A stretch of DNA of 36,036 nt from a virus, in IMG/VR virus record IMGVR_UViG_3300042517_000672, positions 1 to 36,036 of that record, one strand, 5' to 3'. Every line of letters begins with the position of its first letter. Position 1 is the stretch's first letter. A program made the position numbers and the translations under genes. Below the pieces are notes generated by a model that was not told where the DNA came from, did not search any database, and saw only the letters and a program-made list of their open reading frames with translations. Below are positions 1-36,036 of this stretch, piece by piece.

Positions 1-2
1 GT

Positions 3-116
3 TTACCAATTGATAGTAGGCATGGTATGGATGACATTAGGGTTTCTGAATGTATTAAGTTTATGAATTTAGAAATTAACAAGAAAGATGCACCTGATGG
101 ATATGGGGGTTGCTAG
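3..116 (+). CDS. 3' end of an unknown gene (partial)
   Basis: An open frame runs from the left edge of the window to a TAG stop, giving 37 residues that end in DGYGGC. The frame is the only one of the three + frames that stays open past base 66, and it stops before a clear terminator, so it is probably the carboxyl end of a real gene. The piece is too short to assign a family. The gene closes the transcription unit upstream of the window. Confidence 0.45.
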   Translation, partial: LPIDSRHGMDDIRVSECIKFMNLEINKKDAPDGYGGC

Positions 117-168
117 AGAAAAACAATTTTGATTGTTATACTAATTAGTTATCGGTTTTTAATTACGC

Positions 169-209
169 AAAGTGGTGTTTCTAGCAATAGATGCACCACT
201 TTTGTTTTA
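169..209 (+). terminator. Rho-independent terminator
   Basis: A 9-bp perfect stem (AAAGTGGTG at 169-177 pairing with CACCACTTT at 194-202) encloses a 16-base loop and runs straight into a T-rich tract (TTTTGTTTT). It separates the partial first gene from the DUF1653-like gene. Confidence 0.75.
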
Positions 210-237
210 TGGATAGTTTATAAATAAAAGAAATATA

Positions 238-534
238 ATGAAAAAACAATTAAAAGAATTAGAAATTAAAGATGCAATTTATTGCAAAGATTATGTTAGA
301 TATCCAACATCGGGTGCAAAGTATAGACACTATAAAGGTGGTTTATATAAAGTGATTGGTATTACTAAGCAGCATGATGATGAAACAATTTTGTTGGTTA
401 TATACAAGTCATTGACTTTTGGTACATTGCATAACAGACCATTAGCTGAATTCTTTGAAGAAATAATAGTTGAAGAAAAGTTTAGTAGTAATGGTAACAT
501 GGTTAAAGTTTACAGATTTTCATTTGTGAAATAA
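238..534 (+). CDS. DUF1653-like small protein
   Basis: A 98-residue protein. Residues about 24-60 contain the pattern typical of DUF1653: a YRHYKGGLYKVIG block, then a conserved hydrophobic strand with VIYKS, then a NRPLAEFFEE block, ending with a VYRF strand. DUF1653 proteins are small beta-rich domains of unknown function found in bacteria and phages. The start is an ATG after an A-rich leader. It is the first gene after a terminator, so it needs its own promoter, but I see no good TAnnTTTG box directly before it. The family call rests on the motif pattern only. Confidence 0.7.
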   Translation: MKKQLKELEIKDAIYCKDYVRYPTSGAKYRHYKGGLYKVIGITKQHDDETILLVIYKSLTFGTLHNRPLAEFFEEIIVEEKFSSNGNMVKVYRFSFVK

Positions 535-537
535 CTT

Positions 538-568
538 TGATTATATAGCATAGATGTATATATAATCA
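538..568 (+). promoter_or_regulatory. Inverted repeat between genes
   Basis: TGATTATATA at 538-547 pairs exactly with TATATAATCA at 559-568 around an 11-base loop. The stem is pure AT apart from one pair and has no T tract after it, so it is a poor terminator. An operator or mRNA structure in the leader of the next gene (ATG at 614) is as likely. Seen directly; function inferred. Confidence 0.4.
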
Positions 569-613
569 TTGGTGTAAGTAAGTACACATATACTAAATAG
601 AAAACAAAGCAAA

Positions 614-1834
614 ATGGCAGAAGCAAAGAAGAAAGTAAAGAAGCGTAGAAATGCAGTTAAGACACCTGATGAAATAAAGAGTGTGGCAAGTGAAATACTA
701 GCTGAAGCAGGACTGAACAACGGAAAGGCTGATACTAAGCTGACTATAACTAATCAGGAAGCGTATGACGAAGCAATTCGTATAAAAGAAGGACCGCTTT
801 TTAATGAAAGAAAAATGGTGACAACAAGCCTTGGAAAGACATTTAGTTTAGGTGTGATGTCGCACCACTTTGCACAATACATAATGGATCTACCAGAGGA
901 AGAACAAAACAAGCTTAAGATACTGAAAACCACTTACATGAAGTTGCTAACAAAAGCAAACAACTTGATGAAGAAGGCTTACGATTCACCTTATGTGAAT
1001 GGAAAGGGTGAAATTAGTAGTGAGCACTTCAAAAACAAGCTAGATGTAAAGCGGTTGGAAATCATTGAGTTGTTTGGTAGAATGTTTAGTGTTCGTGAGG
1101 TGCATGAAATATGCCTGAAGGAATGGGGTTTAAAATGTAGTGCAAGTTTGATAGGAGAATACAGAGAAACCAACAAAGAAGAAATAGCGTTGCGAATAGA
1201 AGAACATAAGCGTACATTCAGCGACATACGTTTAGGGCATAAGCGTAGTAGACTTGAAGAGTTGAGTTACCTATATCAGAAGCGCAAACGTATTTATGAA
1301 ATGACGCAAAAGGGTGAAGACCATAGGTTGCTACTAGAAACACTAAAGCAAATTAAAAGTGAAGCTGAGGGTGACCTAATTCGTATAGATGCCAACATAG
1401 ACATGAACATACAGAACCAAATTAATGTACATTTACAGACAGAAGTGTTTCAGCATATAAGCATTAAGGAAATTGTATTGGCTAGGGTTGCAACTAGATT
1501 AGGGGCTTCAGTTCCAGAGTTCCTTTCAATAATGAACAAGGGGTATTATAACAACATGATACACAAACATGCTGACGAAATTGATTATGAGGAAATTAAT
1601 ACGTTTCCAAGTACAGAGGTGTACGATTTTGATAAAATAAACAGAATGCACCAAAAGAAAGAAGCTGAGGAACAAAACAAACCCAAAGAAGTTTTACAAA
1701 TTAGTGCAAGTGATGCCGAAGCTAGTGACAGCATAAAGGAACTACTTATGAAGCGTATATTGGCACAGAAGCAAAGCATAAACACCAAGAAGAACACCTT
1801 ACAAGGGTATTTTATAGATAAAGAAAATCAATAA
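614..1834 (+). CDS. Putative terminase small subunit-like / DUF2280-like DNA-binding protein
   Basis: A 406-residue, very basic protein starting MAEAKKKVKKRR. Residues about 150-180 look like a helix-turn-helix (FSVREVHEICLKEWG, then a second helix with SASLIGEY). They are followed at about 185-255 by a charged helical stretch with RLEELSYLYQKRKRIYE and LLLETLKQIKSEAEGD. This order, helix-turn-helix then RL..L..LY then LLE.I..EA.G, is that of DUF2280 and small terminase proteins. Small terminases bind the packaging site and hand DNA to the large subunit. Here the large terminase is 15 kb away, which is unusual. The protein is longer than a typical small terminase because of N- and C-terminal extensions. 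A different DNA-binding role is possible. Confidence 0.45.
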   Translation: MAEAKKKVKKRRNAVKTPDEIKSVASEILAEAGLNNGKADTKLTITNQEAYDEAIRIKEGPLFNERKMVTTSLGKTFSLGVMSHHFAQYIMDLPEEEQNKLKILKTTYMKLLTKANNLMKKAYDSPYVNGKGEISSEHFKNKLDVKRLEIIELFGRMFSVREVHEICLKEWGLKCSASLIGEYRETNKEEIALRIEEHKRTFSDIRLGHKRSRLEELSYLYQKRKRIYEMTQKGEDHRLLLETLKQIKSEAEGDLIRIDANIDMNIQNQINVHLQTEVFQHISIKEIVLARVATRLGASVPEFLSIMNKGYYNNMIHKHADEIDYEEINTFPSTEVYDFDKINRMHQKKEAEEQNKPKEVLQISASDAEASDSIKELLMKRILAQKQSINTKKNTLQGYFIDKENQ

Positions 1835-1838
1835 CACA

Positions 1839-2093
1839 ATGGCGACCAAAGTACTACTAAAGATACAAAAGCAACTATTTGATATATGGGAGTTGCGAAG
1901 CATAGAAAAGCACGACGAGTACGACGATACGCTTGAGGACATGCAGTACTTCATAGTTTTAAATAAAACTAGCATTGGTACTAACTATACCCAAGTGAAG
2001 TTTAAATATCCTACAGCCGAATCTAGAGACGCTGAACTAGCAAGAATAGAGTTGCAGTTGGAAGATTACGAGGGTTGCATTATACTTAGATAG
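1839..2093 (+). CDS. Hypothetical protein, 84 aa
   Basis: No family recognised. The protein is small and mixed alpha/beta, with an acidic middle (KHDEYDDTLEDM). It starts five bases after the stop of the possible small terminase gene and is followed by a terminator, so it is the last gene of that unit. Confidence 0.65.
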   Translation: MATKVLLKIQKQLFDIWELRSIEKHDEYDDTLEDMQYFIVLNKTSIGTNYTQVKFKYPTAESRDAELARIELQLEDYEGCIILR

Positions 2094-2115
2094 TTAAACT
2101 AATAAATAAAAACTG

Positions 2116-2142
2116 GGTGACTTTCTCAAGTCGCCGTTTCTT
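2116..2142 (+). terminator. Rho-independent terminator
   Basis: GGTGACTT at 2116-2123 pairs with AAGTCGCC at 2128-2135 (one T-G wobble) around a TCTC tetraloop, followed by GTTTCTT. It closes the unit that ends with the 84-residue gene and lies just before the first early-type promoter. Confidence 0.65.
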
Positions 2143-2170
2143 ATGGATAGTAATAGTCATTAACAAAACA

Positions 2171-2231
2171 TTAACAAGTTAATTCTAGGATAATAGCCTA
2201 TCGTAATAGTATATTTGTATTGTAATTAAAA
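2171..2231 (+). promoter_or_regulatory. Bacteroidota-type promoter, copy 1 of 5
   Basis: The -7 box TATATTTG lies at 2210-2217, with a TAG (for TTG) at 2186-2188, 21 bases upstream. The upstream TTAACAAGTTA block and the downstream TTTGTATTGTAATTAAAA block recur almost unchanged before other genes. The ATG of the next gene is 24 bases past the box, giving a leader of about 15-17 bases. Confidence 0.8.
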
Positions 2232-2240
2232 CGTAACACA

Positions 2241-2585
2241 ATGCAAACAAACAACAAATACAGAATAGCACTAAAAGCTGCAAGTGGTTCAGAAATTAAA
2301 TTAATGCAAAGTAGCTTCCCTAGGGAGGTGGGTGACCTCATGGTAATTGAAAACAAGCCATACAATGTAATAGCTACATTTGCCGATGTTGCTGAACAAA
2401 ACACATTTGTGAGGGCAATTAACCAAATAACAGCACAACATAACAGCATGGTAAGAAAAGAGCGCAAGATTGCTGAAGCAAGGTTGTGGGTTGATATAAT
2501 GAAAACGAACCCAAGCCTATTAAAGCTACTTAAAGATTGTGCCGAAATTATAGCCTTAGAAAAACAATTAACCAACAAAAATTAA
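2241..2585 (+). CDS. Hypothetical protein, 114 aa
   Basis: First gene of the unit driven by the promoter at 2171. No family recognised. The N-terminal half resembles a small beta domain (SFPREVGDLMVIENKPYNVIATFAD is split across two strands), and the C-terminal half is helical and basic. The ATG start is placed by its fixed distance from the promoter box, the same as in the other promoter-headed units. Confidence 0.7.
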   Translation: MQTNNKYRIALKAASGSEIKLMQSSFPREVGDLMVIENKPYNVIATFADVAEQNTFVRAINQITAQHNSMVRKERKIAEARLWVDIMKTNPSLLKLLKDCAEIIALEKQLTNKN

Positions 2586-2590
2586 TAGCC

Positions 2591-2656
2591 ATGAAAGTAG
2601 TTAAGCCAATAACAGAAAGCTTTTCCCAATTGGTGAACTTTCTTACAACATTATAA
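2591..2656 (+). CDS. Possible 21-aa peptide
   Basis: ATG five bases after the preceding stop, reading MKVVKPITESFSQL and ending NFLTTL before TAA. Spacing is like that of the real genes around it, but there is no other support. It could be a leader peptide or chance. Confidence 0.2.
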   Translation: MKVVKPITESFSQLVNFLTTL

Positions 2657-2717
2657 ACAATTTTTATGTGTGGGTAAAAGACGGAGTACCTACATTCACC
2701 AAATAAAAACTAAAGCA

Positions 2718-3119
2718 ATGCATAACACAACAATAAAACAATTTGAAACAATAGCTAGACAAGAACTAGCAAAACACAACAAAGGTAAGCATGAAGATGA
2801 CACACTTACATACCAAGAATGGCTGAGCGAAAATGCTACCGATTATGCCAATAGATACAGCATAACAATTGGACACGAAAGTGGTGCAATAATGTACACA
2901 GAAACCAATACCAATTTCAAGGGAAATGACATTTGCAGTTGTTGCGACGAACACTACGATGCTGAAAAGAATGCGGTTGGTAATAGAAGTGATGAACTTT
3001 GTGACGAGTGCTACTTTGCTGATGAACTGGAACTAGGCGATTTAAACGATTTTGGTTTCTTTGGTGATGAAACTGATGCACTAGGTAACAACTTTAGCGA
3101 CGCCGATAGTGGGTTGTAA
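2718..3119 (+). CDS. Zinc-ribbon protein, 133 aa
   Basis: Unknown function. The middle of the protein carries a C-S-C-C ... C-D-E-C pair of knuckles about 24 residues apart (ICSCCDEHYD, later ELCDECYFAD), which should bind zinc. The tail is acidic. An upstream GTG would add 16 residues, but the ATG at 2718 follows the A-rich leader seen at neighbouring starts (AAAACTAAAGCAATG) and is preferred. Confidence 0.65.
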   Translation: MHNTTIKQFETIARQELAKHNKGKHEDDTLTYQEWLSENATDYANRYSITIGHESGAIMYTETNTNFKGNDICSCCDEHYDAEKNAVGNRSDELCDECYFADELELGDLNDFGFFGDETDALGNNFSDADSGL

Positions 3120-3177
3120 TGCCTACAGCAACAAAGTATAAGCAAACAATTATAAACAAGCTAAAAACCGACTCAAA

Positions 3178-3468
3178 ATGACAAATAGATATGTTTTAAT
3201 GGTACTACTGAACTACGATGGCACTAAGTACCAGAAGTTTAGACCTACTCCAATGGTTGAGGAACATAAAACCATGAAAGAAGTAAAGCAAACCATGGAA
3301 ACATTAACCGATGGTTGGAAGCATACTGAAGAAATATATGGGTACACCATTATTGATAAGGTAAAACGTACGAGGGATGTGAGTATATTTAATGCCGATG
3401 CCAATAGTACATACGACCATGTGAACAAGTTGGTGCTGAAACAGCACTTATCCACATTAACAAACTAA
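3178..3468 (+). CDS. Hypothetical protein, 96 aa
   Basis: No family recognised. It begins with a hydrophobic strand (MTNRYVLMVLLNY) too short and polar-flanked to be a sure membrane segment, then mixed helices and strands. It ends just before the second promoter, so it is the last gene of its unit. Confidence 0.65.
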   Translation: MTNRYVLMVLLNYDGTKYQKFRPTPMVEEHKTMKEVKQTMETLTDGWKHTEEIYGYTIIDKVKRTRDVSIFNADANSTYDHVNKLVLKQHLSTLTN

Positions 3469-3472
3469 TAAA

Positions 3473-3527
3473 AAGTTAAGCCTTGGACAATCAAACAATT
3501 GGTTATACATTTGTATTGTAATTAAAA
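3473..3527 (+). promoter_or_regulatory. Bacteroidota-type promoter, copy 2 of 5
   Basis: TTG at 3483-3485, 20 bases, TACATTTG at 3506-3513, then the shared TTTGTATTGTAATTAAAA block. The ATG of the next gene is 24 bases past the box. The far-upstream TTAACAA part is only partly conserved here. Confidence 0.85.
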
Positions 3528-3536
3528 CAAAACAAA

Positions 3537-3929
3537 ATGAAAAGCAATAATAGCACAACGACACAAGAAATGTTTGAAACAACAATTGCAAACCTTAAAA
3601 ACAGCATAGCTGAAATTAAGCGTAAAATGCCAACAATTGAAGCCTACAAGGGTACTGAAAAGTATGTTTGTTATTACCCAGAAACTTACATTACAATAGG
3701 TGTAGATAACGAGGGTAAGGTAGCAATGCAAAACCAAATATTTCCACAGCAATTTAATGGACACACAGCTTCAAGGATTTGTAATGGTGTAAAAAATGGA
3801 CATGGTCAACAACCTGAATGTATTGAAATTGTAAAATTTTACAAAGGTTACATTGGATGGATGCTTATTCAAATTGAAAGCCTACAAACCACATTGAATG
3901 AAATTTTAAGTTTACCAATAAACAAATAA
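3537..3929 (+). CDS. Hypothetical protein, 130 aa
   Basis: No family recognised. Helical N-terminus (residues 10-35), a central beta region with YVCYYPETYITIGVD, and a C-terminal helix. First gene of the unit headed by the promoter at 3473. Confidence 0.7.
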   Translation: MKSNNSTTTQEMFETTIANLKNSIAEIKRKMPTIEAYKGTEKYVCYYPETYITIGVDNEGKVAMQNQIFPQQFNGHTASRICNGVKNGHGQQPECIEIVKFYKGYIGWMLIQIESLQTTLNEILSLPINK

Positions 3930-3934
3930 GAGAC

Positions 3935-4285
3935 ATGACAACAATAACATTTGATGCCAAGAAGCACACATACAACAAAGAAACCAAAGTGTTTAGAGTA
4001 AGCGAGCGTGATGTGAAGTTTGACACTACCTATAGCATATTGAACCCAAGAACAAACAAAGAAATGAAGTTTGAGTTTACCCACAGCACAGGACCCGAAT
4101 TTGAACCTGAAACAAGGTGGGTGTACAAAGGTGCTGAAGGTATAACTTTAGAGGTGTGCAACGATGCTAGAATGGCACAACAAGCTGAGCAAATGTACTT
4201 GGATGCAAAGCTACAAAGAGGTGGTGTGAATATTGCACCAATGCCAAATTTAAAGGGCAATCCAGCCTATGATTTAATGATGTAA
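3935..4285 (+). CDS. Hypothetical protein, 116 aa
   Basis: Function unknown. Residues 30-75 (SILNPRTNKEMKFEFTHS, TGPEFEPETRWVYKGAEG) and the following LEVCNDARM have a pattern I associate with a conserved small protein of Bacteroidota phages and mobile elements. It follows the previous stop by five bases, in the same unit. The resemblance is from memory and unconfirmed. Confidence 0.7.
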   Translation: MTTITFDAKKHTYNKETKVFRVSERDVKFDTTYSILNPRTNKEMKFEFTHSTGPEFEPETRWVYKGAEGITLEVCNDARMAQQAEQMYLDAKLQRGGVNIAPMPNLKGNPAYDLMM

Positions 4286-4302
4286 TTAAAAACTAAAGTA
4301 TA

Positions 4303-4524
4303 ATGAAAAAAACTGAAAACAAAATAAACGAAATTATTGAACAATGTTTACAAGGTAGTGAAAAATTCGTAGCCAATGCTAATAGGTGTCTATCAGATAA
4401 AGATAAGCCTGAAATGGTTAGAAATATTCTATGTAGCTTGAATACTGAAATTGCAGTAATTTATTCAACATTCGCTAAAGAGATGGTTAAATTAAAAGAA
4501 ATTATTAAACAAGAAAAACAATAA
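4303..4524 (+). CDS. Hypothetical helical protein, 73 aa
   Basis: Almost entirely helical and charged, with two conspicuous stretches (residues 1-35 and 40-73). No family recognised. Its stop lies one base before the next ATG, so the two genes are probably translated together. Confidence 0.65.
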   Translation: MKKTENKINEIIEQCLQGSEKFVANANRCLSDKDKPEMVRNILCSLNTEIAVIYSTFAKEMVKLKEIIKQEKQ

Positions 4525-4525
4525 C

Positions 4526-4780
4526 ATGATACAACAAAATTTTAAAGTAGGTATGATTTGCAAAGCAGACACCGAAGCAGTAAAGCAACAAAAAAGTTGG
4601 ATGAGACACCTTGATGCACCACTAGTTGGAGGCGAGGTGGTTAAGGTACTAGGTATTGAAACCAAAGCTGATGAAACATACTTGCGAGTACAGCACAACA
4701 AAATGAGGAGTACTAGTACGTTTAATGCTAGATACTTTAAATTGCCAACATTGAAATCTAAGACGTTAACAAACGATTAA
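4526..4780 (+). CDS. Hypothetical small beta-barrel-like protein, 84 aa
   Basis: Residues 5-75 alternate short strands with glycine turns (VGMICKAD, GGEVVKVLGIE, TYLRVQHN, FKLP), as in small SH3- or KOW-like barrels. No named family recognised. The stop codon overlaps the start of the next promoter block. Confidence 0.6.
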   Translation: MIQQNFKVGMICKADTEAVKQQKSWMRHLDAPLVGGEVVKVLGIETKADETYLRVQHNKMRSTSTFNARYFKLPTLKSKTLTND

Positions 4781-4835
4781 CAAGTTAGTTCTTGGATAAT
4801 CAAAAAAGCTTATTACCTTTGTATTGTAATTAAAA
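4777..4835 (+). promoter_or_regulatory. Bacteroidota-type promoter, copy 3 of 5
   Basis: TTAACAAGTTA at 4777, TTG at 4792-4794, 19 bases, TACCTTTG at 4814-4821, and the shared TTTGTATTGTAATTAAAA block. The ATG of the next gene is at 4846. The upstream block is nearly identical to those at 2171 and 10265. Confidence 0.85.
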
Positions 4836-4845
4836 ACAAACAAAC

Positions 4846-5406
4846 ATGCAAACAACAGCAAACAACAGCAAAAACATGGTTGACCTTCACCAACTAAAAC
4901 AAGGGGATATAATTATTGCACAAGGTAGCAAATATGTGTTTATTGACTACAAACATGGTAGGGATATAATACATGTTACCATGAGTAGCGTTGGTAACAG
5001 CAAAGCGGTGTTCAATTTGAAAATTAGAAAAACCTACAAACATCACCACATAGGGGGTAACACAATGTTTGAAGTGGTTGGTAACAACATTGAAAAGGCA
5101 ATTGAAAGCAAAGAAGTACTAGCTGAGTACCAAGAAAAAAAGCAAGAAAGGCAAGAAGCCAATGCAAAAGCAAACATGGAATTTATTAAGTATGATGCTG
5201 AAAGGGGTTGTTATTGCATAATGTTAGGTGATGGTACTAAAGTTTACGAGGGTGACCGAGTTAAGGTGCAATTTACCAATGGTACACAAGTTGGATACGT
5301 TGGTAAAATAGCTGGAACCAAAGAACTTAAATTTGGGTACAAATTCCAACAGCACAAACAAAACAGAATGCTAAATATTTCAATGATTTTAAACAAAGTA
5401 AATTAA
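4846..5406 (+). CDS. Hypothetical protein with two small beta domains, 186 aa
   Basis: No family recognised. Residues 14-60 and 125-170 both look like small barrels that begin with a 'gD.i' strand (LKQGDIIIAQGSKYVFIDY; YEGDRVKVQFTNGTQVGYV). They are joined by a highly charged helix (residues 85-115, EYQEKKQERQEANAKANME). Codons 3-9 contain a short direct repeat of AAACAACAGC. It heads the unit controlled by the promoter at 4777. Confidence 0.7.
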   Translation: MQTTANNSKNMVDLHQLKQGDIIIAQGSKYVFIDYKHGRDIIHVTMSSVGNSKAVFNLKIRKTYKHHHIGGNTMFEVVGNNIEKAIESKEVLAEYQEKKQERQEANAKANMEFIKYDAERGCYCIMLGDGTKVYEGDRVKVQFTNGTQVGYVGKIAGTKELKFGYKFQQHKQNRMLNISMILNKVN

Positions 5407-5412
5407 TAAGCC

Positions 5413-6021
5413 ATGCAAAGCAATTACGATAAGTGGTTAACAACAGACCCAAACGAGGCACAAGATGCACATTATGAAGCCGTTGCCGACAAGTACAGCC
5501 AAGAGTTCTATGACCTAGCTGAAAAGCACAACTTCATTGGTAGCTTAGAGGAAACAAACCTAATTGATACACTAGGGGTAAATTGTAGTGTTGAACTCAC
5601 AGCTGAAAAGGTTGAGCAGTTTTGCATATTAAACAAGCGGTTTGAACCAAGAAAACTAAAAGGACATGTGATTGGTGTAGGTGTAGTGAATATGGAAAGT
5701 GGTAATACATGCCATGACTGGAGCATTTACGAAAACAAGGGGTTACATGCATACCTGATGAGTGGTGGGTACTTACTATTTGGAACACAAAATTGCCTAA
5801 GAGTGGGTGACAGCGTGAAGCTATTTGGCAATGACAGCCAAAGAAGCTTGAGCAAGGAACATGAAGTGGTTGCAATTAGCGAATGCCACAAACCAATATT
5901 GATAAGTATGCTGAAAACAAATGGTTACGATTACACTCCAATAAAAGCTTTTAGAGCAAGGGCAAAGGGTAACAAGAAGCTGAGTACTAGCTACAGCATT
6001 AAAGGATTAGAAAACAACTAA
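5413..6021 (+). CDS. Hypothetical protein, 202 aa
   Basis: Function unknown. Helical N-terminal third, then a beta-rich region (residues 75-150) with several glycines. The C-terminal tail is basic (FRARAKGNKKL), which may bind nucleic acid. It follows the previous stop by six bases. Confidence 0.7.
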   Translation: MQSNYDKWLTTDPNEAQDAHYEAVADKYSQEFYDLAEKHNFIGSLEETNLIDTLGVNCSVELTAEKVEQFCILNKRFEPRKLKGHVIGVGVVNMESGNTCHDWSIYENKGLHAYLMSGGYLLFGTQNCLRVGDSVKLFGNDSQRSLSKEHEVVAISECHKPILISMLKTNGYDYTPIKAFRARAKGNKKLSTSYSIKGLENN

Positions 6022-6025
6022 AGAT

Positions 6026-6472
6026 ATGAAAAACATAACAAAGAATGAAAATGGCACTTATGCAGTACGAGTGCTGACAAAGAAAGGGGTACTGGAATAC
6101 AACTACGATGGTTCTGATGCCAACATGGAAAGTGAAGCGGTTGCAAAGGTTATTATTGACAGCACCAAAGCTGAGGGTATAAAATACCTAGAAGAAGTGA
6201 AGCAAGTTGGTGGTGGTAAGCTTGATTTCAAGCAGTTCCGTAGTATTAGCCATATTGCTAGTGACATTAAAAAGGAGTGGAAGAAACCTCATTTTGGTGC
6301 TGAACCCTACATACAAGCAATGTTGGAACTAGACACCATAGACAACATGTACCACTACGACACAGCAAAGGACATATTGATACGTTTTTTGTGTAATGCC
6401 ATGCATTTCAGAGGTGGCAATGCCAAAGCCTTAAAACAGGAACTTAAAGACATTTTAGAAACAACAAAATAA
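6026..6472 (+). CDS. Conserved hypothetical phage protein, 148 aa
   Basis: The C-terminal half carries a pattern that recurs, as far as I recall, in phages and mobile elements of Bacteroidota: HIASDIKKEW, then FGAEPYIQAMLELD, then a helix with ILIRFLCNA, then MHFRGGNAKALKQELK. No function is known to me. The N-terminal 60 residues look like a small beta domain. It is part of the unit starting at 4846. Confidence 0.75.
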   Translation: MKNITKNENGTYAVRVLTKKGVLEYNYDGSDANMESEAVAKVIIDSTKAEGIKYLEEVKQVGGGKLDFKQFRSISHIASDIKKEWKKPHFGAEPYIQAMLELDTIDNMYHYDTAKDILIRFLCNAMHFRGGNAKALKQELKDILETTK

Positions 6473-6478
6473 AGTACA

Positions 6479-6859
6479 ATGAAAACTATATTACAAGCAA
6501 TAAAAGAAAAACAAAGACAAGCACTTGAAGAAAGGCTAGAGTTGATGAAGCGTGACAAAGCTACAGCCATTCCAGTTATTATGGAATCACTTGAAGCTAG
6601 AATTGAACAATACAAGAAGGGTTTGGCAAAGTTTCCAGGCGAAACTAGGGGGTACTACAAAAAGTATTTACTTATGGATGCTACTGAGTATTGGACAACC
6701 AAAGTGAATGGTGAATATGAAATGTGTTTTAGAATACCTAGTGACAAGCCAAACGAGGAAAAGTATTTGCAAGTACAAAGGGAAACAAGGTTTAATAAAT
6801 TGATGGTGAGCATACACTACAGCCTGACTAAAAACTACGATAATCATGAAGTTTGCTAA
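6479..6859 (+). CDS. Hypothetical protein, 126 aa
   Basis: The first 60 residues form one long charged helix (IKEKQRQALEERLELMKRDK), likely coiled coil. The remainder is mixed. Its last 14 bases overlap the HNH gene, so the two are probably coupled. No family recognised. Confidence 0.65.
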   Translation: MKTILQAIKEKQRQALEERLELMKRDKATAIPVIMESLEARIEQYKKGLAKFPGETRGYYKKYLLMDATEYWTTKVNGEYEMCFRIPSDKPNEEKYLQVQRETRFNKLMVSIHYSLTKNYDNHEVC

Positions 6860-7187
6860 AGGTAATAAGCCATGGAACAAAGGTGTGAAGGGAATACACT
6901 TGAACCCTGAAACTGAATTCAAAGAGGGTGTTGCAGTAGGTGAAAATCACCCAAGCTGGAAAGGTGGGGTACAAATACCTAAGAGTGATTGTAAACATGT
7001 TTGGGAAGGTGTTGGTAAAAGAGCAAGGTTGCCACGAAAGATATGGGAACAACACAATGGCGAAATACCTAAAGGGAGTGTTATTATACACATAGATGGT
7101 GACCGATACAACGATAGCATTGATAACCTAGAGTGTATAACAAGGGCTGAATTACTAAAAAGAAACCGATATGAAAATGAAAATTGA
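6846..7187 (+). CDS. HNH endonuclease-like protein
   Basis: A 113-residue protein of the phage HNH family. The N-terminus (FAKGNKPWNKGVKGIHLNPE) is the GN.PWNKG lead seen in many such proteins, NHPSWKGG follows at about 38-45, and the C-terminal half is the nuclease core: RKIWEQHNGEIPKG, then IIHIDGDRYNDSIDNLECIT. The second His and the Asn residues of the core are present. The first core His, normally before R.iWE, is replaced by Pro (LPRKIWE), so nicking activity may be weak or absent. Such genes are free-standing mobile nucleases or packaging-associated nickases. Here it sits alone among small accessory genes. Confidence 0.8.
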   Translation: MKFAKGNKPWNKGVKGIHLNPETEFKEGVAVGENHPSWKGGVQIPKSDCKHVWEGVGKRARLPRKIWEQHNGEIPKGSVIIHIDGDRYNDSIDNLECITRAELLKRNRYENEN

Positions 7188-7503
7188 AATTGAATTCTAT
7201 TTTGATACCAACAATAAACTTTTGTTGACAAAAATGATGCACAATGGTGTGAAGCACATTACAGCCGATAACCGATTTCCAAATAGGTTTTCAAAGCAAA
7301 AAGAAAAAGATTGCCATTTTGTTATAAGTAAGCACACTAGCGAAAACGATTCAATGTATAGTGGTGTTAAGGCATTGGTTGAGCATGGAAGCTATAGGGT
7401 TGAAAAGCATACATTGGAATGCAATGTTCAATTCAATAGTGCAATGCAGTTTCATTATGTTATGCCTGAAAGTTTACCACAAACAATAATAGATACAATA
7501 TGA
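7171..7503 (+). CDS. Hypothetical protein, 110 aa
   Basis: No family recognised. It begins with an amphipathic strand (MKMKIEIEFYFDTNN) and overlaps both neighbours (17 bases with the HNH gene and 4 with the next), so it belongs to a translationally coupled run. Confidence 0.6.
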   Translation: MKMKIEIEFYFDTNNKLLLTKMMHNGVKHITADNRFPNRFSKQKEKDCHFVISKHTSENDSMYSGVKALVEHGSYRVEKHTLECNVQFNSAMQFHYVMPESLPQTIIDTI

Positions 7504-7799
7504 TAGTTGAATTGAATGAGTTGTACGAATTGCCGATTACCAAAGAATTTGGGAAGCGACTATTTGGTAAAACATACTTTTTGAACCATGCAGTAGTGAG
7601 CAAGAAACTTGAGGGCGAATTTATGGTTAAGTGGTTAATAGAATATGAATACAATGGTAGCATAGTGAAAGAAGAATTTGGTATAAAGCTTGATGGTACT
7701 ATGTTTAGAAGAAGCAATTTCTTTAATCAAAATATAATGAAACACATGCCATGTTATAGAGCGTTACAAATATTAGAATACATAAACGAACAAATATAA
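7500..7799 (+). CDS. Hypothetical protein, 99 aa
   Basis: Unknown. Mixed alpha/beta with several aromatic residues, ending in a helix (CYRALQILEYINEQI). It overlaps the previous stop by four bases (ATGA). Confidence 0.6.
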   Translation: MIVELNELYELPITKEFGKRLFGKTYFLNHAVVSKKLEGEFMVKWLIEYEYNGSIVKEEFGIKLDGTMFRRSNFFNQNIMKHMPCYRALQILEYINEQI

Positions 7800-7810
7800 A
7801 AACAAACACA

Positions 7811-8083
7811 ATGGGAAAGTATTTAAACAAAGACCTGAAGGGCAATTCACTTCCAGCAGTTGGAAAGTATGGTAAATTGGTAGATAGTGGAGCAATACCA
7901 ACTGATGCAACATTTAAACCGAACTTATGTTGTGTTGTAGAAAACGGACCATTTGATGCATGTGGGTGGGTATTTGATGAGCTTGAATTTGAAGCGTTTA
8001 CAATGCCACATGACGCCAGACCTAAGCGTTGGCTGATTATTGAAGGAATTGAAAACCTAGTAGACAAAAGCTTTACTAATTGA
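7811..8083 (+). CDS. Hypothetical protein, 90 aa
   Basis: Function unknown. The pattern LKGNSLPAVGKYGKL, then FDACGWVFDELEFEAF, then DARPKRWLII resembles small conserved proteins of other phages in which the protein ends with RPK.WLI. The stop is TGA, which shows that the standard bacterial code applies. Confidence 0.65.
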   Translation: MGKYLNKDLKGNSLPAVGKYGKLVDSGAIPTDATFKPNLCCVVENGPFDACGWVFDELEFEAFTMPHDARPKRWLIIEGIENLVDKSFTN

Positions 8084-8100
8084 AAACAAAATATTACCCA

Positions 8101-8316
8101 ATGGAAAATAATATAGTGGTTTTACATAGAAGCATTAACTACAACAACAGCCATAATTTTAAAGCGAATACTGAACGTATATGCGAGCGATACAAGGTTG
8201 GTGTTGATGTTCTGGAGGTTGGTGTTACCAATTGGATAATATACCAAACTAGAGACTTTAAAATCGTCTTAGAGGGCAATATTGATGTGCTGAGGATCGT
8301 TGAGCAAATAATATAG
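8101..8316 (+). CDS. Hypothetical protein, 71 aa
   Basis: No family recognised. A TTG overlapping the previous stop would add seven residues. I prefer the ATG at 8101, which gives MENNIVVLHRSINYN. Beta-rich middle (YKVGVDVLEVGVTNWIIY). Confidence 0.5.
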   Translation: MENNIVVLHRSINYNNSHNFKANTERICERYKVGVDVLEVGVTNWIIYQTRDFKIVLEGNIDVLRIVEQII

Positions 8317-8341
8317 AAAGTTAAACATAAAAACAACTAAT

Positions 8342-8689
8342 ATGCAATTGATTGACAGATTTTTAAAAGAAACAAATTCCTTTGTAGTAATTGCAATACC
8401 TACAGGAAGTGAAAAGCAACTTATAGAAGTGAAGCCTATAGAAAAAGAGTTTACATTGGAAGAGGTTAAAACAGCCTTAAAAATGAAAGAAAACGAATAC
8501 GTTGAAATGGTTACATGCAACGAAGATTGGATGTTCTTATGCGACGAAGAGGGTAAACTTAAAGAACAGCCTATAAACTATGTAGCTACTGAAATATGGA
8601 ACAAGTTTTGTATTGAAAGAAGTGGACATAAGAGCGGTGACTTCTTAGTTGGCAATGTAATATTCATGAAACGTAATTTACTTTCATAA
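8342..8689 (+). CDS. Hypothetical protein, 115 aa
   Basis: No family recognised. Residues 5-60 give a strand, a turn and a helix (FVVIAIPTGSEKQLIEVKP, then LEEVKTALKM). Its stop codon TAA shares a base with the ATG of the following membrane peptide. Confidence 0.6.
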   Translation: MQLIDRFLKETNSFVVIAIPTGSEKQLIEVKPIEKEFTLEEVKTALKMKENEYVEMVTCNEDWMFLCDEEGKLKEQPINYVATEIWNKFCIERSGHKSGDFLVGNVIFMKRNLLS

Positions 8690-8799
8690 TGAAAACATAT
8701 CCATTAGAAACAGCGATAGGGTTGATTGTATTAGCAGTTGTAATATATGCCATTAGAATAGTTTTTAAAGTAATAAAAGATTTGACTGAAAATGGGTAG
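8689..8799 (+). CDS. Single-span membrane peptide, 36 aa
   Basis: A short frame starting ATG that overlaps the preceding stop by one base (TAATG) and overlaps the next gene by eight bases. A hydrophobic helix (residues 9-27, AIGLIVLAVVIYAIRIVFK) is followed by a basic then mixed tail. The tight coupling on both sides and the clean membrane span argue that it is real. Role unknown; small phage membrane peptides include holin helpers and superinfection-exclusion proteins. Confidence 0.6.
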   Translation: MKTYPLETAIGLIVLAVVIYAIRIVFKVIKDLTENG

Positions 8800-9094
8800 A
8801 TATTCAGAACCTTTGTTTGGTGCAATGGTGGATAAGAATGGTAAACTTAAAATGAGTTGCACTATTATACATGGAGACGATAATACATTAGGTAAGTTTG
8901 TTGATATTACAGATGAAAGGTATGCTAATTCTGGACTTGACGAACAAGGTGAAGGTTATTTATTTGAATGGAGTGAACTATTTGGCACTAGTACAAACCT
9001 AATAGGGTTGGATATAAAAGACATACGGAATGCAAACCTAGTTGAATCATTAGTTGAAGCATTTTTGAAAAGCAAAAACATAAAAATTGATTAA
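8792..9094 (+). CDS. Hypothetical protein, 100 aa
   Basis: Unknown. It opens with MGRYSEPLFGAMVDKNGKL, a strand-turn-strand, and ends in a helix (ESLVEAFLKSKNIKID). It overlaps the ligase gene by eight bases. Confidence 0.65.
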   Translation: MGRYSEPLFGAMVDKNGKLKMSCTIIHGDDNTLGKFVDITDERYANSGLDEQGEGYLFEWSELFGTSTNLIGLDIKDIRNANLVESLVEAFLKSKNIKID

Positions 9095-10250
9095 GACATT
9101 ATATAAAAAAGACAGCAATGGTAAGTTGATGCAATGGACTATTGAAACCATTGGTAAAAGCTTCAGAACTTGCGATGGATATGTGGGTGGCAAAATTACC
9201 ACGACATCACCAACTATTTGTACTAGTAAAAATGTTGGTAGAGTAAACGAAACGACACCTGAAGCGCAATGCATAATTGAAGCAAAAGCTAAAGTAGAAA
9301 AGAAAAAGAAGGAGCGTTGGTTGGACAGCATTGAAGAATGTGATTTTGTGTTTGATTACCCACTAGACCCGATGTTGGCTCGTGAATACAACAAAGCCAT
9401 AAAAGTAATTGAAATCACTAGATACTTTGCATTACAGCCAAAGCTTGATGGCATACGTTGTACAGCCAAAAGAAGCAAACCTGGAATATACACTAGGGAA
9501 GGTAATAAAATTGTATCGTGTCCACATATTGAGGCAATGGTGGCTGACATATTTATGAATAACACATGGTTGGAAGCCATTGATGGTGAGTTGTACAATC
9601 ACGAGTTTAAAGACAACTTTGATGAAATAGTAAGTATAGTTAGAACACAACTACCAACTGAAGAGGATTTACAAAAGTCTTACAAGTACATGCAGTATCA
9701 TGTGTACGATTGTGTTACCAATAATATTGAAGATACATTTAAAGAAAGGTACGAATATTTTAGTAATGCAACTTTTGATAACTACAAAGGTGGGTACAGA
9801 ATAAGTAAGCATTTAAGAATAGTGAAAACCAAATTTGTACAGAACCATGAACCACTAGTGCAAAGGATTTACGAAATGTTTTTGGAAGAAGGTTATGAAG
9901 GCATGATGTACCGAAATCCACTAAGCACATACCAAGAGGGTAAAAGAACCAAAGACCTAATAAAACGTAAAGAACACATTGACAAGGAGTTTATACTTAT
10001 TGATGTACTTGAAGGTTTGGGCAATAGAGCAGGAATGGCAGGAAAGGTAGTATGTAAAATTGGACCACATACCTTTGAAGCCAACATAAAGGGCAAAAAT
10101 AGATTCAATACAGCCTTTGAATGGTTTAAGGAACTACTTGTAAACAAACATAAATATATAGGCGAAATTGTGACCATACGTTACCAGAACCTGACACCAG
10201 ACGGTAAGCCTAGATTTGGTAGAATGATAGCCATTAGGAACTACGAATAG
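9087..10250 (+). CDS. ATP-dependent DNA ligase
   Basis: Seals nicks in duplex DNA through a lysine-AMP intermediate. The nucleotidyltransferase motifs are all visible: motif I KLDGIR at 119-124 with catalytic Lys119, motif III IDGELY near 165-170, motif IV GYEGMMYR near 269-276, and motif V IKRKEHIDKEFILID near 292-306. An OB domain follows, ending in ITIRYQ-like and PRFGRM strands. The first 60 residues (LYKKDSNGKLMQWTIE, later NVGR) form an N-terminal domain seen in other phage ligases. That domain starts before the first ATG (9129), so I choose the TTG at 9087. Acts with the exonuclease and DenV homologue in replication and repair. Confidence 0.93.
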   Translation: MIKTLYKKDSNGKLMQWTIETIGKSFRTCDGYVGGKITTTSPTICTSKNVGRVNETTPEAQCIIEAKAKVEKKKKERWLDSIEECDFVFDYPLDPMLAREYNKAIKVIEITRYFALQPKLDGIRCTAKRSKPGIYTREGNKIVSCPHIEAMVADIFMNNTWLEAIDGELYNHEFKDNFDEIVSIVRTQLPTEEDLQKSYKYMQYHVYDCVTNNIEDTFKERYEYFSNATFDNYKGGYRISKHLRIVKTKFVQNHEPLVQRIYEMFLEEGYEGMMYRNPLSTYQEGKRTKDLIKRKEHIDKEFILIDVLEGLGNRAGMAGKVVCKIGPHTFEANIKGKNRFNTAFEWFKELLVNKHKYIGEIVTIRYQNLTPDGKPRFGRMIAIRNYE

Positions 10251-10264
10251 GCATTAACATTTAA

Positions 10265-10324
10265 TTAACAAGTTAATTCTAGGATAATCACTAATCACGT
10301 ATTACATTTGTATTGTAATTAAAA
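10265..10324 (+). promoter_or_regulatory. Bacteroidota-type promoter, copy 4 of 5
   Basis: TTAACAAGTTA at 10265, TAG at 10280-10282, 20 bases, TACATTTG at 10303-10310, then the shared TTTGTATTGTAATTAAAA block. The upstream half matches copy 1 base for base over about 24 bases. It drives the OB-fold protein and DenV-like genes. Confidence 0.85.
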
Positions 10325-10333
10325 CTAAAAACA

Positions 10334-11338
10334 ATGCAAACAGCGATTAACCACAGCGACGAAACCTTAAAACAAGCAGAAGCCATTTGTAGCGCAAACA
10401 GCGTTGACAATGGTATCTGCATGTACTTTGTAACATTGGGGCAAAGCAGTAATTCAAAAGATGTACGTTTTGTACTATACCGACTATCCTTGAAGCAAAA
10501 TAGGTACATTGAACCTTTCAAATTTCAATGCATACTAGGTGACGACCTCATTGAGTCATGTATAAAAGCCAAGTCAATTGTGGGTACAAATCCGCTAGTT
10601 ATTGACTTTGAGAGACAAAACAAAATTGCCAATTATGCCAAGTGGACACCAGAAGTTATTAGATTTGGAAAGCATTATGGGTTAAGTTTAAACGAGGTTC
10701 CTGAAAAATATGTGTGCTGGATTGCCAATGGTTGTTCAATATACAACGAGGATTACAAGTGTTGGGAAAGCAAATTTTTTGGTGGCGAGGAGTTTATGCA
10801 AACAGCTAGACAAGTAGCCGAGCGGTTGGGTTATGGTAAAACAATTGAATTGACACCAAACAACTTTAAGTTTTTTACCAATGAGCAGTACGAAAAGCAT
10901 TTAGCAAAACAAGCTGAATTAGCACTACTAGTACATGACCATCACGAAACCAATGGTAAAAGGGTTACAAAGAAATTAACCATTATTAGAGTTGGTGGTT
11001 ATGAATCGCAATTTGGTTATACGCAAATAGTTGCCTTTAAAGATGGGGAAAACAAGGTTTACACATACAAGGGTGGCTCGTTTCCAATTCAAGCCGTAGT
11101 GGGCAATACAAGAACCATTATGGGTACTATCAAGCATGGTGATTACAAAGGGCAAAAACAAACACTTTTACAAAGGGTAAAGGTGTTGCCCTATACATTT
11201 GAGGAATACAAAGTGTTACGTTTAGAGTACATGGGTAACAGACCTGAAAACGAAGCACTGGATATACTTTATAGTTTAGTTGGTGATAACAGCTTGTTTG
11301 ACAAGTATGAAGCATTATTGGAAACAAAAATAGCATAA
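10334..11338 (+). CDS. OB-fold protein with an exonuclease X C-terminal-like motif
   Basis: A 334-residue protein of uncertain job. Residues 109-132 (VIRFGKHYGLSLNEVP, then KYVCWI) match the small 'FGKHKG..l.evP..Yl.W' module found at the end of exonuclease X and in other nucleic-acid proteins. Residues about 209-293 look like an OB fold of a type common in phage and plasmid proteins: KKLTIIRVGGYESQFGYT, a strand with VAFKDGENKVYTY, then MGTIKHGDYKGQKQTLLQR. No nuclease active site is visible. A DNA- or RNA-binding role in replication is the best guess. It is first in the unit that also holds the DenV homologue. Confidence 0.6.
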   Translation: MQTAINHSDETLKQAEAICSANSVDNGICMYFVTLGQSSNSKDVRFVLYRLSLKQNRYIEPFKFQCILGDDLIESCIKAKSIVGTNPLVIDFERQNKIANYAKWTPEVIRFGKHYGLSLNEVPEKYVCWIANGCSIYNEDYKCWESKFFGGEEFMQTARQVAERLGYGKTIELTPNNFKFFTNEQYEKHLAKQAELALLVHDHHETNGKRVTKKLTIIRVGGYESQFGYTQIVAFKDGENKVYTYKGGSFPIQAVVGNTRTIMGTIKHGDYKGQKQTLLQRVKVLPYTFEEYKVLRLEYMGNRPENEALDILYSLVGDNSLFDKYEALLETKIA

Positions 11339-11343
11339 ACACA

Positions 11344-11730
11344 ATGACAAGAATAAATGTGGCAATTGCACCAAGAAAGCTAACAGACAGACATCTGTTA
11401 GCTGAGCATAGGGAAATTAAAAGAATACCGAATGCATTGGCTAAGTATGGTGTAAATTTGAACCTGAAAAATTTACCTAAGGAATTTACATTGGGTACTG
11501 GACATGTAAGGTTTTTCTACGATAAGGGTTTATACACATACAACAGATACATTGAAATTTACAAAGAATGTAAGCTAAGGAATTTTAATGTTGAATTTTA
11601 TGGCGATGCATGGCATGTGTATAAAGATTATCCTAGTTTGTACAAAGATTATGCACCTACCGATAAAGATTTTGAAGCAATAAAAAAAAGGTTGGTAACG
11701 AAAGACAAACGATATATAGGATTGTTATAA
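11344..11730 (+). CDS. denV: Pyrimidine dimer DNA glycosylase / endonuclease V (T4 DenV homologue)
   Basis: Removes ultraviolet-induced pyrimidine dimers by glycosylase plus AP-lyase action. The protein begins MTRIN exactly as T4 DenV does, which matters because Thr2 becomes the attacking amine after Met removal. The HLLAEHREIKR segment at 17-27 matches T4 HLMAEYREL.R and carries the equivalent of catalytic Glu23 (here Glu24, one residue inserted), and LGTGHVRFFYDKGLYTYNR (51-69) matches the T4 LGAGHVTFFYDK block. It is 128 residues against 138 in T4: the C-terminal aromatic tail that contacts the dimer in T4 (WYKYYG) is reduced to KRYIGLL. Residues come from the window; T4 roles are established knowledge. 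Confidence 0.9.
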   Translation: MTRINVAIAPRKLTDRHLLAEHREIKRIPNALAKYGVNLNLKNLPKEFTLGTGHVRFFYDKGLYTYNRYIEIYKECKLRNFNVEFYGDAWHVYKDYPSLYKDYAPTDKDFEAIKKRLVTKDKRYIGLL

Positions 11731-11745
11731 CATAAAACAAACAAA

Positions 11746-11991
11746 ATGAGAACACAAGATTTTGACGTACAGCAATTAATAGATGATTTGCAAGGTACTT
11801 GCACAAGCATAAACGACCATTTGCCTGAAGGTATGGATGACATGGATTTAACAAGCGAAGACCATGACGTAATAGATAACCAAATATTTTTATGTGAAAC
11901 TTGTGGATGGTGGTGTGAAATATCTGAACAAGATGAAGATGGTAATTGCCAAGATTGCCATGAAGCAAGTGAAGAAGACGAAGATGAGTAA
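11746..11991 (+). CDS. Acidic zinc-ribbon protein, 81 aa
   Basis: The C-terminal half holds two cysteine pairs, CETCGWWCE and CQDCH, that should form a zinc ribbon. The rest is very acidic, ending SEEDEDE. Similar short proteins with a C..CGWWCE motif occur in other phages and bacteria; function unknown. It overlaps the next gene by eight bases. Confidence 0.65.
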   Translation: MRTQDFDVQQLIDDLQGTCTSINDHLPEGMDDMDLTSEDHDVIDNQIFLCETCGWWCEISEQDEDGNCQDCHEASEEDEDE

Positions 11992-12265
11992 TTACCTAAA
12001 GCCTGAAAATTGCAACAAAGCAAAGTGTAAAACTTGCATGTTTAACTACAACGAGCATAGTGTGAGGTTGGGAAAGGAAAGAATGGAAGAAATTATTGGT
12101 TACTTATCAAAATTTGAAAGTAGTCATATTTGCCATACTACCAATAAGACATGTTATGGTGGTTTAGAATTACAAGCAAAGCTGATGCACCAAATGGGCG
12201 TCATAAAAGAACCAAGTGTAAACGAAATGATTAGTGAAGCAAATAGGATATTAAATGGGCAATAA
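11984..12265 (+). CDS. Cysteine-rich protein, 93 aa
   Basis: Reads MSNYLKPENCNKAKCKTC at its start, then a helix, then HICHTTNKTCYGGLELQAK. The C...C..C ... H.CH ... C spacing suggests metal binding, perhaps zinc or iron-sulfur. The frame is open further upstream (ATG at 11894), but that would overlap the preceding gene by 98 bases. The ATG at 11984, overlapping by eight bases, is the likely start. No function known. Confidence 0.6.
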   Translation: MSNYLKPENCNKAKCKTCMFNYNEHSVRLGKERMEEIIGYLSKFESSHICHTTNKTCYGGLELQAKLMHQMGVIKEPSVNEMISEANRILNGQ

Positions 12266-12770
12266 AAGGCTGAGTAGTAGGACAACTTATTTTTCTTCAA
12301 TTTTTGAATATACAAAAAGAAGGGATATAGCTAGTGCTAAAGCAAAAGCATTGAAGCCACTTATTACCACAGACACTAAAGCAAAAAGGGAATATGAAAA
12401 GCTTAGAAAGAGTTGCGATAACATGAATGCTAAACTATGTTCTTTAAGGAGAGCGGTTAAGCGTATGGACTTGATAAAGGAATACCTAGTTAAAGTTGAT
12501 GCGGTGTTTACAGAAGTAAGTTCGTATAAGATGCTAAACAGCAATATGAGCAAGAGTGAAAGGAAGATGTTTAGTAAGATGTTTTGTAAGTGGTGTTTAG
12601 AGAATGGTGTTAATGGCTATTATGTTCGGGTTTATGTCGGTGCAAAGGGTTTATGGACAATTAGCCGAAATAGGAAAACAATAAGCAAATTGATAGCAAA
12701 GAACACTAATGAGCGGAGAGTTTGGTTGCAACTGAAGGAAGAACTATTAAATAGAGGGTTAAACAAATAA
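12255..12770 (+). CDS. Basic hypothetical protein, 171 aa
   Basis: Strongly basic and mainly helical, with lysine/arginine-rich stretches throughout (residues 20-80 probably coiled coil). The C-terminal half is mixed (VNGYYVRVYVGAKGLWTISRN). It overlaps the previous gene by 11 bases. Nucleic-acid binding is plausible from charge alone; no family recognised. Confidence 0.6.
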   Translation: MGNKRLSSRTTYFSSIFEYTKRRDIASAKAKALKPLITTDTKAKREYEKLRKSCDNMNAKLCSLRRAVKRMDLIKEYLVKVDAVFTEVSSYKMLNSNMSKSERKMFSKMFCKWCLENGVNGYYVRVYVGAKGLWTISRNRKTISKLIAKNTNERRVWLQLKEELLNRGLNK

Positions 12771-12782
12771 ATTAAAACAAAT

Positions 12783-13100
12783 ATGGCAGATATAAAATGT
12801 TTATGTGTGAATGCTAAGAACAAGCCTAGTGAGATACCAATTGAAAAGTGGGTTGTTGAGATGGAGCAGTACAGCGTAATCTCCATGATTAGAGATAAGG
12901 ATGGTAAGTTGGGTATACAAGTATCTGAAATAGATTTAGATGAAACTTGTAAGCCTTATGAAATGTTTGATATAAGAAGATTTGCATTCCGTGGGCAAGA
13001 CATTACAGCATTGCAAGAATTAGGTCAAGTATGTAGTGAAATTGATTGGGATACTCCAATGTTGGAACAATTAAATTTACAAACAATAGAACAAAACTAA
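12783..13100 (+). CDS. Conserved hypothetical protein, 105 aa
   Basis: The pattern KCLCVNAKNKPSEIPIEKWV, a strand-turn-strand, then VSEIDLDETCKPYEMFDIRRF resembles a small protein I recall from other Bacteroidota phages and mobile elements. The central strands could form a small barrel. No function known. Confidence 0.65.
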   Translation: MADIKCLCVNAKNKPSEIPIEKWVVEMEQYSVISMIRDKDGKLGIQVSEIDLDETCKPYEMFDIRRFAFRGQDITALQELGQVCSEIDWDTPMLEQLNLQTIEQN

Positions 13101-13101
13101 T

Positions 13102-13317
13102 ATGAAAAAAGGTACAAGAATGATATACGATACCCAAAATGATTATGATTTTTGTAAGTATGTGGAGAATTTTGATGAAGATTTTTCCATAGTTCAATTT
13201 ACAAGTGGTGAAAACAATGGTAAGGAAATTAAGGTACTTACAGCACACTTGCATTTTGATAATCCTGGGAACGTGATGGCTATTTACAACAAATATAATA
13301 CCGATGGCAACAAGTAA
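13102..13317 (+). CDS. Hypothetical protein, 71 aa
   Basis: Unknown. Acidic N-terminal half with several aromatic residues (YDFCKYVENFDEDF). One base separates it from the previous stop, and its last 14 bases overlap the next gene, so it sits in a coupled run. Confidence 0.55.
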   Translation: MKKGTRMIYDTQNDYDFCKYVENFDEDFSIVQFTSGENNGKEIKVLTAHLHFDNPGNVMAIYNKYNTDGNK

Positions 13318-13651
13318 TAAAAGGTTAATTAGAAAGAAGATGTTGGCACTATTGAAGGACGAATTGTTTACAATTGATACCGAATTGCTGAACCTGAAAA
13401 CGAATGTAAACAATGCATTGGTTGAGGGGTTAAAGGTAAAAAATATAAACCTAGAAACCATTAAGGAAATAAGAGAAAAGGTGCAAGGATTACAAGGTTC
13501 TATAAATGATGTAAACAGGAGCATACATAGGTTTTCATTAAACAAAATTGATTATGGTTGGCATGTGTTGGTAGAAAAAGAAGAAGATGAGGATGGTGAT
13601 ATTGAAAACATTGTTACGTCCAAGCATTTTTTGGATAAGCATTTAAAGTAA
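13304..13651 (+). CDS. Hypothetical coiled-coil protein, 115 aa
   Basis: Residues 5-75 form a long heptad-like helix (LLKDELFTIDTELLNLKTNV, later IREKVQGLQGSINDVN). An acidic loop (EKEEDEDGD) and a short helix end the protein. No family recognised. Confidence 0.6.
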   Translation: MATSNKRLIRKKMLALLKDELFTIDTELLNLKTNVNNALVEGLKVKNINLETIKEIREKVQGLQGSINDVNRSIHRFSLNKIDYGWHVLVEKEEDEDGDIENIVTSKHFLDKHLK

Positions 13652-13682
13652 AGATTGTTTAATATAAAAACGTAAATGCAAA

Positions 13683-14510
13683 ATGAAAAGAATATTTTTA
13701 AACAAAAAAGATGGCAATTTCTATAGTTCTGATAACTACAACAGAAGCCAAGCCATATTCACACAACTTGAAGTAGTTTTAAATGAAGGTGACGAAAAAA
13801 CCAAGTGTTTTGTGCCAACTGAAATACATGTAAGTAAAAGCGATATACCGAGCAATGATAGGATTGAACTTTTACCTAGTATAATTGTTTTAAACAATGG
13901 TGACGAATTAACATTGATGGTAAATTCTGAAGAAGAATTTAAGTACATTGATGAACATGGTGACGACAATTACAAATACGACAAAACTTTGTTTAGACAA
14001 GTTGCTGAAGTAAAGCATTTTATTAGCGGTGTAATGTTGAATGTAAGGGCAAATAAAAATGACTTTGAAATGTATTGTATATTTTCATCATACATTGCTA
14101 AACCTAAGTATAAAGAAGTTAAGGATGACATTGGTGGTGGCACTACTTTTCCACACTTCATAGCATTCATAGCACAAGATGGTGTTTTAGTTGATGGTGA
14201 AGCGTTTCATAGTGTAAACTTGTTAACACTTGCTGAAGATAAAGGCATGTACTTCAAAGGAAAAGAAATGTCACCTAGTTTAATATATTTTAAGCATGAA
14301 AAGAATGCAACTAAGTATGTTAGATTACATGAAACTAGATTTAGTTTAGTTCAGTTGGTTGCAATACTTAAAACATATACTTCACCCATTGGTAATCCAG
14401 TAGATTTACTAGCAAATGATGAGGAGTTGAATAATATGGTTAATAATTCAATTTTGTGTAAAAAAGCAATATTAGATAGTTTACAATTTAAACAATTATA
14501 CAATGCCTAA
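13683..14510 (+). CDS. Hypothetical protein, 275 aa
   Basis: No family recognised. Beta-rich in the first 170 residues, with a glycine-rich turn (KDDIGGGTTFPHFIAFIA at about 148-165), then helical to the end. Its stop overlaps the start of the next gene by eight bases. Confidence 0.65.
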   Translation: MKRIFLNKKDGNFYSSDNYNRSQAIFTQLEVVLNEGDEKTKCFVPTEIHVSKSDIPSNDRIELLPSIIVLNNGDELTLMVNSEEEFKYIDEHGDDNYKYDKTLFRQVAEVKHFISGVMLNVRANKNDFEMYCIFSSYIAKPKYKEVKDDIGGGTTFPHFIAFIAQDGVLVDGEAFHSVNLLTLAEDKGMYFKGKEMSPSLIYFKHEKNATKYVRLHETRFSLVQLVAILKTYTSPIGNPVDLLANDEELNNMVNNSILCKKAILDSLQFKQLYNA

Positions 14511-14694
14511 CAAAATAAAAATCATACAGGAAACTAATTTACAAAAGTTAGAAGATTCAGTAAATAACTACCTTAAAAGCATTGGCAATTCAGCAATTTA
14601 TGGTACTCCACAATTACTTGAAAGCCAAGAAAGCTATACAATGTTCATTTGCCACTATGTTCCAGTTGAACCATTAGAAAAAGAAGTAGACTAA
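14503..14694 (+). CDS. Hypothetical protein, 63 aa
   Basis: Small frame lying between, and touching, two real genes: it overlaps the first by eight bases and ends at the base before the exonuclease ATG. One helix, then a short beta region (YTMFICHYVPVEP). Function unknown. Confidence 0.55.
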   Translation: MPNKIKIIQETNLQKLEDSVNNYLKSIGNSAIYGTPQLLESQESYTMFICHYVPVEPLEKEVD

Positions 14695-15348
14695 ATGAAA
14701 AGAAACCACATAGTACTAGATTGTGAAACTGGAGGGTTAAGTTGTTTTGATAACCCAATTACAGAAATAGCCTTACAAGTCCTTAGCAATAAGGATTTGG
14801 AAGTTTTATACTCATACGAAACGTATGTTAAGCCATATCAGGATTTGGTTATAACAAAGGAAGCAATTGAAAAGACGCAAACTTCAATGACTGAAATTAA
14901 TTATGGTGTTGATTACAAGGTGCTATTGAAGCAACTTATTACCACATTTGACAAGTACACAATAAGAACAAGCAAGTCTCAATATAAACCAATACTAGTT
15001 GCTCACAATGCTGATTTTGATGCTGGATTTTTAGAAGTGCTATTTGCCTACGATAACAAAGATTTATACGATTACATTGATAAGGTGTTGTTTTGCACAC
15101 AAAGGGAAATGGAACGAATAGATGGATACATAGAGGACAAAAAAAGTAAACTAAGCTATACACTAGGTAATTGTTGCAATAGGATGGGTATTGAGCTTAA
15201 AAATGCTCATGGTGCTATGAATGATGTAATTGCCACAACGGAGTTATTTAATTGTATTGTGAATAAGATGCGTGGTGGCACTATTGACAATACTACAAAG
15301 CAAAAGCCTAAACAGACAAAAAAGGCTAGACAGTTTTTTGAATTTTAA
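14695..15348 (+). CDS. DEDDh 3'-5' exonuclease (DnaQ-like)
   Basis: Removes nucleotides from 3' ends, as in proofreading or primer trimming. All DEDDh residues are visible: Asp9 and Glu11 in VLDCETGG, Asp107 in HNADFD, and His172 with Asp177 in AHGAMNDV. At 217 residues it is a stand-alone exonuclease, not fused to a polymerase. The last 30 residues are lysine-rich (KQKPKQTKKARQ), likely a DNA-binding or partner tail. No DNA polymerase is in the window, so it may serve one encoded elsewhere or by the host. Confidence 0.88.
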   Translation: MKRNHIVLDCETGGLSCFDNPITEIALQVLSNKDLEVLYSYETYVKPYQDLVITKEAIEKTQTSMTEINYGVDYKVLLKQLITTFDKYTIRTSKSQYKPILVAHNADFDAGFLEVLFAYDNKDLYDYIDKVLFCTQREMERIDGYIEDKKSKLSYTLGNCCNRMGIELKNAHGAMNDVIATTELFNCIVNKMRGGTIDNTTKQKPKQTKKARQFFEF

Positions 15349-15371
15349 AACTAAACAAATAAATATACAAA

Positions 15372-16559
15372 ATGAAAATTAAAAATTTTACAAAGGAAGA
15401 AGTTTCCTTAAATGTGTTGCAAGTACTTGACCTATTTAAAAAGGAATTCATGGCATTGGAAAACAAGTTGTCGCTAGTGAACCGCTTGTATTTAAAGTCA
15501 AAGCAAGAGGTGGGTAATTTGTTATTTATTAATGGCGATGTGGTTGAAACATTGCTACAGCCTATTAGCAAAAAAGAATTGGTTACAAACCATTCTGTGT
15601 TGGAAACGAGTCAGGTATTGGGTGACATTGAATTTGACATGCCAATTGTTGATTTTATTGAAAATAGAATTGTAATTGGTGGCATTGAAAATAGTGACGA
15701 TTTGATGTTGTTGTTTAGAATGTGCTTAAACAGCGATTCGTTCTTTGCGTTTTCCTTTAGCATGAATCAGTTTGCTGAATTGCAAAAATTTTATATTAAG
15801 GAAGGGAAGTTGGCTACAGCAACTAACTTTAAGGAAAAGGTAAAAGAAATTGACCCTAAGAAAACTATTTTTGTAGGTTGTGCAGACCCTACATTAATTG
15901 AAAAAATTACCAATTCATTTGGTGACGATATCTTTGTTGCAGTAATGTCACAGGACGTACTGAAAGCCAGTCTGGATTCATTGAATTATGAAAAGGTAAG
16001 CGAGGAGCATAGATTAGCAGTAGAAGCCATGCAAGTCAATGAGGAAAATAAGGCAAAGTCGTTGCAAGTAGCTAAAGAAATTTATGAGTATTATGGCGAT
16101 AGTGGATGCTTTTCAATAGCTAACATAAAAGAATTTTATTTACACAATAAGAGGGGTAAATTTACCAATAAGCAAATTATTGAATTGTTTGACTTTTTGA
16201 TTACAATGAACCGAATTACATGCGTGAACCCACATGAGGAAAAGTTACATAAGAGGTTGTTTGCAGTTACAATTGACGATGTTGATTTGCTGAAATCATT
16301 GAATGTAAAGCTTGATATTTTAAATAAGGAAATTGAAGCATTGCACGATTTGAGGGTAATGACAGAAGAAAACATTGAAGAATTGAGCCACAAAATACAA
16401 GCAGAAGCTGACTTGGAAATACCAAATGAAGGCGATGAAGCATTTGACGATAGCACTATAAGGGAAGTGAACCCTGCAAATGTTGAAGGCAGTGAAGAAT
16501 TTAATGAAGCAAACGAACAAGAAAAACCAAGTGATTACATAAATGACAGAGGTCTATAA
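15372..16559 (+). CDS. Terminase-adjacent hypothetical protein, 395 aa
   Basis: No family recognised. The N-terminal 60 residues are helical; 60-220 is alpha/beta. Residues about 240-290 look like a winged-helix-like helical domain (SIANIKEFYLHNKRGKFTN, then QIIELFDFLITMNRITC). A coiled coil follows at 300-350, then an acidic tail. The gene overlaps the large terminase by 17 bases, so the products are probably made in fixed ratio. That position is where many phages place the small terminase, making a packaging role an alternative to the call at 614. Confidence 0.55.
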   Translation: MKIKNFTKEEVSLNVLQVLDLFKKEFMALENKLSLVNRLYLKSKQEVGNLLFINGDVVETLLQPISKKELVTNHSVLETSQVLGDIEFDMPIVDFIENRIVIGGIENSDDLMLLFRMCLNSDSFFAFSFSMNQFAELQKFYIKEGKLATATNFKEKVKEIDPKKTIFVGCADPTLIEKITNSFGDDIFVAVMSQDVLKASLDSLNYEKVSEEHRLAVEAMQVNEENKAKSLQVAKEIYEYYGDSGCFSIANIKEFYLHNKRGKFTNKQIIELFDFLITMNRITCVNPHEEKLHKRLFAVTIDDVDLLKSLNVKLDILNKEIEALHDLRVMTEENIEELSHKIQAEADLEIPNEGDEAFDDSTIREVNPANVEGSEEFNEANEQEKPSDYINDRGL

Positions 16560-18231
16560 TCATTCAAATGTAGGGGAAATACTTTCAAACCCATTCCGTT
16601 TCAATAGGGCAGAGTTTGATAAGTTAACCACTACAAATGAAGTAGTGAACGAAATTATTGAGGGCATGACGCCAGAAGCAGTTATCCAATTATTGGGTAA
16701 TTGCGACGATAAAGGAATAGATGAATTCTTTAACACTTTAATAGATGAAACCTACAATATAATTTATGGTGATAAGGTAAAAATTATTACCAATAATTTG
16801 TTTGGACATCTTGATAAGGTTACAGAAAGTATTGAAGAAAGCCTTAGATGTGCAGACCTAAGTTACTTTGTAACTAGTGTAATGCCTGACTTTGAAGTCA
16901 ATGCTCACCACATGGATTGGTTTAAAATTGCACAGAAGTACAAACGTACAGCCATATTAGCAAGTAGAGACCATGGAAAGTCGTATTGTTTTAGTAATGC
17001 AGTTCCAGCATGGCAGATGTACAGATACAAGCCAATTACTAGCAAACAGAGAATAAACAATAGAGGTTTTCTGTTTAGTTTTAGTATTACCCAAGCGGTG
17101 GACTTACTAACGATTCTAAAGGACAATATAGAGAGTAACGAGATACTAAGGACACGTTTATACAATAAAGAAAAGTGGGGTAAAACAGACATCACATGTG
17201 CCAATAGAGCAAGGTTGACAGTGAAAGGTTTTGGCTCTTCCGTAAGGGGTGCTCACCCATATTGGATTATAGTTGATGATGGGTTAAAAGATAACGTAAT
17301 TTACAGCCTAGAACAGAGGAACAAAAGTATAAACTATTTCCATTCTGTAATTATGAACATGATTACACCAAACGGACAAGTTATAGTAGTTGGCACTCCG
17401 TTTCATGGTAGTGATTTGTATGGTGACTTAAAAAGCAAAGAGGGTTGGAAAGTGTTTGAATATCCAGGAATATACCCTAATGGTAATTTGTTGTGGGAGA
17501 ACAGATGGTCGTTTAAGGGGTTAATGGAAAAAAGAGCGTCGCAAGGTAATTTAATTTTTAGTAGGGAAATACTATGCAGACCAATTACTAGTGATAGTAG
17601 TATATTTCCAATTGAAATTATGAACAATGCCATTCACAGAATGAGCGATGTTAAGCTAGTTAGGAATAGGGAAAGTTACCACATGAAATTTGATAGGGTT
17701 GTTGTTGGTGTTGACTTTGCGATTAGTAGTAGCGTTGGTGCTGACTTCACTGTGATTACCGTCTGGGGTATAGATAATACCGATAAAATGTGGTTAATGG
17801 AAGCCATAATGGAAAAGGGTATGACTTATGGACAACAAATAGCTACTCTAAAAAACATTAATGTTAACTTCCAGCCTGAGGTTATGGTTCTTGAAAACAA
17901 TGTATTTCAGCAGATATATGTACAGCAAAGTGAACTAGAAGGACTTCCAGTAGTTGGTCATACGACTGGGATTGGTAAAAACGACCTTGAAAAAGGTTGG
18001 GCGGGATTGGCATTGTTATTTGAACGTGGGATGATAAAAATACCAACTGGAGACCAAAGAAGTAAAGACTTTGCCGATGCATTAATTATGCAATTTGGTA
18101 GCGTTGCATTCACCGACAAAGGTGGGTTGCAAAGTACAGATGGACACGATGATATCTGTAGTTCAACATGGTTGGGGAGCATAGCAGTTAAAAAGGTTGT
18201 GACTGGAGCGTTTAATTTTAACTTTATTTAG
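16543..18231 (+). CDS. Large terminase subunit (TerL)
   Basis: The ATPase-nuclease motor that pumps DNA into the prohead and cuts it. ATPase domain: Walker A ASRDHGKS at 140-147, Walker B WIIVDDG at 231-237, and the coupling motif VVGTPFHGSDLY near 282-293. RNase H-like nuclease domain: VVVGVDFA with Asp391, VMVLENNVF with Glu near 461, and HDDICSS with Asp near 546-547. At 562 residues the protein appears complete. It overlaps the preceding gene by 17 bases, and a holin-like gene follows. Confidence 0.95.
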   Translation: MTEVYNHSNVGEILSNPFRFNRAEFDKLTTTNEVVNEIIEGMTPEAVIQLLGNCDDKGIDEFFNTLIDETYNIIYGDKVKIITNNLFGHLDKVTESIEESLRCADLSYFVTSVMPDFEVNAHHMDWFKIAQKYKRTAILASRDHGKSYCFSNAVPAWQMYRYKPITSKQRINNRGFLFSFSITQAVDLLTILKDNIESNEILRTRLYNKEKWGKTDITCANRARLTVKGFGSSVRGAHPYWIIVDDGLKDNVIYSLEQRNKSINYFHSVIMNMITPNGQVIVVGTPFHGSDLYGDLKSKEGWKVFEYPGIYPNGNLLWENRWSFKGLMEKRASQGNLIFSREILCRPITSDSSIFPIEIMNNAIHRMSDVKLVRNRESYHMKFDRVVVGVDFAISSSVGADFTVITVWGIDNTDKMWLMEAIMEKGMTYGQQIATLKNINVNFQPEVMVLENNVFQQIYVQQSELEGLPVVGHTTGIGKNDLEKGWAGLALLFERGMIKIPTGDQRSKDFADALIMQFGSVAFTDKGGLQSTDGHDDICSSTWLGSIAVKKVVTGAFNFNFI

Positions 18232-18242
18232 ATTGATGTATT
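18231..18242 (+). repeat. 12-base upstream motif, copy A
   Basis: GATTGATGTATT lies 21 bases before the ATG of the holin-like gene. The same 12 bases occur 19 bases before the ATG at 25360. It may be part of a middle or late promoter. Seen directly; role inferred. Confidence 0.35.
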
Positions 18243-18263
18243 ATTCAATTTAAAATTAAAAAC

Positions 18264-18506
18264 ATGAAAGAAAATATTCAAACGATTATGGCTTCACCAT
18301 TAGGCTCTTTTATAAAGGGTTTTCTTGGAATAATATTGGCGATGTGGGTTGCAGAACTTTCCAATGGACATGACTTGTTTAGCATGGACATAGTTATGGT
18401 TAAGAAATTAATTGTAGCTGGAATTATACCAAACATACATATTCTAATCAATTGGTTGAATCCCGAGTACAAAGGGTATGGTGTTGGTAAAAATTTAGAA
18501 AGTTAG
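18264..18506 (+). CDS. Holin-like small membrane protein, 80 aa
   Basis: Two hydrophobic segments (residues about 15-33, FIKGFLGIILAMWVAELS, and about 47-64, LIVAGIIPNIHILINWL) with a polar loop, and a C-terminal NPEYKGYGVGK tail. Size, the two spans and the NP.Y.GYG tail fit small phage holins, which form the membrane hole that releases lysin. No lysin is next to it, so the job is not confirmed. It lies just downstream of the terminase gene. Confidence 0.6.
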   Translation: MKENIQTIMASPLGSFIKGFLGIILAMWVAELSNGHDLFSMDIVMVKKLIVAGIIPNIHILINWLNPEYKGYGVGKNLES

Positions 18507-18524
18507 TAGTGTAAATTGCTAACA

Positions 18525-19205
18525 ATGAATTTAAGCGACAAAACAATTTTAAGTGAAATGGAGAATGGTAATATTACTATTTCTCCATTTGACATGAAGT
18601 ACCTGAACCCTAATAGTGTAGACCTTACATTAAATAAAATGTACAAGGTGCTAGACAAGAAGAATGCACACAAACTAAGTACTATTGAAAGGGAAAACCT
18701 TTATGCTAGTGTTAACTTATATACAGAAGAACAGCGTTGGGAAATGAACCCAAACATGTCAAATGCTGAAGTTGATGCCGAATTAGATAGAATAGGTTTC
18801 CCAAGTTACTATGTTGATTGCAAAAAGGAAAACAAGTTTATGGAATTTACAATGCCTGAAGATGGCATGATACTCGTTCCTGGAGAGTTGTACATTTATA
18901 GTTGTAATGAAGTAATAGGTTGCAAGAAGAATATAAGGGCTGGAGTAATGGGTAAAAGTAGCATGGGTAGACTTGGATTGTTTGTACATGTTACAGCAGG
19001 ATTTGTAGATACTGGATTCCAAGGTAGTTTAGTATTGGAAATGGTTGCCACAATACCAATAAAGATTTACCCGAACCAAAAGATTTGCCAAATAGAATTC
19101 GTAAGAGTTGAGGGTGAATTCCTTGAAACATACGACCAAAAGGAAGGTAGTAAGTACATGAACCAAACTGGAGCGCAAGAATCAAAAATGCATAAAAATT
19201 TCTAA
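18525..19205 (+). CDS. dcd: dCTP deaminase / dUTPase family protein
   Basis: Converts dCTP to dUTP, or directly to dUMP in bifunctional members, in the cytoplasm. Family marks: MNLSDKTIL at the start, SPFDMKYLNPNSVDLTL near 20-36, GKSSMGRLGL at 143-152 (the Ser and Arg of the active site), TAGFVDTGFQG at 157-167, and LEM with the expected catalytic Glu172. An insertion between residues about 45 and 105 makes it longer (226) than E. coli Dcd (193). A TTG nine bases upstream is in frame, but the ATG at 18525 matches the family start. Its product could feed dTMP or hydroxymethyl-dUMP synthesis. Confidence 0.88.
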   Translation: MNLSDKTILSEMENGNITISPFDMKYLNPNSVDLTLNKMYKVLDKKNAHKLSTIERENLYASVNLYTEEQRWEMNPNMSNAEVDAELDRIGFPSYYVDCKKENKFMEFTMPEDGMILVPGELYIYSCNEVIGCKKNIRAGVMGKSSMGRLGLFVHVTAGFVDTGFQGSLVLEMVATIPIKIYPNQKICQIEFVRVEGEFLETYDQKEGSKYMNQTGAQESKMHKNF

Positions 19206-19466
19206 ATGAAATACACATTAAAAGCAGTAAACAAAAGTAATTTGTTTACAGAAGATATTGAAGTACTTTGTGGCTCAATAGTTGTTGGTAAAATTTACAA
19301 GGACGTAAACAACGAAAAGCCAAAAAAGTATTCTTGTAAAATGGTTTTAAGTAATGATGCTTATTTAACTAAGATAGCATTTAGCAATGATTACGATTAT
19401 TGCATGGTTTATATAAAGCAAAAATTTGAAGCATTTTTAAAGCAATTAAAAGAAAAAGATGAATAA
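19206..19466 (+). CDS. Hypothetical protein, 86 aa
   Basis: Unknown. It starts at the base after the dCTP deaminase stop and overlaps the kinase by eight bases, so the three are coupled. Beta-rich first half, then a basic C-terminal helix (KQKFEAFLKQLKEKDE). Confidence 0.6.
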   Translation: MKYTLKAVNKSNLFTEDIEVLCGSIVVGKIYKDVNNEKPKKYSCKMVLSNDAYLTKIAFSNDYDYCMVYIKQKFEAFLKQLKEKDE

Positions 19467-20130
19467 GAAACTAATTTGGTTAATTGGTGGCATGGGAAGC
19501 GGTAAAAGTACACAGAGAAGATTATTGTGCAATGCATTTAGAGAAACCGAACCAAAGGAAATTAAAGGCAATTTGACCGATGATGCTGAGTATATGTTTA
19601 CTAGCTTCGGTAAAACTATTAGTTGCATTGGCAAAGTTAAGCAAGAGCACAATGGCGACATAAGTATGTGCGATGGATTAGACAGCGTATTTGGTAGTCT
19701 TAAGAAATTGGGTGGGTTGCATAGCGTTGATGTTGCATTACAGCATAGTGACATAGTCGTATTGGAAGGAAGCCAAACATCACCTAGTTGGGGCGAGTTG
19801 TTAAAGAGTACAATAGAAAGATATGGTGCTGAATTCCATTTGGTACATTTGTATATGACTTACGAAGAAAACTTTAATAGAGTTAGGCAAAGGCAATACG
19901 ATAAACTTAAAAAAGATGGTGGTGCAATGTTTATTAACGACCACAAAGAACATCACCTTACAGATAGGGTAATTGAGAGCCTAATTGGTAAATGTAGACA
20001 ATTTAATAATTGCTACGATAAGTTATTTCCACTAACTTATATTAACAAGGTTAAAATCTTGTGTGGTAATAAAACCGAGGAAGAGGTGTTTGAAGATATA
20101 ATACAAGGTTGCTTCGCAAACGATATTTAA
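19459..20130 (+). CDS. P-loop nucleotide or DNA-base kinase
   Basis: Residues 6-18 (IWLIGGMGSGKST) form a textbook Walker A. VVLEGSQTSP near 97-106 fits the region of the second catalytic Asp/Glu, and ENFNRVRQRQ near 138-147 gives the lid arginines. A 223-residue kinase of this build could act on deoxynucleoside monophosphates, on DNA ends, or on 5-hydroxymethyl-dU in DNA, as the kinases of hypermodified phages do. I cannot choose from the sequence. Supporting the last option: it is coupled to the dCTP deaminase gene and lies 4 kb from a HMUDK-helical protein. The unit ends just before promoter copy 5. Confidence 0.8.
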   Translation: MNKKLIWLIGGMGSGKSTQRRLLCNAFRETEPKEIKGNLTDDAEYMFTSFGKTISCIGKVKQEHNGDISMCDGLDSVFGSLKKLGGLHSVDVALQHSDIVVLEGSQTSPSWGELLKSTIERYGAEFHLVHLYMTYEENFNRVRQRQYDKLKKDGGAMFINDHKEHHLTDRVIESLIGKCRQFNNCYDKLFPLTYINKVKILCGNKTEEEVFEDIIQGCFANDI

Positions 20131-20169
20131 GGATAATCTATTTGTTATTGTTTTGTTAATGGGAAGGTG

Positions 20170-20219
20170 TTTTCTTGGATAATCATGCTTCACATAGTAC
20201 ATTTGTATTGTAATTAAGA
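20170..20219 (+). promoter_or_regulatory. Bacteroidota-type promoter, copy 5 of 5
   Basis: TTG at 20175-20177, 20 bases, TACATTTG at 20198-20205, then TTTGTATTGTAATTAAG. The ATG of the next gene is at 20228. A partial extra copy (GGATAATC followed by TATTTGTTATTG) lies about 40 bases upstream, at 20130-20150, perhaps a decayed duplicate. Confidence 0.85.
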
Positions 20220-20227
20220 ACAAAACA

Positions 20228-20575
20228 ATGGCAAACTACATAAAAAGCAACAGAAACCAACAAAGTAGCTTAACAGCAAATTTAGTAAATGGTGTACAAG
20301 TGACACCTAAGAATAGACTTAAAAAAGTACCCATATCCGTTCAGGACATTATTAACAATAGTTTTGTTGGTAAAATGGTTACATGGGAATATCATGGTCA
20401 AAAATATGGTGGTGAGGTGCTAGAAGTACATGGCATGAACGCGACAGTTGACATGAATGGCATTAGCAAAATATGTCCTGGATTCAAACCTGTGAAAACC
20501 AAAAACATACATGTGTTACCACTTACAAGAATAGCACTAGTTGACTTCAGCACAAGATTCCCACAATTAAATTAA
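20228..20575 (+). CDS. Hypothetical protein with a small barrel, 115 aa
   Basis: Residues 45-95 (VGKMVTWEYHGQKYGGEVLE, then TVDMNGISKICPG) resemble an SH3/KOW-like barrel, and the basic N-terminal 40 residues are probably disordered. First gene of the unit that contains the AAA+ ATPase and Spo11-like genes. No family recognised. Confidence 0.65.
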   Translation: MANYIKSNRNQQSSLTANLVNGVQVTPKNRLKKVPISVQDIINNSFVGKMVTWEYHGQKYGGEVLEVHGMNATVDMNGISKICPGFKPVKTKNIHVLPLTRIALVDFSTRFPQLN

Positions 20576-20593
20576 ACCATAAAATATAAGAAC

Positions 20594-21031
20594 ATGAAAA
20601 TGGAAATTATTAAACAAATGAACCCAAGACAAGCACGAGAAGCTTCAAGTTGTGCTAAAACTATGCTACAGCAAATTAAAGCGGTGGGGTGGAGTACCTT
20701 TAGTAGTTGGGGTACACATTCAATTCAATATGGCATGGCATTGAAAGAAAGAATGCAATGTCCGTTTGTGCAATTTTTAGTGAGCGGTTTTATACACAAG
20801 GGTTTAGTAAGGGTATTTTACCTTCCAGTCCCAGATGTGTACATGGTGCAATTACTAAAGAAGAAAAAAGGTGAAAATGGTAGAATGCATTGGGTTGAAG
20901 TAAAACAAATTGAGGAAGTGTATTGTGATACATTGGGTACAACAATTGATGAAAATGTTGAAACCACAAATGACAAGAGCGAACTTTATGGCAAACAAGT
21001 AACAAAATTTTTAAAGGAAACAAAAATATAA
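20594..21031 (+). CDS. Conserved hypothetical protein, 145 aa
   Basis: Residues 25-120 follow a pattern seen in uncharacterised proteins of Bacteroidota mobile elements: W..FSSWGTHSIQY, a strand ending FLVSGFIHKGLVRVF, DVYMVQLL, then VYCDTLGTTIDENVE. This points to a host in that phylum. The resemblance is from memory; no function known. Confidence 0.7.
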   Translation: MKMEIIKQMNPRQAREASSCAKTMLQQIKAVGWSTFSSWGTHSIQYGMALKERMQCPFVQFLVSGFIHKGLVRVFYLPVPDVYMVQLLKKKKGENGRMHWVEVKQIEEVYCDTLGTTIDENVETTNDKSELYGKQVTKFLKETKI

Positions 21032-21036
21032 AAACC

Positions 21037-21150
21037 ATGCAACAAGAACCAAAAGAGCTGATGGAACAGCCAATTACCAAACAAGACAAAATAAATTTGA
21101 TAGCAATATTGCTGATAACCATAGCTATGCTGATAATAGATAGTTTGTAA
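21037..21150 (+). CDS. Tail-anchored membrane peptide, 37 aa
   Basis: A short frame five bases after the previous stop. A polar N-terminal half (MQQEPKELMEQPITKQDK) is followed by one hydrophobic span (INLIAILLITIAMLIIDSL) ending the protein. Spacing and the clean span suggest it is real. It may anchor to the host inner membrane; role unknown. Confidence 0.5.
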   Translation: MQQEPKELMEQPITKQDKINLIAILLITIAMLIIDSL

Positions 21151-21170
21151 AATTATTAAAAACAATTAAA

Positions 21171-22148
21171 ATGATAACTAAAGGAACAAAAGTAAGTTTT
21201 AAAGACCGACAAGACACCTTAATGAAAGGGGTTGTTAAAAGGGTTACAATTGGTGGAGAAATTATTATTAATGGCGACGATGGTAGTAGGTACACTAGAA
21301 CCAAAGAACAAGTAGTTGTTATTGGTGGTACTACAGACGACATTGATGGTGTTGATGCAATTGAACCAATTGATAGTGTGAAACAAAGTATTGTTAGTAG
21401 AAATGACAAGCTTAGAAAGCAATTTAACATTAACCAAAGATTTGACTACATGGCTCAGTTGGCTCGTATGGTAATTAACAATACAGCAGTAAGTTTGATA
21501 ATAACTGGACAAGGTGGATTAGGTAAAACATTCACTGTCATGCAAGAGATTGCTAGAAAAAAGTTTACCAAACCACAAGATTTCATTGTAATTAAGGGTT
21601 ACAGCACAGCAAGGGGGTTATTTAGAACCCTATATGAAAACAATGGTAAATTAATTGTATTTGATGATTGTGATGAGGTGCTGGAAGATAAGGTAGCTAA
21701 AAACATTTTGAAGAGTGCGTTGGACAGCTACGATACTAGGGAAGTAAGTTGGGTAATAAAGACACCTGATGAAAGTTTACCTGAATCGTTTGAATTCACT
21801 GGAAGGGTTATCTTTATTAGCAACAAAAGCCAAGACCACATTGAACAAGCAATTATAAGTAGAAGCCTGAACATTGACTTAACAATGACTAGCGAGGAAA
21901 TAATAGAGCGTATGGAGTGGATAGTTGCCAATGCTAGGGGGTTTATGCCTACCTTTACAATGCAAACAAAATTAGATGCAATTGACATACTAAAAACAAA
22001 CCTAGCCGACATAAGGGAGTTAAGTTTACGTTCTTTAGAAAAGGTGCTAAAAATACTTTCTGGAGATAAGGATTTACTTGATGTAAACGACCCTGACTAC
22101 AAAGATTTAGATATGCATGAATTGTGTCGTTTTATGTTACTAAGCTAA
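21171..22148 (+). CDS. AAA+ ATPase
   Basis: A 325-residue ATPase. The first 50 residues form a small KOW-like barrel (GTKVSFKDR, KGVVKRVTIGGE). The ATPase core has Walker A GQGGLGKT at 113-120, Walker B LIVFDDCDE at 161-169, a sensor-1-like VIFISN at 213-218, and a candidate arginine finger in IISRS near 228-232. The motif KGYSTARGLFRTLYEN after Walker A recurs in phage ATPases of unknown job. It may load a helicase or remodel DNA complexes. Its neighbour downstream is the Spo11-like gene, with which it may work. Confidence 0.88.
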   Translation: MITKGTKVSFKDRQDTLMKGVVKRVTIGGEIIINGDDGSRYTRTKEQVVVIGGTTDDIDGVDAIEPIDSVKQSIVSRNDKLRKQFNINQRFDYMAQLARMVINNTAVSLIITGQGGLGKTFTVMQEIARKKFTKPQDFIVIKGYSTARGLFRTLYENNGKLIVFDDCDEVLEDKVAKNILKSALDSYDTREVSWVIKTPDESLPESFEFTGRVIFISNKSQDHIEQAIISRSLNIDLTMTSEEIIERMEWIVANARGFMPTFTMQTKLDAIDILKTNLADIRELSLRSLEKVLKILSGDKDLLDVNDPDYKDLDMHELCRFMLLS

Positions 22149-22152
22149 AAAT

Positions 22153-22449
22153 ATGTTCAAAATAAATTCAATCATTAGGACTACTCAATACCCACACGAA
22201 AAAAGTTTGTGGAGGGTATTGGGTTTTCAAACAGCTACCACATTCGCACATGGCAAATATCAAATTCTGTATTGCGAAGCAATGGGTACTAAAAGAAACA
22301 AGGTTAATTTAATGAGTTTCAAATGCAAACCCTACAGCAAGAAAAATGATGAGGTTGATAAGATAAAAAATTTAGCGAAGGTTATGCTCAAAAGGGGCAA
22401 TAATGAAATGGCAAAAAGATTATTAAACAAAATAAAAACCGAACAATGA
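22153..22449 (+). CDS. Hypothetical protein, 98 aa
   Basis: Unknown. Beta-rich first half (SIIRTTQYPHEKSLWRVLGF) and a basic helical C-terminus. It starts five bases after the ATPase stop and overlaps the next gene by four bases (ATGA). Confidence 0.6.
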   Translation: MFKINSIIRTTQYPHEKSLWRVLGFQTATTFAHGKYQILYCEAMGTKRNKVNLMSFKCKPYSKKNDEVDKIKNLAKVMLKRGNNEMAKRLLNKIKTEQ

Positions 22450-22991
22450 AAACAGAACAAGTGGTAAAGGGTAAGATTATAATCAAGGCGGTAAACGAAA
22501 AGCAATCCATTATTGATTTAATGTCTTCTTCAAACAAGCTTAATTTTAGCATAAAAAATAAGGAAGACAATGAAATGGTAAACTATAGAATTTGCAAGGA
22601 CACCAATGAGGGTTCCGAAAAGTTTTGGGTGTACCATGTTGATTTAAGTAAAGAAGTGGTTGTTGTTAATTTCTTAGGTAAGGTTTTGTTTTCTAAGAAG
22701 TACTACTCTTACAGCAATGACAAAGCCAAAGAAACTATATTGTCAAAGTGCAATTTAGTTTTAACGCAATTCTTTAAGGAATTATTTGGTGAGGTTGAAT
22801 TAAGTAAGCGTTTTATACTTTTTGAACGTGAAAACATTGGTAATTTTTACATGCGTAATGTTGCCAAACTTGATGAAATTAAGAAAAAGTTTAAAGATGG
22901 TTTAATCAAATATGAAGAGGTTGGTGAGGTTGTTGAAAACAAAAATTCAAAATTAAAAACGTACAAATTTTATGAAAAAAAGGTTTCTTGA
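22446..22991 (+). CDS. Hypothetical protein, 181 aa
   Basis: No family recognised. Mixed alpha/beta and lysine-rich, with alternating strands (FWVYHVDLSKEVVVVNFLGK at about 57-76) and a helical last third. It overlaps the Spo11-like gene by 20 bases, so the two are probably made together and this could be its partner. Confidence 0.6.
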   Translation: MKTEQVVKGKIIIKAVNEKQSIIDLMSSSNKLNFSIKNKEDNEMVNYRICKDTNEGSEKFWVYHVDLSKEVVVVNFLGKVLFSKKYYSYSNDKAKETILSKCNLVLTQFFKELFGEVELSKRFILFERENIGNFYMRNVAKLDEIKKKFKDGLIKYEEVGEVVENKNSKLKTYKFYEKKVS

Positions 22992-23976
22992 TGATTTGCG
23001 GTTAAGTAAACAAAATCAACTTAGGTTAAGAAATGTGAATGCAATTATTGAGGATTATGCTTCACAAGGGTACAAGCTTACATTAAGGCAATTGTATTAC
23101 CAATTGGTTACTAAGAATATCATTCCAAATAACGACAAAGAGTATGCCAAATTAAGCACTTTGTTGACGAAGGGTAGAATGGCTGGAGTGGTAGATTGGG
23201 ATGCAATTGAAGACCGAATTAGAGTACCTAGACACACATACTACAATACTGGAATAGAAAATGCATTAGATGATGCGGTTAGTTCTTACAGATTAGATAG
23301 GATGCTTGAACAAGACAATTACATTGAGTTGTGGGTTGAAAAGGATGCATTGAGTAATGTGTTAAGCAAGAAAACCAAATACTACCATGTTAGATTAATG
23401 GTTAATCGTGGGTATAGTAGCACCACAGCAATTTACGATTCATTTAAAAGAATTAGCGATGCGTTAAATAGAGACCAAAAGGTTAATATATTGTATCTTG
23501 GAGACCATGACCCTAGTGGCTTAGACATGGTAAGGGATATTAGGGATAGGCTGAAAACTATGCTTATAGCCGATTACCCTGAAGACTTTGTTGAAAACAT
23601 GCTTGAAGTACACCATATTGGTTTGACGCAAGAACAAATTAAACTACATGAACCTCCACCGAATCCAACTAAGGTACAAGACCCTAGAGCAGATTGGTAT
23701 ATAAATAATTTTGGAACTACATGTTGGGAGGTTGATGCATTAAACCCTAAAGTATTACATGAAGTAATTGATGAAAAGGTTGCACAATTGATTGACTTTG
23801 AAAGGTTTAACAATGTGTTGAAAAAGGAAACAATTGACAAGGATGTTCTTAAGGGTGTGCCAATGGTTAGAGAAAACTACCAAAATATACAACTAGCGTT
23901 TAAGAAAGAATTACCTAAAAAACCTAAGATTGGTGACTATAAAAAGTTACTTGAAGATATTGAAAAATTTATTTAG
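22972..23976 (+). CDS. Spo11 / topoisomerase VI subunit A-like TOPRIM protein
   Basis: The order of parts is that of Spo11 and topoisomerase VI-A. A winged-helix (CAP-like) domain at about 20-90 carries TLRQLYYQLV with a Tyr pair at 42-43, where the DNA-cleaving Tyr sits in the family. A TOPRIM domain follows, with Glu123 in LWVEKDAL and the acidic pair Asp178/Asp180 in YLGDHDPSGLDM. At 334 residues it resembles the compact 'mini-A' proteins reported on mobile elements. No B subunit (GHKL ATPase) is in the window. If active, it would make or process DNA breaks or resolve replication intermediates. Motifs are seen directly; activity is inferred. Confidence 0.75.
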   Translation: MKKRFLDDLRLSKQNQLRLRNVNAIIEDYASQGYKLTLRQLYYQLVTKNIIPNNDKEYAKLSTLLTKGRMAGVVDWDAIEDRIRVPRHTYYNTGIENALDDAVSSYRLDRMLEQDNYIELWVEKDALSNVLSKKTKYYHVRLMVNRGYSSTTAIYDSFKRISDALNRDQKVNILYLGDHDPSGLDMVRDIRDRLKTMLIADYPEDFVENMLEVHHIGLTQEQIKLHEPPPNPTKVQDPRADWYINNFGTTCWEVDALNPKVLHEVIDEKVAQLIDFERFNNVLKKETIDKDVLKGVPMVRENYQNIQLAFKKELPKKPKIGDYKKLLEDIEKFI

Positions 23977-24002
23977 ATTGTTAACTTAAAAAACAACAGA
24001 AA

Positions 24003-24221
24003 ATGGCAACAGCTAAAAAGTACGTCATAACAGCGTACAACACCAAAACAAAACAAAAAGGTTGTGAAATGCAGAATGCAGTTATCACAAAAAACAAACT
24101 TGGACGCTACATGGCAAAGGGTGACGATGGTGAGGGTAATACCTTATGTATCTTCATGTCAGAAGCAAATGCTCGTTTAGCAGTTTCGCAAGGAACGGCA
24201 AAAGCAGATGGTTGGAAATAA
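24003..24221 (+). CDS. Small basic protein, 72 aa (DUF5679-like without cysteines)
   Basis: A lysine-rich domain with KKYVITAYNTKTKQKG, then NAVITKNKLGRYMAKGDD, then a helix with SEANARLAVSQ. The middle recalls the 'm.n....k.NGr....G' pattern of DUF5679, but the zinc cysteines of that family are absent, so the link is weak. It is the last gene before a strong terminator. Confidence 0.6.
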   Translation: MATAKKYVITAYNTKTKQKGCEMQNAVITKNKLGRYMAKGDDGEGNTLCIFMSEANARLAVSQGTAKADGWK

Positions 24222-24243
24222 AAGAACTTTAACCATTGAAATT

Positions 24244-24274
24244 GGGGGTGTGAAGATCGTCGCTCCCCCTTTTT
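24244..24274 (+). terminator. Strong rho-independent terminator
   Basis: GGGGG at 24244-24248 pairs with CCCCC at 24265-24269. After one T-T mismatch, three more pairs extend the stem (GTG with CGC, including a wobble), followed by TTTTT. It is the most GC-rich hairpin in the window and ends the replication/nucleotide unit. Confidence 0.88.
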
Positions 24275-24311
24275 GTGAATGTTACATGAAATATTAAACC
24301 ATAAACAAACA

Positions 24312-25334
24312 ATGAAAATAGAAGATAAAAGTTGGTACAAACACCTAAAGCCAGAAACAGAATTAGTTGATGAAGAAAACTTTTACAATTTTTACAGAAC
24401 ATTGCATGAGCGCAATGAAATTTGGATAAGGCGGTTTATAGATAAGCAAGAAAGACCATGGACTTCTGACAAAATACTTAGAGACTACAAATTTACGAAT
24501 TCTTATCGGGAATTAGATCGTGCAAGTCAATGGTTGGTGAATAATGTACTAACAGACCATAGGTTGTCCCTAGAGGACTTAATTTTTAGGATAATGGTGT
24601 ACAGATTTTTTAACCAACCATGTACATTTGATAAAAAGAAAAGTCCTTATGCAATTGTGTTACCACATTATGATAACTTTGACAAACAAGATTTGTGGGA
24701 GCAAGTTGTTACATATAGAGAAAAAGTTGACAATCCGTGGCATACAGCGTATCTAATGAATCCTGGAGCAAGTAAGCCAAATGGTTGGAACAAGCGTGGG
24801 TTATTTCGTGACGACATGTATGTAAACAATGTACTACAGCAAGTTCACGACAAGATACCTGAAATAGTTTTAATACTTAAAAAAGCTAAAAGACCTGAAG
24901 AAATAGTTGCAGTATTGGAAACCATTCTTGCTGTGAGTGGTTTTATGAGCCATGAATTTTATTTGGATTTTTGCTATTGTGCAAAGTATTGGAAACAGCC
25001 AATTATGAAATTCACTCAAAACGATTTTACAAACGTCGGTCCTGGATGCAGTACTGGATTAAGGATAATATTCCCTAGCTTAGAAAAGAAAAGGCAAGTT
25101 GAAGGTATACATTGGTTACTAGAACTCCTTCCAGAAGTTTATGAGCAATTAGGTTTAGAGTTTAGGTACATACATTGGAATAAGGAAGATGGATACCATG
25201 TAAATGAAAAGGTGAACAATTTGACATTACATACTATAGAGTTTTGGTTGTGTGAATACCAAAAGTATTGGAAAATGAATATAGGTGAGGGTAAGCAGAG
25301 GAGTAAATTTAAACCAAAAACAAAAATTGATTGA
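24312..25334 (+). CDS. DNA base hypermodification protein (HMUDK helical domain / aGPT-Pplase type)
   Basis: The domain first seen attached to 5-hydroxymethyl-dU DNA kinases and assigned by comparative genomics to thymine hypermodification. Marks in order: HERNEIWIRR at 32-41, PWTSD at 49-53, YKFTNSYRELDR at 59-70, GPGCSTGL at 233-240, HTIEFWLCEYQKY at 307-319, GEGKQRSKF at 324-332. The all-helical length (340) fits a stand-alone form without the kinase. The start is the ATG at 24312, with an A-rich leader, rather than the upstream in-frame codon. It follows a strong terminator, so it needs its own promoter, which I cannot place. The P-loop kinase at 19459 could be its partner. Confidence 0.8.
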   Translation: MKIEDKSWYKHLKPETELVDEENFYNFYRTLHERNEIWIRRFIDKQERPWTSDKILRDYKFTNSYRELDRASQWLVNNVLTDHRLSLEDLIFRIMVYRFFNQPCTFDKKKSPYAIVLPHYDNFDKQDLWEQVVTYREKVDNPWHTAYLMNPGASKPNGWNKRGLFRDDMYVNNVLQQVHDKIPEIVLILKKAKRPEEIVAVLETILAVSGFMSHEFYLDFCYCAKYWKQPIMKFTQNDFTNVGPGCSTGLRIIFPSLEKKRQVEGIHWLLELLPEVYEQLGLEFRYIHWNKEDGYHVNEKVNNLTLHTIEFWLCEYQKYWKMNIGEGKQRSKFKPKTKID

Positions 25335-25340
25335 TGTATT
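25329..25340 (+). repeat. 12-base upstream motif, copy B
   Basis: GATTGATGTATT again, overlapping the stop of the previous gene and 19 bases before the ATG at 25360. Here it continues as GTAAAAGTAAATTA, close to the GTATTGTAATTAAAA tail of the five early promoters, so this could be a weaker variant of them. Confidence 0.35.
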
Positions 25341-25359
25341 GTAAAAGTAAATTATAACA

Positions 25360-26139
25360 ATGGCTTTAACAATAGTAGGTGATTCATTGAAAATAACAAT
25401 TAATGGTGAAGAAAAATTTTACCCATTAATTGATTTAGACATAGTTTACGAACCGCATGTTAATGTTCAAGAAACGCAATGTGTTTCATACGAACCATTA
25501 GTTCTTGAAAGCTTTATGTCTGACTTTGGGGGTGTTCCAGAGAATGAACTTCAGATGAGCCAAAATTCAACTTTGAAGATATACCTTAAAAGGGTTAGTG
25601 AAAGAAGTTTACTTATACTTGAGCTTAACTACTTCACGGCTGAAATGTGCCAAATGGTTTCAAATTTTGGAACAACAATAGCATTAATTTATGAACAATT
25701 GATGATTGAAATTCAAGAGGGGCTGGAAACACAACCTTATGAATTGAAATATGTATATATTGATGAAAGTGAGGTAGATAATAGAAATGTGTATATAGAT
25801 TGGGATGGTTACGATGTTGCAGTTATTCCAATTTTAGATAAAGATCATCTAACTTCTTTAGATATAACTTACGATTTTTCTATACCAAAGAAAGATAAAG
25901 TTAGACAAATAATTTTATCAATGGACGATTTAACAACATTGATTTTCAACGAAATATATAGTGATAATTTTTCTGAACAAGTTTACCGAAATTCAAATTT
26001 GGCTAACGGAACAGATATTACGCCAATAAAATATCAGTCTGGCAGGAAATGTTTTTCAAAAGTGACATTTACGGAATTTAATGATGGTGTAAGTGATGCC
26101 TCTTTCTTTATTAAAGAAGTTAAAAATTATATGGAATAA
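25360..26139 (+). CDS. Hypothetical protein, 259 aa
   Basis: No family recognised. Mainly beta in the first 70 residues (LTIVGDSLKITINGEEKFYP), helical at 70-130, then acidic mixed structure. It lies between the base-modification gene and the head genes; a structural role or a role in modification are both open. Confidence 0.6.
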   Translation: MALTIVGDSLKITINGEEKFYPLIDLDIVYEPHVNVQETQCVSYEPLVLESFMSDFGGVPENELQMSQNSTLKIYLKRVSERSLLILELNYFTAEMCQMVSNFGTTIALIYEQLMIEIQEGLETQPYELKYVYIDESEVDNRNVYIDWDGYDVAVIPILDKDHLTSLDITYDFSIPKKDKVRQIILSMDDLTTLIFNEIYSDNFSEQVYRNSNLANGTDITPIKYQSGRKCFSKVTFTEFNDGVSDASFFIKEVKNYME

Positions 26140-26140
26140 A

Positions 26141-26320
26141 ATGAAAATAGAAAAAGATAAAAGTAGAGAAAATGTTGATTTAAAAAGCCACTCTATAGAT
26201 TTGGTTTTTGAAAACGAAAATAAACCATTGCCTTATAGTAATGAATTGCTTAAAAAATTAAACATACCTAGTAATGATAAAAAATCAACAAGAAGCAAGG
26301 ATAGCCGAGCAAATAGTTAA
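26141..26320 (+). CDS. Hypothetical protein, 59 aa
   Basis: Short, very charged and probably disordered (MKIEKDKSRENVDLKSHSID). It starts one base after the previous stop and overlaps the zeta-like gene by 47 bases. The in-frame ATG at 26093 lies inside the previous gene and is less likely. As a small charged partner in front of a zeta-like kinase it invites comparison with an antitoxin, but it has no recognisable epsilon-antitoxin features. Confidence 0.45.
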   Translation: MKIEKDKSRENVDLKSHSIDLVFENENKPLPYSNELLKKLNIPSNDKKSTRSKDSRANS

Positions 26321-27170
26321 GGGTTTCTATAAGGATAACGATTTCAATAGAAAGCACAATCTAGTTGGTAAAAGATATGGTAGGGATAAACATGCTGAAG
26401 TTAGCCATGCTGAACGAATAAAGCTAAATGAGGATACTACAAAGGATAGGCATTTTAATAGAAAAGAATGGCGTTATTCAGCTAGTAGGCAAAAACTACA
26501 TGAAGAAATTGTAATGGATAATTTTTACAATTACCCTAGTCAAGAAAAACCAACATGTGTTATCGTTGTTGGTGGCGGTGGAAGCGGTAAGAGCCACATA
26601 TACAATACAAAAGTTAAGCCAAATTTACCCGACGCTGATAGCTATGCATACCTAAACAACGACGACATAAAGGAAATGTTACCTGAAAGTCACGAGTTTA
26701 GAAAAATTGATGCAAAAAGTACAGCAAATAGATTACATGAAGAGAGTGCTGATATTACACGATTGTCGCTTGATTTTCTTACCCACAATAAAAAGAATTT
26801 TGTTTTAGATGCTACATTTAGCAACTACTCTTCAGCAGTACCTAAGATAGAAAAAATGATTAAACAAGGGTACAAAATAAAATTAATTGGTGTAACAGCT
26901 AACAGACAAGTGGTTGAACAAAGTGTGAAAGACAGATACGAAAGAAGTGGTAGATATGTACCAATTAGTATTGCACTAGGGGCGCAAGATGGTGCAAGAC
27001 ACACATTACATAATTTCATTAAGAACCATAGTGACAAATTTGAAGATATACAAGTGTATAACAACGATGGGTTACTAGAAAAGAAAGACCCAATACATGT
27101 GTACGACAATGGCGAGATTAAGCATATAAAATATCACCAAATAAAAAGGTATTTTAGAGGCTACGATTAA
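26274..27170 (+). CDS. Zeta toxin-like P-loop kinase
   Basis: A 298-residue protein whose first 85 residues are a basic extension. The kinase core then shows CVIVVGGGGSGKSH (Walker A at 100-107), LNNDDIKEMLPE (125-136, the substrate-binding Asp region), HEESADITRLSLDFL, NFVLDATF with the second acidic position, and lid arginines near RYERSGRYVP (221-230). Zeta toxins phosphorylate UDP-N-acetylglucosamine and block cell-wall synthesis. Some phage members sit beside head genes, as this one sits just before the portal gene. No epsilon antitoxin is evident. Substrate is uncertain: the fold also covers other small-molecule kinases. Confidence 0.8.
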   Translation: MIKNQQEARIAEQIVKGFYKDNDFNRKHNLVGKRYGRDKHAEVSHAERIKLNEDTTKDRHFNRKEWRYSASRQKLHEEIVMDNFYNYPSQEKPTCVIVVGGGGSGKSHIYNTKVKPNLPDADSYAYLNNDDIKEMLPESHEFRKIDAKSTANRLHEESADITRLSLDFLTHNKKNFVLDATFSNYSSAVPKIEKMIKQGYKIKLIGVTANRQVVEQSVKDRYERSGRYVPISIALGAQDGARHTLHNFIKNHSDKFEDIQVYNNDGLLEKKDPIHVYDNGEIKHIKYHQIKRYFRGYD

Positions 27171-27180
27171 GAGTTATTAA

Positions 27181-27204
27181 TTTACATTAACTAGTTAATG
27201 TAAA
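27181..27204. promoter_or_regulatory. 24-bp perfect palindrome before the portal gene
   Basis: Half-site TTTACATTAACT at 27181-27192 is followed by its exact reverse complement AGTTAATGTAAA at 27193-27204, with no loop. It ends five bases before the portal ATG. A repressor-type operator or an mRNA hairpin over the start site are the obvious readings. It has no T tract, so it is not a usual terminator. Confidence 0.7.
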
Positions 27205-27209
27205 AGAAA

Positions 27210-28871
27210 ATGGCTAAACGAATCGCAGAGCAATTGGCTTCCATAGAAAGGGCTGAAAGCTTAATACAAATAAAGAAAAACAAATTGCTTGAAAAGGGTA
27301 TTACTAGCAACAATCCCTCAGACATTCTTACAGCTAAAACAATGCTTGAAAACATTGAGGATAAGAATGAAATTAAGCACAAATCCTATATAATTGACCC
27401 AAATGATTTCAATTCATTTCTAGGGTATAAAAACAAAACATATAGTTTAAGCTACAACATGTCCAGAAGGATAAGTTATTCAGTTCCAATTATTAGAGCA
27501 ATTATAGGAACAAGAATAGACCAAGTTGCTTCCTTTTGTGAACCACAAAGTGATAAGTATTCTACTGGATTTGTGATTAGGAAAAAGAAAAAATACTTTG
27601 AATCAGAGAGCGACAGTACTCCGACAAAAGAAGACCAAGCCAAAATACAAAAGTACACAGAATTTATATTGAATTGTGGCGAAGGTAGTAATTTCCAATT
27701 TGATGATTTTGATACCTTTGTTCGTAAGTTTATAAACGATTGCCTTACATACGACCAAGGAACATTTGAGGTCGTTAGAAACCGACGTGGTGCTCCAGCT
27801 AATTTCTTTGCAACAGATAGTAGCACAATGAGATTAACCGACAATATTGAGGACAATAGTTCGTTTTACGATAACAATGGCTTACAAGTTGCTAGGTTTG
27901 GTGACAATAAGAAAATAAAAGGGTATAAAACCGAATATTGCCAATTAAAAGATGGGGTAATTGTAGCTGAGTATTATCCGTGGGAATTGTGTTTTGGCAT
28001 AAGGAATCCAACTACAAATATTTATGCGAATGGTTATGGTGTAAGTGAAATTGAGGTTTTGATGAATACTATAACAAGTATGTTGTGGGGCGATGAATAC
28101 AATAGGCGTTTCTTCAGTCAAGGCTCAGCACCAAAGGGTTTCATAAAAATAAAATCAGGTACGAACATAAACAATGGAAGGGTTTCTGAGTTTAAACAAC
28201 AATGGCAATCAATGATGTCTGGTGTTTATAATAGTTGGAAGACTCCAGTTTTAGAAGGTGATATTGATTGGGTTGATTTACAGCACAACAATAGGGATAT
28301 GGAATTTAGCAATTGGCAAGAATACCTTATCAAAATTAGTTGTGGTATTTACAGAATTGACCCTGCTGAAATTAATTTTCCATTGTCTGGTAGTTCAGAC
28401 CAAAAGCCAATGTTTGAAGGGAACAATGAAGCTAGGTTAAAACATAGTAAGGATAAGGGTTTATATCCACTACTTAAATTTCTGCAAAGGAAATTAAATA
28501 AGTATGTAATGCAACAAATTGACCCCGAATTTGAATTGGTATTTTGTGGCATGGATGGTGTAAACATTGCCGATGAATTGGATAATGATATTAAGATGCT
28601 AGGTAATTTCATGACAATAGATGAAATTAGAATTAGGAGAGGTTTGAAACCACTAGGCGAAGATAAGGGTGGTAGTATAGTATGTAATAGTATCTGGTTA
28701 CAGAACCACAATATGGAAGAGCAAAATAAAAAGGAAGAAGAGCAACAACAGCAACAACAGCAAGGTGGTGAACAAGAACAGGAGCCAGAATACGACGAAA
28801 GCGAGTTACCACAAAATGAGGAAGACCCTTTTGAAAAAGCATTAAACACTTACATGAAAACATTATCTTAG
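27210..28871 (+). CDS. Portal protein
   Basis: The 12-fold ring at one head vertex through which DNA enters and leaves. Marks: SVPIIRAIIGTRIDQVASF at 91-109, a long alpha/beta middle with YYPWELCFGIRNP, the RRFFSQGSAPKGFI block, the WQEYLIKISCGIYRIDPAEI block, and the PLSGSSDQKPMFEGNN block typical of one branch of portals. The C-terminus is a glutamine run (seven Q), then an acidic tail. At 553 residues it is full length. Followed by head genes in the usual order portal, MuF, protease, capsid. Confidence 0.9.
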   Translation: MAKRIAEQLASIERAESLIQIKKNKLLEKGITSNNPSDILTAKTMLENIEDKNEIKHKSYIIDPNDFNSFLGYKNKTYSLSYNMSRRISYSVPIIRAIIGTRIDQVASFCEPQSDKYSTGFVIRKKKKYFESESDSTPTKEDQAKIQKYTEFILNCGEGSNFQFDDFDTFVRKFINDCLTYDQGTFEVVRNRRGAPANFFATDSSTMRLTDNIEDNSSFYDNNGLQVARFGDNKKIKGYKTEYCQLKDGVIVAEYYPWELCFGIRNPTTNIYANGYGVSEIEVLMNTITSMLWGDEYNRRFFSQGSAPKGFIKIKSGTNINNGRVSEFKQQWQSMMSGVYNSWKTPVLEGDIDWVDLQHNNRDMEFSNWQEYLIKISCGIYRIDPAEINFPLSGSSDQKPMFEGNNEARLKHSKDKGLYPLLKFLQRKLNKYVMQQIDPEFELVFCGMDGVNIADELDNDIKMLGNFMTIDEIRIRRGLKPLGEDKGGSIVCNSIWLQNHNMEEQNKKEEEQQQQQQQGGEQEQEPEYDESELPQNEEDPFEKALNTYMKTLS

Positions 28872-28872
28872 T

Positions 28873-29664
28873 ATGGAAAAATTTATTGACGAACTATTTG
28901 GAAATTTTAAGTTGCAATTTCTATTTTTTATATTCATAACAATATTCATTATTGTCTTTGTTTACTATGTGTTTAAATACAGAACACAGATAAAAAACAT
29001 ATTCCTATTTTTTGATAAGATTGGGGAAGTTGAGTTAGACCAAAAGAAAATTATTGATAACCAAGAACTTTTAATGCAACAGCATAAGGTTATTACTGAA
29101 AATGTTGATAAGATAGCAAAGGAAGCGATACCAAATGGTTCAAATACTTTAAGGAAAACAAACGATAGCATATTTAAAATTGAAAAGTTGGTAGAGGAAA
29201 TATGCCATAGGTTGGATTCAAGATTTGAAATAGACAAGTTTCCACTATTTGAATGTGATTCAGATGGGTTATGTGTGAATGCTAATTCTGCATTGTGTGA
29301 TTTGTTTGGTGTTTCTAAGGATAGGATATTTGGTTTGGGTTGGACAACCTTTATTCACCAAAGAGATGTTGATGTGGCAATTAAAAATTGGAATAGGGCG
29401 GTACATAATAAACATACCGAATTGGTAGACTCTTACAGAATAATTAATTACAAAACGAATGAAACTATTCCAGTAACTTACAAAGCTATTTTCAAACACA
29501 ATTCAGATGGAACTTTAAAAAGTGTATTGGGTACAATTTGGAAAACTAAGACAGTTAATACCAAAAGAGAAGAGGATATTAAATGTTTACTTGAAATGGT
29601 TGACAAATTTAAAAAGACAAAAGTGGGTAGAGATTTCTTAGAAGAAATAGAAAATGGAAAATAA
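28873..29664 (+). CDS. Membrane-anchored PAS domain protein
   Basis: One membrane span at about 14-35 (LQFLFFIFITIFIIVFVYYV), a coiled coil at about 50-115, then a PAS domain at about 122-226. PAS marks include FECDSDGLCVNANSALCDLF (126-145), GLGWTTFIHQRDVD (154-167) and a final strand KSVLGTIWKTK. PAS domains sense small molecules, light or redox state. There is no kinase or other output domain, so the protein must signal through the span or by partner binding. It lies one base after the portal stop and overlaps a small gene by 11 bases, inside the head module. Confidence 0.85.
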   Translation: MEKFIDELFGNFKLQFLFFIFITIFIIVFVYYVFKYRTQIKNIFLFFDKIGEVELDQKKIIDNQELLMQQHKVITENVDKIAKEAIPNGSNTLRKTNDSIFKIEKLVEEICHRLDSRFEIDKFPLFECDSDGLCVNANSALCDLFGVSKDRIFGLGWTTFIHQRDVDVAIKNWNRAVHNKHTELVDSYRIINYKTNETIPVTYKAIFKHNSDGTLKSVLGTIWKTKTVNTKREEDIKCLLEMVDKFKKTKVGRDFLEEIENGK

Positions 29665-29812
29665 AAAACGCAAAAATATAATTAACAAGGAAGAGCCTGA
29701 ATTTTTGGCACAAAAGCAATACGAAAAAGTTTTCAAAAAAGACTATAATAAAATGTTGGTTGCTATGAATCTTAATATACTAAAAGAATTGAGTAATGAT
29801 ACTAAACAATAA
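29654..29812 (+). CDS. Small basic protein, 52 aa
   Basis: A short frame overlapping the PAS gene by 11 bases and the MuF-like gene by 17. It is lysine-rich, with one helix (EPEFLAQKQYEKVFKKDYNK). The overlaps on both sides, as elsewhere in this phage, suggest a real coupled gene. Role unknown; head-module small proteins can be decoration or head-completion factors. Confidence 0.55.
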   Translation: MENKKRKNIINKEEPEFLAQKQYEKVFKKDYNKMLVAMNLNILKELSNDTKQ

Positions 29813-30713
29813 GCAATTAAACAATATATTTAGTATAATAGATAAATTCCATTCTATATTCATTTCTACCCATTTGGGTACAAACTATTTAAGCGATGAA
29901 CAGAAGTTCAATTTAAAAAATGCTGGAATAGATTTAAGTACTTTTACTAAGGCTGAAATAGTTGATAATGCATTCAAGTTTGGTATGCTAAGTAATATGT
30001 TGCAATCTGTAAAAAATAGTGCCAAGTTAACCTATAAGAAATTCCTTAAATTTTTAGAATTAAATAATTTACCGCTTACAGCTGATGAGCAATTTGCATT
30101 GGATTCGGTTAAACAGCAATGTTATGGCGACATCACTGGATTAGGCAACAAGGTTAAACAAGACATGAACAACATTGTAATTAAACATAGTAATGCTCAA
30201 AAATTTAAAATGGATGCTAGTATTAATAGGTTGGCAAGTGAAGCAGTAGCTAAAAGGCAAACATTGAATAAGTTGTCTAGCGAACTAGGGCATTTAACAA
30301 AGGATTGGAGTAGGGATTTTGATAGGATAAGCGATTACATAATGCATTCGGCATACCAACATGGTAGGGCGCAAAATTTGCTTAAAAATTATGGTGATGA
30401 TGTTGAGGTTTACTTCACAGTCTATCCTAAGGCATGTAAACATTGTATTAGGTTGTATTTGACTGGCGATATAGGTAGTGAACCAATTGTGTTTAAGTTA
30501 ACCGATGTTTTATCAAATGGCAATAACATAGGTGTTAAAAGTATTGACTGGAAACCTAGTGTTAATCCAATTCATCCATGGTGTAGATGTACTTTAACTA
30601 TTAAGCCTAAAGATAGTATTTGGGATGGTGCTTCACAACGATATGTGTTGGTTAGAAATACACATAATGTCAAAAGGAAAAGCAAGGTTGCAGTTAAGGT
30701 GAGTTATGAATAA
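29796..30713 (+). CDS. MuF-like minor head protein (head morphogenesis)
   Basis: Binds the portal inside the prohead and may be ejected with the DNA. The C-terminal MuF marks are clear: YPKACKHCIRLYL (CxxC at 214-217), a strand region with VFKLTDVLSNG, and NPIHPWCRCTL (260-270, the final H.wCRC). The first 150 residues are helical, as usual. At 305 residues it is a short MuF without a C-terminal toxin; the following gene carries the effector domains instead. Confidence 0.85.
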   Translation: MILNNKQLNNIFSIIDKFHSIFISTHLGTNYLSDEQKFNLKNAGIDLSTFTKAEIVDNAFKFGMLSNMLQSVKNSAKLTYKKFLKFLELNNLPLTADEQFALDSVKQQCYGDITGLGNKVKQDMNNIVIKHSNAQKFKMDASINRLASEAVAKRQTLNKLSSELGHLTKDWSRDFDRISDYIMHSAYQHGRAQNLLKNYGDDVEVYFTVYPKACKHCIRLYLTGDIGSEPIVFKLTDVLSNGNNIGVKSIDWKPSVNPIHPWCRCTLTIKPKDSIWDGASQRYVLVRNTHNVKRKSKVAVKVSYE

Positions 30714-30735
30714 CAATGTAAAAAAGTAAAAGAAA

Positions 30736-33582
30736 ATGGTAAAAAAGAGTAAAATAGTTGAACAACAAAGGGAAAATAAAGGGTATTACGAATACGAAAA
30801 CATGTTGTGCAATGCTAACATTAGACTTTCCAAATTTAAGTTCTTTGAAAACGATTTAAAGTCGTCGTTAAAGGAATTAAACCACTTGTTTAGCTTAATG
30901 GTTGATGGAAAGCCAATAATTAACAATGAGACCCTAATAAGCCTAAAAGTTGGTACTGAAATTGCACACCAAATGAAGTTGATCGATTTGCGTAATTTTA
31001 TTATAAGTAAGATAAAAGAAAAGGGTGAATCTAATTACTTAAAAATAACCAATCTTAAAATAGTTAGTAATGCAAATCCTTTTGATTGTACACTAACAAA
31101 ATCGCTAGGTATTACAGCACTTACAGCCGATTTCTTAATTGAAAATGAGTTGCTAGGTGTTGACACATACAATGCATTGGAAAAGGGTTTTATTGAGGAA
31201 GCTACCGACTATTGGAATGTTGATATTGAAAAAGCGGTAAAGAATTTAGCAAAGTACAAAGCTGTAAGAAAATTGGTTTATCGTAATGGTAAAACCTTTG
31301 TTGTTACCTACTATGTGAATCCAATAACCCAATTGCCAGAAGAGCAAGATAGCATAGAATTGAATGACGATAAGAACATACATGCCATTGCAATAAGCGG
31401 TTTGGCAGTAGGTGATGAAATTGAGGATAAAAATGGTGCAAAAGCTGTAGTTAGACGTTTTGAAAAAGATGGTAGTATAAGATTAGATTATGGTTCTGGA
31501 ATAAAAACAACAATGTCTTTTTCAAACTTTGCTAAAAAGGTTAAGAATGGTGATTTAATTATTTCAGCACATAAGAATGTTCAAATAAAGAATACCAATG
31601 CCACACCGACAAGTTTGGCTGACTTAACCCACATATCTTCATTGGGTGGTAGTACTGGAGCTGAACTTACAGAAGATGAAAATGGTGTAAAATGGGTTGT
31701 TAAGCGTGGTGGTGGAAAACAAGCTAGTGAACAATGTGCTAACGAAGCACTAGCAAACCAAATATACGAAACATTGGGTTTAAATGCTCCTAAAAGTACC
31801 ATTATTACAGATAAGGGTGATAAGGTATTGGTAAGTGGTTTTGTGGAAAATTTGCAGGATATAAACAGCATAAGCGGAACAGCACAATTCACAAACACTA
31901 AGGTATTGCTACAATCAACATTTGTTGCACATGCATTACTAGGCAATTTGGATATAGTTGAAAACGACAATACTAAGGTTGATGTAAATGGTAACATATT
32001 CTTTTTAGATAATGGTGGCTCACTATTGTACAGAGCACAAGGTGGTCCAAAGAATTTTGATAAAAGCTGTAGTGAACTAAGTTCAATGCTATCATTTACT
32101 AGCAATCAAACTAAGTGGTTTGGTAATTTAACTAAGGGCGATATAGCAATGCAAATTGAAAATTTGATATTGCCAAAAAAGGATGAAGTTTTGAAAACAA
32201 TAAGTAATGCAAGTTATTTAGACAAGGCTCAACAAAAAGAACTTCTAGACACTATGACTGGAAGGTTTGATAGCCTTGAAAAGTTTTTAGATAATTACAA
32301 ATTGAATACCAAGAATAAAAATAGTCCAATTAAATATGACGATGCAAAAGATACATTGGATTCAATTACACTTGCAAATAGTAAAAAGAATGATTACAAA
32401 GTTATAGACGACTATGAAAAAATATTGGATGATGTAAACGATTACATTAAAAATAAAAATGGTGGAAAAAGCAAAAACGATACAATTGGTTTTGTCAATG
32501 CTAATTTCATGTGTAAGGCTAGGGGTTTTGATGGTAAACCAACTATATTGTCAGATGTTGATTTTAATAAGTTGTTTATTAAGTCTAAGTCTCAAAAGGG
32601 AGCCAATTTGCTATACAGGACAGTAGGTGCTGGACATGAGGATAGTTTGGTTGATAGAACAGAATTCTATACTGGAGGAGTTGGGCAATCAGCTTATGGT
32701 GCTGGATTGTACTTTGCAAATGAAACTAATAGTTTAAATAATTTCACCACACCTCCACCTCCACCTAGAACAAATGATTTAAGCGATAGTAAGGGGTATG
32801 GCGATTTAACGCATGTGGTAATGACAGCACCAAATTTCAAATGGGGTGATTTAGACAGCATTAGAAGTGAGATGCGTAACTTCCTAAACAACACTATAGT
32901 TAATCCAAAATTTGATAAGGCAAAGGATGCGTTTGACAAAGCAACACAAGCTTTGAAGGACCACACTAAAAATTTCCATATAAACTTTGCAAAAACTAGA
33001 AACCATGCCCAAGAGGTTGCAGTTAAGGCAATGGAAATTCATGCCAAAAGGGATTGGGGTGAACACCATGTAACTGAATTAGCCGACATACTTAACAAAT
33101 TTGGAAATGGGGCAAGTGGTAAGCAAATCGGTCAAACAATTAGGCTACAACTACCAAAAAATGCTGATGGTAGCAAGGGTGAGCATTACGATTATGTTTT
33201 AACTGGAGCAGGGAACACCAATGGTAAAAGCTACAATACCAATGTAAAGACGTTGTTTAATAAAATTTACGACGAATACAGCGTTCCATTCCAAGCCGAA
33301 CTAACAAAAGCCGACATGCATTCAGACAAGCAGTTTATACAGCTTAGTTCAGATGCAATGGAAGCGCAAGATGAATTAAACAAACATCCACATACTATTC
33401 CAAATCCAAACTTAACAAAAAGCGATAAGGCTTTGATGGAATTAATAAAGAAAGATCAAAGCGGAGATAGTGCTGGAATATATGCCATACATAAAGGTTA
33501 TGATGGTGTAACAACTAGTGCTGGAAACTACCGAGTGATTTACAATAGAACAAAATTGATTATTAACGAAAAATTATTTTAA
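30736..33582 (+). CDS. Head-associated kinase-like + ADP-ribosyltransferase-like fusion, 948 aa
   Basis: A large protein with at least two enzyme-like domains. Residues about 300-440: glycine-rich loop SLGGSTGAE, a VVKRGG strand with a candidate catalytic Lys, ANEALANQIYETLG, HALLGNLDIVENDN as a catalytic-loop-like segment, and LDNGGSLLYRAQGGPK as a metal-binding-like segment. This is a HipA-like or related kinase fold recurring in phage proteins. Residues about 625-948: LLYRTVGAGH, a YTGGVGQSAYGAGLYFAN block (645-662) and a terminal GYDGV then NYRVIYN (921-937), in the style of ADP-ribosyltransferases. The Glu expected just before the YRVIYN strand is Asn. Position after the MuF gene fits a packaged effector. 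A PPPPP run at 673-677 is a likely linker. Confidence 0.7.
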   Translation: MVKKSKIVEQQRENKGYYEYENMLCNANIRLSKFKFFENDLKSSLKELNHLFSLMVDGKPIINNETLISLKVGTEIAHQMKLIDLRNFIISKIKEKGESNYLKITNLKIVSNANPFDCTLTKSLGITALTADFLIENELLGVDTYNALEKGFIEEATDYWNVDIEKAVKNLAKYKAVRKLVYRNGKTFVVTYYVNPITQLPEEQDSIELNDDKNIHAIAISGLAVGDEIEDKNGAKAVVRRFEKDGSIRLDYGSGIKTTMSFSNFAKKVKNGDLIISAHKNVQIKNTNATPTSLADLTHISSLGGSTGAELTEDENGVKWVVKRGGGKQASEQCANEALANQIYETLGLNAPKSTIITDKGDKVLVSGFVENLQDINSISGTAQFTNTKVLLQSTFVAHALLGNLDIVENDNTKVDVNGNIFFLDNGGSLLYRAQGGPKNFDKSCSELSSMLSFTSNQTKWFGNLTKGDIAMQIENLILPKKDEVLKTISNASYLDKAQQKELLDTMTGRFDSLEKFLDNYKLNTKNKNSPIKYDDAKDTLDSITLANSKKNDYKVIDDYEKILDDVNDYIKNKNGGKSKNDTIGFVNANFMCKARGFDGKPTILSDVDFNKLFIKSKSQKGANLLYRTVGAGHEDSLVDRTEFYTGGVGQSAYGAGLYFANETNSLNNFTTPPPPPRTNDLSDSKGYGDLTHVVMTAPNFKWGDLDSIRSEMRNFLNNTIVNPKFDKAKDAFDKATQALKDHTKNFHINFAKTRNHAQEVAVKAMEIHAKRDWGEHHVTELADILNKFGNGASGKQIGQTIRLQLPKNADGSKGEHYDYVLTGAGNTNGKSYNTNVKTLFNKIYDEYSVPFQAELTKADMHSDKQFIQLSSDAMEAQDELNKHPHTIPNPNLTKSDKALMELIKKDQSGDSAGIYAIHKGYDGVTTSAGNYRVIYNRTKLIINEKLF

Positions 33583-33583
33583 A

Positions 33584-34006
33584 ATGAGATTTGCATACAT
33601 ACCAGAATACCATTGCAGTTTAGATAAAATTAATAGTGGATACATTATTCATGGACAATTTGATTTAGAAGATGATTATGTTAGGAATGAAAATGTTGAT
33701 GAAAGATTAGCCAAAGTAAAGAAGCTAGTATTTGATGACAATTACGAACCTTTGTATGAAAATTGGCATAGCTTACATTTTCCATTGTTACATAATGTAT
33801 CATTTGGTGGTGTGCATAGTAAATGCAGTAAGTTTGATGATTTACCAAATGAAGTTTTGCAAATGGCAGTTAAGGCTGAAAAGCATTTATTTGTAGATGT
33901 TAAATTTGAAAAGTATGTTGAATCTTTAGGTTTAGTACCTTCAGAATTGGATACAATAAATAAATTAAATTTAGTTGAAAACTTTAAATTCTTTAATGGT
34001 ATTTAG
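33584..34006 (+). CDS. Hypothetical protein, 140 aa
   Basis: No family recognised. It starts one base after the stop of the kinase-ART protein and is followed by the protease gene. Mixed alpha/beta, acidic (FDLEDDYVRNENVDERLAKV), with histidine-containing WHSLHFPLLHNVSFGG in the middle. The tight pairing with the fusion gene makes it a candidate partner, chaperone or immunity protein; nothing in the sequence proves this. Confidence 0.6.
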   Translation: MRFAYIPEYHCSLDKINSGYIIHGQFDLEDDYVRNENVDERLAKVKKLVFDDNYEPLYENWHSLHFPLLHNVSFGGVHSKCSKFDDLPNEVLQMAVKAEKHLFVDVKFEKYVESLGLVPSELDTINKLNLVENFKFFNGI

Positions 34007-34035
34007 AGTTCTAATTTTTGATTTATAATATTCAC

Positions 34036-35571
34036 ATGGCTGACAAAAAATTTAGATTCTGGTTTCCAATTGACGAAATGAAAAAAGGAACCGACGAATC
34101 TGGTGAAGTGGAAATGAAGTTCGGCGGTTATGCAAGTACAATGCGAAAAGACGTTGATGGTGAAAACCTTGACCCTAGTGGGTTTGATTTAAGTTATTTC
34201 AACGAGCGTGGTATTGTTAATTGGAATCATGGTAAGACACCTGAAACAATAATAGGTGAACCCATTGAAGCTAAAATAATTGGTAAAAAATTATGGGTTT
34301 CAACTAAACTTTATAACAGAAGTGAGTTGGCAAAAGGTGTTTATGCATTAGGTGAAACACTTGAACAAAGCGGTGCAACTAGAAGACTAGGATATAGCAT
34401 TGAGGGTATTGTTACAGAGAGAGACCCAAATAATCCAACTAAGGTTAAAAAAGCTATGATTACCAATATGGCTATTACCTTAAACCCTAAAAATCCTGAC
34501 AGCATTATAGATATAATTAAAGGCACATTTAACGAGTTTGATGATAGCGTTGACACTAGTGCCGACGAACTACTAAAACAAGTCTCTAATGGTGGAGCAA
34601 ATGGTGGTACACAATACATTATTGACATTACAAGACCAGATGGGTGTAGAGTAGTTGTAGATAAGGACTATCAAATAAAAATTACCAAAGCACTTGATAC
34701 CATAAATGGTAAGCCATTAATTAAGGAAGACTTGGATAACAAATTGGTTGATTTAAACAAAGTTTCAAGCAAAAAAGATTATTTGAGTAAGGCACAAATA
34801 ATGGAAAAAATATTTTCAAAATTTGGAGTTATAGATTTACTGAACGCAAACAAAATTTTCAATAAAATAAATAGTACAATGAAAAAAAATCAAAAAAATT
34901 CAGAATTGGCAAACATTACTGAAGAAGTGTTGGAAAAAGCACTAGGTAAAATGTCTGACTCATTGAGTGACGATATTTTAAACAAAAATATGAAAAATGA
35001 TGAAGCTGAAGAAGAAGTTGATCCGAATGATGCAATTGAAACTGATGAAAACGAGGAAGAAGAATATGAGGAAAAACCAAAGCCAAAAGCTAAGGCGAAG
35101 CCAAAAGCAAAACCTGAAATGAATGACAACATGGAAAAGGGAAGCTTGAGTGAATCATTGGCAATTGTACTTAAAGGTTTGAACGACAAAATTAACAAGT
35201 TTAATGAGAAGTTTGATGCATTGGAAAAAAGCTTAGATAGCCAAGCTGAATTGCTTAACGAAATTGCTGATTCCGCTCCTGCTCCTAAAAGTATTACCAA
35301 AAGCAATTCCAAGCCATTGGGTCGTTCTTTTGAAAAAGGTATTGAGGATGAATTTGAAAAAGGTGTTAATGGTGAAGAAAGTGAAAAAACGCTATCTGTT
35401 TCAAAACAGAAAGGTGCGGTGCTTTCAGTACTTGACAATTTAGCATTTGGGGCAAAGGGTTTCAATCCAACGATTGCAAAGGCTATGACAACATTTGAAA
35501 GTTCTGGTACATTGGAAAAAGCAATCGTTGACGAAATCAAAACTTCAACTGGAATTCAACTAGTTAATTAA
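34036..35571 (+). CDS. Prohead protease with C-terminal scaffold-like region
   Basis: The N-terminal 165 residues are a HK97-type prohead protease: FGGYASTMRKDVDGE (29-43), VNWNHG with His65, GYSIEG with Ser121, and ITNMAITLNPKNP near 142-154. The protease cuts scaffold and capsid during head maturation. The remaining 345 residues are charged, helical and low-complexity, including an acidic run near 335-350, a KPKAKAKPKAKP run near 352-363 and coiled coil near 385-415, as expected for a scaffold. So protease and scaffold appear to be one gene. An in-frame ATG at 34018 adds six residues; MADKKF fits better. Length 511. Confidence 0.85.
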   Translation: MADKKFRFWFPIDEMKKGTDESGEVEMKFGGYASTMRKDVDGENLDPSGFDLSYFNERGIVNWNHGKTPETIIGEPIEAKIIGKKLWVSTKLYNRSELAKGVYALGETLEQSGATRRLGYSIEGIVTERDPNNPTKVKKAMITNMAITLNPKNPDSIIDIIKGTFNEFDDSVDTSADELLKQVSNGGANGGTQYIIDITRPDGCRVVVDKDYQIKITKALDTINGKPLIKEDLDNKLVDLNKVSSKKDYLSKAQIMEKIFSKFGVIDLLNANKIFNKINSTMKKNQKNSELANITEEVLEKALGKMSDSLSDDILNKNMKNDEAEEEVDPNDAIETDENEEEEYEEKPKPKAKAKPKAKPEMNDNMEKGSLSESLAIVLKGLNDKINKFNEKFDALEKSLDSQAELLNEIADSAPAPKSITKSNSKPLGRSFEKGIEDEFEKGVNGEESEKTLSVSKQKGAVLSVLDNLAFGAKGFNPTIAKAMTTFESSGTLEKAIVDEIKTSTGIQLVN

Positions 35572-35610
35572 TAAACAAATTTTTAAATAAACAATTCAAT
35601 TATAAACAAA

Positions 35611-36036
35611 ATGGTAGATTTACAAAACTACAATTCTGGTGCTGACAATCAAGTTATGTTTGGAGGAAATGCCACAATGCAAGAGGTTGATAACCTTAAC
35701 AAAGCGTTGGAAGCACAAAACCTCACAGGTCGCGAGACTACTAACTTGACCACAACATCAGGTGCTCCGCTTAAAGTGGAAAGTCTCGACAAGACTTTGA
35801 AAGTATTGACATACACAGAAAAAGAGTTAACGCTCTGGTCTAGAATCAAAAAGACTCCTGCCTATAATACGGTTGAAGAGTATAACCAATTAGTATCTTA
35901 TGGTGCTGATAGAGGTGGTTTTAACCGAGAGGGTGAACTTCCAGTTGAAGAGGACAGCACTTATGTTCGTAGAGCTCAGTTGGTTAAATTCTTAGGTGTT
36001 ACCAAATCGGTTACACATCCTATGACTTTAGTAAAT
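35611..36036 (+). CDS. Major capsid protein (partial, 3' end outside window)
   Basis: The first 142 residues of a protein starting MVDLQNYNSG, cut by the window edge. Position after the protease/scaffold gene, an N-terminal region suitable for scaffold contact, and the segment LTLWSRIKKTPAYNTVEEYN, then NREGELPVEEDSTYVRRA, fit an HK97-fold capsid protein of the longer-tailed-phage type. A 39-base AT-rich gap separates it from the protease gene; no promoter box of the early type is present there. Confidence 0.8.
   Translation, partial: MVDLQNYNSGADNQVMFGGNATMQEVDNLNKALEAQNLTGRETTNLTTTSGAPLKVESLDKTLKVLTYTEKELTLWSRIKKTPAYNTVEEYNQLVSYGADRGGFNREGELPVEEDSTYVRRAQLVKFLGVTKSVTHPMTLVN

Follow-up and report, generated by a model that had tools for sequence, protein, structure and literature searches.

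Most known cases of thymidine hypermodification come from phages of Pseudomonas, enterobacteria, Bacillus and Delftia; phage SPO1 carries 5-hydroxymethyl-dU (5-hmdU) only. In the published scheme, 5-hmdU is incorporated into DNA, phosphorylated by a 5-hmdU DNA kinase and then modified further (PMC6449724). The gp54/gp55/gp58 cassette of Pseudomonas phage M6, found also in YuA and Ab18, encodes the kinase (PF18748), the helical protein HMUDK_hel (PF18723) and a hydroxymethylase, and M6 gp51 is an amino acid:DNA transferase (ADDT) related to a solved glycinyltransferase. In M6, Ab18 and LysYB1 the kinase and helical genes are direct or close neighbors, with a hydroxymethylase-type gene nearby. 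M6, ViI and PhiW-14 encode a PF18723 protein; SPO1 and T4 lack one. In Salmonella phage ViI and other Ackermannviridae the 5-hmdU kinase adjoins a thymidylate-synthase relative, and in Bacillus phage SP10 the kinase and helical parts are fused, as judged by name and length (637 aa). Pseudomonas phage PaMx11 encodes a 5-phosphomethyl-dU glycinyltransferase (gp46/PUGT; PDB 8z2m and 8z2n); the flavin-dependent lyase entries 8z2o and 8z79 presumably come from PaMx11 too. Pelagibacter phages of the HTVC023P type carry thymidylate synthase (TS) and aG/PT-PPlase1 partner genes (PMC9599517).

The DNA analyzed here (the window) is a 36,036-nt fragment of a larger viral genome (IMGVR_UViG_3300042517_000672). 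Two of its genes, for a diverged P-loop kinase and a PF18723 protein, are likely to form a split 5-hmdU DNA kinase module serving thymidine hypermodification in a large, SPO1-like Bacteroidota phage. The pathway is already known and the window phage is a further member; it is probably a new putative carrier of chemically altered DNA and not a new kind of system.

As in M6, the kinase and PF18723 proteins are encoded by separate genes. The two M6 genes are adjacent, whereas 4.1 kb containing other genes separates those of the window; at about 21%, the identity of the window kinase to that of M6 is low, and the window kinase falls below the PF18748 threshold; and the M6 genome contains a hydroxymethylase-type enzyme, whereas the window contains neither a hydroxymethylase nor a transferase. 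The Ackermannviridae share the PF18723 protein (up to 32% identity), but belong to a different phage lineage with a different host, and their kinase (Det7) is a clear PF18748 member whereas the window kinase is not. The helical half of the SP10 protein shares a predicted fold with the window protein, its fused parts being split in two genes in the window. The modeled PF18723 protein also has the same general fold as PaMx11 PUGT, but the two are 8% identical, the window protein belongs to PF18723 rather than PF18724, and the window lacks the transferase itself. The HTVC023P-type pairing of a TS relative and a PF18723-type protein, to which a 5'-deoxynucleotidase is sometimes added, recurs in the kinase-less relative G008; the HTVC023P-type phages are podoviruses of SAR11, whereas the window phage is large, has a kinase and probably infects Bacteroidota.

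Gene content of the window

Positions 30349–36036 of the window recur at 100% identity in contig L161, which extends the right end by 4.8 kb, mostly with head genes; no left extension was found. The deaminase, kinase and PF18723 genes all lie where the original prediction placed them, as the ORF list and profile matches bear out (Table 1). Also as predicted, the window contains no thymidylate-synthase relative (dUMP hydroxymethylase) and no PF18724 transferase, and a custom ADDT HMM, used to look for a hidden transferase, gave no match in the window. Bacteroidota, the host proposed originally, was supported in the follow-up and is the most likely one. Of cultured relatives, Chryseobacterium phage MA9V-3 and Bacteroides phage DAC19 were examined, and both lack PF18723.

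Table 1. Features of the module and its neighborhood in the window
Feature	Position	Strand	Basis or remark
dCTP deaminase	18516..19205	+	probable ATG 18525; DCD 1e-36, TIGR02274
86-aa ORF, function not assigned	19206..19466	+	ORF list, position only
Diverged P-loop kinase, 5-hmdU DNA kinase type	19459..20130	+	reference-family HMM, phrog_800
phrog_6247 'DNA topoisomerase' protein	22972..23976	+	phrog_6247 4.7e-83
72-aa conserved ORF, function not assigned	24003..24221	+	homologues near module in relatives
HMUDK_hel protein (PF18723; aGPT-PPlase clade 1)	24312..25334	+	alternative ATG 24279

The deaminase scores 129.5 bits against TIGR02274 (cut-off 92.8) and 126.8 bits against Pfam DCD (cut-off 27), matches PDB dCTP deaminases at 1e-26 and has homologues in relatives G002 (46%) and G028 (32%). 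Its predicted identity stands; as evidence for the pathway it lends only generic support, since dCTP deaminases are not confined to thymidine hypermodification. The 86-aa ORF begins right after the deaminase stop and overlaps the kinase start at its 3' end, coupling the two genes. The phrog_6247 protein reads like a topoisomerase VI A/Toprim protein and has homologues at L065:3640–4722 (54% identity) and L090:3729–4799 (weak). Its gene comes immediately before a kinase gene in G019 and in G028 overlaps the kinase gene; it belongs to the conserved neighborhood and is at most a putative pathway component. Homologues of the 72-aa ORF occur at 40–45% identity in L090/L077, L059, L065 and L067.

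Pathway genes in related contigs

Because the rest of its own genome is missing, we infer the hydroxymethylase of the window phage from its relatives. A close group of nine related contigs, each at least 86 kb long, encodes close homologues of the window helical protein, and all nine carry an enzyme of the dUMP-hydroxymethylase type. Each enzyme has Asp and Asn at the positions of Leu143 and His147 of Escherichia coli ThyA and keeps Asn177. The four that were scored match phrog_5131 (like SPO1 gp29) and not phrog_160 (like ThyA); canonical ThyA is ruled out by these scores and the active-site residues. A TS tree was weakly resolved (82/96 for the nine-row group, with long outgroup branches), and no weight is placed on it. 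In G002, the hydroxymethylase gene lies upstream of TerL, outside the part equivalent to the window. The PF18723-type phages G022 and G023, which are more distant, form a branch with a dCMP hydroxymethylase.

The closest relative, G028, encodes a hydroxymethylase-type enzyme, a kinase and an ADDT (7e-20), the last about 1.8 kb after the kinase. The 110-kb relative G019 has the whole chain: hydroxymethylase, three kinases, ADDT, a flavin-lyase relative and the helical protein. Members of this phage group therefore supply the hydroxymethylase and transferase that the original prediction listed as missing. The only PDB matches of its lyase-like protein are the 'flavin-dependent lyase' entries 8z2o/8z79, and the combination of ADDT and lyase homologue is presumably that of the PaMx11 pathway. 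The window pathway could instead end early, leaving DNA with 5-hmdU or 5-phosphomethyl-dU and no added amino acid. Most large relatives, like the window, lack a PF18724 transferase, the ADDT HMM found nothing in the window, and phosphorylation of 5hmdU is by itself enough to stop many restriction enzymes (PMC7653180). The ADDT of G028 argues against this reading, as does the location of most of the genome outside the window, and we consider an early end unlikely.

The P-loop kinase

The kinase is a 223-residue protein with the Walker A motif GGMGSGKST. An HMM built from six reference phage proteins of the 5-hmdU-kinase family was scored against background ORFs; the window kinase reached 27.6 bits (E = 2e-7), the next-best background ORF 7.1 bits, a separation of ~20 bits from any other. 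The protein matches the kinase part of phrog_800 at 6e-5 and generic AAA models at 0.0016 or worse, and keeps all invariant residues of the family, including the G..GxD and EG signature. On these three grounds it groups with phage 5-hmdU DNA kinases and not with generic nucleotide kinases, in agreement with the original prediction. PF18748 (HMUDK_HMUD1) gave no match, either in the Pfam scan or with the E threshold relaxed to 10. Because the protein fails this curated model, the suggestion that it works like a 5-hmdU DNA kinase is better supported, on sequence grounds, than formal membership of the family.

The AlphaFold model (pLDDT 86.6) has an NMP-kinase-like fold, for which adenylate, gluconate and polynucleotide kinases are about equally good matches. 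A sequence search found no solved relative of the kinase, and a profile search for related solved structures returned only P-loop or other partial matches. These fold matches, the PF18748 result and an identity of only 20–24% to known 5-hmdU kinases would suit an ordinary nucleotide or nucleic-acid kinase, acting in nucleotide supply or repair and with no connection to the helical protein encoded 4 kb away. The HMM, which rejects a generic kinase in part, and the family signature argue against this, as do the homologues that adjoin or lie near PF18723 genes in several relatives, and an ordinary kinase seems to us quite improbable. Those homologues were obtained from the neighborhoods of PF18723 genes and are located within a few kilobases of the helical gene in G017, G019, G020 and G028; a search of GenBank phages and viral contigs that started from the kinase itself gave no relatives.

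The helical protein and the proposed pathway

The helical protein had been assigned to PF18723 by eye, and a profile search confirms this over the full length of the family (E = 1.7e-46; 159.3 bits, cut-off 25; profile positions 3–279 of 281), with no PF18723 match in any of 14 control genomes. It matches phrog_2396 at 5.4e-46 and the C-terminal half of phrog_800 at 1e-11. The motifs PWT, F.N..RE.D, GPG and E..CE..KY, aligned with M6 gp55, Det7 gp36, LysYB1, Ab18 and 32 metagenomic homologues, are all present. PF18723-type homologues were found at 50 viral loci.

There is no solved relative of this protein by sequence. Its AlphaFold model (pLDDT 89.6) aligns with the glycinyltransferase 8z2n/8z2m at Z = 10.4 (8z2n: rmsd 3.9, 217 residues) and with HhH glycosylases at Z of about 9. 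Foldseek gave no significant PDB match (E = 0.6–0.8, best 0.6), and the fold link therefore rests on the VIA Z scores. By this measure the predicted fold is similar to those of the solved 5-phosphomethyl-dU glycinyltransferase and of HhH DNA glycosylases. The top BFVD match is the SP10 protein, named '5-hmdU DNA kinase' (TM 0.76 over the query). The phrog_800 profile likewise holds the kinase and helical parts in one, and the two window proteins match these parts separately; together with the SP10 match this is a Rosetta-stone link between them.

The chromosomal PF18723 proteins of Bacteroidota lie in MazG/TIR/Nmad2 operons, and the domain therefore also has another use. A nucleotide-based conflict system could thus be considered for the helical protein and kinase: the chromosomal homologues (24–28% identity) occur with MazG_C, TIR-like and Nmad2 proteins, in one case with a TS-like enzyme, and an aGPT-PPlase domain is among predicted defense domains (PMC13092281). 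The window copy, however, resembles phage homologues much more strongly (up to 48% identity) and sits within the terminase-to-portal gene block, and its relatives have hydroxymethylase-type enzymes, not TIR operons, which makes this reading very unlikely. Action on 5-hydroxymethyl-dC is most improbable: G022 and G023 encode a dCMP hydroxymethylase (47–49% identity to T4 gp42, with Asp at the Asn177 position), which in G023 adjoins a kinase of the window kinase's family, but the enzymes of all nine close-group contigs are of the dUMP type with Asn177, and the window helical protein groups with these contigs by identity (37–48% versus about 30%).

The favored reading is a split 5-hmdU DNA kinase module. 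The dCTP deaminase would feed the dUTP/dUMP pool, and a phage dUMP hydroxymethylase, encoded outside the fragment, would yield 5-hmdUMP, which would replace T during replication. The helical protein, with its HhH-glycosylase/glycinyltransferase-like fold, would bind DNA, possibly flipping 5-hmdU out toward the P-loop kinase; the kinase would phosphorylate the 5-CH2OH group to give 5-phosphomethyl-dU. An ADDT, also outside the fragment, would then displace the phosphate, and further enzymes would trim the added group. More tentatively, the diverged module, with three kinases in one relative, might build an undescribed T modification, perhaps with different kinases for different sequence contexts, and might have moved to cytosine in the dCMP-hydroxymethylase sister branch.

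These phages would add a large uncultured Bacteroidota group to the range of thymidine hypermodification. DNA altered in this way is resistant to restriction enzymes and could hamper library preparation and sequencing. A kinase was not detectable in seven of the nine large relatives with a helical protein and a hydroxymethylase, and the helical protein is therefore not strictly tied to the kinase. The comparative set makes its role testable, since it occurs with a hydroxymethylase even in these kinase-less relatives. The new kinase sequences are ones that current annotation misses or calls 'terminase small subunit'.

Genes in the window

The window, a viral genome fragment of 36,036 bases, contains the three genes named in the original prediction of thymidine hypermodification, each confirmed by a profile match: a dCTP deaminase, a P-loop kinase and a PF18723 (HMUDK_hel) protein, here called the helical protein. 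All three lie between the large terminase and portal genes, and the dCTP deaminase, an 86-residue ORF and the kinase directly adjoin or overlap one another in the window ORF list. A second contig, L161 (IMGVR_UViG_3300034103_001049), is 100% identical to window 30349–36036 over 5,688 bases and lengthens the genome rightwards by 4.8 kb, mostly head genes.

Features in the window and in related viral contigs
Source	Feature	Position	Remarks
Window	Probable pyrimidine-dimer DNA glycosylase, DenV type	11344–11730	probable source of a Pyr_excise match (2.7e-12) in a pooled protein scan; 51% identity to an ORF of G002
Window	Large terminase	16543–18231	
Window	dCTP deaminase	18516–19205	
Window	P-loop kinase	19459–20130	223 aa
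Window	PF18723 (helical) protein	24312–25334	159.3 bits, E 1.7e-46, profile 3–279 of 281
Window	Zeta-toxin-like P-loop kinase	26274–27170	Zeta_toxin 4.9e-32; directly 5' of portal; top PHROG match, minor head protein
Window	Portal	27210–28871	
Window	948-aa protein among head genes	30736–33582	sole match, weak HipA_C (0.012, below cut-off)
G019	Hydroxymethylase	644–1840	
G019	Three paralogous kinases	about 60.0, 63.9, 64.6 kb	
G019	FAD protein	61.5–62.5 kb	sole PDB relatives, 'flavin-dependent lyase' entries 8z2o and 8z79
G019	Amino acid:DNA transferase	62.9–63.9 kb	
G019	Helical gene	65.2–66.2 kb	
G022 (IMGVR_UViG_3300001528_000460)	PF18723-type phage with dCMP hydroxymethylase	50.3–50.8 kb	
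G023 (IMGVR_UViG_3300028797_000159)	PF18723-type phage with dCMP hydroxymethylase	34.36–35.9 kb	

The kinase and the helical protein

The window kinase has no match to PF18748, the curated kinase model. When six reference proteins alone (M6 gp54, Vi01_061, LysYB1, TSW001, Ab18 and PhiW-14) are used to build a profile, the window kinase scores 27.6 bits (E 2e-7), and the next-best background ORF, likewise a P-loop protein, reaches 7.1 bits. All invariant positions of a 13-sequence alignment (G15, K16, G58, G73, D75 and R145) are kept.

PF18723 takes its name from the helical domain of 5-hydroxymethyl-dU (5-hmdU) DNA kinases. The family motifs of the window protein align with those of M6 gp55, Det7 gp36 and the LysYB1 and Ab18 proteins, and relatives are encoded at 50 viral-contig loci. 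AlphaFold, given 33 sequences, produced a high-confidence model (pLDDT 89.6, pTM 0.88). Structural comparison of the model with VIA-align ranks 8z2n, the PaMx11 phage 5-phosphomethyl-dU glycinyltransferase, first (Z 10.4 over 217 residues, rmsd 3.9); next come DUF2419, an enzyme of queuine salvage (Z 9.9), and helix-hairpin-helix (HhH) DNA glycosylases (Z 8.4–9.3). E-values in a Foldseek search with this model were not significant, so these matches indicate a resemblance of fold and are no proof of activity. Among predicted viral structures, the top match is an SP10 protein of 637 residues that carries the name 5-hmdU DNA kinase; entries labelled amino acid:DNA transferase appear lower, with weak E-values.

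The 511 positions of phrog_800 hold both a kinase part and a helical part, and each window protein matches one of them. Together with the SP10 protein, this two-part profile links the window kinase and helical genes by gene fusion. Its label is 'terminase small subunit', but phrog_800 is actually the 5-hmdU DNA kinase family. The same label is widespread for phage 5-hmdU DNA kinases in GenBank and PHROGs (phrog_800, M6 gp54, Vi01/Ackermannviridae and YuA records).

PF18723 is present in LysYB1, Det7, M6, PhiW-14, TSW001, Vi01 and Ab18, and searches found it in neither SPO1, whose DNA contains 5-hmdU without further modification, nor T4. It is also absent from Chryseobacterium phage MA9V-3, which has a related portal and whose thymidylate synthase (299 bits to PF00303) appears ThyA-like by score. 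Hypermodified thymine is established in three phages, M6, ViI and PhiW-14 (PMC6449724).

Relatives and the rest of the pathway

We found no hydroxymethylase related to thymidylate synthase in the 36-kb window. A long thymidylate synthase relative is present in all nine contigs of at least 86 kb that encode a close homologue of the helical protein (G002, G003, G006, G008, G009, G014, G015, G018 and G019). Four of them were compared with PHROGs, and each scores higher against phrog_5131 (233–249 bits), which contains SPO1 gp29, annotated as a dUMP hydroxymethylase, than against phrog_160 (120–135 bits), which contains Escherichia coli ThyA. All nine share with SPO1 gp29, M6 gp58 and Vi01 the replacement of ThyA residues Leu143 and His147 by Asp and Asn and the retention of Asn177, a position occupied by Asp in the dCMP hydroxymethylase of T4. 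The G002 gene lies outside the stretch matching the left end of the window, and its absence from the fragment is therefore expected.

Kinases homologous to that of the window are encoded by G017, G020 and G028, and G019 has three of them. In G017 the kinase gene precedes the helical gene by ~4 kb, a spacing like that of the window, and the last of the G019 kinases ends directly before the helical gene of that contig. The closest relative of the window phage, G028 (portal 58%, helical protein 48%), carries on a single 47-kb contig dCTP deaminase, kinase, amino acid:DNA transferase (E 7e-20), FkbM-type methyltransferase and helical genes. The 110-kb G019 carries the complete chain, with the kinases, flavin-lyase relative, transferase and PF18723 gene in one cluster at 59.9–66.2 kb (loci L065 and L148).

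With its genes confirmed in the window and the rest of the chain carried by relatives, the original prediction is supported at the level of the pathway, and the window phage is probably a new carrier of an already known thymidine-hypermodification pathway. In the published scheme, 5-hmdU is incorporated, phosphorylated by 5-hmdU DNA kinase and further modified (PMC6449724); the window phage would follow the same course. The HhH-glycosylase-like fold of the helical protein, and its natural fusion with the kinase, suggest that it may make the base accessible to the kinase.

Other PF18723 contexts and the host

Seven of the nine large relatives (G002, G003, G006, G008, G009, G014 and G018) do not fit this arrangement, having the helical protein and a dUMP-type hydroxymethylase but no kinase detected by a 13-row profile. 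Among 74 proteins scanned in G008 we found dUTPase, deoxycytidylate deaminase and a YfbR-like deoxynucleotidase, and no kinase family. Pelagiphages also pair thymidylate synthase with aG/PT-PPlase1 (PMC9599517). Judged by these cases, the helical protein is linked more tightly with the hydroxymethylase than with the kinase, and the helical-domain name of PF18723 may be misleading.

G022 and G023 encode dCMP hydroxymethylases that share 47–49% identity with T4 gp42 and carry Asp where ThyA has Asn177, and in G023 a 5-hmdU-kinase-type kinase, scoring 33 bits with the six-protein reference profile, lies 0.27 kb upstream, which suggests that the kinase/helical module of such phages may act on 5-hmdC. 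Loci listed for this set are L100, L101, L125 and L166–L174. In Flavobacterium and Bacteroidales chromosomes (L108, L110 and L112), PF18723 homologues adjoin MazG-MazG_C, Nmad2 and TIR-like proteins, with a thymidylate synthase-like enzyme additionally present in L112; these neighbourhoods look like a nucleotide-based defence operon.

The host of the window phage is likely a member of the Bacteroidota. Shine-Dalgarno sequences are avoided (1 of 47 genes, compared with 15.5% of random positions) and gene leaders are A-rich. Among cultured phages, the large terminase best matches the DAC/SJC group of Bacteroides phages (35% identity), and the portal best matches MA9V-3 (42%), followed by the Bacteroides phages and SPO1-like phages. 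One relative was found in a metagenome-assembled genome assigned to Sulfuricurvum, possibly as misbinned phage DNA.
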